DNA of 50,092 bases. It comes from a virus. Both the position numbers and the translations under genes were made by a program. Of this stretch, positions 1-50,092 are shown one piece after another. The number at the start of each line of letters is the position of its first letter. The first letter of the stretch is position 1. Under the pieces are notes generated by a model, which saw only the letters and a program-made list of their open reading frames with translations, made no database searches and had not been told where the DNA came from. The stretch spans positions 1-50,092 of the IMG/VR virus record IMGVR_UViG_3300031576_000068. One strand, 5' to 3'.

Positions 1-127
1 AGCCGTGACGACAGGGAAGTCATACATCGCATACATGAGCAAGGCCGACGGCGCGAACCTGAACGCAGGAATCAAGGAAGTCGGCGCGGCATCATGGCTA
101 ACGGCGACACCTACGGGATCACTCACG
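1..127. repeat. Terminal overlap, left copy (circularity signature)
   Basis: Bases 1-127 are identical to bases 49966-50092 (seen directly). A 127-base exact end overlap equals a common maximum assembler k-mer, so it most likely marks a circular contig rather than a biological terminal repeat. The reading frame of the LamG-like gene continues through the join without a break, which supports circularity. Confidence 0.93.
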
Positions 128-340
128 GTCCTATGGCTCGCGACTGCGGACATGTACCTGAATGCCCAGCGCAACTCGTCTGACACGGCGGACCAGAGCC
201 ACGGCGAGATCGACTACAACGCCGCATGTTGGTGGTACAGCGCTCTGACGCCTGCCGCGATTCAAGCCGGTATCGAGGATCACTTCGGGATCGCCAATCC
301 GTCGGCCGGGTACCCGAGGTCGAGGATCGTCAATGCGTGA
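1..340 (+). CDS. LamG-like virion protein, C-terminal part (continues from the window end)
   Basis: This is the 3' part of a gene that starts at GTG 49484. The frame enters here through the circular join and ends at TGA 338-340, giving a full protein of about 273 residues. The C-terminal half has alternating beta-strand character (SYIAYMSK, SLTVLWLATADMYLNA) and ends with a short helix (LTPAAIQAGIEDHFG), as in concanavalin-like/LamG sandwich proteins often found as phage decorations or adhesins (family knowledge). The next gene starts inside its last codons (ATG 333). The LamG assignment is by pattern only. The GTG at position 5 is internal and is not the start. Confidence 0.72.
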   Translation, partial: AVTTGKSYIAYMSKADGANLNAGIKEVGAASWLTATPTGSLTVLWLATADMYLNAQRNSSDTADQSHGEIDYNAACWWYSALTPAAIQAGIEDHFGIANPSAGYPRSRIVNA

Positions 341-701
341 TCTCAAGCAAAGCGCCGGTTATGAGTTGATGATCCTTCTCGTGGACTCGGCGGATCATGT
401 GACTGGGAAGACTGGGGTCACACTCACGATCACGGCATCAAAGACCGGAGGCGCTTTCGCATCGATCACGCCGACGGTCACGGAGCGCGGAAGCGGATGG
501 TACGCCGTGTCGCTCAGCTCTTCCCACACCGATTCGCTTGGGGATCTCGCCCTGCACGTCACGGCTACCGGGGCCGATCCGGTTGACGTTGTGTTCCAGG
601 TGATCGCGGTCAACAAGTTCGATGCCGCCGGGTTCGGGCTTTCCAGACTCGATGCGAAGGTGAGCGACCGCGCCCTCGAGAAGCAGTCTCACCTCATCTG
701 A
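333..701 (+). CDS. Small virion protein with a single Ig-like domain
   Basis: A 122-residue protein overlapping the preceding stop by 8 bases. Residues about 10-95 form a beta-rich module with the pattern GYELMILLVDSADHVTGKTG then GSGWYAVSLSSSHTDSLGDL, ending in a valine-rich strand. Similar modules occur at the N-terminus of the next gene and twice in the gene at 5215-6267 (pattern: acidic strand, glycine turn, G-[WFVL]-Y strand, then a second strand pair). These look like Ig-like or carbohydrate-binding folds used on phage virions. The tail FGLSRLDAKVSDRALEK is helical and ends the protein. The role is probably a head or connector decoration; no specific family is recognised. Confidence 0.7.
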   Translation: MRDLKQSAGYELMILLVDSADHVTGKTGVTLTITASKTGGAFASITPTVTERGSGWYAVSLSSSHTDSLGDLALHVTATGADPVDVVFQVIAVNKFDAAGFGLSRLDAKVSDRALEKQSHLI

Positions 702-713
702 CGGGGATAAACA

Positions 714-1613
714 GTGCCTCTACCTGGCGGTCGGCTCCAGTTCGGCTCTCAGGACGCGGTAGAGATATCCGTCTACCTCGGAAAGAAGGACGGCACTGGC
801 GGTGCGACCGGGCTCGCAGCCGTCGAACTGATCGCTCTCAAGCCATCCAACGGCGCGAAGGTCACGCTCACCACAAAACTCTTCTCGCAGGTGAACGCGA
901 CCGATGTGCCGGGTGTATACGAGATCAAGGTCCCGGCCTCCGAGTGGCCGGAATTCGGCGTCTATCAGGCGCGGGTGGACCCGGCAGACGCCACGGTCGA
1001 TGAGCCAGAGCCGTTCACGTTCGAACGCCTCTCCGGCGCAGCAACCACCGCGCCTCCGGGTGGGAACAATCTGTGCACGCTGGCCGATGTTCAGGGAATC
1101 GCAGGCGCGACTACCGCGGCGCAGGACTCGATCATCAACGGCATCATCCCGCGCGTATCCGACTTCATTCACACACGATGTCGCAGGAAGTTCCCTGCAC
1201 AAGCGTTCACCGAGACGCACGACGGGAACGGCAAGCCGGACCTGCGCGTCCGCAATCCACCGATAGTCACGCTCACGAGCATTACGATTGATGCCGTGGC
1301 GCAGACTCTAGCTGATCTCAAGGTCTACTCCGGAAGCAACGAGGGGAAGATCTATCACAGCAAGTCGCTCTTCTCACTGGGCCGCCGGAACATCATCGTC
1401 GCCTACAGCGGCGGCTTCTCGACGCTCCCAGGCGAGATCATGGAGGTTGCGATTGAGATGGCCTGGTTCCGGTTCCAGCGGTGGCAGCGGAAGCTCATTG
1501 GGATCGCAGCGGACGAGATAGGGGACGGCGTGAGACGCTACACGGAAGAGGACTTCCTGCCGGGTCACCTCGAGCGACTGAACCCGTGGGTGCTCTACTA
1601 CGGGGCCCTCTGA
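714..1613 (+). CDS. Head-tail connector (gp6-like) with N-terminal Ig-like domain
   Basis: A 299-residue protein starting at GTG 714. It appears to be a fusion. Residues about 10-105 are an Ig-like beta module (GVYEIKVPASEWPEFGVYQA), then a linker (TTAPPGGN), then about 180 residues typical of gp6/gp15-type head-tail adaptors: LCTLADVQGIAGATTAAQD, RVSDFIHTRCRRKF, a YSGGF strand and a C-terminal helix rich in W and R. Such adaptors form a ring under the portal that receives the tail (family knowledge). Known members are usually near 100-200 residues, so the extra N-terminal module is unusual. The stop overlaps the next start (TGATG, 1611-1615). Confidence 0.78.
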   Translation: MPLPGGRLQFGSQDAVEISVYLGKKDGTGGATGLAAVELIALKPSNGAKVTLTTKLFSQVNATDVPGVYEIKVPASEWPEFGVYQARVDPADATVDEPEPFTFERLSGAATTAPPGGNNLCTLADVQGIAGATTAAQDSIINGIIPRVSDFIHTRCRRKFPAQAFTETHDGNGKPDLRVRNPPIVTLTSITIDAVAQTLADLKVYSGSNEGKIYHSKSLFSLGRRNIIVAYSGGFSTLPGEIMEVAIEMAWFRFQRWQRKLIGIAADEIGDGVRRYTEEDFLPGHLERLNPWVLYYGAL

Positions 1614-2236
1614 TGCCGGACATCGAGATCAGATTCGACGGGGAACGGCTCGGACGCGAAATTGCCTCAGCAGCCCGGCTGATTGCGTCGGGGCTTCCGA
1701 AGGCGATGGACCGCGCATTGCTCGTGCTGGAGCGCCGCGTCAAGGATCGGCACCTTTCCGGGCCTACTGGCTCAACTTCACTTCGGGCACGCAGCGCGAG
1801 GCTCAGGGACTCGATCACATCTCGCCTGACGATCGAGGCTGGCGTTCCGGTCGGTACCGTTGGAACGAAGGTCATCTATGGAAGAACGCATGAATTCGGT
1901 GGCACGATCCGGCCGCGGCGTGGGCGTTTCCTCACCGTCCCGCTTCCGGCTGCGCTCACTCCAGCCGGTGTCGGACGTTTCACCGCGAGGGAGCTCATCA
2001 ACAACCCGGAGCAGGCCGGATTCACGGGAACCTGGATCGCCAAGAGCATCATCTTTGGGCGGCGCGGAAGGACGCAGCGATCGAGGCCCGTACCGCTTTT
2101 TGTCCTCAAGCGGTCTATCAAGCTCCCGGCGCGACCGTTCCTCCTGACATCACTCATCGGGGCCCGGCAGGAGATCGAGGCGATCTTCGGGGAAGAGCTT
2201 GCGCGGGGCCTCGAGTTCGGCGGTGAGGGGGCCTGA
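1613..2236 (+). CDS. Tail completion / virion morphogenesis protein (HK97 gp10-like)
   Basis: A 207-residue protein. ATG 1613 is chosen because it overlaps the previous stop; an upstream in-frame start at 1481 would bury it deep in the connector gene. The centre shows the signature of gp10/virion-morphogenesis proteins: VGTVGTKVIYGRTHEFGGTI, then RGRFLTVPLP, then VPLFVLKRSIKLPARPFL near residues 165-185. These proteins finish the head-tail or tail-neck joint. The order after the gp6-like connector and before the tail terminator fits. Confidence 0.8.
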   Translation: MPDIEIRFDGERLGREIASAARLIASGLPKAMDRALLVLERRVKDRHLSGPTGSTSLRARSARLRDSITSRLTIEAGVPVGTVGTKVIYGRTHEFGGTIRPRRGRFLTVPLPAALTPAGVGRFTARELINNPEQAGFTGTWIAKSIIFGRRGRTQRSRPVPLFVLKRSIKLPARPFLLTSLIGARQEIEAIFGEELARGLEFGGEGA

Positions 2237-2239
2237 GGC

Positions 2240-5218
2240 ATGAGGATCCGTTTTGCCGCAGCCGTCATCGTCGTCTTCCTCTCGGCGCTGCCCACGATCT
2301 CGAGGGGCGCGCCTGGCACCTGCACGATGCAGGCCAGCGGGGCGATAAACGGTGGTGATGCCGTCTGGGGCGTCCCCGCCGCCGGATGCCGCGATCTCGG
2401 GAATGGCTGCAACGGGACAGATGCCGGATGCCCGGATTCCGATGATGACGTTCAGGTGAACGGGAAGGCGCTCACCATCGATCGCGGCGCGACCGTAGAC
2501 CGTTTCCTGAACGCGGGTATCAACGGGCAGGTGGTCATCAAGGAAGGGATCACGTTCAAGGCCGCTAATGTCGATGGGAGCAGTTCCGATCCGCTCGCCT
2601 GCGCGACCTGCACTCTGGTGGTGGAGCCTGGCGCCATTCTACAGCTCGTAGGGCCGGACAACGGTGTCGGCGCGACGATCGACGGAACGGCGGTAATCCA
2701 GGGACGGAAGATCGCCGACGTGACACTCGCGGCCTCAACGGGCGGTTGCTCGGGTGGTGGGTCGGATCAGAAGGTTGTCGCATTCACGGCCCCGGTGGCC
2801 GACGCCAAGGTGGGTGACATCCTTCAGATCACAGGCGGCCTAGCGCGTGCGTACACGTTCGAGATCGCGAGCGTCTCTAGCACGAATGCGAAGCAGGTCA
2901 CGCTCAACTTAGCGATGCGGGATCCGTTCCCAAAGTGTTCAAGCGGGAACGCCACAGTTCAGGCGGACAAGCGCAAATTTCAGATCGATGCGGGCGGCCC
3001 GGACTTCGTGACGGCGAATGATCAGGCATACCTCGGGAAGTTTTTAATCATGAGTGGGAGCTACCGAGGGCCAATCGTCGCCTTTTCGTCGGGTACTGGC
3101 GAGCGTGATACCGCGACACTGTTCGCCCCGCAGACGGCGCTCTCCGGGAGCGTCGCCTTCGAGATGGCCTACGGCTTTGAGCTGGGCGGGGATACAGGCG
3201 TCATCTACAGACCTGCGAAGATCGCCAACGGAAGCCCGGCGACATGCGCTGGCGGCGGCACCCGGCAGTGCTCGTTCGGGGTCTGGAATCAGAACGGGTC
3301 GAACACGCGATGGGAGTATGCCGACATAACGGCGGTCGGCGTCGCGTTCATCGGAATCAATGGATCACCTTCAACTGAAGGAGTCGTGGTAAAGCACTTC
3401 TCTGTACATGATCAGCCTGTCAATTTCCCCACACCGCTTGCACTGGGCGGGATCGGAGTGGAGAGCGAACGAATCGCGCTCGAATGGATCGACATCTTCA
3501 ACTACCGAGCCTCGCCAGGCATCGAGTTGACCGGGTCCGGGAACATCCTGCGCAACTCTGTTGTACGCGACATGACGGCCGCACAGGGCGCGGCGTCCGG
3601 CTCGGCCGTGCGCATGGGGCTTCCGTCGACGGTCGGAGAGATCACGGTCGAGGATGTCAATCTGCTTCGCGTGCCGGACGGGATCGTGCTCGGCACAACG
3701 TCGGCCACGACGCAGGCCCGGGTGCGGCGCGTCTGGTGTGTGGGTCGCCAGAGCAACGCGCAGCCGGGATCGTGCGTCACGTTCAACGGTGGTGTCGGCA
3801 TCGACCCTGCGAACACGGCCCGCGGCAAGAACGACGGCGCCGCGCGCGTCTTTTCAAGCGTTTTCATGGGGACGCGCAACGCAATCGTCGGAGCTCCTGG
3901 GACGCGGATCGGCCAAGCGATGCCGCTCGTCAACTCAGTCGCGGCCTATTCGGGTTTTACCGTTGCCGACAACTCGGACGGAGAGTACCGCGGAGACGCA
4001 TGGCACAGCGTCTTGGCCTACAACGCGAGGCACGGGCAGTCCGAGTGCACCTGGTGCGTCGGGTCGATCGCGCGGGACAACGCGAATCAGGGGCTCTCGT
4101 CCCTTGCCGAATATTGTACGAACTCGACCTGTGCGCCGACGCCGTTTGATCGGCATCTGCTAGGGAACATCGCCTACGGGAACGGGACCTCAGCCCTCGG
4201 CTATCAGGAGGTGAACCGTGCGACTGAAGCGCTGCACAATACGTTGGCAAACGATTCGGCTTCTACTTCTCACGGGGCAGATTTCAACCCGGTGAGCACG
4301 CCGTACCCGACCGCGTCGAACCCGACGATCGCCTGTGGCAACGGGGAATGTTCTCAAGCTGGCGGGCAGCGTCCCACATGGTGGATCGCCGCACCGAACG
4401 CGCAGCCGGACGTGACGTTCAGGGACAACCTGATCGGGAAGCAGGGCACGTCAATCACAGGATCCAGAGGAGCATCGTTCAGCGGCACGCGCTTCGGCGC
4501 CGCGGATCTCCTCTCGTCGTTCTCGCACTTCTGGAACTGGGAGGACCCGGACATGGGCGGGTTCACGCCGGCCGCGACCGACGTGGTGAACGGTGCGGCA
4601 CCGTTCGTGAACGCGGACGCGGACGATTACCGGCTGGCGATCACCGCTCTGGGATCGGACGGAAAACCCAAGGGCGCGTCGATCGCCGGTATCGTTGCCG
4701 GGGATGCGGCCATGCCCACTGTCTACAAGGTGCTCAAAGACCAAGGTGAGAAGTTCACCGTCATCGGCGGTGACTTCCTCTTCTCGGTCGATCCGGACGG
4801 GGACAAGAAGGCGAACTTCTTAGACATGGACATGACTGGTAAGCGCGTTCGTTTCGCGTTCCCGACGGCACCGACGCTGCCGGGGAACTCGTGCGGCAAC
4901 CCTACCGACCTCGGAGAGAAGTGTGGAATGCTCAAGCTCAAGCTCTTCCGATCGGATGGAACCGCCGTGTCCAACGAGGCACTCGTGCCGGTGGACGGTG
5001 CCGGGAAGATATGGTCCGTCGCTGAATCGGCCATGGTCCTGCTCTGGTCCGGTATCGAGGACGCCGGGGATCTGCGTGTGGCTCTCCAGATCGGATCGAC
5101 AGAGAGCCCATCAGACGTCTGGCCCATGTCGCGGCCCTACAAGATCCCGCGCTACGTCGTCCCGGTCGGGGGCGCTCTCGCCGAGTCCGGGACGCCTCCG
5201 ATCGGGGGGCCGAGGTGA
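2240..5218 (+). CDS. Large exported or virion protein with signal peptide, likely beta-helix
   Basis: A 992-residue protein starting at ATG 2240, four bases after the previous stop. The N-terminus has the basic, hydrophobic and small-residue layout of a signal peptide (MRIRFAAAVIVVFLSALP, then an AP-type cleavage region near residue 24). The body is rich in G, N, S, T and short beta-strands (GVVVKHFSVHD, GNILRNSVVRD, ITVEDVNLLRVPDG, RVRRVWCVG), resembling right-handed beta-helix (pectate-lyase-like) proteins. It also has many cysteines, including a cluster at about residues 27-60. It sits inside the head-tail connector genes, where a Sec signal is unexpected. It could be a host-exported passenger gene, an envelope-modifying enzyme or a surface adhesin; no catalytic motif is recognised. 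The stop overlaps the next GTG. Confidence 0.7.
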   Translation: MRIRFAAAVIVVFLSALPTISRGAPGTCTMQASGAINGGDAVWGVPAAGCRDLGNGCNGTDAGCPDSDDDVQVNGKALTIDRGATVDRFLNAGINGQVVIKEGITFKAANVDGSSSDPLACATCTLVVEPGAILQLVGPDNGVGATIDGTAVIQGRKIADVTLAASTGGCSGGGSDQKVVAFTAPVADAKVGDILQITGGLARAYTFEIASVSSTNAKQVTLNLAMRDPFPKCSSGNATVQADKRKFQIDAGGPDFVTANDQAYLGKFLIMSGSYRGPIVAFSSGTGERDTATLFAPQTALSGSVAFEMAYGFELGGDTGVIYRPAKIANGSPATCAGGGTRQCSFGVWNQNGSNTRWEYADITAVGVAFIGINGSPSTEGVVVKHFSVHDQPVNFPTPLALGGIGVESERIALEWIDIFNYRASPGIELTGSGNILRNSVVRDMTAAQGAASGSAVRMGLPSTVGEITVEDVNLLRVPDGIVLGTTSATTQARVRRVWCVGRQSNAQPGSCVTFNGGVGIDPANTARGKNDGAARVFSSVFMGTRNAIVGAPGTRIGQAMPLVNSVAAYSGFTVADNSDGEYRGDAWHSVLAYNARHGQSECTWCVGSIARDNANQGLSSLAEYCTNSTCAPTPFDRHLLGNIAYGNGTSALGYQEVNRATEALHNTLANDSASTSHGADFNPVSTPYPTASNPTIACGNGECSQAGGQRPTWWIAAPNAQPDVTFRDNLIGKQGTSITGSRGASFSGTRFGAADLLSSFSHFWNWEDPDMGGFTPAATDVVNGAAPFVNADADDYRLAITALGSDGKPKGASIAGIVAGDAAMPTVYKVLKDQGEKFTVIGGDFLFSVDPDGDKKANFLDMDMTGKRVRFAFPTAPTLPGNSCGNPTDLGEKCGMLKLKLFRSDGTAVSNEALVPVDGAGKIWSVAESAMVLLWSGIEDAGDLRVALQIGSTESPSDVWPMSRPYKIPRYVVPVGGALAESGTPPIGGPR

Positions 5219-6267
5219 TCTCGAGGCTCAGGATCGGGACGCTGGACGATGCACTGCTCGCCGTTGAGATCGTCGATCTGAACGGTGACCCTCTCGGCGG
5301 ATTGGCCCCGACGGCAACTATCACGGCTCCGAGCGGTGCGACGTTGACACTGCCCGGAGCTGGGGCGCTGGGCGCCGTGACTGGGCTCACGGGGTTCTAC
5401 AGGCTCACCGTCCCGGCCGCGAACTTCTCTGAGGGAGGGCTTCACGCCATCGTGTACGCCCCGAACTCGGCCTCCGCGGCTCCGGTTGCGGGCGCGGCCG
5501 TGAACAGGCTGTCGGCGCTGACGCGTGTAGGGCTTGACACGGGACGGCTCACGATCGGGTTGTTCGAGGATTTGGATCTCTGGGTGTGGATCTCTGATCT
5601 GGCCGGGGCAGGGCTTGGCGGCTTGACGCCGACGCTGTTGCTCCGGGCACCGGATCTATCAGCTGTGAGCCTCCCGTCGTCCACGCTCTCGCCCGTGGCG
5701 GGCGTGACCGGCCTGTACCGGCTGACCGTGTCGCGCACGGTCCTGACACAGACAGGCGGATACTTCGCGCGCGTAGATCCTGTCAGCGCGGCGGCGGCGC
5801 GGGTCCCGGCCGACGTGGTCATGCGCGTGGACCCTCTGGCGGCGACAGGCCAGCCCGTAGGTCAGACGCGCGAGGGCGCATACGAGAACCTGCGCGCGAC
5901 GATCGCAACCGTAGTCGGGATGAAGTCTGCGATTCGCGGGCCGCAGTCATTCGATGAGGTGGCCCCGGACGGGTACCCATACTCGATCATCGTGGATGCC
6001 GCCGACGAGAAGCCGCAGGAGGGCTTCGCGAGGGTGTTCCCTCTCCTAGCGCGCGGGCAAATTGAAGTCCACACGCGTGGGCTCACGGCAACGCAGCTTG
6101 AGGCTCTTTATCTCGACGTCTGGAAGGCGATCATGGTGGACCCGACGCGCGGAGGCGCGGCGTCGAACACCGCCGTCGGCGACTACACGCCGGTCGACTA
6201 CCTACCGGAGCACCAGGGCTTCGTACTTTCGGTGCGGATGCTCCTAACGAAGGTGAACTTGGACTGA
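5215..6267 (+). CDS. Tail terminator with two N-terminal Ig-like domains
   Basis: A 350-residue protein starting at GTG 5215 inside the previous stop. Two tandem modules share a pattern: about residues 10-95 (GLTGFYRLTVPAANFSEGGL) and about 105-205 (GVTGLYRLTVSRTVLTQTGG). The last 135 residues, from about QTREGAYENLRATIATVVG, look like a tail terminator or tail-completion protein: a short helix, strands (YPYSIIVDAADEKPQEGF, RGQIEVHTRG), a helix (ATQLEALYLDVWKAIM), and an ending VLSVRMLLTKV. Its place directly before the tail-tube gene fits a protein that caps the tail tube. The Ig fusion matches those in the genes at 333 and 714. Confidence 0.74.
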   Translation: MISRLRIGTLDDALLAVEIVDLNGDPLGGLAPTATITAPSGATLTLPGAGALGAVTGLTGFYRLTVPAANFSEGGLHAIVYAPNSASAAPVAGAAVNRLSALTRVGLDTGRLTIGLFEDLDLWVWISDLAGAGLGGLTPTLLLRAPDLSAVSLPSSTLSPVAGVTGLYRLTVSRTVLTQTGGYFARVDPVSAAAARVPADVVMRVDPLAATGQPVGQTREGAYENLRATIATVVGMKSAIRGPQSFDEVAPDGYPYSIIVDAADEKPQEGFARVFPLLARGQIEVHTRGLTATQLEALYLDVWKAIMVDPTRGGAASNTAVGDYTPVDYLPEHQGFVLSVRMLLTKVNLD

Positions 6268-6295
6268 GAGTCTTAGACGGATGTGTGGCAACGGC

Positions 6296-6325
6296 AGCCT
6301 GGGCGCGAGCCCGGGCTTTTGTTTT
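6296..6325 (+). terminator. Intrinsic terminator before the tail-tube gene
   Basis: Stem AGCCTGGGC (6296-6304) pairs with GCCCGGGCT (6309-6317), nine pairs with one G-U, around a GCGA (GNRA) loop, followed by TTTTGTTTT. It lies 14 bases upstream of the tail-tube start codon, so it may also protect a processed 5' end or set transcript levels. Confidence 0.8.
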
Positions 6326-6338
6326 AGGGGGATGAGAC

Positions 6339-7910
6339 ATGGCGCTCGTGAGAACGCAGCGGATCTCGTACAGCCGCGAGGGCAAGAAGCACACCGCGTC
6401 CGATGCTGAGATCACCGTCCGGCCGGAGAGCGCGATCAAGGTAACGAGCGTGACCAGCCAGACCCTCTTCAAGGACTCGGTCCGGTCCGGTGGGGGTGGT
6501 GACGCCGACGATTTCTGGAAGGACTCCTACCTCGTCTCGGCTACTGGCGCGAATGCCGGGAAGGCTCGGCGCATCACGGCCTTCGCGAACGTGGACGGCG
6601 CCTTCACGATCGCCTCGGCCTTTCCGAACACCGTCGCTGTGAACGACCTCTTCGCCATCAAGCGTTTCGTGAACGCGAACGATGTTGAGTTCTCCCCAGA
6701 CCTGAACCGGATCGTCAGGAACACGCTCGGGAAGGGGCTCGGGCGTTCGATCCCGATCACGATTCTCGAGGGGGCCTCGGCTGCGTTCTCGGCCCATGTC
6801 ACCGGCTCAGGCACCTATCCGGCCGCAGACACCGCCCTCCTTAGCCCACCACTCTCCGACCTCTACCGCGCGGCGATGGGGAAGGCGACGAGCGACAAAC
6901 CGTCGGCCGTGAGCGGTGGTGCCTCGACGACTGCGGTGGTTGATATCACGACCGGGAAACACGAGCAGTTCTCGATCGGAAACCTCGTGCTCGTTGAGGA
7001 CGTGAACGCCTCCGGCATCATCATCGATGAGGCGCGCTGGATCGTCGGGAAGACGGACGGCGGTGCTGGAGTGGACCAGCTCCACGTCAAGCCCGCTTTC
7101 ACGGTCGCGCCGGCTACCGGGAAGCGGGTCTACGCGTCCACCACGTTCGGGATGATCACCTCGGGCCATCCGAGGGTCACGATCGAGATCTATCAGCCGG
7201 ACGGGACGACCGACGGCCAGGTCGTGATCCTGCGGAACTGCCTCGCGAACCTGGAACTATCCGGTGACGCCTCGAACCTCCTGGCCGTGAAGTTCGACGT
7301 TGTCGGGAGCGAGCTCTCCGTCTCGTCCATGGGTGCCTCGCACTTCTCGCGGACGATTTCGAACTCGGAGGTGGACGACGAACCCACGGCGTTCGGGCCG
7401 GTCCAGACCACAAATGGTGAGTTCGGATTCCGCACTGCACCGGCTGCGAGCGCGACAGGAACGGCCTACTCTGGCAGCCTTCGCGACGGCACGAAGATCA
7501 CCCTCGCGAACGGGAACACGATCGCGAGGAAGCGTACCTTTAACTCCTCGACCGGCGTTGCATCGACCTTTGTCTCCGCGCGCAACCCGACGCTCTCTCT
7601 CAGCCTCTATCTCGAAGGCGCGTTCCCCGACTTCGCGGATCTCAAGGACGCCGTGATCAAGGATCTTCAAGTCCAGTTCTTCGGCAACAAGGAGGTCTCC
7701 GCAGTCGTCAAGGGAACGGTGTTCGCGTTGCGCGTGCCGTACGCAATCGTGAGCGACTACAAGCAGGGAGATCAGGATGGGGTGCTCACGCTGGATCTCA
7801 CGATGGAGCCAGCCGTGGACAAGAGCGAGGGATTCGAGGATCCGGATCTGGGCGGCGTTGCCCACAATTCGCCGCTCATCGATGACGAGTTCCGGTTCGG
7901 CATCGTCTAG
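6339..7910 (+). CDS. Tail tube (major tail) protein
   Basis: A 523-residue protein starting at ATG 6339 after GGGGGATGAGAC. Position after the tail terminator and before the tape measure, and strand-rich composition (GHPRVTIEIYQPDGTTDGQ, NLLAVKFDVVGSEL, PTLSLSLYLEGAFPDF), point to the tail tube subunit. It is long for the family (often 150-350 residues), so it may carry inserted domains: residues about 40-110 (ATGANAGKARRITAFANVDG) look like an extra module. A terminator hairpin just upstream suggests separate control of this abundant protein. The family assignment rests mainly on gene order. Confidence 0.7.
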   Translation: MALVRTQRISYSREGKKHTASDAEITVRPESAIKVTSVTSQTLFKDSVRSGGGGDADDFWKDSYLVSATGANAGKARRITAFANVDGAFTIASAFPNTVAVNDLFAIKRFVNANDVEFSPDLNRIVRNTLGKGLGRSIPITILEGASAAFSAHVTGSGTYPAADTALLSPPLSDLYRAAMGKATSDKPSAVSGGASTTAVVDITTGKHEQFSIGNLVLVEDVNASGIIIDEARWIVGKTDGGAGVDQLHVKPAFTVAPATGKRVYASTTFGMITSGHPRVTIEIYQPDGTTDGQVVILRNCLANLELSGDASNLLAVKFDVVGSELSVSSMGASHFSRTISNSEVDDEPTAFGPVQTTNGEFGFRTAPAASATGTAYSGSLRDGTKITLANGNTIARKRTFNSSTGVASTFVSARNPTLSLSLYLEGAFPDFADLKDAVIKDLQVQFFGNKEVSAVVKGTVFALRVPYAIVSDYKQGDQDGVLTLDLTMEPAVDKSEGFEDPDLGGVAHNSPLIDDEFRFGIV

Positions 7911-7913
7911 GAG

Positions 7914-8102
7914 ATGGATATGCTCGTTCCGGTCTGGGTTCTCATCGCCGTCGGCTTCCTCGCTGGAACCTTCACGGGTGCCTTCTTTGTACTCGTGCTC
8001 ATGGTTGCGCGCACACGGATCAGGACCGAGGTCACGAATGATCTGCTCGGGCTGCTCAGGCTTGTTCGGCCGGACGCCGGGCCTGAAATAGTAAAGGAGT
8101 AG
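7914..8102 (+). CDS. Small single-span membrane protein
   Basis: A 62-residue protein starting at ATG 7914 after TAGGAG. One long hydrophobic segment (about residues 4-33, PVWVLIAVGFLAGTFTGAFF) is followed by a basic and then mixed tail (RTRIRTEVTNDLL). It lies between the tail tube and tape-measure genes, where many siphoviruses encode tail-assembly chaperones by frameshift. No frameshift pair is visible here, and a membrane span is not expected of a chaperone. Function unknown. Confidence 0.65.
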   Translation: MDMLVPVWVLIAVGFLAGTFTGAFFVLVLMVARTRIRTEVTNDLLGLLRLVRPDAGPEIVKE

Positions 8103-8105
8103 GGC

Positions 8106-9791
8106 ATGGCCGAACGTGAGCTCAATATCCTGATCCGGGTCAAGGACTTCTTTACCGGGCAGTTCAAGAAGCTCGGCGACTCTGTTCGAGGCGCCAAAGT
8201 TCCGATCAAGGAGCTCGGCGACGAAGGCGAGAAGACGGCCGGGGTGTTCTCGCGACTCGGGTCGGCCATCGCCTCGCGCTTCGTGATCACGCTTGGCGAC
8301 GTGGTGAACGTGGCGCGTCGCGTGGTCGATGCTTTCGGGTCGGTCATCCGCGCGGCTGAGGAGTCGCAGACCGCGCAGGTACGGCTGAACGAGGCCCTGC
8401 GGCAGACCGGCCAACTCACACCTGCTGCATCCAGGAACCTCCAGGAGCTTGCCTCGACGCTCCAGAAGGAAACGGTCTTTTCGGACGAGGCTATCCAGAG
8501 CGTCCAGCAGCTCCTGATCCAGTTCGGCCACCTAGCGGTCGACCAGGTGCCCCAGGCGACGCGGGCGGTGCTCGGCCTCGCGTCGGCGAAAGGAATCGAT
8601 CTCACGAGCGCGGCCACCATCGTGTCAAAGGCCGTCGCCGGCGAGGCCTCGGCGCTCACGCGCCTGGGAATCCAGATCGACACGACGAAGCAGGGGACAG
8701 AACTCTACGCCGAGATCATGGCCCGGCTGATCCCGCTGTATGGGCAGGCCACGACCGAGGCGCAGACCTTCCAGGGTGCGCTCGCGCGCATCAAGAATCA
8801 GTTTGACGAGCAGCTCGAGACCATCGGCAAGGCAGTCGTCGGTAACCGCGAGTTCGCCGTCGCTCTATCGGGCATCGCCGACGCGCTGGCCGACCCGCGG
8901 CTTGCCACGGCGGTGGCGAACCTCGCGACAGACATCGCGAACGTGACGACTGCGATCCTCGGGCTCATCCGGGACGTCGGGAGCAATGCCGACACGATAG
9001 GCCGCGTCTTCCAGGTCCTCGACGCCGTGGCGCGCCCGAGCCTTGAGAACTTCCAGGAGGCCTTCCGGGCCCTTGAAGAGCTGACGGGCGGCTTCACGGC
9101 AACGGCCAGCGCAGCAGAGGGACTGATTGCTGGGATCGGCGCCGCCTCGGCCACGGCGGCCCCACAGGTGGACCGGCTCTCAGACTCGCTCGGGCGGCAG
9201 GCGGCGGCTGCGAGCGAGGTGTCGGCGTCGCTCCTTGGAGCGGCAGAGAAGGCGGCGAAGACGCTCGGCGTGGTGCTTGACGCGGCCAACGCCTCGTTCA
9301 TCCGGGAGGAAGAGGTCGGCTCGGCCATTCAGGCGTTCACGGTGCTGGAAGGTCTGTTCAACCGCGGCAAGATCAGCGTGGACGCCTACAGGGTGGCGCA
9401 GGACAACCTCGACAAGGTGCTTCGCGGCGGCACGCTCGATTCGATCCAGAAGGTCGTCACGAAATTGGAAGAAGTGGCCCCCGCTGCAAACGCGGCCGGG
9501 GCCGCCGCTGGAGCTGCCATTGCCTCGGGGATTGAAGCCGGAGCCGCCCGCGCCATCGCGGCTGTGCAAACCATCATCTCGGCGTTCCAGGCAGCGGAGG
9601 CGGCGGGGGCTCGCGCTGGCGACCGGATCAACATCGGCGGTGGGGGGACGCGGCTTGTTCCGCGGCATGGCGAGACGATCCGCGTGAACGGGAGGCTGGT
9701 CACCTATCGCGCCGGAAGTCTCGCACCATCTCAGCCGTCGCGCTTCTTCGATCACCTCACGACGCAGACTTCGATCACCTCGCAGAACTGA
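8106..9791 (+). CDS. Tail tape measure protein
   Basis: A 561-residue protein starting at ATG 8106, three bases after the preceding stop. It begins like many tape measures (ERELNILIRVKDFFTGQFKKLG), continues with long alpha-helices rich in A, Q, L and E (NLQELASTLQKETVFSDEAI), a hydrophobic middle (LATDIANVTTAILGLIRDVG) and an alanine-rich C-terminal helix (GAARAIAAVQTIISAFQAAE). It sets tail length; at the usual 0.15 nm per residue it would specify roughly 80-85 nm (inference). Position before the distal tail gene supports the call. Confidence 0.86.
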   Translation: MAERELNILIRVKDFFTGQFKKLGDSVRGAKVPIKELGDEGEKTAGVFSRLGSAIASRFVITLGDVVNVARRVVDAFGSVIRAAEESQTAQVRLNEALRQTGQLTPAASRNLQELASTLQKETVFSDEAIQSVQQLLIQFGHLAVDQVPQATRAVLGLASAKGIDLTSAATIVSKAVAGEASALTRLGIQIDTTKQGTELYAEIMARLIPLYGQATTEAQTFQGALARIKNQFDEQLETIGKAVVGNREFAVALSGIADALADPRLATAVANLATDIANVTTAILGLIRDVGSNADTIGRVFQVLDAVARPSLENFQEAFRALEELTGGFTATASAAEGLIAGIGAASATAAPQVDRLSDSLGRQAAAASEVSASLLGAAEKAAKTLGVVLDAANASFIREEEVGSAIQAFTVLEGLFNRGKISVDAYRVAQDNLDKVLRGGTLDSIQKVVTKLEEVAPAANAAGAAAGAAIASGIEAGAARAIAAVQTIISAFQAAEAAGARAGDRINIGGGGTRLVPRHGETIRVNGRLVTYRAGSLAPSQPSRFFDHLTTQTSITSQN

Positions 9792-9804
9792 GGAAGGCCG
9801 GTGA

Positions 9805-10605
9805 ATGGCGCTCTCCCCGATCAGCGTGAACTACAGGAGCCTGTTCGCCAATGGAACCCTCTCGGCCGCATCCGCCGGAACGACGTGGATTGAGGCGGTT
9901 AGGATCGCCGATCACTTTGTGAACCGGATCGCCAAGACGGCGGGCGTTGCTTCCGGCCTGACTGAGATCAAGATCGATCAGGGGGCGACGGTCGCGAACT
10001 ACGTCAGCCCCAACCGGCTCATCATCCCGGCGCGACACAACTTGGGCGTCGCGCTCACGCTGGCGTTCTCTGCTACAGACACGTGGCCCGGGACAACGGT
10101 CACCCTTTCGCCGTCCGCTACGCCGGTAGCCGGGACACTATTCTCGGCCACGTTCCCGAAGGTTACGGCCGCGTCGGGAAATAGATGGTGGCGACTCTCG
10201 TTCACGAAGACGGACGCGGTGATCGAGATCCCGGAGGTGTGGGTCACTCAAAAGATCGAGCTGGGGGAGTCAGAGACCGGCCTGACCGAACCGCGGGGGC
10301 CCGAAGCTCCGATGGATTTCCCTGTGCGCCGGAACATCGAGGAGATCATTACGCGGGAAGGTTCGCGGGCGGCGGTTGAAATAGGGACGGCCAGGCGCCA
10401 GATGGTGCTCCAGTCCTCGGGCCTGGGACCCACGGCATTCGGGGACTGGGAGGCGTTCCTAGTGAGCACCTCATACGGTCTCCGGCCCTTCTTCGTCGAT
10501 GACCCGCGCGGGGCTACCTGGTTCGCGACGGTTGATCTGGCGGCCCGCTCGCTCACCAACCCGGAACGCTGGACTGTCGAGATGCCGATCGTGGAGATTC
10601 CGTAG
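9805..10605 (+). CDS. Distal tail protein-like
   Basis: A 266-residue protein starting at ATG 9805. It follows the tape measure and overlaps the hub gene (GTG 10605 sits in the TAG stop, 10603-10605). It is beta-rich with conserved-looking tail elements: ETGLTEPRGPEAPMDFPVRR, then VEIGTARRQMVLQSSGLG, DWEAFLVSTSYGLRPFFVDD and a final NPERWTVEMPIVEIP. The C-terminal arrangement resembles phage distal-tail or minor tail proteins that join the tube to the hub. Assignment is by order and general pattern. Confidence 0.66.
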   Translation: MALSPISVNYRSLFANGTLSAASAGTTWIEAVRIADHFVNRIAKTAGVASGLTEIKIDQGATVANYVSPNRLIIPARHNLGVALTLAFSATDTWPGTTVTLSPSATPVAGTLFSATFPKVTAASGNRWWRLSFTKTDAVIEIPEVWVTQKIELGESETGLTEPRGPEAPMDFPVRRNIEEIITREGSRAAVEIGTARRQMVLQSSGLGPTAFGDWEAFLVSTSYGLRPFFVDDPRGATWFATVDLAARSLTNPERWTVEMPIVEIP

Positions 10606-13187
10606 TGCTCTTGATCGACTCGACGCAGGATCTCCGGAGCCGGGCCGCGTTCATACGACCGGTCGTGCTCGTCACGATCACGGTCTCGGCACCGTCGGCG
10701 GCGACCTACCGGCTGTCCCACGACTTCCGGGTCTACGGGGCAAACGAATACCTTGATGCGCTGATTGAGGTGAGCCCGATAGTGACCGCAATCGGCCACC
10801 TCGGGAACGTCATGCGCCCCGAGACGATCTCGCTCAGGCTCCGGAACGACGAGCTAGGAGGGGAGCCGCTGCTAGATCTGTTCCTGTCGAGCGCCATTGA
10901 GGGCGCGCAGGTGCGGGTCGAGGAACTGCTCCTATCCACAGAAGAGTCACGCTTCAAGCCGACCAGCGCGGGGCCGGTGACCCGCTTCCTCGGGCGGATT
11001 AGGCGGGTGACGGATATCACGGCCCGGCAGTTCACCGTCGAATGCGTCGACGAGCTGATTGCGCTGGACGATGCGATCGACTGGTACACGGTGAAGGAAG
11101 CGGACGGCGCACCGAAGGAGGCGGTGGGGCTCAGGCTTCCGAAGGTCTACGGCTCGGGCGCACTGGTCAAGGCGGTCCCGTGGGATCGCGGCGCGTTCAC
11201 CACGCTCGGGCAGGATCTCACTCAGACGGCCACCGGCGCGATCAAGGTGGGGAGTACGAAGGATATTGTCGTCGCGGCTGGGTCTGGAGATGTGGTGGTT
11301 GGCGGCGAGGTCATGCACATAACCGCTAAAGACGATGCGGCCAGCACGATCACGGTCACTTTGCGCGGTCAGAGCGGCACGGCCGCCGTCCCGCACAAGA
11401 TCGGCGAGTCGGTCCTAGAGATTTCCCACGATAGCACGTGGATTGCTGCCGACGGGGGCGACAACAAGGCGGTGAGCCGCGTGTTCGTCCGCCGCCCAGG
11501 GACCGAGCAGCTCATCGACGTGACCTCGAAAGCGAGCGTGAACCTCACGCATTCGGGCCTCGTCTCCGGGCGCACGGTCGCGAGCGTCAAGATCACGAAG
11601 GCGAACCTTCAATCGCTCAAGCTGATCGACGACCTGATCCAGCAGCCGGTGCCGTCGGCGTCTCTCACGGAGATGGCGTTCGATGAAGCATGGGCAGTCA
11701 CCACAGACGGATCAACGAGCTTGCGTTTGGTTGGCTCGTCGTTATTGAGCGAGCCGCTGCTTGAAGGTGCCGCTGGCGGTACGTTCAACGAGCTGCATCG
11801 CTTCATCGGGCTCGCGAAGGATGATACGGCGATCGTCCAGAAGATCCGGGTCGGTTTCCTGGCCGACTACAAGCGGATCTTCACCGCGCAGAATGTCATC
11901 ACGGACGTGACGATTACGGGGCCGCTCGGGGTCATCCTCGCAACCACCGGCGTCAGCAGTAATACGAACGGAGCGAAAGTCGCACAAAGCGCTCTCGTGG
12001 ACATCGCGGCCTCCGGCTTCACGATCAACGACTTCGTTAACTCGGCCTTCTCCACGGTCGGCGCCCGTGTCTTCGTGAAGGTTACGACGAACAATGTGAC
12101 CGCGTTTCATACTGATCAGACGCAGGTCGCCTTCGGGAAGATCACCGTCGAGTTTCAGCTTGAACCGCTCTCCACTCGCGCCGCTTCCTTCTCCCCTGCG
12201 TTTGATCTGGAAATGTGGATCCAGATGGACGGCGCGAAGGTGCCATCAGCGGATGCGACCTACACGGTAGCGGCGGGAACACTCATCGAGAAGGACGTGG
12301 ATATTGCCCGGCACATACTCAAGAAACAACTGAAGGCCGGTGCACCATCACAGACTCTGGCTTCGGATTGGAACGCGCAGGCGGCACTTGACGGGACGAA
12401 CATCAAGCACGCCTTCGATCTGCGCGACGTGGGGCCCTCGCTTTCGGACGCTCTCGGGCGGCTGGCCGATGAGTCGCGGTTGAACGTGCTACTCGACGCC
12501 GGAACGTGGCGCGCCATCAGAAGGCGTACGCTTCCGCCGGGATACACGGCCGCAGACATCGAGATCCAGGAAGGTCAGACGGTCGGCGGACTCACGATCC
12601 AGCCGCGCGGCCTCGAAGAGATCGTGAATGCGGTCAAGGCCCGCTACCAGCGCAACCCGACTCTGGCCGGTGATGAAGGGTTCGAGGGATTGCGCGAGGC
12701 ATCCGACACAGCGAGTCAGGCCCTCTTCGGGGTGCGCGAGCATGAGGTCTTGTCATACCTGACGATCCTCGATCAGGCGACGGCCACGGATGCCCTGGCC
12801 GAGTACCTCCAGGAGATCGGGGACCGGCGCCTGGAGTTCCAGACGGACCTGCCCTATTACGAGGCCTATCTGTTCCAGGTCGGAGACGTGATTCGGGTCC
12901 TGTCGCCTTACAAATCGCAAACGGTGAGTGCGCGGATCGTCCGGCTGGAGCGCGATCTCGATAGCCAGGTCACGCGCCTCTCGCTCGTTCAGGTGCCCGG
13001 ACTGCTCTCCGCGTCGCGCCAAACGCGATTCGACGTGGCCGGGGTGCTCTCGCAATCGAGGCAGACCAAATTTGACGTTGCCGGGGTGCTCTCGCAATCG
13101 AGGCAGACCAAATTCGATGTGCTTCGGCAGCCGCCGAACCTCTTGGATGATGGTAGAAATCTTGATGATGGGAGCATTCTCGACTAG
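10605..13187 (+). CDS. Tail hub / tail-associated structural protein with a C-terminal tandem repeat
   Basis: An 860-residue protein starting at GTG 10605, overlapping the previous stop. The N-terminal half alternates strands and short helices (PETISLRLRNDELGGEPLLD, RQFTVECVDELIALDDAIDW) as in central tail hub proteins. The region at about residues 600-790 (HAFDLRDVGPSLSDALGRLA, then VGDVIRVLSPYKSQTVSARI) resembles the hub of mycophage-like and lambda-J-like tails. The last 65 residues hold three 14-residue repeats ending RQTRFD or RQTKFD, then an acidic tail (DDGRNLDDGSILD). The repeat probably extends a contact surface for the following appendage gene (inference). Confidence 0.7.
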   Translation: MLLIDSTQDLRSRAAFIRPVVLVTITVSAPSAATYRLSHDFRVYGANEYLDALIEVSPIVTAIGHLGNVMRPETISLRLRNDELGGEPLLDLFLSSAIEGAQVRVEELLLSTEESRFKPTSAGPVTRFLGRIRRVTDITARQFTVECVDELIALDDAIDWYTVKEADGAPKEAVGLRLPKVYGSGALVKAVPWDRGAFTTLGQDLTQTATGAIKVGSTKDIVVAAGSGDVVVGGEVMHITAKDDAASTITVTLRGQSGTAAVPHKIGESVLEISHDSTWIAADGGDNKAVSRVFVRRPGTEQLIDVTSKASVNLTHSGLVSGRTVASVKITKANLQSLKLIDDLIQQPVPSASLTEMAFDEAWAVTTDGSTSLRLVGSSLLSEPLLEGAAGGTFNELHRFIGLAKDDTAIVQKIRVGFLADYKRIFTAQNVITDVTITGPLGVILATTGVSSNTNGAKVAQSALVDIAASGFTINDFVNSAFSTVGARVFVKVTTNNVTAFHTDQTQVAFGKITVEFQLEPLSTRAASFSPAFDLEMWIQMDGAKVPSADATYTVAAGTLIEKDVDIARHILKKQLKAGAPSQTLASDWNAQAALDGTNIKHAFDLRDVGPSLSDALGRLADESRLNVLLDAGTWRAIRRRTLPPGYTAADIEIQEGQTVGGLTIQPRGLEEIVNAVKARYQRNPTLAGDEGFEGLREASDTASQALFGVREHEVLSYLTILDQATATDALAEYLQEIGDRRLEFQTDLPYYEAYLFQVGDVIRVLSPYKSQTVSARIVRLERDLDSQVTRLSLVQVPGLLSASRQTRFDVAGVLSQSRQTKFDVAGVLSQSRQTKFDVLRQPPNLLDDGRNLDDGSILD
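12993..13118 (+). repeat. Three tandem 42-bp repeats at the hub gene 3' end
   Basis: Units 12993-13034, 13035-13076 and 13077-13118 encode VPGLLSASRQTRFD, VAGVLSQSRQTKFD and VAGVLSQSRQTKFD. The second and third units are almost identical in DNA, while the first is diverged, which suggests a recent duplication of one unit. Confidence 0.9.
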
Positions 13188-13196
13188 GAGCATTTT

Positions 13197-14084
13197 GTGG
13201 CAGACCCCGGCGTGATTTCCGATTGGGATCAGACGAAGCCAATAAATGGAGCGGCCGACACCGCCCTGAATTTCAGAACGGGCTGGGGTGCGATCCAAGA
13301 TGCTCTTTTCGAAAACGAAGCGAGTTTCGACGGCGGCTTCATCCGCAGCGGACTGATTTCACGCGCATCGGCGACTACGCTCACCGTCACGCCGTGCATG
13401 GCCTGGGTCAGCACGACGAAGCGCCTCAAGAAGAAGACGACCTCCACGACTCTGGACATCACGACGAGCGGCGTGGCGGGGCTTGATACCGGCTCAGTCG
13501 CGGCGGATACCTGGTATTACATTTGGCTCATTCACGAGACGGCCACGGGCAACATCAGTTTCATGCTGAGCGCGTCGTCCACGACGCCGACGAACCCAAC
13601 GGGCTGGACCGCCGAGCGGCTGATCGATGCGTGGTGGCGCGGTGACGCCACAACCGGGCTCAAGCCCGGCTATACCCTCGGCGACGGGCGGATGCGCGAG
13701 CGCCACTGGGTCGGTGCGTTCGCGGACTCGACGAAGGACAGCCTGTTTCAACTTGAAAACGGGACGGCCACGAGCGCAACCTCGCTCAACCTCTCAACTC
13801 TCGGAGGCGTGCCGCCTGCGAACGTGGGCGATAACCTCGTCATCTTCCCGTCACGCATCCGCTTCTACATCCTGAAAACTGGCTCGGGAACGGACGGCCT
13901 CTTTACGCTTCAGCACAACACTGTGGTCTCCGGCGATGCGCTGGCGATGCACCTGGCGAAGAACTTCACGCCTTCGGAGCCCGGGCACTTCCTGCTCCCG
14001 GACGGACCGACGGTGAAATATAAGGTGAACGCGGCTGGGTTCGCGGCCTATTTCGGGATTGCCTCCTACACGTTCCTAGTCTGA
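13197..14084 (+). CDS. Tail appendage / fibre-like protein
   Basis: A 295-residue protein starting at GTG 13197, nine bases after the hub stop. The N-terminus (PGVISDWDQTKPINGAADTA) resembles the tail-binding end of phage fibre or receptor-related proteins. The middle has repeated strands (TWYYIWLIHETATGNISFML, HWVGAFADSTKDSLFQLENG), suggesting a beta-structured surface protein. Position after the hub fits a host-contact role. No known receptor-binding family is recognised. Confidence 0.6.
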   Translation: MADPGVISDWDQTKPINGAADTALNFRTGWGAIQDALFENEASFDGGFIRSGLISRASATTLTVTPCMAWVSTTKRLKKKTTSTTLDITTSGVAGLDTGSVAADTWYYIWLIHETATGNISFMLSASSTTPTNPTGWTAERLIDAWWRGDATTGLKPGYTLGDGRMRERHWVGAFADSTKDSLFQLENGTATSATSLNLSTLGGVPPANVGDNLVIFPSRIRFYILKTGSGTDGLFTLQHNTVVSGDALAMHLAKNFTPSEPGHFLLPDGPTVKYKVNAAGFAAYFGIASYTFLV

Positions 14085-14096
14085 TAGGGAGCCAAC

Positions 14097-14591
14097 GTGG
14101 CGAACCAGGTTCAGCCGGCCGACGTTCAGATCCTGAAATGCGCGACCGGAATGCCCGCGCCGGACGATACCTCAACAACGATCGGTGGCGCACCCACAGG
14201 AACGCAGATCGCGGACGTCTCCGGCGACATCCTCGTGGAGCTCACCGTTAATAAGACGGCGAGCAAGACGCGCTATACGAAGGTCACGATCAAGAACAAT
14301 CACGGTTCGCTCACCATGACGGAGCCCACGGTCTACCTGGACAACGTGGAGCCGACCGACATCGCATTTGAGCTCGGCAAGGAGAACGCGGCCAACCAGA
14401 CGACGACTCAGGGAACGGCACCGGCCGGTGTGACATTCACCGCACAGGACGGCACGACTGCCGGGCGGGTGAGTCTCGGGGCGACGCTGGCGGCCAGCGC
14501 GTCGGTCGGCGTGTGGATCAAGGTTATCCTCGGGCAGAACGCGACGACTGCCACCGGGCACGTACTCAAACCGAAAGTAGAGTGGGTCTGA
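14097..14591 (+). CDS. Small beta-rich virion protein
   Basis: A 164-residue protein starting at GTG 14097 after GGGAGCCAAC. It is rich in T, A, V and G with alternating strands (GDILVELTVNKTASKTRYTK, GRVSLGATLAASASVGVWIK) and no catalytic motif. It resembles small beta-sandwich tail accessory proteins that pair with a neighbouring appendage protein. The stop overlaps the next start (TGATG at 14589-14593). Function inferred only from context. Confidence 0.55.
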   Translation: MANQVQPADVQILKCATGMPAPDDTSTTIGGAPTGTQIADVSGDILVELTVNKTASKTRYTKVTIKNNHGSLTMTEPTVYLDNVEPTDIAFELGKENAANQTTTQGTAPAGVTFTAQDGTTAGRVSLGATLAASASVGVWIKVILGQNATTATGHVLKPKVEWV

Positions 14592-15532
14592 TGCTGATTC
14601 ATACGCACGTCTCGACCAACACGGCTGTTCACCCGCCCTCGCGGATGGCCGTCACCATTCCGAGCGCGGACATGATCGAGCCGTCGTGGGACACGGCCGA
14701 GGACGGCGTGCGCATCTGCCGGGAGTACGGCGCGAAGCCAGGAGCGCTCATCATCGCCTACCGGACCCTCACGATGCCACTCCAAGGGAGTACCGTCTGT
14801 GGGGACGGCCCGTTGCCAGAGTCGGCTTGGCTCCATCACAAGGACGGCAAGCGGTGGAGGGTCATCGAAATTGAGTACGGGCAGCGCCGGGCCGCAAACT
14901 CACCTGGAGAGCAGGCGTGGGCCGAGGCGACGGGGTTCCTCAACCCGAAGGATCGGGCGGTCATGGAAGGGGCGCTTGGCGAGCGGGCTAGGCTTCGGGC
15001 GCTCGGCTACGCTGGGGTTCGCTACGATGAGACGGTGGTGGGCTGGGGCGCCGGGAACGCCATCGACTTCTCGGACTGCAAGGAGTTCTCCTCCGCCGCC
15101 TCCTACGCCTACCAGTTAGCCGCGCTGCTCCGGGAACTGCGCGTGCAGCCGGGCGGGTGGATACAACTCCCGTCCATCATCGACCCTGGGGCGCCCGATG
15201 TGTCGGGGATATTCTCGGCCTGCCGTGGAATCTCGACCGAGAACTTCCCAGCTGGGCATGGGCTCACGCCCGAGCGGTGGGCCACGCAGAGCATCCGCGC
15301 GCTTGACGTTGACTACGACGCGACCGAGCGGAGCGTATGCGTGAGCGCGGCCATGGCCTCCGCGCTCAGGCGTATCGGAGCGCGGTGTGACGTGATGGCG
15401 TTCGCCCGGTTCCCGCTGGGCCTTGGGGCGGTGTCGGGCATGGTGGCCGGATTCTCGGGCAGCCGCGTGTTCTTCAATCTCGACTCCATGCGCGACATGG
15501 TAACAGGCCAATTTGTCACTGGGCCGCGATGA
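14591..15532 (+). CDS. Unrecognised protein, last gene of the tail module
   Basis: A 313-residue protein; ATG 14591 is chosen for its overlap with the previous stop, against a longer in-frame start at 14513. It has mixed alpha/beta character (PGALIIAYRTLTM, GERARLRALGYAGVRYDET, SVCVSAAMASALRRIGARCD), unlike the beta-rich appendages upstream. The regular strand-helix alternation could suit an enzyme such as a TIM-barrel hydrolase acting on cell-surface glycans, but no active-site motif is clear. It is followed by about 80 bases without a gene before the lysis genes. Confidence 0.5.
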   Translation: MLIHTHVSTNTAVHPPSRMAVTIPSADMIEPSWDTAEDGVRICREYGAKPGALIIAYRTLTMPLQGSTVCGDGPLPESAWLHHKDGKRWRVIEIEYGQRRAANSPGEQAWAEATGFLNPKDRAVMEGALGERARLRALGYAGVRYDETVVGWGAGNAIDFSDCKEFSSAASYAYQLAALLRELRVQPGGWIQLPSIIDPGAPDVSGIFSACRGISTENFPAGHGLTPERWATQSIRALDVDYDATERSVCVSAAMASALRRIGARCDVMAFARFPLGLGAVSGMVAGFSGSRVFFNLDSMRDMVTGQFVTGPR

Positions 15533-15614
15533 ACTAGCGGGCGCCATTGGGCGCGCTTTGCGATTTCGTTCTAGGCTAATTATCGCGGCAACATAGCGCG
15601 CGACGAGGTTTCTA

Positions 15615-15731
15615 ATGGAGAACCTTCTGCTCGCCTGTATCTATTTCGCCACCGGCTTCATCTGCGGCTGGTATGCCGCGCAATTCTTCTACCGCCAGCG
15701 GAGGTCCATCGGTGGGAAAGGGCCTGGCTGA
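15615..15731 (+). CDS. Tiny membrane protein (holin-associated candidate)
   Basis: A 38-residue ORF starting at ATG 15615. One hydrophobic span (ENLLLACIYFATGFICGWYA) is followed by a basic tail (FYRQRRSIGGKG). It overlaps the next gene, whose ribosome site (GGAGG) lies inside it, as in coupled holin/antiholin pairs. Short, but position and composition support expression. Confidence 0.5.
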   Translation: MENLLLACIYFATGFICGWYAAQFFYRQRRSIGGKGPG

Positions 15732-15942
15732 CCTCGTTGCGGCCGGTGCTTTGGCGCTCATGTCGATAGGGCTGACCATCTACCTCATCGTCGAAGTGAC
15801 CTTGCGAGGTCACGAGCCGAATAGCCTTCTCGTCGGGGCGATGGGCGCGATCATCGGCGGCGCGTGGGCGCACCTGCGGATATCCAAGCATCGGCGCAAC
15901 GGCAAGGGAGCGAAGGATGATCGCGATGCTGGCGCATCTTGA
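15712..15942 (+). CDS. Holin candidate with two membrane spans
   Basis: A 76-residue protein. GTG 15712 is chosen because GGAGG lies seven bases upstream; a longer in-frame start at 15673 lacks such a site. There are two hydrophobic segments (about residues 4-30, ADLVAAGALALMSIGLTIYL, and 38-60, LLVGAMGAIIGGAWAHL) with a basic, hydrophilic tail (RISKHRRNGKGAKDDRD). Size, topology and position just before the endolysin match class II holins, which form the membrane lesions that start lysis (family knowledge). No sequence family is recognised. Confidence 0.62.
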   Translation: MGKGLADLVAAGALALMSIGLTIYLIVEVTLRGHEPNSLLVGAMGAIIGGAWAHLRISKHRRNGKGAKDDRDAGAS

Positions 15943-16060
15943 GCGCGCATTCCCGAGCCTCATGGCAACGCTCTACTGGTCTGAGCTCGCGGCGATGGTG
16001 GGGGTGCCTCCGTCATCTGAAGAATCGTTCTGGAAGCGGCTATTCGGCGGTGATGGATGA
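15917..16060 (+). CDS. Small protein between holin candidate and endolysin
   Basis: A 47-residue ORF from ATG 15917 to TGA 16058-16060, overlapping the holin candidate and the endolysin start. Its sequence (MLAHLERAFPSLMATLYWSE, then a WKRLFGGDG end) suggests an amphipathic helix. Function unknown. It could be a small lysis regulator or simply a coupling ORF. Confidence 0.42.
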   Translation: MIAMLAHLERAFPSLMATLYWSELAAMVGVPPSSEESFWKRLFGGDG

Positions 16061-16662
16061 TGGCCGACTTTCCCAGGGCCTTCGCGGCCGTCGTCGATCG
16101 CTGGGAGGGGCGGCTTTCGCGCAACAGGCTGGACCCGGGCGGCATGACCTACAAAGGCCGCTCCCGCGCATCCCATCCGACGTGGCCCGGCTGGACGCGG
16201 ATCGACGCGCTGTCCAAGCTGCCTGGGTTCCCGGGCAACCTCGAAGCTGACGTTGAGCTTCAGCGCATGCTCAAGGACTCGTACCGGGCGGGCGAGTGGG
16301 GGGACATCCGCGGCTCGGAGATCCCATCGCAGCCGGTCGCAGACGAGATGCTCGATCAGGCGACGCTGGAGGGTCCCGGGACCGCGATCACGCTGCTCCA
16401 GTATGCGCTCAACGCCTGCAACAAGGGGGGCGTGCTCTACGCGGACGTGAAGCTGGACGGCGGATTTGGAGACCGAACGATGGAGGCGCTGATCACGGTG
16501 CTGGCCAAGGGGCGGGAGAGGACGCTGACGAAGACCCTGAACGTGCTCCAGGGATTCTATCTGCTCGTAGGGCGTGACCTGCTCGACTACCTCAAGGCAC
16601 ACCCGACCCCGGCGTGGCGCGAGGAGTTCTGGAGCGGGTGGCTGGAGCGGATTTCAGTCTGA
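16057..16662 (+). CDS. Endolysin, glycosyl hydrolase family 108 type
   Basis: A 201-residue muramidase-like lysin. The N-terminus matches GH108 proteins: a helix ending in VVDRWEG (catalytic Glu), LDPGGMTYKG, then HPTWPGWTRID. The C-terminal half (about residues 95-190) has the pattern of the peptidoglycan-binding domain that accompanies GH108: LLQYALNACNKGG, LDGGFGDRTMEAL, then FYLLVGRDLLDYL. It cleaves the glycan backbone of the host wall at the end of infection. Start ATG 16057 overlaps the upstream stop, and the tRNA begins on the base after its own stop. Confidence 0.9.
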   Translation: MMADFPRAFAAVVDRWEGRLSRNRLDPGGMTYKGRSRASHPTWPGWTRIDALSKLPGFPGNLEADVELQRMLKDSYRAGEWGDIRGSEIPSQPVADEMLDQATLEGPGTAITLLQYALNACNKGGVLYADVKLDGGFGDRTMEALITVLAKGRERTLTKTLNVLQGFYLLVGRDLLDYLKAHPTPAWREEFWSGWLERISV

Positions 16663-16737
16663 CGGGACGTAGCGCAGCGGAAGCGCATCCGGCCTGGGAC
16701 CGGAGGGTCGCCCGTTCGATCCGGGCCGTCCCGACCA
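16663..16737 (+). tRNA. tRNA-Pro(UGG), CCA encoded
   Basis: The full cloverleaf is visible: acceptor CGGGACG (16663-16669) with CGTCCCG (16727-16733), discriminator A and encoded CCA; D stem GCGC/GCGC around a 7-base loop; anticodon stem TCCGG/CCGGA around loop CCTGGGA (16693-16699), anticodon TGG; variable GGGTC; T stem GCCCG/CGGGC around TTCGATC. Base 33, nearly always U, is C here. The gene begins immediately after the endolysin TGA, so it is probably cut from the late transcript. Confidence 0.92.
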
Positions 16738-16782
16738 TAGCATCCCTAGCTAGTAGATCCGTAGCCAAGGAGGGCGATCGCC

Positions 16783-17097
16783 ATGCAGGTTTCCGCGCGC
16801 ACGAAGCGGTCGCCCTCCCTGTCACAGGCCCGTGTGATCGATGTTGTGCCGTCGGTGCCTCGTGGGCATTCTGGGGGGGAAGCGCAGGAGAACCGCGGCC
16901 AGCACGGGAGCGGGTCGGTCGTCCGTCAGAGCGATCGGCCCGCTCCTCGTTTGAAGGAAGTCGGCTGGTACGAAACGCAGTTCGCGCTCGGCGACCTCGT
17001 AGACGTGCGGCACACGGCGCTGGTCCCTGAAGGCGACGAGGCGCGGGTGATCCCGATCGGGGATGCCGATCTGATCGTGGCACCGGCTTACTTCTGA
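16783..17097 (+). CDS. Hypothetical protein downstream of the tRNA
   Basis: A 104-residue protein starting at ATG 16783 after a strong AAGGAGGG site. The first 50 residues are low-complexity and basic; the last 50 (VGWYETQFALGDLVDVRHTA, then IPIGDADLIVAPAYF) are more structured and strand-like. No family is recognised. Confidence 0.55.
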   Translation: MQVSARTKRSPSLSQARVIDVVPSVPRGHSGGEAQENRGQHGSGSVVRQSDRPAPRLKEVGWYETQFALGDLVDVRHTALVPEGDEARVIPIGDADLIVAPAYF

Positions 17098-17137
17098 AAG
17101 GATCTACTCTGTAATCATATACCAGTGAGGAGGCCGC

Positions 17138-17407
17138 ATGCCCGCACCGAAGACGAAGCGCCAGAAGCTGCTCGGCTCGACGCTCGCTGGGAAGATGGGG
17201 CGCGCCATCCTGCTCGCGGCGCTGCTCGCGGCCGGCGGCGTGGTGGCCGACGAGATCCCTGCCCTCAGACCATACATCGCCATGCTGATCGGCGTGCTGA
17301 CGACGGGCGTCCCTGTCCTGGCCCCCGCGCCCGAGAAGGCCGCGCCGCCGGCGAACGAGCCCGCGCCGAATCAGATCGACCCGGGCGCGGCAATGAAGAA
17401 GGGGTGA
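17138..17407 (+). CDS. Small membrane protein (possible second holin)
   Basis: An 89-residue protein at ATG 17138 after GAGGAGG. A basic N-terminus (PKTKRQKLLGSTLAGKMG) is followed by two hydrophobic stretches (RAILLAALLAAGGVVADEIP and YIAMLIGVLTTGVPVLAP) and an Ala/Pro-rich hydrophilic tail. Topology fits a holin or antiholin, or a membrane-anchored virion accessory; the lysis-gene context favours the former. Confidence 0.58.
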   Translation: MPAPKTKRQKLLGSTLAGKMGRAILLAALLAAGGVVADEIPALRPYIAMLIGVLTTGVPVLAPAPEKAAPPANEPAPNQIDPGAAMKKG

Positions 17408-17439
17408 CGATGCCGACCCCCCAAGCCGCCATCCTCTAG

Positions 17440-17652
17440 GTGATCACCCTCGAACCCGACGCCCTGTCGGTCATCCGCGCCCACTCCCGGCACGGGGCGC
17501 AGGGATACGGGGTTGCCCTCATGATGCTGGCCGAGCTCGAGGCGTGGATCGCGCAGGTGAAGGCGGACGGGCTGCGGCCTGAGGACGCGATCCTGATCCG
17601 ACTGGCGGTGAGCGGGGAGTGCCAGGGGCCGCGGGCGACGGAAGTGAGCTGA
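17440..17652 (+). CDS. Small hypothetical protein
   Basis: A 70-residue protein with a GTG start at 17440, directly after a nine-codon ATG mini-ORF (17410-17439) that could act as a translational leader. Helical and amphipathic (VALMMLAELEAWIAQVKADG). The stop overlaps the ATG of the next gene (TGATG, 17650-17654). Unknown role. Confidence 0.5.
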   Translation: MITLEPDALSVIRAHSRHGAQGYGVALMMLAELEAWIAQVKADGLRPEDAILIRLAVSGECQGPRATEVS

Positions 17653-17813
17653 TGGCGACGCTTCCCAAGATCCGGATCACGGGCGTCCTTTTCATCCTTT
17701 GCGCGATGGGCTTCCACGACGATTGTCCGGGGCATTGGCACGGGGATCGCCTGAGCGTGATGATCTGCTCGTGCATCCACCATAGGCTTCATCGGAGCGC
17801 GGTGGAGAACTGA
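17652..17813 (+). CDS. Cys/His-rich miniprotein
   Basis: A 53-residue protein from ATG 17652 overlapping the previous stop. It has three Cys in its C-terminal half (CP, then ICSC) and many His (FHDD, GHWHG, CIHHRLHR), a plausible zinc-binding knuckle. Function unknown; one of several Cys/His miniproteins in this genome. Confidence 0.48.
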   Translation: MATLPKIRITGVLFILCAMGFHDDCPGHWHGDRLSVMICSCIHHRLHRSAVEN

Positions 17814-17814
17814 G

Positions 17815-18003
17815 ATGTTCGAGATCCCGAAGTGGTGGCGCCGCCGGTCGTGGCAGGACATCCCCCCGGACCCGTGCTGTCCCGCGCCCCAGACGCCGGA
17901 GTCCATGACCCAACCTCCGAATCATGGAGGCTCGCTCGCGGGCCCTGCCGAGAAGACGCCGTCGAAGAGGAAACTCTGGTTCTCGTGGACGTGGAGGTGG
18001 TGA
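17815..18003 (+). CDS. Small Trp- and Arg-rich protein
   Basis: A 62-residue protein at ATG 17815, one base after the previous stop. Starts FEIPKWWRRRSWQD and ends KRKLWFSWTWRW, both strongly cationic and aromatic, with a Pro-rich middle. The stop overlaps the lipoprotein start (TGATG). The composition could suit membrane-interface binding. Unknown function. Confidence 0.48.
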   Translation: MFEIPKWWRRRSWQDIPPDPCCPAPQTPESMTQPPNHGGSLAGPAEKTPSKRKLWFSWTWRW

Positions 18004-18314
18004 TGGGACGGTGGCTCGCGCTATTCGCATTCGCCGTCCTGATCGGCGGCTGCTATTGCGGCAACGGTGGCCCGGGCGACTGGGCCGTCATCCGGCACAT
18101 CGAGTGCTGGCGGGGCAGCGTCCAGACCTATTCGGGCAAACTCATCCTCGATCGGTCGATGACGACGGGGCATGTGGCGCTCTCGACGTGCCCGCCAGAG
18201 GATCACGGGTACAGCGCGAAAAGGTGCCGGAGGAACAGCGACGTCTGCATCGTGACGGAGCCGCGCCCCGGAGAGCGGTGGGGCAGGACGCCCGTGCTCC
18301 TGGAGGGCGGATAG
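18003..18314 (+). CDS. Small lipoprotein (outer spanin candidate)
   Basis: A 103-residue protein from ATG 18003. The N-terminus (MGRWLALFAFAVLIGGC) has a lipobox-like L-I-G-G-C, so the mature protein would be lipid-anchored at Cys 17. The remainder has further Cys residues (CYCGNGG, HIECWRG, CPPED, RRNSDVCIV), which may form disulphides outside the cytoplasm. A lipoprotein close to holin and endolysin genes is a typical outer spanin position in phages of Gram-negative hosts, although spanin lipoproteins are usually Pro-rich and no inner spanin is obvious nearby. Confidence 0.58.
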   Translation: MGRWLALFAFAVLIGGCYCGNGGPGDWAVIRHIECWRGSVQTYSGKLILDRSMTTGHVALSTCPPEDHGYSAKRCRRNSDVCIVTEPRPGERWGRTPVLLEGG

Positions 18315-18323
18315 GGGGAAGCG

Positions 18324-18674
18324 ATGGAACTGTGGAACCGGATCAAGCGGATGTTCGGGCTCGCGGCACCGAAAGTCGTGGACGCCCTAGAAATGGCCAT
18401 CAAGTTTCTGGCGCCCTATGCGGCGCGGTTCATCTTGGACATGGCCGTCAAGAAACTCGGTGCCACGGCGAAACGGGAGCGGGTTCTCGAACGCCTGCGC
18501 GATCAGGCGGCCGCGGCTGGGATCAGGCTGCCCGACTCGATTCTGTCGCTCTCCCTGGAGGCCGAGTATTCGAGGCTCAAGGCCGAAGGGCTGATCCCCG
18601 GCAAGGATCCCGGAGCGTTGCTCGCCGCGCTCCCGAAGATCCGGAAGGCGCTGGCGACGAGGACTGGGCCGTGA
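18324..18674 (+). CDS. LLH-holin-like small protein
   Basis: A 116-residue protein at ATG 18324 after GGGGGAAG. A hydrophobic/amphipathic N-terminal half (AIKFLAPYAARFILDMAVKK) is followed by KRERVLERLRDQAAAAGIRL and LSLEAEYSRLKAEG, which resembles the C-terminal helix pattern of LLH-family holins (basic helix, GI-x-LP, then an EA-x-L helix). The stop overlaps the next GTG. Assignment is tentative. Confidence 0.5.
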   Translation: MELWNRIKRMFGLAAPKVVDALEMAIKFLAPYAARFILDMAVKKLGATAKRERVLERLRDQAAAAGIRLPDSILSLSLEAEYSRLKAEGLIPGKDPGALLAALPKIRKALATRTGP

Positions 18675-18979
18675 AGGACGCCCTTCGAGCCACCGCATGG
18701 TGGCTCCTGCGGGCGGTCATCTTCCGGATCCCGGTCGTCCGCCGTTTCCTGACGGATCTGGTGATCAGCGTCGAAGGGGGGCTATCCCCCGTCGGGTGCC
18801 TCTCCCGGGCCATCACGCAGGCCATCCCGGGCAACCACGACGATCAGATCGCGGCCGAGCTCGTGGAGATCCCCGCCGGCCAGTGGCTCAAGACCCGGGG
18901 GTCCCACCTGACCCTCCCAAGCGGCCGGACCCTCCTGGCTGAGTACCAGGCCATCCGGGAGAGCGTGCGGGGGGACTGA
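18671..18979 (+). CDS. Hypothetical membrane-associated protein, end of late operon
   Basis: A 102-residue protein; GTG 18671 overlaps the previous TGA. A longer in-frame reading from 17924 is a shadow. An N-terminal hydrophobic stretch (ATAWWLLRAVIFRIPVVRRF) precedes a soluble region. It is the last rightward gene before the convergent integrase gene, whose stop lies 38 bases further on; no clear terminator lies between them. Confidence 0.52.
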   Translation: MKDALRATAWWLLRAVIFRIPVVRRFLTDLVISVEGGLSPVGCLSRAITQAIPGNHDDQIAAELVEIPAGQWLKTRGSHLTLPSGRTLLAEYQAIRESVRGD

Positions 18980-19016
18980 GCCGTAGAACGTGGTGTTTCC
19001 GCCCCCATGCTCCCCA

Positions 19017-20738
19017 CTACTCAGCCTCGCGCCGCACGCCGATCGCCCAGCACCGGCCAACCTCGTGAGCCGATTCGAACACCTCACTGGGCAAAACGGC
19101 GAATCCGGCGTAGATTGCGGCCCCGAAGGTGCCACGGAAGGCCCGGCCAGGCCGCCCTGGTGGGCGCCAGGCTCGCTTGGGGAGCCATGCAGGCCCCAGG
19201 CGCCCACCCTTCCGGGGGAACGCGACCTGGGGCCTTTCTGCGCGTTTCCAGTCCACATGCGCCCGGTCCGGCCAGACGGCGATCCCCTGAACCATCTTCC
19301 GCGCCAGGTCGCGCGCCGCCGCGCCCGCCGGTTCCTCCTGAAGCATCTCCCGCACGCGCTCCCTGAGCCCGCGCACCCGCGCCTCGGACCATTCGAGCCG
19401 CACGCGCGGGCGACGCGCCTCCACCAGGGCCGCCTCCCGATCCCGCTGCGCCGCGCGCAACTCCTCGATCCGGTCCATGAGGGGGCCCGGGTCGCCCCGC
19501 CCCGTCTCGATCGCGCGCACGAGCCGGGCCACCTGCCCCGCCAGCGTCCCGATCTCCTGCTCCAGGCGCCGGACCCTCTCCGAGCCGCCGTTCGCCCGAC
19601 GAAGCTCGATCCGGTTGTAGGTTGCGACCATCCGGCGCACGCTCTCCGGAGTGAGCAGGACGTCGGTCACCACGCGCAGGATCTCCCGATCGAAGTCCGC
19701 CATTCGCACGCGCACCCCCGGGCACCCCTGCTTCCCCGCCCGGCGATTGGAGCGGCAGCCGTAGTAGGCGTGGCGGCTGGAGCGGCCCTTCCCCGTCTCG
19801 AGCTGGAGCGCCGCGCCGCACAGGCCGCAGCGCAGGAGCCCGGAGAGTAGCCCGCGGCCGCGCACGGCCGGCAGGCCCGCGCAGGTCCTGGCATCAAGCC
19901 GCTCCTGGGCGGCGCGCCACGCGGCCTCGTCAATGATCGCCGGGTTGGCCCCCGGGACCGTGACCCATTCCTCACGGGCCTTCATGTTCTGACGCCTGCG
20001 CCACCCGCGCCGGTTGAAGATCGCAATCCCGGCGTTCCTGGAATTGCGGAGAATCCCGAGAATCCCGTGACTCGTCCACACCCCGCCCCGCCTTGTCCGC
20101 AGCCCATCGGCTGAGAGCGCCTGCGCGATCGCCTTCCCGCCGAGCCCCTCTCCGTGAAGCCGGAACATCCGCTCGACGGTGGGGCCCTCGGCCGGATCGA
20201 TCTCCAGGCGCGCCTTCGGGTTCCCGGCTTCATCCTTCACCGCCACGAATCGGAAGCCGAAGGGAGCATTGCCACCGTTCGCGTAGCCGCGCCTGGCGTT
20301 CTCGATCATGCCGCGCAGTGTCACCCGCGAGAGGGCGCGCGAGTAGTATTCGTCGATCACCTCGAGGATCGCTTCTTGCAGGAACCCGCCCTCGTCGTCC
20401 TGGCTGATTTGCTGGGAGGCGTAGAGGACCTTCACTCCGCGGCGGTGGAGGACGCCCTTCATGACCACGGCGTCTTCGCGGTTCCGGGCGAAGCGGGAGG
20501 TGTCGTAGCAGAGGAAGGCCTTCACGCCGGGCGTCTCCAGGCAGTAGTCGATCGCGCGCTTGAACGCGGGGCGATCGGCCGTGCGCGCGCTCTCGCCGGC
20601 GTCCTCGAACACCCGCGCGATCTCGAAGCCCTGATCGGCGGCGAACTTCCGGATAGCGGCGAGCTGGGACGGTAGCGACAGGTCCTTTTCGGCCTGGCGG
20701 TCGGTGGAGACGCGGAGATAGGCGATCGCTTGCTTCAT
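19017..20738 (-). CDS. int: Large serine integrase
   Basis: A 573-residue site-specific recombinase read from ATG 20738 (a GTG four codons upstream is also possible). The N-terminal resolvase domain has the catalytic serine in AYLRVSTDRQ (Ser 11), plus CYDTSRFARNREDAV and RGMIENARRGYANGGNAPFG. The recombinase domain follows (HGILGILRNSRNAGIAIFNR). A zinc ribbon has Cys pairs CGLCG and, further on, YYGCRSNRRAG and GC. A long coiled coil (about residues 390-455) ends with a basic tail, as in phiC31- and Bxb1-type integrases. It integrates the phage by attP x attB crossover, and excision needs a directionality factor; a gp3-like candidate lies at 28120. Convergent with the late operon, divergent from pyrF. 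Confidence 0.95.
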   Translation of the reverse strand: MKQAIAYLRVSTDRQAEKDLSLPSQLAAIRKFAADQGFEIARVFEDAGESARTADRPAFKRAIDYCLETPGVKAFLCYDTSRFARNREDAVVMKGVLHRRGVKVLYASQQISQDDEGGFLQEAILEVIDEYYSRALSRVTLRGMIENARRGYANGGNAPFGFRFVAVKDEAGNPKARLEIDPAEGPTVERMFRLHGEGLGGKAIAQALSADGLRTRRGGVWTSHGILGILRNSRNAGIAIFNRRGWRRRQNMKAREEWVTVPGANPAIIDEAAWRAAQERLDARTCAGLPAVRGRGLLSGLLRCGLCGAALQLETGKGRSSRHAYYGCRSNRRAGKQGCPGVRVRMADFDREILRVVTDVLLTPESVRRMVATYNRIELRRANGGSERVRRLEQEIGTLAGQVARLVRAIETGRGDPGPLMDRIEELRAAQRDREAALVEARRPRVRLEWSEARVRGLRERVREMLQEEPAGAAARDLARKMVQGIAVWPDRAHVDWKRAERPQVAFPRKGGRLGPAWLPKRAWRPPGRPGRAFRGTFGAAIYAGFAVLPSEVFESAHEVGRCWAIGVRREAE

Positions 20739-20752
20739 GCTCAAACCCACGG

Positions 20753-20781
20753 TTGACTCGGCCCCGGGACCGTGTTAGGTA
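20753..20781 (+). promoter_or_regulatory. Possible promoter in the int-pyrF divergent region
   Basis: TTGACT (20753-20758), a 17-base spacer, then TAGGTA (20776-20781). The -35 box is good and the -10 weak. The spacer contains a CCCGGG core (20764-20769). The 20739-20849 gap is also a natural place to look for attP, since serine integrase genes usually lie beside it. Confidence 0.4.
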
Positions 20782-20849
20782 GTGGCACCGCCTTGTCAGC
20801 CCAAGGCCCGCCTGGATCGCCAACCCATCGTTTCCGCCGGGGAATCCCG

Positions 20850-21563
20850 ATGGTCCTCTCTCCCAAGGATCGGCTGATCTTTCCCCTCGATGTTCCCGAT
20901 GTCCGGGAAGCCCGCCGCCTCATCGAACTGCTGAAGGACGAGGTCGGGCTGTTCAAGATTGGGCTCCAGCTTTTCACCGGCGAGGGCCTCCGCGCAGTTG
21001 GTCAGATCGCCAGCGAGCGCCCCACAGGGATCTTCCTCGATCTGAAGATCTTCGACATCAGCAACACGGTGAGCAGCGCGGCCCGCCAGCTCCACGGGAT
21101 GGAGATCGCTTTCCTCACCTTCCCGGCGGACCAGGGGCGAGCGGCCCTCGAGTCCGTCGTCAAGAACCGTCCCATCCCGGGCAGCAAGGTACTCGCCGTA
21201 ACGGTCCTCACGAGCCTTGACGAAGAGGGCATGCGCGAGGTGGGGATGTCCAAGTCGGTCCAGGAGGTCGTTCTGCTGCGCGCCGAGCTCGCGCGCGACG
21301 CCGGGTGTGACGGGGTTGTGTGCTCCGGCCTCGAGGCGCGCGCCGTCCGCGAGAGGATGGGCCCGAAGTTCATCGTCGTCTGCCCTGGGATCCGACCCTC
21401 CTGGTACCGGGAACCCGATGATCAGCGCCGGGTCACGACTCCGAGTGAGGCAATAAGGAACGGCGCCGATTACGTAGTGGTCGGTCGGCCAATCCGACTC
21501 GCCAAGGATCCAGCCGACGCGGCGCGGCGCGTTGTCAGTGAGATCGCGGAAGCTCTCCAGTAG
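20850..21563 (+). CDS. pyrF: Orotidine-5'-phosphate decarboxylase (host-type metabolic gene)
   Basis: A 237-residue protein; ATG 20850 follows GGGGAATCCC and an in-frame GTG at 20772 is less likely. It decarboxylates OMP to UMP, the last step of de novo pyrimidine synthesis. All hallmark elements are visible: LDVP (Asp 14), LFKIG (Lys 36), FLDLKIFDISNTV (Asp 64, Lys 66, Asp 69 of the DxKxxD catalytic array), AVTVLTS, VCSGLEA, CPGIRP and the phosphate loop VVVGRPI. Length is normal for the family and no break is seen, so it is probably functional. It is an isolated cargo gene between the integrase and the repressor operon, with no other pyr gene nearby. Confidence 0.95.
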   Translation: MVLSPKDRLIFPLDVPDVREARRLIELLKDEVGLFKIGLQLFTGEGLRAVGQIASERPTGIFLDLKIFDISNTVSSAARQLHGMEIAFLTFPADQGRAALESVVKNRPIPGSKVLAVTVLTSLDEEGMREVGMSKSVQEVVLLRAELARDAGCDGVVCSGLEARAVRERMGPKFIVVCPGIRPSWYREPDDQRRVTTPSEAIRNGADYVVVGRPIRLAKDPADAARRVVSEIAEALQ

Positions 21564-21591
21564 AGAGCCCACGCGGAGCAGACAGCTTGAT

Positions 21592-21804
21592 CTAGGAGCT
21601 AACCCACCCGTGCTCGGGATCGGGGACGAAGATCATCGCCCCGACATGGGACGTCACCATCTTTCCGTCCGGGCCAGTGCCATGCCTCAGGCCCTCCCAC
21701 TTCACGAGCCATCCGCCAGGCACGCTCACACGTTGATGCGTATCCATCTGTGCCGCTGACGGCGTCGGCGGGTCAATCCTTTCCCATCTCAGTTCGACTG
21801 CCAT
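21592..21804 (-). CDS. Small hypothetical protein, end of the lysogeny operon
   Basis: A 70-residue protein; start ATG 21804 has GGAGGT six bases upstream on the minus strand, whereas a longer in-frame reading to 22005 lacks such support. The sequence (ELRWERIDPP, then VPGGWLVKWEGLRHG and GAMIFVPDPEHGW) looks like a compact beta protein. It is the most promoter-distal gene of the leftward group. No family is recognised. Confidence 0.58.
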   Translation of the reverse strand: MAVELRWERIDPPTPSAAQMDTHQRVSVPGGWLVKWEGLRHGTGPDGKMVTSHVGAMIFVPDPEHGWVSS

Positions 21805-22092
21805 TCTTTTACCTCCATGCCCCCCTCGGTGATTTCCCGCGCGCCCTTGCGTTCCCACTACGGTGACTTCGTTCCCCGCATACCGGTGTATGGATTGACG
21901 TTCCCGTTGGTGGACCAATTGTCGAGCATGGTAGAGTTCGGTGCTATCCTCATGTGCGGCTGCACGTAGGTTCCACAGGCTGCATATAAAACGAGGGTGC
22001 TTCATGGGGGGCTCCGCTAATTTGCTGTCATCTAACCATCAGCTACACATTCCACGCGGGCGTGCACGTATGGAATGCACGATATAGAAGCT
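21805..22092. other. 288-bp gap with an inverted repeat
   Basis: I see no supported gene here. CATTCCA (22048-22054) and TGGAATG (22071-22077) form a 7-bp inverted repeat just past the 3' end of the leftward gene at 22093. It has no T-run and so is only a weak terminator or processing-site candidate. A promoter for the downstream leftward gene could lie here, but no convincing -35/-10 pair was found. Confidence 0.4.
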
Positions 22093-22422
22093 TCAGTTCT
22101 CGGGCTTGAGCAGCGCTTCATAGTAAGCTCGAGCAACGGCCGCATATAGTTCAAAAAAGGCCGTGGTGAGCTCGGAACGTTGTGAGCTAGAGAGTCGTTC
22201 GATCCGCTCTGCATATGTTCCTTCCCCGGAAGTGAGCGCATCAATCTTATCCAAATAGACCGCGCTCCTATCTGGCAACGGATCGTCCGGACGCATTCTG
22301 AACGCAAGATTGAATTCGTTCATTGCAAATGCCAATCGCTCACCAACAGAAGTGTTAAGCGACATCAGGGACCTTATTGAGGCGCCAAGCTTCTCGTACT
22401 GATAGCCGTGTTTTATTGACAT
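22093..22422 (-). CDS. Hypothetical protein in the repressor operon
   Basis: A 109-residue, mostly helical protein, read from ATG 22422 (an in-frame start at 22470 is possible). Stretches such as YQYEKLGASIRSLMSLNTSV and SSSQRSELTTAFFELYAAVA have no known motif. The region is visibly more AT-rich than the virion genes. In temperate phages, genes placed downstream of the repressor are often expressed in the lysogen; an exclusion or immunity role is possible (inference). Confidence 0.55.
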   Translation of the reverse strand: MSIKHGYQYEKLGASIRSLMSLNTSVGERLAFAMNEFNLAFRMRPDDPLPDRSAVYLDKIDALTSGEGTYAERIERLSSSQRSELTTAFFELYAAVARAYYEALLKPEN

Positions 22423-22931
22423 CGAGGCCACTGCTCCTTCATCGTCCGCAGGATACCCGCCTCCGCCCACGCGAAGATCTGGTTGAGGCGCGTCCGCCGC
22501 TCGTCTTCGCTGATCGAATCAGGCGAGTGATGGTAGTCTCCGATCCTCGCCTTCCCCTCCGCCACTCGTGCTATCTTGCGCTGGATGACCCGGCAGCGGC
22601 CGCGCTTCAGGCCGTAGCCGGTCTCCCGTTCTATCCGCCCATGCCAGTCGAGGAACTCTTCCCACCGATCCGTCTTGTCAAGGGTGGCGAGAATGAGCGC
22701 GCCGATCGAGAGAAGAGCCTGCTTCGTCTCGCGTCCCGAGAGCGCCTTCCGGTTGTCCTCCATGAAGGCGAGCATTTCAAGAGAAGCCTCAAAACCCTCC
22801 CGATAGAGCCTGCCTGCGATCACCGCCTGCGCGAGGTAGAGCCATGTCGGATGGGCCAGGAGCGCGCGGAAGCGGGGAAGGGTGAGCGCGGTCGGGAAGA
22901 GTCCGCTGCGGGCGAGAATTATGGGAAGCAC
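22413..22931 (-). CDS. Hypothetical protein in the repressor operon
   Basis: A 172-residue protein. GTG 22931 is chosen because GAGGAA lies nine bases upstream at the end of the preceding gene; the longer frame to 23003 overlaps that gene. Mostly helical (FRALLAHPTWLYLAQAVIAG, SGRETKQALLSIGALILATL, then basic LKRGRCRVIQRKIARVAEG). It overlaps the next leftward gene by 10 bases, so the two are probably co-translated. No family is recognised. Confidence 0.58.
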   Translation of the reverse strand: MLPIILARSGLFPTALTLPRFRALLAHPTWLYLAQAVIAGRLYREGFEASLEMLAFMEDNRKALSGRETKQALLSIGALILATLDKTDRWEEFLDWHGRIERETGYGLKRGRCRVIQRKIARVAEGKARIGDYHHSPDSISEDERRTRLNQIFAWAEAGILRTMKEQWPRCQ

Positions 22932-22935
22932 AGAT

Positions 22936-23331
22936 TCATTCCTCGATGCTGAAACCCCACGCTTCACCATACCTAGCCAACTTCTTTCCGGAGTATCCGT
23001 CATAGATATTCACATGAAGCCCTGGCGAAACGCAGCGCTGGAGCGCCACCGCGATCATCTTCTTTTCCTGAAGGGTCGAGGCGTACCACTGCCGTGACAC
23101 GTACACGTCGTAGCCATCGGGGCTTACTTGCATGATGAAACCCATGCGCTTCATATCTTCGATCGGCTCGCGCCCTCCTGGAGGGCACGGCGTTTTGGTT
23201 ACCCGCGCGGGTGCGCTCTGTCGATTATCCGTGCTGTCGCTGCTACATTTCCCAATCAGAAGCAGAAGGGCAATTCCACCAAAGATGAGAGTCCCACAAC
23301 CAGGCCCGGTTTTCTTATCGCCAGTTGTCAA
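22936..23331 (-). CDS. Membrane-anchored protein in the repressor operon
   Basis: A 131-residue protein with a short basic start, one hydrophobic span (CGTLIFGGIALLLLIGKC, residues about 12-29), a flexible S/D/N-rich stretch, and a compact C-terminal domain (SPDGYDVYVSRQWYASTLQE, then LHVNIYDGYSGKKLARYGE). The start is a TTG 18 bases after the repressor stop, with the AGGAG of that region rather far away, so the exact start is uncertain. An anchor with an external domain, expressed with the repressor, is the classical layout of superinfection-exclusion proteins (inference from context). Confidence 0.58.
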   Translation of the reverse strand: MTTGDKKTGPGCGTLIFGGIALLLLIGKCSSDSTDNRQSAPARVTKTPCPPGGREPIEDMKRMGFIMQVSPDGYDVYVSRQWYASTLQEKKMIAVALQRCVSPGLHVNIYDGYSGKKLARYGEAWGFSIEE

Positions 23332-23348
23332 GAGAGTTTTCCCGTCTC

Positions 23349-24008
23349 CTATCGCCGTCTTCTCACATCCACCACCCGCATCATCTTCCGAATCTCAGAC
23401 CTCGGAACCACGATCGGCTCGTAGGCCGGGTTCACGGATTGAAGGATCAGCACGTCGCCCTTCGGGTAGACCGCCTTCAGGTACGCCTTCCCGTCCCGCA
23501 TCTGCACGAGGGCTTCATCGCCTGTTCTCACCCGCGCGAGCCTCGGCGAAATGATCACCACGTCGCCGTCCCGAAGAGAAGGGACCATCGAGTCACCGCG
23601 GACTCGGAGGGCGAAGGCGTGGGGATCCCGCAGGTCCGCATTCCCGGCCACGTACTCATCCCCACCACCGACGGGCAGGCCCTCGTCCGTCCAGGCGATC
23701 CGCGAGGGACCAGCGGAGACGTGGCCGATGATGGCGATCATGCTGGGATCACCGGCTTCCCGGACGAGGCTTGCTCCATCGTTCCCATAGAGAGCCGCCC
23801 TTAAGATCCCTGATGCGCCCAACTTTTCACATAATCGTCGAAGCAGCTTGAGCGACGGCTTTCCACGGCCATTTTCTATCATGCTCAACCAGACTTCCGA
23901 AATCCCTAGAGTTTCCGCCAAGCTGGCCTGTGATATGTCAGCCTTCTCCCGCGCATCGGCTAGGAGTTGCCCGAGCTTTTCCAAAGGGATCTGGTAGTCC
24001 TGATCCAT
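23349..24008 (-). CDS. CI/LexA-type repressor with S24 self-cleavage domain
   Basis: A 219-residue protein. The N-terminal HTH (about residues 10-66) reads SQASLAETLGISEVWLSMIE then GKPSLKLLRRLCEKLG. The C-terminal S24 peptidase has Ser 140 in VRGDSMVPSLRDGDVV and Lys 178 in GKAYLKAV, with a likely Ala-Gly cleavage site at 99-100 (HVSAGPS). It would bind operators to hold lysogeny and self-cleave on RecA activation, giving SOS-inducible induction (family knowledge). The ATG at 24008 follows GGGAG. Divergent from the Cro-like gene at 24160. Confidence 0.93.
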   Translation of the reverse strand: MDQDYQIPLEKLGQLLADAREKADISQASLAETLGISEVWLSMIENGRGKPSLKLLRRLCEKLGASGILRAALYGNDGASLVREAGDPSMIAIIGHVSAGPSRIAWTDEGLPVGGGDEYVAGNADLRDPHAFALRVRGDSMVPSLRDGDVVIISPRLARVRTGDEALVQMRDGKAYLKAVYPKGDVLILQSVNPAYEPIVVPRSEIRKMMRVVDVRRRR

Positions 24009-24081
24009 GAAACTCCCGCTTTATGTACGCCCACAACCTCCCCCAAACTCTAGGTTTTTTCAACCGAAAGAATTTATTTAA

Positions 24082-24118
24082 GTTTCCGCTTGACAGGCCG
24101 AAACGAAAGTCATAGTCT
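24082..24118 (+). promoter_or_regulatory. Rightward early promoter with operator-like dyad
   Basis: TTGACA (24090-24095), exactly 17 bases, then TAGTCT (24113-24118). GTTTC (24082-24086) and GAAAC (24100-24104) form an inverted repeat across the -35 box, a natural operator layout. It lies between the divergent repressor and Cro-like genes and would drive the early operon. Confidence 0.62.
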
Positions 24119-24159
24119 CGCTTTAACCTAAACTGCTGCTTTATCCCGAGGCTCACCGG

Positions 24160-24405
24160 ATGCGGACTCCCTTGAAAGCCTGGCTCGAAGAAAAGGCGGT
24201 CACGAACCGCGAACTGACGCGGCGCGTGAGCCGGATCCGAAAACGGAAGATCACCGAGCAGCGCATCGGGCAGATCGCCTCCGGGGAAAGTCCCTCGCCG
24301 TCGCTTGCCCGTGCGATTGCAAGGGCCACCGGACTTTCGGAATTGGATCTCCTATATCCGAAGAACGTTCCTGCCGTCCCGAAGCAGCCCGAGGCCCAGC
24401 CATGA
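24160..24405 (+). CDS. Cro-like HTH regulator
   Basis: An 81-residue protein at ATG 24160, first gene of the rightward operon and divergent from the repressor. It has an XRE-like fold: WLEEKAVTNRELTRRVSRIR, then TEQRIGQIASGESPSPSLAR and AIARATGLSELDLLYP. It would compete with the repressor at shared operators to favour lytic growth (lambda logic). The region between the two HTHs is 151 bases and holds the operator dyad described. Confidence 0.8.
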   Translation: MRTPLKAWLEEKAVTNRELTRRVSRIRKRKITEQRIGQIASGESPSPSLARAIARATGLSELDLLYPKNVPAVPKQPEAQP

Positions 24406-24566
24406 GCGCGATTTCGCTCCACTGTGATTGTGGCGCCGCGTTGATCCTGCGTGCGCCGGATGCCGACAGACTGATCGCCGCCATAGATGCGAGCGGTTGG
24501 AGGGATCGGCCCACGTCCGATCTCTGCCCAAAGTGCAGGGCAACTTATGAAGAGGCCACGCCATGA
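24402..24566 (+). CDS. Zinc-ribbon-like miniprotein
   Basis: A 54-residue protein from ATG 24402, overlapping the Cro-like stop. The pairs HCDCG and LCPKC, about 33 residues apart, would make a four-Cys zinc site. Function unknown; such small early proteins often act on host enzymes (inference). Confidence 0.6.
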   Translation: MSAISLHCDCGAALILRAPDADRLIAAIDASGWRDRPTSDLCPKCRATYEEATP

Positions 24567-24763
24567 CGCGCTCATTCGCGCCGCCCGAGCCGGGCTTCGT
24601 CCTCGTCTATCAGGACGGTCGCCTGTATCCCGTGGCCACGTTCGGCCCGCACGAGTTCGCCCGTGCTATCGCGGAGGCACGCATGCACCGGCTCTCGAAG
24701 CTCACAGACATCCGAAACAGCCGCGGGGTGCCGGTCTGGTTCGGCACGAACGGGGCGAATTGA
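24563..24763 (+). CDS. Small early protein
   Basis: A 66-residue protein; ATG 24563 overlaps the preceding stop. Compact (GFVLVYQDGRLYPVATFGPH, then FARAIAEARMHRLSKL). Overlaps the next gene (TGATG). Unknown function, translated as part of a coupled chain. Confidence 0.55.
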   Translation: MTRSFAPPEPGFVLVYQDGRLYPVATFGPHEFARAIAEARMHRLSKLTDIRNSRGVPVWFGTNGAN

Positions 24764-24963
24764 TGATTCGGATCAACCAGCACGGCCTCTACCGCTACGT
24801 CCCCGGCCCGGGGTTCGTGCTCTGGCAGCGCATCCCCTCAGCGCTGGACTTCCGGCGCCCGGACGCACGAATGGGGAGACGGTCCCCGGAACGGGACGCA
24901 CCTCCCCCGGCGGCGAGCATGGGCCCTCCGGCCGAGAAAGTCTCAACAAACCTTTGCGTATAA
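24763..24963 (+). CDS. Small early protein
   Basis: A 66-residue protein from ATG 24763. N-terminal strand pair (INQHGLYRYVPGPGFVLWQR) and a disordered Pro/Ala-rich C-terminus. A longer in-frame reading (from 24487) is a shadow. Unknown. Confidence 0.48.
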   Translation: MIRINQHGLYRYVPGPGFVLWQRIPSALDFRRPDARMGRRSPERDAPPPAASMGPPAEKVSTNLCV

Positions 24964-24976
24964 GTCGGGATTGACA

Positions 24977-25177
24977 ATGCCCCGAGTCGCCAGCCATGCC
25001 GCAGATCGAACCCGCGCTGCTCGCATCGAGCACCTGGGCGAGCCGGACCCGCAGGGCGAGGCGATGGACGACTTCCTCCAAACCCTCGCGGTGGACGTGG
25101 AAGAGGGGCGACTGTGCAGCGAGTGTTTTGGGGCGGTGAGTAATCACCGAGTTTATTGCGGAACGGTTAAGACATGA
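24977..25177 (+). CDS. Small Cys-containing early protein
   Basis: A 66-residue protein, ATG 24977 preferred over TTG 24971. The C-terminus (LCSECFGAVSNHRVYCG) gives a C-x2-C...H...C pattern typical of small zinc sites. The stop overlaps the HNH gene start by ATGA. Confidence 0.5.
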   Translation: MPRVASHAADRTRAARIEHLGEPDPQGEAMDDFLQTLAVDVEEGRLCSECFGAVSNHRVYCGTVKT

Positions 25178-25716
25178 ACGGCTTACAAATTCCTCAATTA
25201 CAAAACACACAAGATCGCGCGATCATGTTCGCTAGATTTTGGTCAAAGGTGAGAATTGTCGCCGCAAACGATTGCTGGCTGTGGTTGGGTTGTAAGGACA
25301 AGTCAGGATATGGCCGATTTCGCGCCCGCGCGGCAAGCGAGGTCCGCTACGCACATAGAGTTGCTTATACCATTGCTGTGGAACCAATTCCTGATGGCGT
25401 CCTAATTTGTCATCGTTGTGACAATCCGCCGTGCTGCAATCCTAGTCATCTGTTTATTGGCACGCACGCAACCAATAGTCTTGATTGCGTCGTTAAAGGA
25501 CGCAGTAATCACGGAGAACGCAATCCTAATGCTCGCCTGACAATAAATATGATCGAAAGGATCCTGGCTTTGTTGGCGGATGGTAAATCGCCGGTCGAGG
25601 TTGCGTCACTAGCGCGGGTGACTCCTGACACAATCTATCTCATAAGAGCTAAAAAAATATGGCGTAGAGAAATGCAAAGCATCGGAATGCTCACGCCGTA
25701 CCGTGCAGGGGGATGA
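25174..25716 (+). CDS. HNH homing-type endonuclease (copy 1)
   Basis: A 180-residue protein in a visibly more AT-rich stretch than its neighbours. Motifs: DCWLWLGCKDKSGYGRFR, then RYAHRVAYTIAVEPIPDGVL, the HNH core CHRCDNPPCCNPSHLFIGTH and a C-terminal HTH-like end (SPVEVASLARVTPDTIYLIR). It matches two other genes here (27632 and 35948). Such free-standing HNH endonucleases spread by cutting intron- or gene-less alleles (family knowledge). Confidence 0.9.
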   Translation: MNGLQIPQLQNTQDRAIMFARFWSKVRIVAANDCWLWLGCKDKSGYGRFRARAASEVRYAHRVAYTIAVEPIPDGVLICHRCDNPPCCNPSHLFIGTHATNSLDCVVKGRSNHGERNPNARLTINMIERILALLADGKSPVEVASLARVTPDTIYLIRAKKIWRREMQSIGMLTPYRAGG

Positions 25717-25719
25717 TCT

Positions 25720-25854
25720 GTGAAGCTGCCCACCCTCTCCGACTTCAAGGCGGTTCTCGCAGCGCCGTTCTCCTGCCCGTGGTGCAACCAGGAAGATGGA
25801 ACTCATTCGCCGGGCTGTCCATCGCTCGGGGACGAGGAAGAGGAGGACGCATGA
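25720..25854 (+). CDS. Zinc-knuckle miniprotein
   Basis: A 44-residue ORF from GTG 25720. It contains CPWCNQEDGTHSPGC, a compact C-x2-C-x6-H-x3-C site like a zinc knuckle, then an acidic tail (GDEEEED). The stop overlaps the next ATG. Too short for most gene callers, but coupled and motif-bearing. Confidence 0.55.
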   Translation: MKLPTLSDFKAVLAAPFSCPWCNQEDGTHSPGCPSLGDEEEEDA

Positions 25855-26117
25855 TCCACCCCGACGTGATCGAAACGCTCACCGCCTACTGGCGCACGGG
25901 CAGGCGCACCGGCGACTTCATGCGCGCCGTGCTGGCAAACGATCTGTTCGGCGCGTTCGGTCGGGCTGACCGGGAGAACCGCGCGACGCTCGGGGACATC
26001 GTCGCGTGGATCTGGGAGCGCCTGCCCGCGAAGTCCTACGGCTCCTACGAGGCCGTGGACATGTGGATCGAGCAGCGCGGGCTTGAAGGAGAGGGGGGCG
26101 CTCATGCTCAGGAGTGA
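25851..26117 (+). CDS. Hypothetical helical early protein
   Basis: An 88-residue protein from ATG 25851, overlapping the zinc-knuckle stop. Sequence (IETLTAYWRTGRRTGDFMRA, then LPAKSYGSYEAVDMWIEQRG) resembles small phage proteins of unknown function found in early regions. A longer in-frame start at 25713 is rejected. Confidence 0.6.
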   Translation: MIHPDVIETLTAYWRTGRRTGDFMRAVLANDLFGAFGRADRENRATLGDIVAWIWERLPAKSYGSYEAVDMWIEQRGLEGEGGAHAQE

Positions 26118-26277
26118 CCGAGAACAGGTACACGGCGATTTCAGGCGCGACGTGGACAGCCTCGCGCCCGTCGGCGGCTGGTTCGCCAACGTGATCATCC
26201 CGCTGTTCGCCGCGATCTCGTGGGCCGCGATCGTCGGGCTCCTGGCGCTCGCGTTCGCCGTGCTGGTGCGGACATGA
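26104..26277 (+). CDS. Small single-span membrane protein
   Basis: A 57-residue protein from ATG 26104 after GGAGAGGGGGG. Charged N-terminus (LRSDREQVHGDFRRD), then a long hydrophobic segment (FANVIIPLFAAISWAAIVGL and onward). The stop overlaps the repeat-protein start (ATGA). Function unknown. Confidence 0.55.
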   Translation: MLRSDREQVHGDFRRDVDSLAPVGGWFANVIIPLFAAISWAAIVGLLALAFAVLVRT

Positions 26278-27260
26278 GCAAGATCATCCGCGTCACCAAC
26301 CAGACCGAGTTCGAGAAGGCGCTGAAGGCGAATGGCTCCGAGATCCACCTGGCCGACAACGGGATCTACTCCATCAGCACCGGCGAACACCTGATCATCG
26401 TTGACGCCGGCTTCTCACCTACGGTCGTGGCGTGGGGGTCGTCGAGCCCGACGGTCGAGGCGTGGGAGTCGTCGAGCCCGAGGGTCGTGGCGCGGGAGTC
26501 GTCGAGCCCGAGGGTCGTGGCGTGGGGGTCGTCGAGCCCGACGGTCGTGGCGTGGGAGTCGTCGAGCCCGAGGGTCGTGGCGTGGGGGTCGTCGAGCCCG
26601 ACGGTCGAGGCGTGGGCGTCGTCGAGCCCGAGGGTCGTGGCGTGGGGGTCGTCGAGCCCGAGGGTCGTGGCGTGGGGGTCGTCGAGCCCGAGGGTCGTGG
26701 CGTGGGGGTCGTCGAGCCCGACGGTCGAGGCGCGGGGGTCGTCGAGCCCGAGGGTCGTGGCGTGGGAGTCGTCGAGCCAGAGGGGTTCCGTTGGAAAATT
26801 CGCAGTGATCGTCGGGCAGGCTCTGGACCGAGCGAAGATCAATATCCCAGGTCTGATCGTGCTCCCAACGCCCAAGATCGAAACGGCGTCCGATTGGTGC
26901 GACTACTACGGCGTTTCGGTCGAGGGGGACATCGCGATCCTCTACAAGGCCGTGGGGGACGATTACCGAAGCCATCGCGGTTTTCTCTATCAGCCGGGAA
27001 CGCGCGTCGAGTGCCAGGATTGGGACGGCGGTAAGGAAGAGTGCGGGGGCGGGCTCCACTTCTCACCTTCGCCCGGAGCCGCTCTCAACTTCAATCCAGA
27101 CGCGAAGCGCTTCATGGCCTGCCCCGTCGCTCTCGCCGACATCGTGGTCCACAAGAACGCCGAGTATCCCGCAAAGATCAAAGCACAGCGCAGCTGTGGG
27201 CCGTGCTTGGAAGTGGACATCGACGGGAACAGGATCGAGCAGAAGGAGAGTGCGGCGTGA
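26274..27260 (+). CDS. Repeat-solenoid protein with 12 decapeptide repeats
   Basis: A 328-residue protein from ATG 26274. Residues 1-49 form a short lead domain, residues 50-169 are twelve consecutive 10-residue units of pattern [TR]V[VE]A[WR][GEA]SSSP, and residues 170-328 form a separate domain with [39 protein letters not shown] and LHFSPSPG. Similar decapeptide solenoids joined to a CGGGLHFS-type domain occur in uncharacterised phage and bacterial proteins (recollection, not searched). The repeats would stack into an even solenoid displaying the variable residues. The stop overlaps the next GTG. Confidence 0.8.
26421..26780 (+). repeat. Twelve perfect-length 30-bp tandem repeats
   Basis: Exactly 12 head-to-tail units of 30 bp. 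Apart from the last codon of unit 12 (CAG for CCG), units vary at only four bases of the unit: base 2 (C/G, Thr/Arg), base 8 (T/A, Val/Glu), base 13 (T/C, Trp/Arg) and base 17 (G/A/C, Gly/Glu/Ala). Every variant changes an amino acid; no synonymous difference is present. Confidence 0.97.
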
Positions 27261-27481
27261 CGCCGTGTCAGGGTCCTCACTGGCCCCTCAACGCGAAGCC
27301 CCAGGCACGTTTCAGGTCCGTGAAGCCGAAGGCGTGGAGCCTCTGTGCTGACTGCGCGTTCGCGGCATTTCTCGGAGGAGCGCACATCGTTCCGCTCCCC
27401 CCCCATTTCGGTCCCCGCGGAAACGAGGACCGAGGCCGAGGCGCTAGGGCTCATGGGGATCTAGCGCCCCGTGCTCTCTGA
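27257..27481 (+). CDS. Small Cys/His-rich protein
   Basis: A 74-residue protein; GTG 27257 overlaps the previous stop. PCQGPHWP and LCADCA could bind zinc (C, H, C, C). The C-terminal half is low-complexity and Arg/Gly-rich. Followed by about 150 bases without a gene before the second HNH gene. Moderate support only. Confidence 0.45.
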   Translation: MTPCQGPHWPLNAKPQARFRSVKPKAWSLCADCAFAAFLGGAHIVPLPPHFGPRGNEDRGRGARAHGDLAPRAL

Positions 27482-27631
27482 TCCTCGGGGGATAGCCATC
27501 CCACGCGAGTGGACGTCCAGGCCCTCGCGTTGACCCCGGGGATCAGTGAGGACGGTCGCGGCATCGCATACGGGAACGTGCAACGTCGCCGGAGGGTCCG
27601 GTGGCCGGGGCCGTCTACTTTGAGGATAAGT

Positions 27632-28129
27632 ATGAGCGGCATGACGCCATCGCAGCACGAGATCGGTTACTTCCTGTCTCGTTTCGATAAGCTGGACGCC
27701 GAACAGTGTTGGCTCTTGAAATCAACGGGGCATAGCAATTATTACGGCGAAGTTCGGGTAGGCGGAAAACGGGAAGGCGCGCACAGATTTTCCTATCGCT
27801 ACTTCTTCGGTCCAATTCCGGATGGTCTTCAAGTCCTACATCGTTGTGATACGCCGCCCTGTGTAAATCCTAGCCACCTATTTTTAGGAACCCAAGCCGA
27901 CAATATGATCGACAGGGATCGTAAGGGGCGTGCCCGCACGCCGCACGGCGAGACGGCCGGCCCATCCAAACTGACACCGGATCAGGTGCATTCAATCCGC
28001 TCTCTATTCCGTGAAGGAAACCTCAGCAACGCTGCAATCGGGAGGCGCTACGGAATTACGCGTGAAGCGGTTTGCCTGATTGGGCTAGGCAAGAATTGGC
28101 GTCATCTACCGGAGGCAACATGGCCATAA
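27632..28129 (+). CDS. HNH homing-type endonuclease (copy 2)
   Basis: A 165-residue protein; ATG 27632 follows GAGGATAAGT. Paralogue of the genes at 25174 and 35948: CWLLKSTGHSNYYGEVRVGG, GAHRFSYRYFFGPIPDGLQV, HNH core LHRCDTPPCVNPSHLFLGTQ and an HTH-like C-terminus (SNAAIGRRYGITREAVCLIG). It lies just before the RDF-like gene and overlaps its start by 10 bases. Confidence 0.9.
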   Translation: MSGMTPSQHEIGYFLSRFDKLDAEQCWLLKSTGHSNYYGEVRVGGKREGAHRFSYRYFFGPIPDGLQVLHRCDTPPCVNPSHLFLGTQADNMIDRDRKGRARTPHGETAGPSKLTPDQVHSIRSLFREGNLSNAAIGRRYGITREAVCLIGLGKNWRHLPEATWP

Positions 28130-29175
28130 AGATTTTGAGGAAGGGCCTGCCCGTCCTTGGCAAGGTGAAAATAGGCGGCTTGAATTACGAGAAGCCCTTC
28201 AAGGGCAAGTCGGACGGGCTCACGCACTACCCGCCGATGAAGTGGGACCACTTCAAGATTTTCACGACCGAGAAGGACCAGAAGGGTGCGCCGGTACTCG
28301 ACGGCGGGATCATGGAGCAGCTCGGCGAGAAGCCCACGGAGCTCGACATCGTTCTGCCCTTCGATGATCCGGAACTGTGCTTCCGGACGGAGCTCGGCTA
28401 CTACCGGGGCGGGACGCGCTACTGCTTCGGGGACGGCGAGAAGGCCTTCCGCCTCGAGGTGCGCGGAAAGAACGGCAACCTTCCCATCTACGGCGAGCGC
28501 AAGCCCCACCTTCCATGCGGGGAGACCTGTGAGGACTTGGTGTCCCGCCGGTGCAAGCCCTCTGGAACGCTCTCCTTCCTCCTGAAGCAGCAGCCCTTCG
28601 TGGGCGGCGTTTACGTTTTCAGAACCCACGGCTGGCGTAGCGTCGCGAATATCCAGGAGTCGATCAACGCGATCCTGATGGTGACCCGCGGACTGCTCGC
28701 GTGGATCCCGCTCAAGCTCTCCGTGCAGATGGAGATGGTGCAGCCCAAGGACGGCGGCGCCGCGCAGCTCGCGCCGATCGTGAAGCTATTCTTTCCAGGC
28801 TCGCCGATCGAGCTCTTGGGCGAGCGGAAGAAGCTGCTCGAGATCCAGGGACCGCTCCAGGCCGAGATCAAGCGTCTGGAGGCAGGGCTCGTGAATCAGC
28901 CCGCGCCAGAACCGACGGCGGAAGAGGCGGCGGAGATCGAAGAGGAGTTCTACCCGGAGAATGCGGTGGCTCCCACGGCCGCGCCGGGGAACGGTGACGG
29001 CGGCTTCCTCGACACGGCCGGCGGCGAGGCCCCGCCCGAACCGGAGCCCCCACCCGCGAAGAGCGCGGAGACGCGGAAGGAGTCCACCCGACGGGCCGCG
29101 CAGCGATCGGCTGAGCCGAAGGTCGCGCCCGCCCAGGACGAGCCGCCCCCCCTCGACGACGGAGACCTGTTCTAG
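28120..29175 (+). CDS. Recombination directionality factor-like protein (phiC31 gp3-like)
   Basis: A 351-residue protein at ATG 28120 after GGAGG. The pattern matches gp3-like factors: start IKILRKGLPVLGKVKIGGLN, then THYPPMKWDHFKIFT, LDIVLPFDDPELCFRTELGY, a Cys group (PCGETCEDLVSRRCKPSGTL), YVFRTHGWRSVANIQESINA and LLAWIPLKLSVQME. The C-terminal 90 residues are disordered and acidic/Pro-rich. In phiC31-type phages such a protein turns the integrase from integration to excision (family knowledge). The serine integrase at 19017 is its expected partner. The gene is in the early operon, so it would be made on induction. Confidence 0.85.
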   Translation: MAIKILRKGLPVLGKVKIGGLNYEKPFKGKSDGLTHYPPMKWDHFKIFTTEKDQKGAPVLDGGIMEQLGEKPTELDIVLPFDDPELCFRTELGYYRGGTRYCFGDGEKAFRLEVRGKNGNLPIYGERKPHLPCGETCEDLVSRRCKPSGTLSFLLKQQPFVGGVYVFRTHGWRSVANIQESINAILMVTRGLLAWIPLKLSVQMEMVQPKDGGAAQLAPIVKLFFPGSPIELLGERKKLLEIQGPLQAEIKRLEAGLVNQPAPEPTAEEAAEIEEEFYPENAVAPTAAPGNGDGGFLDTAGGEAPPEPEPPPAKSAETRKESTRRAAQRSAEPKVAPAQDEPPPLDDGDLF

Positions 29176-30333
29176 ATGAACGCCACCGACACTGGCCTCA
29201 TGGCCTTCAGCTATTCACGATTCAATACCTTCGACCGCTGTCCTCTTTGGTTCCGGCTCCGCTACATCGACCGGATTCCAGAGGCCGACTCAGCCCCGCT
29301 CGTCACGGGCCGGATCGCGCACGAAGTCGCCGAGGCTTACGGGAAGCACTGCATCGGGAATGGCGTGGCGACGGACTTTGCCTTCTTCGATGATCTCGCG
29401 CGCCGGGCCTGCTCGGATGCGCCGGCGGAAGTCGGGGCGGATCTCCGGGGGATCCTTGACACGATGCGGGACACGATCTCGTTCATCGAGGGCCCGGCGT
29501 CTCGGATCGAGGAGGAGCTGGCCTTCGATCGGGAGTGGCGGCCAGTCGCGTGGGACGACCCGGCCGTGTTCTTCCGCGCGAAAATCGACAAGCGGATGAC
29601 GACGGACGAAGGGGTCATCGTTTGGGACTTGAAAACTGATCGCCGCATTCCCCCTGCCTCCGACCTTCCGACGAATCCGCAGCTTCGGATCTACGCCTAT
29701 CTCGTCACCCTGCTCGACCCGGACGTCCAGTCGATCACCGTCGTTCTGTTTTTCGGGCGTTACGGTCGCTCGCAGTCCTGGACGTTCACCCGCGAGGAGG
29801 CGGAGAGCTACGGGAAGGAAATCGAGCGGAAGGCCGAGCGGATCGAGGTGGAGATGGAGTGGACCCCGCGGCTTGGGGAAGCGTGCCGGATCTGCCCGTA
29901 CACGGCGCGGTGCGAGGCGTTCCAGTCGGCCTACGCGGGAATGGATTTCCTCGTGCGCGACGAGGAGCACGCCCGCGAGCTCGCCGCGCGTCGCGAGGCC
30001 GTGGGCGCCGCCTACGATCTGCTCACGGAATCGCTCAAGGCCCACGTCGAGGCCCACGGCCGGATCGCGCTCCCTGACGGGCGCGTGCTTGATTTCGTCC
30101 CGGGAACGAAGGTGACGTTCGAGGACGTGCGGGCTGTCGTCGCGTTCCTCCGGAAGGAACTGGGAGACGATCTCGCGTGGGCGGCGCTGTCCACGACGAA
30201 GACGCAGGTCACGAAGGTGATCCGGAAAGCCAAGCGCAAGGACCTGATCGACGCCGCGCTCGCGCTCGGGACGGAGACGCCGACGACCACGTTCAAGATC
30301 GCGAAGAAGGGCGAGGAGGGGGAGGAAGGGTGA
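29176..30333 (+). CDS. RecB/Cas4-family PD-(D/E)XK nuclease with Fe-S cysteines
   Basis: A 385-residue protein whose ATG follows directly on the preceding stop. Motifs in order: FSYSRFNTFDRCPLWFRLRY (first Cys), VTGRIAHEVAEAYG (motif with His), FFRAKIDKRMTTDEGVIVWD then LKTDR (D...DxK active site), YAYLVTLLDPD, and ACRICPYTARC (three Cys, which with the first would hold a 4Fe-4S cluster). Members process DNA ends in recombination and defence. The C-terminal region (RVLDFVPGTKVTFEDVRAVV) is extra. Confidence 0.88.
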   Translation: MNATDTGLMAFSYSRFNTFDRCPLWFRLRYIDRIPEADSAPLVTGRIAHEVAEAYGKHCIGNGVATDFAFFDDLARRACSDAPAEVGADLRGILDTMRDTISFIEGPASRIEEELAFDREWRPVAWDDPAVFFRAKIDKRMTTDEGVIVWDLKTDRRIPPASDLPTNPQLRIYAYLVTLLDPDVQSITVVLFFGRYGRSQSWTFTREEAESYGKEIERKAERIEVEMEWTPRLGEACRICPYTARCEAFQSAYAGMDFLVRDEEHARELAARREAVGAAYDLLTESLKAHVEAHGRIALPDGRVLDFVPGTKVTFEDVRAVVAFLRKELGDDLAWAALSTTKTQVTKVIRKAKRKDLIDAALALGTETPTTTFKIAKKGEEGEEG

Positions 30334-31424
30334 ACCTCAAGTTACATCCGATCGTTCACCTCTTTCCTCGCATGCCGAAGGAGGAGTTTGACGAGCTGGT
30401 CGCGGACATTCGCGCGCACGGGCTCAGGCGCCCGCTTCTAGTTCACCACGGCCAGATCCTGGACGGGCGCCACCGATGGGAAGCTGCGGAGAAACTCGGG
30501 ATCGATTGCCAGACCGAGGAATGGGACGGGCGGGGCTCGCTTACCGACCTGGTGATCTCGCTCAACCTCAAGCGTAGGCACCTGAACCAGAGCCAGAAGG
30601 GGACGGTCGTTGTAGGGGCCGAGAAATTCTATGCGGAGGAATTAAAGGCAAACCAGCGCCTATCCCAAGGACGCGGGAAAAAAGGTGTGGCAGGAATGCC
30701 ACCCCTTATTCGAGGCAAAGCGCGTGATCACGCGGCCAAGAAAATTGGCGTGAGCCCTCGCTATGTCCAGGACGCGAAGGCAATCCAAAAGCGCGCGCCG
30801 GAACGGTTCGAAGAGATCAAGGCCGGGAAGGCGACCATCTCACAGGTGAAGCGGGACCTTTCTCGCGCAGATCGGATCGAGAAACTAGTCCCGAAGTCAC
30901 TTCCCCCAAGCGGCGAAGATCGGCGCGTCCCCCTCCTCCTCGCCGATCCGCCGTGGCGCTACGAACATGTCGTCACGGAGAGCCGTGCGATCGAGAACCA
31001 GTACCCGACCATGAGCCACGACGAAATCAAGGCCTACCCGGTGGCCCGGCTCGCAACCGACGATGCGGTCCTGTTCCTGTGGGCTACGAGCCCGAAGCTG
31101 GCCGAGGCGCTCGAAGTCATGGCGACCTGGGGTTTCACCTATCGGACCTCGCTCGTGTGGGTGAAGGACAAGATCGGGATGGGCTACTGGGCGCGGCAGC
31201 GCCACGAGCTACTCCTGGTCGGCACGCGCGGCAATCCTCCCGCACCGGAACCTGCGAACCGGCCCGACTCGGTGTTCTCGGCGCCACGTGGCCGACACAG
31301 TGAGAAACCGGCCATCGTCTACGAGATCCTCGAAAGCCTGTATCCGGAATGGAAGGACAACCGAAGAGAGGTCTTCGCGCGGTCCAAGCGAGATGGCTGG
31401 TTGTGCTTGGGTAACGAAATATGA
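30330..31424 (+). CDS. ParB-like domain fused to MT-A70 DNA adenine methyltransferase
   Basis: A 364-residue protein; GTG 30330 overlaps the preceding TGA. N-terminal ParB/Srx-like module: HPIVHLFPRMPKEEFDELVA, IRAHGLRRPLLVHHGQILDG, RHRWEAAEKLG. An HTH-like middle follows (HAAKKIGVSPRYVQDAKAI). The C-terminal MT-A70 domain has DPPW (in LLLADPPWRYEHV, near residue 207), FLWATSPKLAEALEVMATWG, SLVWVKDKIGMGYWARQRHE and LLLVGTRGN. MT-A70 phage enzymes methylate adenine N6 and can protect DNA from restriction. This fusion is common in phages (family knowledge). Confidence 0.9.
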   Translation: MNLKLHPIVHLFPRMPKEEFDELVADIRAHGLRRPLLVHHGQILDGRHRWEAAEKLGIDCQTEEWDGRGSLTDLVISLNLKRRHLNQSQKGTVVVGAEKFYAEELKANQRLSQGRGKKGVAGMPPLIRGKARDHAAKKIGVSPRYVQDAKAIQKRAPERFEEIKAGKATISQVKRDLSRADRIEKLVPKSLPPSGEDRRVPLLLADPPWRYEHVVTESRAIENQYPTMSHDEIKAYPVARLATDDAVLFLWATSPKLAEALEVMATWGFTYRTSLVWVKDKIGMGYWARQRHELLLVGTRGNPPAPEPANRPDSVFSAPRGRHSEKPAIVYEILESLYPEWKDNRREVFARSKRDGWLCLGNEI

Positions 31425-32035
31425 ATGGCGATGTTCGTTCCGTGATTCACGACTTCACAGAGCGCCTTGAGTTCTCTGCCAGGTTGAGCGACGAGGGGAA
31501 TTGGATGGACTTCTACCGTCGCCTTTGGCCGGAGATGCTCTCCTGTGTACGCATCGACGCGGATAGCAAGTGGCAGCGTGGCGGCGTGGACCGGATGATC
31601 CTTCTGCCAGACAGCAAGCAGATCCTGATCGACGAGAAGAAACGCGAAAAGGACTACGGCGACATCCTGATCGAAGAGTGGTCGGTTTTCTACGGCGACG
31701 CAGATCCGCGCAACAAGATCGGCTGGACGCTCGACAGGAAGAAGGTCTGCGATTACGTCGCCTATGCCGTCCTTCCTTCGAGCCGCTGCTACCTGCTCCC
31801 AAGCGAAATTCTGCGCCTTGCGGCAGAGCACAACCTTGGAAAATGGAGAGCGGATCGGAGCAAGTATCCGAAGGACGCGAAGAACAACGGCTACGTCACC
31901 CGGAACGTGGCAGTTAGTTGGCCGGATCTGCGCCGCGCGATCTGCGAGCAGATGTTGCGGCGATATGGAGACTCGAACGGATCGCCTTTGCCGATGCCCG
32001 TCGAGTTCCGCACTCAACTCAACTTCAACTGGTGA
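31421..32035 (+). CDS. Putative PD-(D/E)XK-type nuclease
   Basis: A 204-residue protein from ATG 31421, overlapping the methylase stop. The core GVDRMILLPDSKQILIDEKK carries a D...(D/E)xK arrangement typical of the endonuclease fold. Neighbouring aromatic and basic stretches (IGWTLDRKKVCDYVAYAVLP) fit a small Holliday-type or repair nuclease. The adjacent Rad50-like gene, 6 bases downstream, makes it a candidate partner (inference). The family is not certain. Confidence 0.62.
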   Translation: MNGDVRSVIHDFTERLEFSARLSDEGNWMDFYRRLWPEMLSCVRIDADSKWQRGGVDRMILLPDSKQILIDEKKREKDYGDILIEEWSVFYGDADPRNKIGWTLDRKKVCDYVAYAVLPSSRCYLLPSEILRLAAEHNLGKWRADRSKYPKDAKNNGYVTRNVAVSWPDLRRAICEQMLRRYGDSNGSPLPMPVEFRTQLNFNW

Positions 32036-32041
32036 GCTTCG

Positions 32042-33973
32042 ATGGAACTAACCACGATCCGCCTCAAGGATTTCCTCTCCCACCGCGACACGATCCTCAC
32101 CTTCGGCACGAAGATCCAGATCGTGCATGGGGCGAACGGTGCGGGGAAGTCGAGCTTGATAGACGCAATCGCCTACGTGCTTCTCGGGGAGCCGCTCCGC
32201 GCCGAGCTGCTCAAGAAGGAACACGGCGAGCTGATCCGCCACGGCGCGAAGGAAGCGACCGTCGAGCTTTCCCTGCCAGGCCTTCACATCGTCCGGACGA
32301 TCACAGCCACCACGCGCACCCTCACACTGGAGCGGAACGGCGAGCCCGTCGTGGGCGGGCAGGATGCGTTGCAGCAAGTCGTCTACGACGCGCTCGGCAC
32401 GTCCGCCCAGGCCCTTCGCACGGCCATCGACTCCGAGCGGTTCCTGCACCTGTCCCCGGCCGAGCGGAAATCGCTCCTGTTCGGGCTGGCGAAGGAGCCG
32501 TTCACGGCCGTGACGATTGCCGAGCGACTTCGGCGCGCTCTTGGGTCTGGCGATTCCGATCTGCCGGTGGGCGGAGTCGCCGAGCTCGCGGCCGCGCAGG
32601 GCTTCCCAGCCGCCGAGAAGCACGCCGTCGAGCAGCGCCGCCAGGCCAAGCGCGACGCCGACGCGCAGGAGGACGTGCTGAGCCACCTGCCCCCGGCCAT
32701 GTTCGCCACGGCCGCCGGCAAGACAATCTCGCTCGAGAACGTGAAGCCCGAGGCGGTCGCCGAGCAGGTGGCGAAGCTCGAGGACGAGCGGGACGCCCTG
32801 GTCGAAGCCCGCGGGGCCCGGGCCCAGGCCGAGCCCGAGGACGTGGAGGCGCTCGAGAAGCGGGCAGAGGAGATGGCTGTCCGCTCGTGCGTTCTGCGCG
32901 GCGAGCAGGCGGGTCTCAAGGGCGGGCGGTTGGCCGACGAGATCCCGGCCCTCATGAGGGAGCGGGACGCTGCGGCGCACGCGCTCGATCTGGCCAGGCG
33001 CTCCCTGGCCGAGGCGCAGGCGGAGCTCAAGGCCACGCCGGCGGACCCGGAGCCGCAGGCCGAGGGCTGCGCGGCCTGCGGGCGGGCCTACGATGCCGAC
33101 GCCCTGGCAGAGGCGAAGAAGCGGCACGCGGGGGTGCTACAGGGCCTCTCCGACCGGCGCGAGCGGTGGGGACTGGCGGTGAAGATGGCGCAGAGCACGC
33201 TCGCCGAGGCCGAGCAGCTGTGCGGGAGCGCGCAGGAAGCCCTCGATCTCACCGAGAAGGGGACCGGACGCGCGAAGGAGATCGAGCGGGAACTTGCCCT
33301 GCTCGCCGAGGAGAAGCCGCGGCTGGGCGAGCGGATCGCGGCGGCGAGGAAGGCCCTAGCGGCGGCGCGTGCCGAGGATCCCACGCCGAAGATCGAGCGG
33401 CTTGACGCGCGGATCGCGGAAGGGCGCCGGATGGTCCGGGCGGTCGAGGACTACCTGGCCGGGCGCGAGCGGTCGGCCGCGGCAAAGGCGGTGATCAAGG
33501 GGGCCCTCGCGCGCGCCGAGCTTTACGACGCGCTTCAGAAGGCCCTCTCGTCTTCAGGCATCCCGGCCGACATTGCGCGGGAGACGATGGGGCCGGTGCG
33601 CGAGCGGATCGACGAGGCTGGGAAGAAGCTCGGGCTCGCCGTCGAACTGACTGACGACTGCGAGGTCCTGATCGAGGGCCGGGACGCGCGGCTCGCCTCG
33701 AAGTCGGAGCGGCTGCGAGCCGGGATCCTCGTGCAGCACGCGGTCTGTCAGGCGGCCGGGCTGCGGCTGCTCCTGCTCGATCTCGATGTGACGCTTGACC
33801 CCGAGATGAAGAAGCTGGTCAACGCGACGGTGGCGGGGATCGCGGGGGCCTACGATCGCGTGATTATCCTGCTCACGATTACTGCCGAGGGTGTCCGGGC
33901 GAGCCGGGGCCAGATCACGAACTGGATCATCTCGGGCGGCGACGTGGAGATGGTTGAGAGGGAGGCGGCGTGA
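32042..33973 (+). CDS. Rad50/SbcC-like ATPase
   Basis: A 643-residue protein. Walker A GANGAGKSS lies at residues 30-38, followed by a long central coiled coil with a CxxC knot (GCAACGRAYDA, near residue 343) as in the Rad50 zinc hook. The C-terminal ATPase half has MGPVRERIDEAGKKLGLAVE and a Walker B-like LRLLLLDLDVTLDPE; the usual catalytic Glu after the Asp is not in its normal place. Such proteins join and resect DNA ends with an Mre11/SbcD-type nuclease. No SbcD homologue is evident nearby, so the small nuclease at 31421 or the RecB-like one at 29176 may cooperate (inference). Confidence 0.85.
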   Translation: MELTTIRLKDFLSHRDTILTFGTKIQIVHGANGAGKSSLIDAIAYVLLGEPLRAELLKKEHGELIRHGAKEATVELSLPGLHIVRTITATTRTLTLERNGEPVVGGQDALQQVVYDALGTSAQALRTAIDSERFLHLSPAERKSLLFGLAKEPFTAVTIAERLRRALGSGDSDLPVGGVAELAAAQGFPAAEKHAVEQRRQAKRDADAQEDVLSHLPPAMFATAAGKTISLENVKPEAVAEQVAKLEDERDALVEARGARAQAEPEDVEALEKRAEEMAVRSCVLRGEQAGLKGGRLADEIPALMRERDAAAHALDLARRSLAEAQAELKATPADPEPQAEGCAACGRAYDADALAEAKKRHAGVLQGLSDRRERWGLAVKMAQSTLAEAEQLCGSAQEALDLTEKGTGRAKEIERELALLAEEKPRLGERIAAARKALAAARAEDPTPKIERLDARIAEGRRMVRAVEDYLAGRERSAAAKAVIKGALARAELYDALQKALSSSGIPADIARETMGPVRERIDEAGKKLGLAVELTDDCEVLIEGRDARLASKSERLRAGILVQHAVCQAAGLRLLLLDLDVTLDPEMKKLVNATVAGIAGAYDRVIILLTITAEGVRASRGQITNWIISGGDVEMVEREAA

Positions 33974-34188
33974 GAGAGAACGAGCCGACCTGCACCTTCG
34001 AAGACTGCGAAGCCATCGCGGAGAGCCCGAAGGCGATCCTCGTAAAGTTCCCGGGCGGTGACGGGCCGGAGGGCGAGCACTGGGTTCCCAAGAGTCAGAT
34101 CCACGACGACTCGGAAGTCTACGAGGCCAGCGGGGCCGGCACGCTCGTCGTGAGCGAGTGGCTCGCGAAGCAAAAGGGGTGGGCATGA
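33970..34188 (+). CDS. Small conserved-looking early protein
   Basis: A 72-residue protein; GTG 33970 overlaps the ATPase stop. The sequence AILVKFPGGDGPEGEHWVPK then SQIHDDSEVYE and LVVSEWLAKQKGW matches a small protein frequently seen in early regions of phages of many hosts (recollection), with no known function. The stop overlaps the next gene. Confidence 0.68.
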   Translation: MRENEPTCTFEDCEAIAESPKAILVKFPGGDGPEGEHWVPKSQIHDDSEVYEASGAGTLVVSEWLAKQKGWA

Positions 34189-34463
34189 CCCGCGCAGCCT
34201 TGGCGAGAGCGGCCCCGAGCCCGAGCCGGCGGGCTTCGAACAAGAGGCACGACGGTCCCTGTCACGGCCGCGACCCGGAAGGCCACGGGCATCGGTTCTG
34301 CGAGTTCGGGAAGGTATGGGCTCCGTTGTTTGAGGAGTACGAACGGTGGCAGGCCGAGCAAGCCGCGCTCCCTCCGTGGGAGCCGTGCCTGTTCTGCGGC
34401 GTGCCGTGTCGGGCGGGTAAGGCGCACGGGTGCGCGGAGACGGAGCGGGGTGAAGGGGGGTGA
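34185..34463 (+). CDS. Cys/His-rich small protein
   Basis: A 92-residue protein from ATG 34185. A cluster HDGPCHGRDPEGHGHRFCEF and a second, CLFCGVPCRAGKAHGC, give many Cys and His, suggesting two zinc sites. Followed by the 306-bp structured gap. Function unknown. Confidence 0.55.
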   Translation: MTRAALARAAPSPSRRASNKRHDGPCHGRDPEGHGHRFCEFGKVWAPLFEEYERWQAEQAALPPWEPCLFCGVPCRAGKAHGCAETERGEGG

Positions 34464-34769
34464 GGCATATCACAGCGCGACTATGTACCCAATGCTGGCA
34501 CTATCACACGGCAAGCGTGGTCTGCATATTACGCCGCCCTCCGGTGTGAGCGGTGGGCCATGAGAGAGATGGACCGACACCGAAACACCAGCGGTGCTGG
34601 CAGGACCCGACCCGTTGCCACACGGCAACCGCATCGGCCTTCGGTCCTTCTCTCTGACGGTCACGGCGGCGCTAGGAATTAGGGGAACGACTGTTCACCC
34701 CTAACGAAACCATGAGGCCGGTAGTGCCAATGCGCCCCGGCTCGTGACCGTCTTCAACGAGGAGGAGCG
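34464..34769. other. 306-bp gap with nested inverted repeats (structured RNA or origin candidate)
   Basis: No gene is visible. Four base-paired elements are: CCAGC/GCTGG (34588-34592 with 34596-34600); GTTGCC/GGCAAC (34614-34619 with 34624-34629); a 10-bp outer stem GACGGTCACG (34656-34665) with CGTGACCGTC (34743-34752); and, inside it, a hairpin TTAGGGGAAC (34679-34688) with GTT plus CCCCTAA (34693-34704, two-base bulge). A good ribosome site (GAGGAGG) for the next gene is at its end. Confidence 0.72.
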
Positions 34770-35123
34770 ATGACCTGGGAGGAGGAGGCGAGGGCGCTGC
34801 TGGAGCGGGCGGCACGTCTCAACGCCGACGCTACGGCAAAGTGGATGTCTCATGCGATGACAGGTAATGAGGCGATCTACAGCGTGCTTATCACTTTGGA
34901 GCAGGATATCCGCGCCTTTCTCGCCAAGCCGCGCGATAGAAACACAACTCCCGGTGGCGGTCAATTCCCCGACACGCCAGGCCCGTCTCCTCCGATAAAA
35001 TCGCCAGAGCCTGAGATACCACAGGACATAGCGCGGGATGCGGTGGAGGTGTGCCGAGAACTATTCGAGGAGCAGACGCAGAACTGGAATCTTGCCCGCT
35101 CCGTCGTCGAGCGGATGGAGTAA
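34770..35123 (+). CDS. Hypothetical protein after the structured gap
   Basis: A 117-residue protein at ATG 34770 after GAGGAGGAGCG. N-terminal helix (WEEEARALLERAARLNADAT), then a Pro-rich linker and a C-terminal helix (ARDAVEVCRELFEEQTQNWN). The region is less GC-rich than earlier genes. No family is recognised. Confidence 0.6.
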   Translation: MTWEEEARALLERAARLNADATAKWMSHAMTGNEAIYSVLITLEQDIRAFLAKPRDRNTTPGGGQFPDTPGPSPPIKSPEPEIPQDIARDAVEVCRELFEEQTQNWNLARSVVERME

Positions 35124-35125
35124 CG

Positions 35126-35422
35126 ATGAGTGAGTCGAATATTATCACACAAATTGACGACCTCATCCACCAAGCCGAAACCGAGCGCAGCCACTACTAC
35201 ACGGCCAATACGCTTAGGATCGCCCGTGTACACTTACTCCGCTCCGAGAGAACGGCGCGCGAGCGGGATGCGCTGCTGAAGGCGGCTAAGATCGCCGCTA
35301 GAACCCTCTTTGACTTCGAGCGCGCTCTGCGCATATTGCGGCACGATATGGCTGCTAAAGCGGCAGCCATCGCAGGAGTCGAAACTGAGAAAGCCATCGC
35401 CGCGTGCGAGAAGGAGACTTGA
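35126..35422 (+). CDS. Helical hypothetical protein
   Basis: A 98-residue protein; ATG 35126 is preferred to an in-frame start at 35051, since that lies within the preceding gene. Coiled-coil-like (QIDDLIHQAETERSHYYTAN, then ERTARERDALLKAAKIAART). The stop overlaps the next start. Confidence 0.58.
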   Translation: MSESNIITQIDDLIHQAETERSHYYTANTLRIARVHLLRSERTARERDALLKAAKIAARTLFDFERALRILRHDMAAKAAAIAGVETEKAIAACEKET

Positions 35423-35691
35423 TGAAGCCCGGAACTCATATTCGACTGCCAGACGGACGTAAGGCTACAGTCGTTTATAACGGGCTTGATGGGGTTGGCA
35501 TCAAGTGGGGGATACACAATCCAGATCCTTCTATCTTTGATGGCACAACAGGTGGAATGTTTGATGATGTTACTCGTCTCGGGATCGATAGGGGCACGTT
35601 CGAGTGGTTCCCCGATGCGATGCTGCGTGATCCTTATCTGTCAGCGGATTTGCCATGTGTAGGTGAGTCCTACACCATCATTGATGGCTAA
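35422..35691 (+). CDS. Small hypothetical protein
   Basis: An 89-residue beta-rich protein from ATG 35422, overlapping the preceding TGA and preceded by GAGAAGGAG. Sequence GTHIRLPDGRKATVVYNGLD then GTFEWFPDAMLRDPY. Base composition is lower in GC than the flanks. Unknown function. Confidence 0.55.
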   Translation: MKPGTHIRLPDGRKATVVYNGLDGVGIKWGIHNPDPSIFDGTTGGMFDDVTRLGIDRGTFEWFPDAMLRDPYLSADLPCVGESYTIIDG

Positions 35692-35718
35692 GCCAGTTCC
35701 GTGCGAGAAGGAGGACGG

Positions 35719-35955
35719 ATGAGCCGGGCGGCGAAAAAGGCGGCTTTCCAGTGGGATGACCATTCATTCCGGCACAGGGATTGTTCAAGTGATTGCTTCA
35801 TGGAGATCATCGACGCCGCCCTCGCCCCCGAGCGGGAAGCGGCGCGGAGGTTGAGGGATACGGCGTTCTCCGTATTGAACACGACGGCTAACTGGAAGAA
35901 CGGCGACCTACGCGAAGCCATCGCCCACTTCGACGCGGTGACTGAAAATGAGTGA
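35719..35955 (+). CDS. Small hypothetical protein
   Basis: A 78-residue protein at ATG 35719 after AAGGAGGACGG. The same 13-base leader (GTGCGAGAAGGAG) stands before this gene and the previous one. Two Cys (HRDCSSDCF) and a helical C-terminus (EREAARRLRDTAFSVLNTT). The HNH gene starts within its last codons. Confidence 0.55.
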   Translation: MSRAAKKAAFQWDDHSFRHRDCSSDCFMEIIDAALAPEREAARRLRDTAFSVLNTTANWKNGDLREAIAHFDAVTENE

Positions 35956-36406
35956 CCTTCCGGTGAGTGTCTTGAGGCGCTTCATGTTGAAAGTGGTCAA
36001 TAATGGGAACTGCTGGGACTGGATTGGCGGCAAGATGACGCGCGGATATGGGAACTTCTCAATCGAAGGCCGACTACATGGAGCACACCGCGTCTCATGG
36101 CAGCTATTTCGCGGTCCTATACCTAGCGACCTGTGGGTTTTGCATCTTTGTGATAGGCCGCAATGTGTAAACCCGGAACACCTGTTTCTAGGCAATCATA
36201 AAAACAACATGGAAGATTGCGCCAAGAAGAAGCGTACCCGCAATGGACGCACACAATCCGATATTCGTCCATGTGGACATATTAGAAGCGCGGAAACTAC
36301 CTACGTTGCAAGCCCACGTTCAAAACATTGCTGGCCATGTCTCCGCGTTTACTGGCGCGACCGTTATTACATACGAAAAGCAGCGGTGATGAAGGAGGAG
36401 CCTTGA
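35948..36406 (+). CDS. HNH homing-type endonuclease (copy 3)
   Basis: A 152-residue paralogue of the HNH genes at 25174 and 27632: NCWDWIGGKMTRGYGNFSIE, GAHRVSWQLFRGPIPSDLWV, HNH core LHLCDRPQCVNPEHLFLGNH, then a Cys group (RPCGHIRS and HCWPC) that differs from copies 1 and 2. It overlaps both neighbours, and the next gene starts with TTG in its stop. This suggests insertion between two genes with restored coupling. Confidence 0.9.
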   Translation: MSDLPVSVLRRFMLKVVNNGNCWDWIGGKMTRGYGNFSIEGRLHGAHRVSWQLFRGPIPSDLWVLHLCDRPQCVNPEHLFLGNHKNNMEDCAKKKRTRNGRTQSDIRPCGHIRSAETTYVASPRSKHCWPCLRVYWRDRYYIRKAAVMKEEP

Positions 36407-36816
36407 CCGAGCCAAACTGGAAAGCCATCGCGGAGCAGGCGGTGGAGGCGCTGCGATTGTGGGTAAATAACGGGCTGCACAGCGGACCGATAACTGGGTC
36501 TAGTAGACTTGCCATCGCCGCCTACGAAGCCGCCACGCACAAGCCGGATGCGGCGGAGAGGGCGATGACCCGAATTTATGATCCGAAATACCACGCGCAC
36601 ATAAGAATGGGCGAAACTTGGAATTCATGGGGAGCGAAAATTATCCGCGAGGAGTACGCCCGCGACCTCGCCGAGCGCGACGCGAGGGACAAGGAGCGGG
36701 AGGAGGCGGTAATGCACTTTCACGACGTCGCCGGGAAGATCATCGGGCTGCGCGCGGGATCTGGATATTCGGCGGTATGTTCCCGGCTCGCCAGGGCCTT
36801 CGGGTGGGAGAAGTGA
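36403..36816 (+). CDS. Hypothetical protein
   Basis: A 137-residue protein. TTG 36403 is chosen: it has GAAGGAGGAG upstream and overlaps the HNH stop (TTGA). An upstream in-frame ATG at 36328 lies within the HNH gene. Helical throughout (WKAIAEQAVEALRLWVNNGL, SSRLAIAAYEAATHKPDAAE, EYARDLAERDARDKEREEAV). Unknown role. Confidence 0.55.
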   Translation: MTEPNWKAIAEQAVEALRLWVNNGLHSGPITGSSRLAIAAYEAATHKPDAAERAMTRIYDPKYHAHIRMGETWNSWGAKIIREEYARDLAERDARDKEREEAVMHFHDVAGKIIGLRAGSGYSAVCSRLARAFGWEK

Positions 36817-37304
36817 GCGCACTCCCCTATCAGACCACGAAAGTCCCGGTTGCGCGCACCCAGGGCGCGATCTTCGAGATGGTCCGCGCGCACGGCGCGA
36901 CGGATTTCATGTTCACGGACGTGAACGATCCGGCCAAGTCCGGCGTGATGTTCGCAGTTCTGTTCGGAAGTAACGGCCCGAAGGTGACGGTGAGGCTCGA
37001 GGCCAGGACGGACGGGATTGTCCGGGAGCTCAGGAAGAAGAGCGGATACATGAACCACGATCCGAAACACGCGACGCCCGAGCAGCGTGAGCGGGCTCAG
37101 ATGATGGCTTGGCGCGTCATGCACGACGAGGTAAAGGCCAGGCTGGTCGCGGTCCGCTACGGCGTGATCGACTTCGTGCGCGCGTTCCTCTCGGACATCG
37201 TGCAGAACGGGAACGGACCGACCCTCGGGGACGTGCTCACCGCGCAAATCGAGAAGGGTGGCGACCCGAGGCGGCTTCTTACAGCTGGAACCGAAGGGGA
37301 GTAG
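36813..37304 (+). CDS. Hypothetical replication-region protein
   Basis: A 163-residue protein; GTG 36813 overlaps the previous stop. Mixed alpha/beta (YQTTKVPVARTQGAIFEMVR, then PKVTVRLEARTDGIVRELRK and MAWRVMHDEVKARLVAVRYG). Similar short proteins occur beside phage replication initiators; no fold is recognised with confidence. Confidence 0.58.
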   Translation: MSALPYQTTKVPVARTQGAIFEMVRAHGATDFMFTDVNDPAKSGVMFAVLFGSNGPKVTVRLEARTDGIVRELRKKSGYMNHDPKHATPEQRERAQMMAWRVMHDEVKARLVAVRYGVIDFVRAFLSDIVQNGNGPTLGDVLTAQIEKGGDPRRLLTAGTEGE

Positions 37305-37353
37305 GCGACGGCGCGAATCACGGCATCATTATGACTTCCCCCCTGCCGTCGCC
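37304..37353 (+). other. 9-bp inverted repeat after 36813 gene
   Basis: GGCGACGGC (37304-37312) pairs perfectly with GCCGTCGCC (37345-37353) around a 32-base loop. No T-run follows, so it is not a clear terminator. It could be a processing or pausing site upstream of the replication gene. Confidence 0.5.
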
Positions 37354-37440
37354 ACGATGTAGCCACAACAGGACCACGACGTACCCACGAAGGCACGGCC
37401 GGCGGCGCGTAGGTGTGGCCGGAGACAGGGGAGGGGGAGG

Positions 37441-38370
37441 GTGGCGCGACAGCGGACGCTGAATCCGGGTTTCTTCGTGAACGAGCAGCTCGCGGCGTTG
37501 GCACCTCACGCCCGGCTACTCTTTGCCGGGCTGTGGACGATTGCCGACCGGGAGGGGAGACTTCGGGACAGGCCGGCGGTGATCCACGGGGCGCTTTTCC
37601 CACACGAACCAGACGTTGATGTTGATGATCTGCTTGATCGGTTAGCAAAATCAGGTTTCATAGCCCGATACTCTGACTGCTCCGCATCATATATAGAGGT
37701 GCTCGCCTGGGCAAAGTATCAGCGGCCACACCACGCGGAAGTATCCAGCAGCATTCCACCTTTTATCCGACCAAAGGTAGGGCGTGGCCCGGTAAAAGGT
37801 AGGGCCGAGCCCGGTAAAAGGCTGTCGCCAACCCGCCTTGATCCGGAATCCGGATCCCTTGATCCGGATACGGAAGAATCAAGATCAAAACCCTTGTCAC
37901 CGGCGCCAGAGAACGGCGCCAGTGACCCTCTCCCTTCGCCCCACGATTGGCTCGAGGCCTGGAACACCACGGCGAAGGCCGGAGGGCTCCGCATGGCCAG
38001 AGCCATGACCGAAACGCGCCGTCGCCTCATCGCGGTCCGCCTCCACGAGCACCCGGACCTCGCGTGGTGGCAGGCCGTCTTCGATCGTCTCGCGCGCTCG
38101 CGATTCGCCCGCGGGGAGAACGACCGCGGCTGGAGCGCCGGGATCGACTTTATGCTCAGGCCGAACACTGCGTTGCGAATTCTCGAAGGCGAGTTCGACG
38201 GCCCAGGAGGCGCCGGCGTGAATGGCGGTGACTCCCGTGGCGCCGGCGCTCGCTCCGAAGCGGCACGGGTCTTCCGCGAGCAGGACGAGGCCCGAGAGAA
38301 CGCGGTGAGCGAGGAGGAGCGGAAAGAGGCAATGGCGAAACTGCGTGGTGTGATCGGCGACACGAGTTGA
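37441..38370 (+). CDS. Replication initiation / helicase-loader-like protein
   Basis: A 309-residue protein from GTG 37441 after GGGGAGGGGGAGG. The N-terminus has a winged-helix look seen in phage replisome organisers: NPGFFVNEQLAALAPHARLL, FAGLWTIADREGRLRDRP, DDLLDRLAKSGFIARY and YIEVLAWAKYQRPHHAE. A variable Pro/Ser-rich linker follows, then a C-terminal helical domain (SPHDWLEAWNTTAKAGGLRM, RLIAVRLHEHPDLAWWQAVF, RGWSAGIDFMLRPNTALRIL) like those of phage O- or DnaT-type proteins. The linker DNA holds iteron-like repeats, as in lambda O (which encloses ori). Confidence 0.75.
   Translation: MARQRTLNPGFFVNEQLAALAPHARLLFAGLWTIADREGRLRDRPAVIHGALFPHEPDVDVDDLLDRLAKSGFIARYSDCSASYIEVLAWAKYQRPHHAEVSSSIPPFIRPKVGRGPVKGRAEPGKRLSPTRLDPESGSLDPDTEESRSKPLSPAPENGASDPLPSPHDWLEAWNTTAKAGGLRMARAMTETRRRLIAVRLHEHPDLAWWQAVFDRLARSRFARGENDRGWSAGIDFMLRPNTALRILEGEFDGPGGAGVNGGDSRGAGARSEAARVFREQDEARENAVSEEERKEAMAKLRGVIGDTS
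37773..37868 (+). repeat. Iteron-like repeats inside the replication gene (origin candidate)
   Basis: A 22-bp repeat (37773-37794, 37795-37816, plus the first bases of a third) is followed by two copies of CTTGATCCGGA (37837-37847, 37858-37868) with ATCCGGAT between. The array falls in the low-constraint linker of the initiator-like protein, the same position as the iterons of lambda O. Confidence 0.62.
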
Positions 38371-38448
38371 CCGCGGTCTGGCATGGATCGCCGTCTCTTG
38401 AAGTAGCCGAAAGAGCAAGCGAATTCGGAAACTGTAGCGGGTGGAAGC

Positions 38449-38817
38449 ATGGAAGTCGTCATCGCCGGCCGCACCGTTCACTTGCCCGACCATGTCTCGA
38501 CCGAGGCCGGCACGGTCTGCCCGCTCTCGGGGATCGAACGCGGCCTGTGCGAGCAGTGGGTGCGGCTGGTGTACCGGGCCCGGGGGACCGAGGCGGTGGA
38601 CGATCCGGGTGAGGACGAGGAGCGGCTGTCCTGGGGGCCGAACTGGATCCCTGCCTGGGCCGTCGACCAGATCGCAGCCGACGCGCTGGCGGTGGACGCG
38701 CTCGAGCAGGTGGCCGAGCACAAGCGCCGGACCGCGAATGACCTCGAGCGTCTGCTCGGCGAGGCGGGGGACGTGCTGGCGAGCGTGTATGGCGGGGGAG
38801 TGTTGTGGGGGCCGTGA
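38449..38817 (+). CDS. Hypothetical protein
   Basis: A 122-residue protein from ATG 38449. Starts with a strand (MEVVIAGRTVHLPDHV), continues helically (CEQWVRLVYRARGTEAVDDP; VDQIAADALAVDALEQVAEH) and ends in a Gly-rich tail. No family is recognised. Confidence 0.58.
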   Translation: MEVVIAGRTVHLPDHVSTEAGTVCPLSGIERGLCEQWVRLVYRARGTEAVDDPGEDEERLSWGPNWIPAWAVDQIAADALAVDALEQVAEHKRRTANDLERLLGEAGDVLASVYGGGVLWGP

Positions 38818-38827
38818 GGAGGAGGGC

Positions 38828-39109
38828 GTGAACGAACCCAATCTAACCTGCGCCGAGGAATTGAAGCGCGAGCGACTTCTTGAAGAACGCGATGCTCTCG
38901 ATGATCACTTTTCCGACCCATACGATGAGATGGACAATTTTTTTTGCTTGGTTCGGGAATTGAAGGAGGCTGTCGAGGCTATGTTCTGCGAGGAATGTCG
39001 GGAGGATCATTTTCAACGGCATCGCGATCGGAAAGCGGATGCTCGCTTGGTAGCATTGGGCCAGGCACTCGGCAAGATGTTTCCCGGACGAAATGCGAGT
39101 GGGCAGTGA
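38828..39109 (+). CDS. Acidic small protein with Cys pair
   Basis: A 93-residue protein; GTG 38828 follows GAGGAGGGC. Rich in Asp and Glu (HFSDPYDEMDNFFCLVRELK), with a CEEC pair near the middle. The stop overlaps the nuclease GTG. Unknown function. Confidence 0.55.
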   Translation: MNEPNLTCAEELKRERLLEERDALDDHFSDPYDEMDNFFCLVRELKEAVEAMFCEECREDHFQRHRDRKADARLVALGQALGKMFPGRNASGQ

Positions 39110-39429
39110 GCGCCAAACCACGCGAGACGGAGCGCGACTTCCAGCGCGCGGTGATCGAGCTCGCGCGGCTGCTCAAATGGCGTGTGGCCCACTTCCGCCA
39201 GGCCAGGACCGCGAAGGGCTGGCGCACGCCGGTCGAGGCGGACGGGGCCGGGTTCCCGGACCTCGTTCTCCTTCGCCGCGAGCGCCAGGTAGTCGCCGAG
39301 CTCAAGGCCGACCGCGGGGTGATTCGGCCAGAGCAGCGGGAGTGGATCGAGGCGTTCAAGGCGGCGGGGGTGGAGGCGCACGTCTGGAGGCCTGAAAATT
39401 GGAGCGAGGTCGAATCGTGCCTGCGATAG
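39106..39429 (+). CDS. VRR-NUC-type nuclease
   Basis: A 107-residue protein from GTG 39106. It matches small VRR-NUC nucleases: RDFQRAVIELARLLKWRVAH, the active site GFPDLVLLRRERQVVAELKA (Asp, then ExK), and EQREWIEAFKAAGVEAHVWR with a final PENW. These PD-(D/E)XK enzymes act as Holliday-junction or branched-DNA nucleases (family knowledge). It may process replication or recombination intermediates before packaging. Confidence 0.88.
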   Translation: MSAKPRETERDFQRAVIELARLLKWRVAHFRQARTAKGWRTPVEADGAGFPDLVLLRRERQVVAELKADRGVIRPEQREWIEAFKAAGVEAHVWRPENWSEVESCLR

Positions 39430-39755
39430 GCGAACGGAACCGCACGTCGCGAACGGAGAGCGGGCTAGGTTCGTGGATCGGTGCCGGCGAATAGCGAGAC
39501 AGCGGGGGAACAGGAGTAACTCAATGCCAGTCGGCGTTTTCAGAATCGCCCTCGCGAGAAGGCATCTCAGGCGAACGGAAACCGGGTCAGGACGGCCCAT
39601 GCGCGCATGCGCACGCGCGTAGCAAGCGGCGTGCCAAGAGGGGATCGACGGATGGGCCACTGCGATCCGATTCCGCTGCGCCACGATCTCGAGCTGGACG
39701 GCTGAAAAATGCAAGACACTGAGGTGGCTCAAGCGGATCGGGAGGGGGTGAGGCG
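39430..39755. other. 326-bp gap with short direct repeats and mini-ORFs
   Basis: No firm gene. Three copies of GCGAACGGA lie at 39430, 39449 and 39571. A 32-codon ORF (39524-39622, after AGGAGT) and two smaller ones (17 and 16 codons) are present but have no motif. ATGCGCGCAT (39599-39608) is a perfect 10-bp palindrome. May hold small peptides or a regulatory RNA. Confidence 0.45.
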
Positions 39756-40172
39756 ATGAGTAGATTCAGGAATCCGGAGTGTTCGGGACTTGATGTGAGC
39801 GCTGTCAGTATTGTCACTGATCTGCGCCGGGCCGGATTTGATACGGCAAGGTCGTGCTCTTGGCGCGTTGGGGAGTTCTATGTGGCGATAGAGCCTGACG
39901 AGGGAGAGGAACTTTCCGAACTGCATGAGCGGTTTCTGCGCTATGCGCTGGCGCAGAAGGAGCTATGGCAGTGCTTCAACGTCAGCGAGTGCACGTTCTA
40001 CTGGGACCCCGACAAATACAACTGCAAGTATCTCGTGGTGCAGGTCGGCGGCGCAGCTCCGTTTGCCGGGCACAGGTGCGAGAAGAAGGTGGAGACATTT
40101 TCCTTCCATGAGTTCGAGCGTTCAACCGGTCTTCTGGCCTGGCTCAGAGATCACAGTATGAACAGGAGATGA
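39756..40172 (+). CDS. Hypothetical protein
   Basis: A 138-residue protein from ATG 39756 after GGGAGGGGGTGAGG. Compact alpha/beta with five Cys (ECSG, RSCSW, WQCFN, SECT, YNCKY) and RSTGLLAWLRDH at the end. No family is recognised; the Cys residues are spread rather than in a zinc pattern. Confidence 0.58.
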   Translation: MSRFRNPECSGLDVSAVSIVTDLRRAGFDTARSCSWRVGEFYVAIEPDEGEELSELHERFLRYALAQKELWQCFNVSECTFYWDPDKYNCKYLVVQVGGAAPFAGHRCEKKVETFSFHEFERSTGLLAWLRDHSMNRR

Positions 40173-40173
40173 C

Positions 40174-40407
40174 ATGGCGCGAAGCAGGTTCCGGCAGATC
40201 CTGAAGTCCGAGCAGACGCTGACCTTCGGCTGGCGCGATCGGCTGCGGATCCTCTGGTCTGGGCGTCTGCATGTTGAGCACTTCTTCGGTTGCGAGCATA
40301 AGCCCGGGAGGGTGCAGAGCGCCCCGATGAAGTGGGCGGTGTTGCCGCGACATGAGGCGTCGCGTCCGCGACAAACCGCGTCGCAACCGGAGGAGGGGGC
40401 GGGATGA
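40174..40407 (+). CDS. Small basic protein
   Basis: A 77-residue protein from ATG 40174, directly after the preceding stop. Rich in Arg, with FGWRDRLRILWSGRLHVEHF then CEHKPG. Overlaps the next ATG. Unknown. Confidence 0.5.
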   Translation: MARSRFRQILKSEQTLTFGWRDRLRILWSGRLHVEHFFGCEHKPGRVQSAPMKWAVLPRHEASRPRQTASQPEEGAG

Positions 40408-40811
40408 TGTTCCACTCCGTCTCCCACGCCATGGGCCGCTACTACCGGCTCATGCGCGCCCTCTCGTCGGCCCGCGGTCTGTCTCTTGAGCCCCGTGAGA
40501 TTGACTCGGGCCGAGACACGGGAACGCTTGAGCGGCGGGTCGTGGTGGCCATGACCATCGCCCGGTGCATGAAGCCGCTCTACCAGGCCGAGCGGTTCGT
40601 GCTGGACGCCCTCTACGGCCGTGGCTGGGCCCTGCGGGACCTCCAGGACGCGGTGCGGGAGGCACAGAGGCGGCGTGCCGCGCACGAGCGGTTGAACGGG
40701 TTGCACGGCGCGCCCCTGGTGCGCGGGCTCGAGGAGCTGATCCGGATGCGCCGGCGGGCGGAGCGCAAGGTGGAGCGGGAGCTTGAGCGGCGTGGCCTGC
40801 TCGAGGACTGA
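40404..40811 (+). CDS. Helical hypothetical protein (sigma-like or late-activator candidate)
   Basis: A 135-residue all-helical protein from ATG 40404. ARCMKPLYQAERFVLDALYG, RGWALRDLQDAVREAQRRRA and ERLNGLHGAPLVRGLEELIR resemble small HTH late-gene regulators in layout only. Placed second to last before the terminase genes and just before the likely leader-terminator region, a role in late transcription is possible (inference). Confidence 0.5.
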   Translation: MMFHSVSHAMGRYYRLMRALSSARGLSLEPREIDSGRDTGTLERRVVVAMTIARCMKPLYQAERFVLDALYGRGWALRDLQDAVREAQRRRAAHERLNGLHGAPLVRGLEELIRMRRRAERKVERELERRGLLED

Positions 40812-40830
40812 GGGGAATGTGGGGGGAGCG

Positions 40831-41052
40831 ATGGGGGAAGAATTCATCCGGCTATCGGTCGCGGCTCGCCGTTTGGACATTACGGCCTGGCACCTGCTTA
40901 GGCTCGCGCGCGCCGGATGGTTTCAGCTCGAAGATCGCAGGCGTGTCTGGTCTCGGCGCCCGAAGTGGTTCGTGAGGCGGGCCGACGTCGAGAAGTACGC
41001 GGCGATGGAGCAGCGTTCCACGTGCAACAATAAAGCCGCAGGAAGCACATAA
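40831..41052 (+). CDS. Excisionase/MerR-like HTH protein
   Basis: A 73-residue protein at ATG 40831 after GGGGGGAGCG. Winged-helix pattern of small MerR/excisionase proteins: FIRLSVAARRLDITAWHLLR, then LARAGWFQL, VWSRRPKWFVRRADVEKYA. Last gene of the early operon; may regulate the following late promoter or act as a DNA-bending accessory. Confidence 0.68.
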   Translation: MGEEFIRLSVAARRLDITAWHLLRLARAGWFQLEDRRRVWSRRPKWFVRRADVEKYAAMEQRSTCNNKAAGST

Positions 41053-41083
41053 GTCACAATAGCAGCATTTAGCACCTTGAGTC

Positions 41084-41126
41084 CCGAAACGGCTTGATCT
41101 TCCCGAACGAAAACGTCACGAATAGC
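41084..41126 (+). promoter_or_regulatory. Promoter/operator-like element before the late genes
   Basis: CCGAAACG (41084-41091), then TTGATC (41094-41099) and a CCGAACGAAA stretch in what would be the spacer. This resembles the early promoter (24090: TTGACA, then CCGAAACGAAA and GTCA). The -10 box is poor (AATAGC/GAATAG), so the promoter call is tentative. Confidence 0.42.
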
Positions 41127-41167
41127 GCAACCTCGACGAATTGTTGCCGGGGTCCATGGCACGGACA

Positions 41168-41203
41168 CGAAAGCCCTCGTCGCCAGCGGGGGCTTTTCGT
41201 TTG
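41168..41203 (+). terminator. Intrinsic terminator between early and late regions
   Basis: CGAAAGCCCTCG (41168-41179) pairs with CGGGGGCTTTTCG (41187-41199), about 12 pairs with one bulge, around loop TCGCCAG; a T-rich stretch follows. It ends the early transcript 24 bases before the small terminase start. Confidence 0.82.
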
Positions 41204-41226
41204 TCCGCGAGAGGTGGTGGTGGATC

Positions 41227-41871
41227 GTGGCCACGCGCAAGAGGACGAGCGGATCGGGCACGCGCAAGCCAGGGCAGACCTACGTCGACCGAAACGGCGT
41301 GAGCTACGAGTACCGGCTCGCCGACGCCGATCGGTGCAATGGATGGAATCCAAGCGAGCAACGCCACTGCCGTTGCCGGCCCGGGTACAGGACGGATCAT
41401 CCCGGTGAGGGACGCTGCTACCGGCACAAGGGCCGCGAGCCACAGCACGGACGGCGATCGGATCGGTTGAAAGGATCCAAGTCGCTCAAGCAGCGGGCCT
41501 CGCGCTACGCGGCCCATGAGGGTCTGGGGAAAGCGGCGACTGCAGCGCTTTATGATCCGGAGCTGCTCAAGGTCCTCGACGAAGTGGCCTTTGCCCAGGC
41601 GGCGGTTCAGGCGTGGGTCGAGGAGCACAGGAAGGATGTGCCCGACAGCGCATTCACGAAGCAGATGTTCGGTCTATTCGATTCTCTCGTCAGGCTCAAG
41701 GAGGCGGGCCATCGGATCGCGGAAGCGTGGACCGATCGGAGAGCGGTCGCGTTCATGGACTACCTGCGCCAGGTCATCCGGGATTCCCTCGACCGTCACT
41801 TTGCGGGGCACCCGGCGATCCCGAAAGTGCTGCTCGAGATCGCGGAGGAAGCCGAGAGGTTCAAGGTTTGA
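41227..41871 (+). CDS. Terminase small subunit
   Basis: A 214-residue protein from GTG 41227. The N-terminal Cys/His motif CNGWNPSEQRHCRCRPGYRT then HPGEGRCYRHKG is a zinc-type element shared by many small terminases; the rest is helical (SKSLKQRASRYAAHEGLGKA; PKVLLEIAEEAERFKV). It recognises packaging DNA with the large subunit. Start follows GGTGGTGGATC rather than a strong SD. The large subunit starts with TTG in its stop. Confidence 0.8.
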   Translation: MATRKRTSGSGTRKPGQTYVDRNGVSYEYRLADADRCNGWNPSEQRHCRCRPGYRTDHPGEGRCYRHKGREPQHGRRSDRLKGSKSLKQRASRYAAHEGLGKAATAALYDPELLKVLDEVAFAQAAVQAWVEEHRKDVPDSAFTKQMFGLFDSLVRLKEAGHRIAEAWTDRRAVAFMDYLRQVIRDSLDRHFAGHPAIPKVLLEIAEEAERFKV

Positions 41872-43577
41872 GGGGCACCGGCTCGGGCGTTGCGTGGATT
41901 CAGAACTTCAACGCGCGCACACCACAGGAGTCCTTCGCGCGGGGCCTACGCGAAGATGCGGAGCGGCTGAACCGACTCGAGGTGAACAGGGCGCCGATCG
42001 ACGAGATCGCCTACGCGACCGAGCATCACCTTGACGCGCTCACGCGCCGCCCACTGCGCTTCGACGATCGGCCGTACCTGCGGGGCATCTATGCGGACGG
42101 GGCACTGGCCCAGGTAATCAAGAAGTCGGTGCAGTCGTGCCTCACGGAGCGGTTCCTGGTCCACGCGCTCATTCGGGCCGGCGAGCAGGGATACTCGGTC
42201 CTGTACGTCCTGCCCTCGCAGATGGCGAGATCGACGTTCGTCCCGAACCGGGTGGACCGCCTGTTCTCGATCGCCCCGCACTACCGGGAGCTGGCGAGGA
42301 ACGCCATCGGGCACGCAGAGAGCGTGGCGCTTAAGCACTTCGGCGTCGGGACAATCAAGTTCGTCGGATCGAATTCGCAGGACGAGTTCGTGGAGTTCCC
42401 CGCGGACTCCCTGATCGTGGACGAATACGATCGCTGCAACCTCGAGAACCTGCTCCTCGCACCCGACCGGCTCACGGCATCGCTTCTCAAGGAGGACATC
42501 CGCTTCTCGACGCCAAGCATCGAGGGGTACGGGATCGACCGGGCCTACGGCGAGAGCGACGCGAAGCGGTGGATGGTCAGGTGCGGTAGATGCGGCTTGG
42601 CCCAGGCGATCGACTGGTTTCAGAACGTGGTGAGAGAGGTGGAGAGTGGACAGTTCGCGCTGCGCGACCGCCACTGGGATCCGGAAGGATCGGCCGACGC
42701 CAGCGCGAACTGCCTTGCCTGCGAGGCGCCGATCGACCGGCTCGGCCCAGGGGAATGGGTCGCCGAGTATCCGAACCGCGACGTGTCCGGCTACCACGTC
42801 TCGAAGATGATCGCCCCGGTCGCGAAGGCGGGGGAGCGGCAAATCGCGACGTTATGGGCGAAGTTCCAGAAGGGCCAGTCGGATCTCAGCGTCTATCAGG
42901 TGTTCATGAATTCAGACCTCGGGCTGGCCTGGACGGCCCCGGGTGCGAAGCTCACGGAGGCACTGCTCGCCGCGTGCGCAGACGAAGCACATCACCTGCT
43001 TCCACAGGCGGTCGGCTGCGCGATGGGCGTGGACGTGGGGAAAGTCTTCCACGTCGAGATCACGGACAACCTAACTCAGTGCGGCCCCCGCGTGGTCTGG
43101 GCAGGAACCGTTCAGGACGACGAGGAACTCTCGCGCCTCATGCGCGCCTACGACGTCCGGTGCTGCGTCGTGGACGCGGCGCCGGAGACACACCTGGTCA
43201 AGAAGTTCCAAGCCAGGCACCCGGGGCGGGTCTTCCTCGCGCGCTACGACGCGAACCGGATCGGCGAGCCGCTGATCAACACGGACGATGGGATAGTGTC
43301 CTACGATCGGACGCAATCCCTGGACGCTTCTCACGCCGAGTTGCTCGAGCGCGGGGTCATTCTCCCCGCTGAGTTCAGAACCATCGACGGCGGCGAGTTC
43401 GTCCGACAGATGTGCGCCCCGGCCCGGGTGTTTGAGGAATCGCGCGGACGTTACGTCTGGATCGAGGGCTCGGAACCCGATCACTACCGGCACGCACATA
43501 ACTACAACTGGATCGCCCGGGATCTGCGCCACCGCGGGTTCGGCGGCCGCAGGTGGGGCGCGATGGTGGTCGGATGA
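41868..43577 (+). CDS. terL: Terminase large subunit (GpA-like)
   Basis: A 569-residue packaging ATPase-nuclease; TTG 41868 overlaps the small subunit stop (TTGA). N-terminal ATPase: a Walker-A-like IKKSVQSCLTERFLV (no canonical GKT), LYVLPSQMARSTFVPNRVDR, Walker B SLIVDEYDRC. Two zinc-type Cys pairs (CGRCG, CLAC) near residues 245-290 are typical of GpA members. The C-terminal nuclease region has CAMGVDVGK, CCVVDAAPETHLVKKF and a late H-A-H-N-Y motif. It cuts concatemeric DNA and drives it into the prohead. Confidence 0.9.
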   Translation: MRGTGSGVAWIQNFNARTPQESFARGLREDAERLNRLEVNRAPIDEIAYATEHHLDALTRRPLRFDDRPYLRGIYADGALAQVIKKSVQSCLTERFLVHALIRAGEQGYSVLYVLPSQMARSTFVPNRVDRLFSIAPHYRELARNAIGHAESVALKHFGVGTIKFVGSNSQDEFVEFPADSLIVDEYDRCNLENLLLAPDRLTASLLKEDIRFSTPSIEGYGIDRAYGESDAKRWMVRCGRCGLAQAIDWFQNVVREVESGQFALRDRHWDPEGSADASANCLACEAPIDRLGPGEWVAEYPNRDVSGYHVSKMIAPVAKAGERQIATLWAKFQKGQSDLSVYQVFMNSDLGLAWTAPGAKLTEALLAACADEAHHLLPQAVGCAMGVDVGKVFHVEITDNLTQCGPRVVWAGTVQDDEELSRLMRAYDVRCCVVDAAPETHLVKKFQARHPGRVFLARYDANRIGEPLINTDDGIVSYDRTQSLDASHAELLERGVILPAEFRTIDGGEFVRQMCAPARVFEESRGRYVWIEGSEPDHYRHAHNYNWIARDLRHRGFGGRRWGAMVVG

Positions 43578-45766
43578 GCATTATGTCGCGGATCATTGAC
43601 GCCGCCCGCGTTGGGCTGCGTGACGACCGTAGCCTCGATGGCGCGGGTGCATTCGGCCATGCCATGGCCTCGGTTGGAACCGGGATCCAGATCAGGAAGT
43701 ATTTCGAAAACTGGTCCTACGCCGACTCGTTCCGCCGTGCGATTGATCTGCATGGAGGTGCGACAGGCCAGAACGTCACGGACCCTTATCGGCAGTCTGG
43801 CCCGTACAAGCGCGGCGTGGACGCCGTGGCGAAGGCCGTCCGTTCCGTCCCTTGGCGACTGTTCCCGGCTGGAGATAGTGAGAAAGAAGTCACGAACGGC
43901 CGCGTCTGGGATCTGTTCCGTGCGCCGAACCCTACGATGAGTCGGCTACAACTGTTCGTAGGCACGGTCGTCCACCTCTACCGTGATGGCGAGGCGGTGT
44001 GGGCCTACGACAAGATGAGCGGAGGAGTTCCCGGTGAGGTCTGGCTTCTCAACCCGAGATGGTTGACACCGAAGACACGGGAATCTGATGGGCTACTTCA
44101 GGCATGGGAATACAGGAACCCGCGGATGAGGCGCGCGATCACGTATCCCGTCGAGGAAACGACGCACTTCAAGAACTACAACCCGGACGATCCGATCCGG
44201 GGGCTGCCCATCGTGACCGGCGGTCTCGCGGACGTCGACTTCGAGTTCTGGGCCAAGTCGCTGATGGCGAGCGTGCTCGCGCAGGGCGGCCACTTCGGCG
44301 ACGTATTTAGCACGGACAAGGACGTACCGCCCGAGACGGCGACAGCGATCATGGAGACGATCCTCGCGCGCCATGGTGGCCCCGGAAAGGCGCTCAAACC
44401 GATCATGCTGGAGAAGGGTTTCAGGCTCGAGCGCGCGCCGACATCGCCTCGGGACATGCAGTACGAGCAGCAGCAGAGATTCAGCCGAGAGGAGACGGCC
44501 GGAAACACGGGCGTCCCTCCGCTCTACATGGGGATCCTCGAGTTCGCCAACTACGCGAACGCCCGCGTACAGGAGCGGATCTTCTGGACCAACACGGTGA
44601 TACCGTTGCTCGACGACGTGACAGACTCGCTGGGCTCGAGCTTCTTCGCGCGCTTCGCTCCCGACATCGTGGGCATGTTCGACACGAGCGGCGTCACGGC
44701 GATGAAGGACGCGTTCGGAGAGAAGGTACTGTGGGTCCAGATCCTGGAGGCCGCAGGATGGCCCATCAACGCGATAAGCAAACTGCTCGATCTGGGCTTT
44801 GACCCGGTGCCATGGGGCGACGACAAACTCGTGCCGTTCTCGATGGTGCCTGCGCGGTTGGCTGTAGGCCAGACTCTGGATGACGTGGGCGGCAGCGGCT
44901 CACCGGCACAACCGCGCGCGATCGGTACGTCCACCCATGCGTGGCCCAGCATCGTCCGCGCGTCGAGGCGGGACGCGTCTGACGATGCGCGCTTCGCCGG
45001 GTCGCTCCTTGCGAGCGAAGAGCGCCGCACTGTCCACTGGCGAGGCTTCGTACAGACCCTTGCACCGATCGAGAATCAGTTCGGCAAGCGCCTGCGCGTA
45101 TACTTCACCGATCAGCGGCGCGAGGTCCTGAATAACCTGGCCAACTCTGAGAAGCGCGGTCGAGGGCTGCGCAAGCAGGACACCGACAGCGAGATCGACA
45201 GCATCCTGTTCGACCTTGAGGACGGGACGACACGGCTTCGGCTACTGGCGCGGCCGTTCCTCGCGACCGCGATGGAGACTGGTGCCGGGCAGATCCTGGC
45301 AGATCTCGATGTAGACCCGTTTGACATCGACGATTCCAGGGCGCAGGCCGCCATCTCCACTCGTCTACAGAAAGTGACACGGATCAACGAGACAACTCGC
45401 GATGGACTGCGAGAGGCGCTGCGCGAGGGGCTCACCGCGGGGGAGTCGATATCAGATCTTGCGGCACGCGTGCGCGGCGTCTTCGAAGCGTCCTCAGCGC
45501 GGAGCAGGATGATTGCCAGGACCGAGATCGCCGGCGCCGCGAACGAGGGGAAGCTCGTGGCCGCGCAGGAAGCAGGGCTCGAGCGACACGAGTGGCTCTC
45601 GGCACGGGACGACGCTGTGCGCGACGATCATGTCGCCGAGGATGGGAACGTCGTGCGCGTGGGCGCACCGTTCCCGGTTACGAACCTTCTGTACCCGCTG
45701 GACTCGTCCGGACCGCCGGAGCAGGTGGTGAACTGCCGATGCACAACGATCCCAGCGTTGACGTGA
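43574..45766 (+). CDS. Portal protein fused to Mu F-like head morphogenesis domain
   Basis: A 730-residue protein from ATG 43574, overlapping the terL stop. The first 430 residues follow HK97-type portals: PYKRGVDAVAKAVRSVPWRL, NPTMSRLQLFVGTVVHLYRD, YNPDDPIRGLPIVTGG, then RFSREETAGNTGVPPLYMGI. From about residue 490 the protein becomes the MuF-type module: RTEIAGAANEGKLVAAQEAG, HEWLSARDDAVRDDHVAEDG and the signature end VVNCRCTTIPAL. In most phages these are two genes, so here the minor head protein is delivered as part of each portal subunit. A real fusion, since no stop or start lies between the parts. Confidence 0.9.
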   Translation: MSIMSRIIDAARVGLRDDRSLDGAGAFGHAMASVGTGIQIRKYFENWSYADSFRRAIDLHGGATGQNVTDPYRQSGPYKRGVDAVAKAVRSVPWRLFPAGDSEKEVTNGRVWDLFRAPNPTMSRLQLFVGTVVHLYRDGEAVWAYDKMSGGVPGEVWLLNPRWLTPKTRESDGLLQAWEYRNPRMRRAITYPVEETTHFKNYNPDDPIRGLPIVTGGLADVDFEFWAKSLMASVLAQGGHFGDVFSTDKDVPPETATAIMETILARHGGPGKALKPIMLEKGFRLERAPTSPRDMQYEQQQRFSREETAGNTGVPPLYMGILEFANYANARVQERIFWTNTVIPLLDDVTDSLGSSFFARFAPDIVGMFDTSGVTAMKDAFGEKVLWVQILEAAGWPINAISKLLDLGFDPVPWGDDKLVPFSMVPARLAVGQTLDDVGGSGSPAQPRAIGTSTHAWPSIVRASRRDASDDARFAGSLLASEERRTVHWRGFVQTLAPIENQFGKRLRVYFTDQRREVLNNLANSEKRGRGLRKQDTDSEIDSILFDLEDGTTRLRLLARPFLATAMETGAGQILADLDVDPFDIDDSRAQAAISTRLQKVTRINETTRDGLREALREGLTAGESISDLAARVRGVFEASSARSRMIARTEIAGAANEGKLVAAQEAGLERHEWLSARDDAVRDDHVAEDGNVVRVGAPFPVTNLLYPLDSSGPPEQVVNCRCTTIPALT

Positions 45767-45776
45767 GGAGAGTCTG

Positions 45777-47126
45777 ATGCCGGACATGATGGCAATGAAC
45801 CGGGCTTACCCCGTTCCCGAGCGTGATGGACTGTGGCGAGAGGCGTTCGCGTTCGAGACCAAGCAGGAGGACGAGAGCTCGCGCGTCGTGCGCTTCGTCG
45901 GATCGACAGAGGACGTGGATAGGGACGGGGACGTGATCCAGGTGTCCGGATGGGATCTGCGACCGTTCAAGAAGAACCCGGTCGTTCTCTGGAGTCACGA
46001 TTACCGGATACCGGCAATCGGCAAAGCGATCAGGGTCGAGAAGGTTGAAGGGAAGCTCACGTTCGACGTGGAGTTCGCGAAGCGGGAGGAACACGAACTA
46101 GCCGACACGATTTTCCGCCTCGTCAAAGGCGGTTTTCTCAGGGCTACGAGCGTGGGCTTCATTCCGAAGGAGATCGCCGACAGGACCGACGAAGAAGGCG
46201 AGAAGCTGGCGAGTGGGCGTCTTTTCAAGAAGCAGGAACTCCTCGAGCTGTCCATCGTGAACGTGCCGAGCAACCCGCATGCCCTTGAGGAAGCCTACGC
46301 GAAGGGGATCGTGACGCATGCCGAGATGGCCGAACTCGATGCGCTCCTGAGGGGCCCGGTGCCCTACACGCAGAATCCGGTCACAGGAGAGGATGAAGCT
46401 TGGGACGGCGCAGCGGCGCGAGGGCGCCTGGTCCGGTGGGCCGGAGGACCTGATCCGGACGAGATCGATTGGGCCAAGCTCGCGAAGGGGTTTGCGTGGT
46501 TTGACTCGGAGAGCCGTGAAACCTTGGGCGCCTACAAGCTGCCTCATCACGATGTGCGCGCCGGTCAACTCGTGTCCCACCGCCGTGGAGTCATAGCCGC
46601 CATGGTGGCCCATCTCGGTGGGCGCGGAGGAACAGACATCCCGGAGGGCGATCGCCGTCCGGTGTACGCGCACCTTGCGAAAGAATACGCACATCACGGG
46701 ATGGAGCCGCCGGAGTTCAGACTGCTCGCGCTTCACGAGCAGGTTCGCATGCTGACGGATGCTGGGTTCGCGGGCCAGCAGACACTCCAGTTTTTGGGCG
46801 CGTCTCCGGAGAATTCAGGCGTGACGACAGAGGAAGAGCGGCATCAGGATCTTGAGTCCATGCGTCGCCGGATCGAAGACAAGATCTGCGGGGTTTTCGG
46901 GAGCGAGACGGAGAAAGTCCGTGCAGAGCTGCGCGATCTCACCTCGCGCTTCATTTTGCTTGACGACGGGTTCAGAGAACTCGCCGCCGAGATCCGGGAG
47001 GGGAAGTTCCCCGATCCCGTTTGTGCCAACGAGGACCCGCCCGAGGTGCGGGCCCTGTGGCGGCGCATCGAGCAGTCGGTGCGCGAGCTGCGGGACCTGA
47101 CCCACCAAAAGGACGGCAACACGTAG
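45777..47126 (+). CDS. HK97-type prohead protease with C-terminal extension
   Basis: A 449-residue protein from ATG 45777. The protease domain (residues about 20-190) shows FVGSTEDVDRDGDVIQVSGW, the His motif LWSHDYRIPAIGKA and the Ser motif GGFLRATSVGFIP, then ELLELSIVNVPSNPHA. About 260 more residues follow, with MAAMVAHLGGRGG-like and helical segments (EERHQDLESMRRRIEDKICG), more than normal for the family (about 200 residues), so the extension may be a scaffold domain fused to the protease. It matures the capsid by trimming the major capsid protein. Confidence 0.9.
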   Translation: MPDMMAMNRAYPVPERDGLWREAFAFETKQEDESSRVVRFVGSTEDVDRDGDVIQVSGWDLRPFKKNPVVLWSHDYRIPAIGKAIRVEKVEGKLTFDVEFAKREEHELADTIFRLVKGGFLRATSVGFIPKEIADRTDEEGEKLASGRLFKKQELLELSIVNVPSNPHALEEAYAKGIVTHAEMAELDALLRGPVPYTQNPVTGEDEAWDGAAARGRLVRWAGGPDPDEIDWAKLAKGFAWFDSESRETLGAYKLPHHDVRAGQLVSHRRGVIAAMVAHLGGRGGTDIPEGDRRPVYAHLAKEYAHHGMEPPEFRLLALHEQVRMLTDAGFAGQQTLQFLGASPENSGVTTEEERHQDLESMRRRIEDKICGVFGSETEKVRAELRDLTSRFILLDDGFRELAAEIREGKFPDPVCANEDPPEVRALWRRIEQSVRELRDLTHQKDGNT

Positions 47127-47148
47127 GTGGTTGGAAGAAAAACACTTT

Positions 47149-47178
47149 GAGAACACCCCGCGCCAGGCGGGGTTTCTC
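47149..47178 (+). terminator. Stable hairpin before the capsid gene
   Basis: GAGAA plus ACCCCGC (47149-47161, one bulged C) pairs with GCGGGGT plus TTCTC (47167-47178) around GCCAG. The T-run is short, so termination is likely weak. The hairpin lies 13 bases before the capsid start and next to its ribosome site (GGAG). Confidence 0.65.
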
Positions 47179-47191
47179 GTTGGAGAACATC

Positions 47192-48448
47192 ATGCCGGAC
47201 CCTATCGGGTTGCAGGAGCAGTACGTCGAACGAGTGAAGGATCTGGCCACACAGGTGGCCGGCGTGTCGGCGGTCCTCAAGGCCCAGGACGAGTTTCTGA
47301 ACGAACTGGGCAAGGAGACCGAAGAGCGCAAGGAGAAGGTCAAGAACATCGTCGCGGCGTTCGACAAGATCGACGAGATCAAGAAGAGCGTCGACGGGCT
47401 CGAGAAGCAGGTGGCCAGGCGCAAGATGAATCTCGCGTCGGCCTTCGAGCCTGGGGAGAAGGAGGCGCTGCTCTCCAAGTGGGTAGCCGGGGTGCTCAGG
47501 GCGAAGACGGCTCCGGAGTACGCCGCCCAGATGTTCGGGGAGGTGAAGGAGGCCCTGATCACCAAGGATCTCCAGGCGGATACGGGTTCGGGGTCGCACT
47601 TCGTCCCGAAGCCGCTGATCGCCGAGGTGATCCGCGAGCAGCCAGAGGTCGCGAGCTTCCGGAACCTGGCCCGGGTGGTCCCGATGACGAGCGACAAGCA
47701 GGACTGGCCCTCGCTCGGCGCCGTGACGACCGCCTGGCAGGGGACCTACGGCACGGCTTCCGTCGATCAGACGCCGACCACGAACATCGTGTCGCTCGTG
47801 GCCGATACGCTGATCGCCACCGTGCCCATCGGGAACCAGCTCCTCCAGGATGCGACGCCCGATATCGTGCCGGCGCTGACGGACGCCTTCCGGGAGGTGA
47901 TCATGCTCGCGGAGGAGAAGCAGGGGCTGTTGGGCACCGGGGCCGGAGCGGATCCCTTCACGGGGATCGGCTCGGCTGCAGGCGTCCAGCAGAGGGTCAT
48001 GGTCGGCGCCGCGGCCTCGACGAAGGTCGTGCTTACGGACATCACGGGGCTGATCGGAACGCTGATCAGCCGCGCGCTGGCCGGGGCACGGTTCTTCGCT
48101 AGCCGCACGCTCGTGAACCAGTTCCGCGAGATCAACGACGGCCAGGGCCGGCCGATCTTCGGGCTGGTGAACGAGACGCAGACGCATCAGATGTACGGCT
48201 TCCCGGTGGTCGTTTCCGATCAGATGCCTCAGATCGGGGCGGGCGGCGGCGGGGCCGTGAACGAGATCAACCTCATCCTCGGGAACCTGCGGAACGTGTT
48301 CCTCGGCGACCGCCGGCAGGTGGAGATCTTCCTGTCGGAGCATGCCGAGGTGCGCAAGTACGAGACCCTCATGCGCGTCACGGAGCGGGTCGCGATCACC
48401 GTCGCGATCGCAGCCTACTTCGCACGACTCAAGAGGGCCGCGGCCTAA
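47192..48448 (+). CDS. Major capsid protein (HK97 fold)
   Basis: A 418-residue protein; ATG 47192 follows GGAGAAC, while an earlier in-frame reading begins inside the protease. The N-terminal 100 residues are a coiled-coil delta domain (QEQYVERVKDLATQVAGVSA, then KEKVKNIVAAFDKIDEIKKS) to be cut off by the protease. The HK97 core shows ADTGSGSHFVPKPLIAEVIR, WPSLGAVTTAWQGTYGTAS, LIATVPIGNQLLQDATPDIV, ALTDAFREVIMLAEEKQGLL and a C-terminal PVVVSDQMPQIG with a P-domain/E-loop order typical of the family. Builds the icosahedral shell. Confidence 0.92.
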   Translation: MPDPIGLQEQYVERVKDLATQVAGVSAVLKAQDEFLNELGKETEERKEKVKNIVAAFDKIDEIKKSVDGLEKQVARRKMNLASAFEPGEKEALLSKWVAGVLRAKTAPEYAAQMFGEVKEALITKDLQADTGSGSHFVPKPLIAEVIREQPEVASFRNLARVVPMTSDKQDWPSLGAVTTAWQGTYGTASVDQTPTTNIVSLVADTLIATVPIGNQLLQDATPDIVPALTDAFREVIMLAEEKQGLLGTGAGADPFTGIGSAAGVQQRVMVGAAASTKVVLTDITGLIGTLISRALAGARFFASRTLVNQFREINDGQGRPIFGLVNETQTHQMYGFPVVVSDQMPQIGAGGGGAVNEINLILGNLRNVFLGDRRQVEIFLSEHAEVRKYETLMRVTERVAITVAIAAYFARLKRAAA

Positions 48449-48470
48449 GCCGGAAGGCCGATCATATGGA

Positions 48471-48500
48471 GGGGGCCCGTTCGCGGGCCCCCTTCTTTTC
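48471..48500 (+). terminator. Intrinsic terminator after the capsid gene
   Basis: GGGGGCCCG (48471-48479) pairs with CGGGCCCCC (48484-48492) around TTCG, followed by TTCTTTTC. It lies 22 bases past the capsid stop and would lower expression of later genes relative to the capsid gene. Confidence 0.85.
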
Positions 48501-48515
48501 TCGGAGGTCTTCAGG

Positions 48516-48761
48516 ATGAAGCGCAGGTACAAGGTGAATGCCACAGGTGGCATCCTTCACGAAGCCGGTCAGGTCGGCGCTCCAGGGCAGTTCATCGAGG
48601 TAAACGAGGCGCGGGCCGCCGAACTCGGCCCGAATCTCGAATGCGATGTCGAAGGATCGCCTGTAGCGTTCGATGATCTAGGCGAGAAAGTGATCGATGC
48701 ACCGCCGGCTGACAAGATGTTCAGGCGCGGGCGTGCGCAGACGAAGGAGAGCGACCGATGA
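48516..48761 (+). CDS. Small head-region protein
   Basis: An 81-residue protein at ATG 48516 after CGGAGGTCTTCAGG. Small and beta-rich (KVNATGGILHEAGQVGAPGQ), with a charged C-terminus. Position directly after the capsid suggests a head decoration or completion protein. The stop overlaps the next ATG (ATGA). Confidence 0.58.
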   Translation: MKRRYKVNATGGILHEAGQVGAPGQFIEVNEARAAELGPNLECDVEGSPVAFDDLGEKVIDAPPADKMFRRGRAQTKESDR

Positions 48762-49231
48762 GGCGAAGAGCACTTGTGGCGTCACTGATAGGGCTCGCGT
48801 TGGCGTGTCTTGTCGTCGCAGGCGATCGACTAGTGAGCGACGCGTCCACGTTTCCGCAAATCCGGATCACGAAGCCGATCAGCGCTGGGACGATCAATGC
48901 GTATCCGTTCGACCTGAATCTCGACTTCGGTGAGGCGCTGGAAGGCTCCTATTCCCTAGTCTACACGTACGGCGGGACTACTGAGCTGATCACGGTGGCC
49001 TTCCAGGGGAGCGTGGACAACTCGAATTGGATCACAATCGCCACCCCCGTGAGCGCGAGCAGCGCGAACGTCGCCCTCCATCGGATCGCCATTTCCAGTG
49101 ACGCTGGTGGGACGACGGTCAACGGAATCGTATTCCCGTTCTACCGCCTGCGGTTTACGACTTCTGCGGGAACCCCTCCGCTCACGGCCGTAACGGTGAA
49201 CGTGTACCGCCGCGACCTGTCGATGCGCTAA
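48758..49231 (+). CDS. Small protein with N-terminal signal/anchor
   Basis: A 157-residue protein, ATG 48758 overlapping the previous stop. N-terminal RRRALVASLIGLALACLVVA is a membrane anchor or signal peptide, with a Cys (ALAC) in a lipobox-like place. The remainder is a small beta-sandwich (GSYSLVYTYGGTTELITVAF, FPFYRLRFTTSAGTPPLTAV). An exported or membrane protein in the head region is unusual; compare the signal peptide at 2240. Confidence 0.62.
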   Translation: MRRRALVASLIGLALACLVVAGDRLVSDASTFPQIRITKPISAGTINAYPFDLNLDFGEALEGSYSLVYTYGGTTELITVAFQGSVDNSNWITIATPVSASSANVALHRIAISSDAGGTTVNGIVFPFYRLRFTTSAGTPPLTAVTVNVYRRDLSMR

Positions 49232-49456
49232 ATGGGCTCCGTAAGGATCGTCGGAGAATGTGGGTTCCCGTCGGTGCCGGCAGCCGTCGCGGACCTTCAA
49301 GCGCGAGAGCCTACGATCGATGCGAACTACCGCCTCTCGTCCGAGTGGACGGCGGACCGCTTCCTATCAAGGTTGCGCGTCAGAATGTGGCAGTCCGCAG
49401 GGTTCAGGCCCGGGAACGGCCAGACGCTGAACGGCGGCACGATCAAAGTCCTTTGA
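49232..49456 (+). CDS. Small hypothetical protein
   Basis: A 74-residue protein; ATG 49232 directly follows the TAA of the previous gene. GSVRIVGECGFPSVPAAVAD then FLSRLRVRMWQSAGFRPGN. Basic and compact. Function unknown; about 27 bases precede the LamG-like gene. Confidence 0.5.
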   Translation: MGSVRIVGECGFPSVPAAVADLQAREPTIDANYRLSSEWTADRFLSRLRVRMWQSAGFRPGNGQTLNGGTIKVL

Positions 49457-49483
49457 TCGAGTCGTGGCGGCGAGGAGACATCA

Positions 49484-50092
49484 GTGGCGGTGCTCAGCCC
49501 TACGACCCTGCTCGCGTGGTTCGATTTCGGGCACATGGGGCTCACGCAATTTCTCAACTCCAGAAACACCTACTTAGGCGCAAATGATGGTGTGCAGCTC
49601 GTGGGGTTCGGTGCTCCGCAGCTCAGGGCTAATCTCGCTTTGACGAACTACTTCAAGGACGGCCCGATAGGAAGGCACTCCTACGGCCGATATGTTGAGT
49701 TCCATTCTGGCGCGCCGCACGGGGTATTCAGTCTCAGCACGTTCGGCGACGCGGACAATAGAGCCTACTACAACAGGGCGGCGTGGACCGTGGCGGTCGT
49801 GTTCAGGCCTATGTCGGTAGTCGGTAATCAGGTCCTGATTAGTAAGCGCGCTGCGCACAACACCGTTGATCTCACCTTCTCGCAGCGACTGATGCTCTCG
49901 GGGAGCACCCTCAAGGCCGCGTGTGCGTCAAGTGCAAGCGTACAGAACGAGATCACAATCGCGGAAGCCGTGACGACAGGGAAGTCATACATCGCATACA
50001 TGAGCAAGGCCGACGGCGCGAACCTGAACGCAGGAATCAAGGAAGTCGGCGCGGCATCATGGCTAACGGCGACACCTACGGGATCACTCACG
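49484..50092 (+). CDS. LamG-like virion protein, N-terminal part (continues at position 1)
   Basis: From GTG 49484 after GAGGAGA, the reading frame runs to the window end and on, through the circular join, to the stop at 338-340. This part holds about 203 residues of a roughly 273-residue protein: TLLAWFDFGHMGLTQFLNSR, GRYVEFHSGAPHGVFSLS and AAWTVAVVFRPMSVVGNQVL, the last a typical LamG/concanavalin strand pair. It probably decorates the capsid or tail neck, or contacts host glycans. The call rests on fold-type patterns only. Confidence 0.7.
   Translation, partial: MAVLSPTTLLAWFDFGHMGLTQFLNSRNTYLGANDGVQLVGFGAPQLRANLALTNYFKDGPIGRHSYGRYVEFHSGAPHGVFSLSTFGDADNRAYYNRAAWTVAVVFRPMSVVGNQVLISKRAAHNTVDLTFSQRLMLSGSTLKAACASSASVQNEITIAEAVTTGKSYIAYMSKADGANLNAGIKEVGAASWLTATPTGSLT
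49966..50092. repeat. Terminal overlap, right copy
   Basis: Exact copy of bases 1-127. Removing one copy gives a circle of 49,965 bp. A true short direct terminal repeat cannot be excluded from sequence alone, but the overlap lies inside a coding gene and its length matches a k-mer. Confidence 0.93.

Follow-up and report, generated by a model that had tools for sequence, protein, structure and literature searches.

The viral record IMGVR_UViG_3300031576_000068, a stretch of 50,092 bases that is referred to here in its entirety as the window, carries an intact gene of the orotidine-5'-phosphate decarboxylase (OMPDC) family, pyrF, in a circular phage genome. Phage-borne pyrF is rare but recurring, and the window gene is a real, long-diverged representative of a known kind. 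The explanation we favour, and consider rather probable, is that a complete temperate tailed phage carries pyrF as a stable accessory gene (a moron or auxiliary metabolic gene), whose OMPDC product would top up UMP. The features on which the argument draws are as follows.

1 to 127, + strand: direct terminal repeat, first copy, 127 bp, identical to 49966-50092.
19017 to 20750, - strand: large serine integrase (Resolvase, Recombinase and zinc ribbon in Pfam; phrog_95, 320.8 bits).
20751 to 20849, no strand: gap of 99 bp separating the starts of integrase and pyrF, which are divergent, from the coordinates.
20850 to 21563, + strand: pyrF, OMPDC, 237 aa (open reading frame, family profiles, alignment, model).
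21592 to 23331, - strand: leftward open reading frames 21592-22005, 22093-22470, 22413-23003 and 22936-23331, without family match.
23349 to 24008, - strand: CI-like repressor (HTH and S24 peptidase-like domain, from domain matches).
28117 to 29175, + strand: Gp3-like recombination directionality factor of the phiC31 gp3 family (PF18897, 110.1 bits, cut-off 23.6).
41889 to 48448, + strand: terminase large subunit, portal, maturation protease and major capsid protein (family matches).
49966 to 50092, + strand: direct terminal repeat, second copy, 127 bp, identical to 1-127.

The record is taken to be circular because its 127-bp terminal repeat is exact and the reading frame at its end runs on into the frame at its start. 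Assemblers commonly use 127 as a word length as well, and the most natural reading of the record is that of a complete circular genome. It belongs to a tailed phage, with a tape measure, a head-tail adaptor and an endolysin present in addition to the listed head genes. Judging from its gene content, the phage is temperate with a phiC31-like integration module, since it encodes a serine integrase, a Gp3-like directionality factor, which is the presumed partner of the integrase, and an HTH/S24 repressor. This pairing of large serine integrase and Gp3-like factor is that of the phiC31-type module, whereas phiC31 itself is not known to carry pyrF. Given the integrase, directionality factor and CI-like repressor, pyrF is located inside a temperate phage genome and not in a host flank, as expected of an auxiliary metabolic gene. 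Elsewhere in the window, a ParB-like domain is fused to a phage DNA methyltransferase-like domain at 30327-31424 (phrog_21315, 238 bits), while the protein at 26274-27260 carries a short 14-letter repeat in many copies followed by DUF7666. A 992-aa protein in the head-tail block (2240-5218) has a signal-peptide-like start by eye and is without a Pfam match, and a single tRNA-Pro (TGG) occurs at 16663-16737, immediately behind the endolysin gene.

The pyrF reading frame extends from ATG 20850 to the stop at 21563 on the plus strand and comprises 237 codons. Upstream, the frame stays open as far as GTG 20772, but the starts of homologues align with about ATG 20850. The protein matches Pfam OMPdecase with 158.7 bits and lies above the curated equivalog cut-offs of NCBIfam NF001273 (234.6 bits, cut-off 193) and TIGR01740 (162.8 bits, cut-off 92.3), so the first-pass annotation's description of an intact, normal-length pyrF in a phage genome is borne out; PHROGs returned no family for the protein. 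An AlphaFold2 model built from a 23-row alignment (mean pLDDT 93.3, pTM 0.91) has the TIM-barrel fold of OMPDC, its best PDB matches being OMP decarboxylases, with that of B. subtilis first (1dbt, TM 0.89). When the same model was compared to a viral structure library at E<=0.001, no named phage OMPDC was found, the only named OMPDC-type matches being giant-virus UMP synthases and OMPDCs.

The same annotation had credited the gene with the full catalytic set, a claim that holds for the tetrad Lys36, Asp64, Lys66 and Asp69 as it was numbered; all 90 aligned homologues have these residues and Asp14 (an alignment without the duplicate L066 and the terminase locus L083). Ser122 of the LTS motif, Gln192 and Arg213 of the GRPI motif are also retained, and the window protein matches 60 of the 65 columns in which at least 85% of 53 homologues agree (from 60 loci, after L040, L048, L056, L057, L059, L060 and L061 were dropped as pieces, interrupted or very distant). 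The claim fails at two near-invariant sites. Residue 71 is Ser in the window protein and Pro in all 90 other rows (P71S), and residue 92, at the end of the fourth strand, is Pro (H92P) where the other rows have His in 87 and Pro in 3. These substitutions could entail weaker or altered activity. A diverged enzyme with another task, such as a changed substrate or insensitivity to natural OMPDC inhibitors, is nonetheless unlikely. It would account for two changes at such conserved positions, and OMPDC-like proteins of small phages (L112, L123, L125, L127) are changed at the LTS Ser and some also at the Gln or His, from which it follows that phage members drift at active-site positions. Against it, the window protein retains Ser122, Gln192 and Arg213, and L094, L097 and L098 share Pro92, each being the sole PyrF match of its own genome. 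As three sole chromosomal PyrFs have Pro here, a missing His92 need not mean a dead enzyme, and His92 was for this reason not counted as PyrF-defining. The three genomes concerned (G270, G261 and G269, respectively) belong to one Desulfobacterota class. As a separate observation, the LTS Ser is replaced by His in 9 of the 90 homologue rows. Overall, the window protein shares length, fold, catalytic tetrad, Arg213 and Gln192 with cellular PyrF (NF001273, TIGR01740), from which it differs in being phage-encoded, in having Ser71 and Pro92 for a near-invariant Pro and His, and in showing at most 58% identity to any cellular PyrF found.

The location of pyrF between integrase and repressor, as first annotated, is confirmed by the coordinates. 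Its start is 99 bp from the integrase reading frame, which is divergent and begins at GTG 20750 or ATG 20738, and 111 bp from that ATG. The attachment site attP is usually next to the integrase gene, and here attP and promoters presumably lie within the gap at 20751-20849; an imperfect palindrome at 20756-20775 is conceivably an attP or operator. On the other side, the leftward reading frames at 21592-23331 separate pyrF from the repressor and are convergent with pyrF. Two further statements of the first-pass annotation found no backing: a scan of 18900-24300 for the possible promoter returned 0 sigma-70-like sites (shuffle mean 1.0), and for the gene's own ribosome site only a weak GGGGA could be seen, by eye, upstream of the ATG. 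Terminator matches around pyrF showed no excess over shuffles. A profile search of the window phage returned no PF00156 phosphoribosyltransferase, and no other pyr gene was found among the window reading frames scanned, a subset consisting of 30 and 10 further ones from the lysogeny region and elsewhere. The 30 reading frames matched only HNH, zf-His_Me_endon, VRR-NUC, HTH and tail or virion families in Pfam. The gene stands as an autonomous one in the lysogeny region of a temperate phage, with phage genes on either side and no host gene flanking it.

The origin of the gene was addressed by comparison with bacterial genomes. The closest class found, within the Desulfobacterota, yielded 24 full-length matches of 51-58% identity from 29 genomes. 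A search of the Desulfobacterota phylum, set around a Desulfobacteraceae locus, gave a match in 214 of 247 genomes, with 57% identity at best. Two other classes, of 55 and 63 genomes, gave at best 54% and 53%. A phylum search around an Acidobacteriota locus returned 0 of 149 genomes at E<=1e-55, a strict limit under which the result means no more than that this phylum has no match as near as those of the Desulfobacterota. In a tree of 60 rows out of 61 chosen, the window protein stands alone, next to but outside the Desulfobacterota rows (82/89), and in no well-supported set. Its placement is unstable, with a different neighbour group in each of three trees, one of which included viral PyrFs after 10 long or partial rows were dropped. 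The codon score of pyrF ranks 13th of 22 phage genes counting from the least typical, which is average for the phage, so that the proposed comparison of codon use finds the gene phage-typical. Best identity, lone tree position and average codon use together indicate that the gene was not captured recently and does not obviously stand out as foreign in this phage. Recent host capture, which had also been put forward, was rejected on the distance (at most 58% identity in the genomes searched). The near-identity to a host gene and host flanking DNA that specialised transduction would leave were likewise not seen. The gene was probably captured long ago from a Desulfobacterota-like host and has diverged since. 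That the present host is Desulfobacterota-like is a guess from PyrF alone; the closest integrase in the 247 Desulfobacterota genomes has just 37% identity.

These results bear on three rival readings. The main rival is that a host gene was taken up next to attP, in a manner resembling specialised transduction, and kept by chance with no benefit to the phage. The distance of about 100 bp to the integrase, the usual site of attP, agrees with this, as does a second phage, L110, with pyrF also near its integrase; however, a best identity of 58% combined with an intact frame and 60 of 65 conserved columns suggests long divergence without decay, and flanking host sequence is missing, leaving such a passenger with a modest share of the probability. 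Integration into or beside the host's pyrF, with the phage copy serving as a replacement that keeps lysogens prototrophic (or addicted to their prophage), is quite unlikely. In its favour, pyrF borders on the integrase and presumably on attP. Against it, neither a lysogen nor an attB turned up, and the gene is whole, has no host counterpart above 58% identity among those found and comes without a near-identical host segment. Host contamination or a chimeric assembly is highly improbable. Stretches of host pyrF do occur in public phage records, but circular closure, phage genes on both sides, the lack of a host neighbour and phage-like codon use oppose it, and it was rejected on the terminal repeat and the phage flanks. 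The 127-bp repeat, these flanks and 58% best identity support the view that pyrF is not a mis-assembled host fragment.

The favoured reading, that of a stable accessory gene, gains from the occurrence of pyrF in other viruses. An 11-row PyrF alignment compared to viral contigs found 24 IMG/VR contig loci with pyrF, and Lys36, Asp64, Lys66 and Asp69 are kept in all 23 loci counted (L108, a duplicate of L002, was left out). The first-pass annotation knew of no common phage pattern with pyrF alone; the gene is indeed rare, but these contigs, L110 and a published listing of viral auxiliary metabolic genes (PMC13288924), which in the passage available gives the name of the gene only, are precedents. 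PF00156 proteins occur in 7 of 25 pyrF records (G524, G526, below the cut-off, G529, G531, G536, G544 and G545), and 18 are without one, including the window, G525, G527, G533, G538, G540, G541 and G542. The large-phage contigs G524, G529, G531 and G536 resemble the window phage in having pyrF with intact catalytic residues, and differ in their size of 312-436 kb and in a PF00156 protein that may be PyrE. Five viral pairs were run for dN/dS, of which one was saturated and one identical; the remaining three, none including the window gene, gave 0.10, 0.23 and 0.06, which indicates that viral pyrF can be kept by selection. Counting against the favoured reading, no relative of the window phage was found that would give a dN/dS for the window gene or show its maintenance at this locus within its own lineage. 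Single-sequence scans of viral contigs with TerL, capsid, portal and directionality factor, which reach only close relatives, detected none, and neither did blastn of 18600-25800; the integrase scan gave one distant locus. In the tree, viral PyrFs are dispersed among cellular ones, with many weak branches, which suggests several captures of pyrF by viruses.

Several of the loci encountered are of a different nature. The phage of L002/L006 was considered as a twin of the window phage and rejected, being a different phage whose PyrF groups with Competibacteraceae PyrFs; L006 is the sole PyrF match of a Competibacteraceae MAG and may be either cargo of a phage or a host gene with phage genes around it. 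The small phage contigs L123, L125/L126 and L127, with pyrF-like genes at about 8001-8700, have Asp for the LTS Ser and keep K-DxKxxD, the Gln also being missing in L125-L127, and their proteins may act on another substrate. A PyrF search of INPHARED returned 10 records, with chromosomal neighbourhoods around H1, H7 and H9, the same neighbour gene in H8 as in H7, and no annotation for H4. Three phage-labelled INPHARED records have pyrF in plain host neighbourhoods, namely OR846607 (pyr operon), CAKLQH020000011 (rpsA/cmk) and MK416013 (lapB-pyrF-yciH). The first two appear to be host contigs; in the third, host DNA is at least still present at the end. A plasmid collection gave 45 records, all below 60% identity.

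The closest parallel is L110 (G525, 43,290 bases), which resembles the window phage in being a complete temperate phage with a 127-bp terminal repeat (the only one of ten records tested to have end repeats), pyrF near the integrase and no PF00156 protein. It is an unrelated phage with a tyrosine integrase, and its pyrF lies about 560 bp (~0.6 kb) from the integrase, the two being separated by a HicA gene and a 104-aa reading frame that is HicB-like by eye and without a Pfam match. A search for pyrF at the same place in related phages had been proposed; it yielded this unrelated case. The L110 protein has 72% identity to a Syntrophobacteraceae PyrF, which makes it a more recent capture than that of the window, and both PyrFs are nearest to Desulfobacterota. 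We tentatively entertain a broader idea, to which a lesser part of our confidence goes: a solitary pyrF by the integrase would be a convergent lysogenic-conversion cassette, with unrelated serine- and tyrosine-integrase phages having independently taken and kept OMPDC as a second UMP supply for lysogens.

In the favoured reading of a stable accessory gene, pyrF would be switched on in lysogens or at an early stage of infection, yielding an active homodimeric OMPDC that converts OMP to UMP. The last step of host pyrimidine synthesis would in this way be relieved, and the supply of UTP, CTP and dNTPs could keep up. Both roles suggested by the first-pass annotation, UMP supply and rescue of pyrF-deficient hosts, are hypothetical. 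In the parts of the literature available, pyrF has been named among viral auxiliary metabolic genes found in metagenomes (PMC13288924), which, like the window gene, is a virus-encoded pyrimidine-synthesis gene; the window differs in being a complete circular temperate phage with pyrF beside the integrase. Roseophages have been reported to enlarge the host pyrimidine pool via recycling or de novo synthesis, with orotidine appearing as a metabolite (PMC11981692). No account of a solitary pyrF beside a phage integrase was found in the open-access literature searched.

The window phage adds a complete, closed example to a thin record of phage-borne pyrF. If the convergent cassette were true, a subsequent loss of host copies would make the lysogen depend on its prophage. 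The gene pyrF is selectable both ways, through uracil prototrophy and through 5-FOA, and its role in the lysogen should for that reason be easy to test.

What the first reader, a model, noticed from the sequence alone, without database searches (positions are those of the whole stretch)
26274..27260. Twelve exact-length 30-bp repeats whose only differences (bar one terminal codon) change amino acids at four fixed positions
The array 26421-26780 has 12 head-to-tail units of pattern [TR]V[VE]A[WR][GEA]SSSP. Across all units no synonymous change is present: the invariant codons are identical base for base, while four bases vary and each variant alters the residue (Thr/Arg, Val/Glu, Trp/Arg, Gly/Glu/Ala). 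Glu at position 3 appears only with Thr at position 1 (units 2, 7, 11). This looks like very recent expansion with selected or mechanistic diversification of a solenoid surface, so the protein may be a fast-changing binding or decoy molecule joined to a conserved CGGGLHFS-type domain.
Basis: partly seen in the sequence, partly recalled or inferred. Interest (0 to 1): 0.78.

Follow-up and report, generated by a model that had tools for sequence, protein, structure and literature searches.

The report
Hypervariable repeat protein of a phage
This phage gene belongs to a large, unnamed family of repeat proteins in which a stack of near-identical units keeps changing in number and at three or four surface amino acids while the rest of the gene stays fixed; its tail domain is related to T4 RIIB, which suggests a part that lets phages tune themselves against bacterial defences.

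Summary
In detail: 12 exact 30-bp units at 26421-26780, with only amino-acid-changing variation at unit positions 1, 3, 5 and 6. On its own this array proves little (P = 0.18 for 'no synonymous change'). The family proves it. In 26 homologous arrays found without using the repeat pattern as bait (368 units) there are 117 nonsynonymous and 7 synonymous codon variants (27% synonymous expected, P = 7e-10); 109 of the 117 lie at the same four positions, mostly the same one-base switches: V/E, W/R, G/E(D), R/S,T,H. Synonymous codons are uniform within arrays but differ between arrays. Unit number runs from 2 to 67. Cultured mycobacteriophages with identical flanking gene parts carry different arrays; Redi and BabeRuth (42.6 kb) differ by one indel and two substitutions, both substitutions in this array. 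AlphaFold gives one strand per unit (beta-solenoid). The C-terminal DUF7666 domain is homologous to the C-terminal domain of T4 RIIB (hhalign E = 1e-8). A different repeat protein, encoded two genes upstream in phage Che8 (Tweety gp54 type), is a published counter-defence protein tuned by repeat number. Best reading: a counter-defence protein with a hypervariable solenoid. Anatomy and hypervariability are shown; function is inferred.

The parts
26104..26277 (+). Small upstream ORF (57 aa) with one hydrophobic, probably membrane-spanning segment; its stop overlaps the array gene's start (ATGA). Not conserved upstream of relatives, so probably only a neighbour in the operon
   Evidence: sequence; no Pfam family at cut-off; upstream ORFs of relatives differ
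26274..27260 (+). Array gene, 328 aa; member of phrog_15773 (unknown function)
   Evidence: phrog_15773 E 6.8e-33; relatives
26274..26420 (+). N-terminal cap (residues 1-49), '[VI]xTQxEFDxAL...' motif: strand-helix-strands that start the solenoid; shared by most relatives
   Evidence: AlphaFold E4-7 H10-18 E23-26 E31-34 E40-44
26421..26780 (+). Twelve 30-bp units, [TR]V[VE]A[WR][GEA]SSSP: hypervariable beta-solenoid, one strand (positions 1-5) plus one turn (6-10) per unit; positions 1, 3, 5 and 6 variable
26781..26864 (+). C-terminal cap of the solenoid and linker, low model confidence (pLDDT 43-57)
26865..27257 (+). C-terminal DUF7666 domain (residues 198-328), homologous to the C-terminal domain of RIIB proteins such as T4 RIIB; invariant K, C-G-x-H, K and G, near-invariant W and E
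   Evidence: Pfam PF24703 30.6 bits, cut-off 27; alignment A6; hhalign vs RIIB prob 95.7, E 1e-8, score 63.9 vs at most 16.1 for 60 shuffles; AlphaFold pLDDT 95; BFVD hits RIIB E 2.8e-4

Best explanation
The gene encodes an early phage protein with three parts: an N-terminal cap, a beta-solenoid of tandem 10-residue units (8 residues in most relatives) and a C-terminal RIIB-like (DUF7666) domain. SHOWN by sequence: the array gains and loses whole units and exchanges short segments between units much faster than the rest of the gene; nearly all other codons are kept identical inside an array; and both states of three to four codon switches (V/E, W/R, G/E or G/D, and R versus S/T/H) are present in nearly every array. 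INFERRED from this: selection keeps the outward-facing side of the solenoid diverse while homogenising recombination keeps the fold. INFERRED function: counter-defence. The RIIB-like domain would act on, or be delivered to, a host or prophage-encoded exclusion (abortive-infection) pathway, and the variable solenoid is the part tuned to the partner, by its length and surface pattern, so that each phage lineage keeps re-tuning it.
For: Family and anatomy. Selection: homology-found arrays 117 nonsynonymous vs 7 synonymous, P 7e-10, 109 of 117 at positions 1, 3, 5, 6; pattern-found arrays 202 vs 17. The same switches occur in different codon contexts: GGG/GAG, GGA/GAA and GGC/GAC; TGG/CGG and TGG/AGG; V codons GTC, GTT or GTG and A codons GCG, GCC or GCT fixed per array. 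Hypervariability in cultured phages: N-cap plus C-domain DNA (about 570 nt) has no difference among Redi, Raymond7, Rebel and an IMG/VR relative, or between SkinnyPete and Frankie, yet arrays differ in number and content. Redi vs BabeRuth: one indel plus two substitutions in 42.6 kb, both substitutions in the 93-bp array, turning unit 2 into a copy of unit 1 at positions 3 and 5. Array lengths 67 vs 12 units and 16 vs 9 units with 1,500 bp of flank 100% identical. Recombination: linkage between switch bases falls with bp distance, Spearman -0.64, P 0.0014. Function: RIIB homology; T4 rII overcomes lambda RexAB (PMC8594841, PMC9391042). The gene lies downstream of a CI-like repressor and next to recombination genes in the window, downstream of repressor/excise genes and upstream of RecE/RecT in Redi, and beside RecT and exonuclease genes in ctHz2215. 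In Che8, EleanorGeorge, Soul22 and L081 a Tweety-gp54-type tetrapeptide-repeat gene lies a few genes away; Tweety gp54 variants with more or fewer repeats overcome the Phrann gp29/gp30 defence (PMC9262239).
Against: No member has been tested; all are annotated 'hypothetical protein'. Tweety gp54 is a different protein (AA[GWQ][SY] repeats, other termini), so it is an analogy. RIIB's own biochemical mechanism is unknown, and the window protein lacks RIIB's N-terminal helix-turn-helix; no rIIA partner was seen among the neighbours scanned. No defence-system profile matches it. The gene is broken or truncated in EleanorGeorge, Nitzel and Soul22, so it is dispensable at least there.
Confidence: 0.45

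Rival explanations
1. Length-tuned spacer: the solenoid only sets the distance between the N-cap and the RIIB-like domain (the model proposed for Tweety gp54). Residue variation at exposed positions is kept because identical beta-units would stick to each other, so a mix of W/R, V/E and G/E keeps the solenoid soluble and in register.
For: Unit number varies from 2 to 67; units tend to pair one hydrophobic with one charged residue (E3 with W5, V3 with R5; pooled z -5.7, per-array sign test 39 vs 20, P 0.018); model for Tweety gp54 in PMC9262239.
Against: Redi and BabeRuth have the same number of units and differ in the array only by two surface residues, so length is not the only thing that changes; solubility alone does not explain why order and content change so fast.
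Confidence: 0.22
2. Decoy or trigger escape: a host or prophage defence protein senses the solenoid, and the phage keeps changing the exposed pattern to avoid being sensed (antigen-like variation).
For: Diversifying pattern confined to exposed positions; gene broken in some phages, as expected if its presence can be costly.
Against: No sensor is known; an escape antigen would not need the same two residues to be kept at each site in nearly every lineage; a wider residue range would be expected.
Confidence: 0.15
3. Neutral slippage: recent tandem duplication and unequal exchange with no selection; the missing synonymous changes are chance.
For: Possible for the window taken alone (P 0.18); slippage clearly occurs.
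Against: Across 26 homology-found arrays 7 synonymous vs 117 nonsynonymous variants, P 7e-10, and the same switches recur in different codon contexts.
Confidence: 0.05
4. Modular recognition code: each unit's three or four exposed residues read one element of an extended ligand (polymer, nucleic acid or repeat protein), as TAL-effector repeats read bases.
For: Near-identical repeats with a small fixed alphabet at fixed positions, near-free combination of states beyond about 15 bp, variable length.
Against: No ligand known; no regular relation to any sequence found; early phage context does not suggest one.
Confidence: 0.08
5. Targeted mutagenesis such as a diversity-generating retroelement (DGR).
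For: Changes limited to a few fixed positions.
Against: Switches are of several base types (T/A, T/C, G/A, C/G, A/C), not adenine-specific; no reverse transcriptase among the larger window ORFs scanned; linkage decay fits recombination.
Confidence: 0.02

Closest known systems
phrog_15773 / DUF7666 proteins (Che8 gp59, Squirty gp51, ThetaBob gp59, Redi gp44, SkinnyPete gp38; all 'hypothetical protein')
   Same: Same N-cap, array and C-terminal domain; same variable positions
   Different: Most use 8-residue units (GSAHV[VE]A[WR]) where the window uses 10-residue units; no function assigned
T4 RIIB and relatives (anti-RexAB exclusion)
   Same: C-terminal domain homologous (hhalign E 1e-8); early phage protein
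   Different: RIIB has an N-terminal helix-turn-helix region and an rIIA partner, and no repeat array
Mycobacteriophage Tweety gp54 / Che8 gp57 tetrapeptide-repeat proteins
   Same: In-frame repeat array with invariant third codon positions and variable first and second ones, variable unit number, early operon, W/G/R/E alphabet in Che8; repeat-number variants act as counter-defence (PMC2884959, PMC9262239)
   Different: Different unit (AAxS/AAxY), different N- and C-terminal domains, no DUF7666
TAL-effector repeats
   Same: Near-identical DNA repeats with residue variation at fixed positions only (own knowledge)
   Different: Helical 34-residue repeats that read DNA; no sequence relation
Bordetella phage bbp36 VR2 repeats
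   Same: Non-essential phage gene with a variable number of short repeats (as cited in PMC2884959)
   Different: 24-bp element with spacers, unrelated sequence, function unknown

Membership tests
DUF7666 (PF24703) | Score above Pfam's gathering cut-off | tested here: met
   30.6 bits vs 27, residues 222-285
phrog_15773 | Match over array and C-terminal domain | tested here: met
   E 6.8e-33, residues 37-326
RIIB (T4 rIIB family) | RIIB C-terminal domain | tested here: met
   hhalign prob 95.7, E 1e-8; 60 column-shuffled controls score 16.1 or less vs 63.9; BFVD Foldseek E 2.8e-4 to RIIB
RIIB (T4 rIIB family) | N-terminal helix-turn-helix region | tested here: not met
   No HTH family for the window protein, whereas T4 RIIB shows weak HTH matches, best 23.6 bits vs cut-off 23.8
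RIIB (T4 rIIB family) | Adjacent rIIA (GHKL ATPase) | tested here: inconclusive
   Neighbours scanned are HNH, RDF-like, exonuclease, ParB/methyltransferase and SbcC-like; not every window ORF was scanned
Tweety gp54-type tetrapeptide-repeat protein | (AAxx)n array between gp54-type termini | tested here: not met
   No AAxx run in the window; termini unrelated
ADP-ribosyltransferase fold | Significant structural match | tested here: inconclusive
   Best PDB hits are nearly all of this fold (CNFy domain, PARP14, LT/cholera A1, Tpt1) but E 0.03-0.6, TM 0.33-0.43
DGR variable protein | Reverse transcriptase and adenine-specific substitutions | tested here: not met
   Switch types not adenine-specific; no RT among the ORFs scanned
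Known anti-phage defence protein | PADLOC profile match | tested here: not met
   no family

The most novel reading that the evidence does not exclude
A combinatorial surface code in phages: each solenoid unit carries three to four two-state residues, recombination reshuffles units at every scale, and the resulting pattern sets which defence or rival-phage factor the attached RIIB-like domain neutralises. That would be an evolvable recognition system built from repeats, without a retroelement.
Probability: 0.2. Interest if true: 0.9.

Novelty: new variant of a known kind. Interest (0 to 1): 0.72.

Why it matters
It links three loose ends: an unnamed phage protein family, the 70-year-old question of how T4 rII blocks exclusion, and the tunable counter-defence repeats of Tweety gp54. 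It does so in cultured mycobacteriophages of M. smegmatis mc2 155 where two phages differ by one indel and two substitutions, so the effect of a surface switch on plating can be tested directly. If the array sets specificity, phages would have a recombination-driven recognition system comparable in role to diversity-generating retroelements.

Tried and rejected
No DNA-level relative of the flanking region in the phage collection, and none of the neighbouring Gp3-like gene in IMG/VR, so the window's own lineage could not be compared strain by strain. The mixed DUF7666 alignment was too diverse for a collection scan; a mis-registered 10-residue pattern gave zero hits and was corrected. No solved-structure relative by sequence. 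Other reading frames of the array are open too, but codon behaviour across the family fits only the + frame described. A DGR and pure neutral slippage were considered and rejected (see rivals). My memory that Tweety gp54 might be a homologue was wrong: it belongs to a neighbouring gene's family. Plasmid search found only a weak Sinorhizobium autotransporter match.

Full report
What is there. The window is a whole virus record of 50,092 bases, read here as a temperate phage: terminase, portal, head and tail genes, a CI-like repressor at 23352-24008 (-), a Cro-like HTH protein at 24160-24405 (+) and a serine recombinase at 19017-20750 (-) (the recombinase is named from its sequence). Downstream of the HTH gene runs an early-type operon: HNH endonuclease, a 134-aa ORF, a 57-aa membrane-type ORF, the array gene (26274-27260), a second HNH endonuclease, a Gp3-like recombination directionality factor, an exonuclease, a ParB-like/methyltransferase ORF and an SbcC-like protein. 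The array gene's start overlaps the stop of the 57-aa ORF.

Family. Most share the architecture N-cap '[VI]xTQAELDxAL' - solenoid - DUF7666. The closest relative, L047, has 67 units of [TR]I[VE]S[WR][GE]SSSP. L026 has the DUF7666-like domain before the array, and L190 and L066 carry other domains after it, so the parts are modular.

Is the variation selected? In the window alone, no synonymous change among five codon variants has P = 0.18. In 26 arrays from the homology-found set (368 units) there are 117 nonsynonymous and 7 synonymous codon variants; 27% synonymous are expected with transitions weighted 2:1; P = 7e-10. Positions 1, 3, 5 and 6 hold 109 of the 117. Pattern-found arrays give 202 vs 17, but these were selected for V/E, W/R and G/E/D in two adjacent units, so I rest the claim on the first set. 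The unit definition used to cut arrays restricts positions 2, 4, 7 and 8, so it can only under-count nonsynonymous changes there and does not hide synonymous ones. Related arrays are not fully independent, so the P-value is indicative. The switches are specific: position 3 is V/E in 25 of 31 variants, position 5 W/R in 22 of 32, position 6 G/E or G/D in 24 of 30. They sit in different codon contexts in different arrays: GGA/GAA, GGC/GAC and GGG/GAG, TGG/CGG and TGG/AGG, with the invariant V, A and S codons differing between arrays but uniform within each. The base changes are of several types, so no single mutagenic chemistry explains them.

How fast does it change? Within the array gene, the N-cap and C-domain DNA (about 570 nt) is identical in Redi, Raymond7, Rebel and an IMG/VR relative, yet the arrays differ in length (3.9, 2.9, 3.9 and 6.9 units) and content; SkinnyPete and Frankie likewise share identical flanks and differ in number and content. 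Whole genomes of Redi and BabeRuth differ by one 1-nt indel and two substitutions; both substitutions lie in the 93-bp array and turn unit 2 (VEAS) into the VVAW of unit 1, as a conversion tract would. IMG/VR pairs with 1,500 bp of identical flank have 67 vs 12 and 16 vs 9 units, with the caution that metagenome assemblies can collapse repeats. Linkage between switch bases decays with distance in base pairs (r2 3.2 times the shuffled value at 4 bp, near 1 beyond about 15-20 bp; Spearman -0.64, P 0.0014), also across unit boundaries. That fits frequent short exchanges between units out of register, not independent mutation of each site. A weak tendency to pair E3 with W5 and V3 with R5 exists (sign test 39 vs 20 arrays, P 0.018).

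Structure. AlphaFold with 38 window and IMG/VR sequences gives a repeat of one strand per unit (residues 50-54, 60-64 and so on; pLDDT about 80, falling to 43-57 at the C-terminal end of the array) and a confident C-terminal domain (alone pLDDT 95).

The C-terminal domain. Pfam names it DUF7666. Foldseek against viral models gives RIIB proteins as the best hits (E 2.8e-4, rmsd 2.5-3.4 over about 110 residues). Profile comparison of 38 DUF7666 sequences with six RIIB sequences gives probability 95.7, E 1e-8, aligning to T4 RIIB residues 194-312; 60 column-shuffled controls reach a score of 16.1 at most against 63.9. Foldseek against the PDB gives mostly ADP-ribosyltransferase-fold proteins, but below significance (E 0.03 and weaker), so that is only a lead.

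Function. T4 rII lets T4 grow on lambda lysogens despite RexAB, by a poorly understood mechanism (PMC8594841, PMC9391042). In cluster F mycobacteriophages a different repeat protein, Tweety gp54 (Che8 gp57), lies two genes upstream of the array gene in Che8. Its 2007 description notes invariant third codon positions and variation 'consistent with selection' (PMC2884959), and variants with more or fewer repeats overcome the Phrann gp29/gp30 defence (PMC9262239). The array gene sits in the same kind of place in several phages: after the repressor/excise genes and before or beside recombination genes. Two independent lines, the RIIB-like domain and the neighbouring analogue, therefore point to counter-defence against abortive infection, with the solenoid as the tuned part. 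This last step is inference; no member has been tested.

Verdict. The family is unannotated, but its behaviour resembles a known kind (repeat-tuned counter-defence), so I file it as a new variant. The most novel open reading is a combinatorial surface code.

Noticed in passing
L006 (Che8) about 4214; L016 698-1534; L020 658-1440; L081 376; L007 8242: Tweety-gp54-type tetrapeptide repeats (AAxS) near the array gene; in Che8, EleanorGeorge and L081 the variable residue is mostly W, G, R or E, much the same residue alphabet as positions 5 and 6 of the array family.
   Followed up: partly
L016 1893-2390; L018 2083-2699; L020 1830-2309: The array gene looks broken by frameshifts or truncated in EleanorGeorge, Nitzel and Soul22, so it can be lost.
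   Followed up: partly
L026 4611-5315; L190 2-964; L066 4148-5062: Modular shuffling: DUF7666-like domain before the array (L026), and the same kind of array with unrelated C-terminal domains (L190, L066).
   Followed up: partly
L081 933-1913 (minus-strand coordinates): A stretch PSSVQHRT repeated three times inside the array, possibly units read in a shifted frame after compensating indels.
   Followed up: no
25174-25716, 27509-28129, 35948-36406: Three HNH endonuclease genes of one type; two of them bracket the array gene, a usual sign of a site of gene exchange.
   Followed up: partly
20772-21563: ORF that looks like orotidine 5'-phosphate decarboxylase next to the serine recombinase: host gene carried along or an auxiliary metabolic gene. 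No PHROG match.
   Followed up: no
30177-31424: ORF with ParB-like and DNA methyltransferase parts in one frame.
   Followed up: no
16663-16737: tRNA-Pro (TGG anticodon).
   Followed up: no
13003-13121 and 37773-37821: Two further short tandem repeats (42 bp x 2.8 and 22 bp x 2.2).
   Followed up: no
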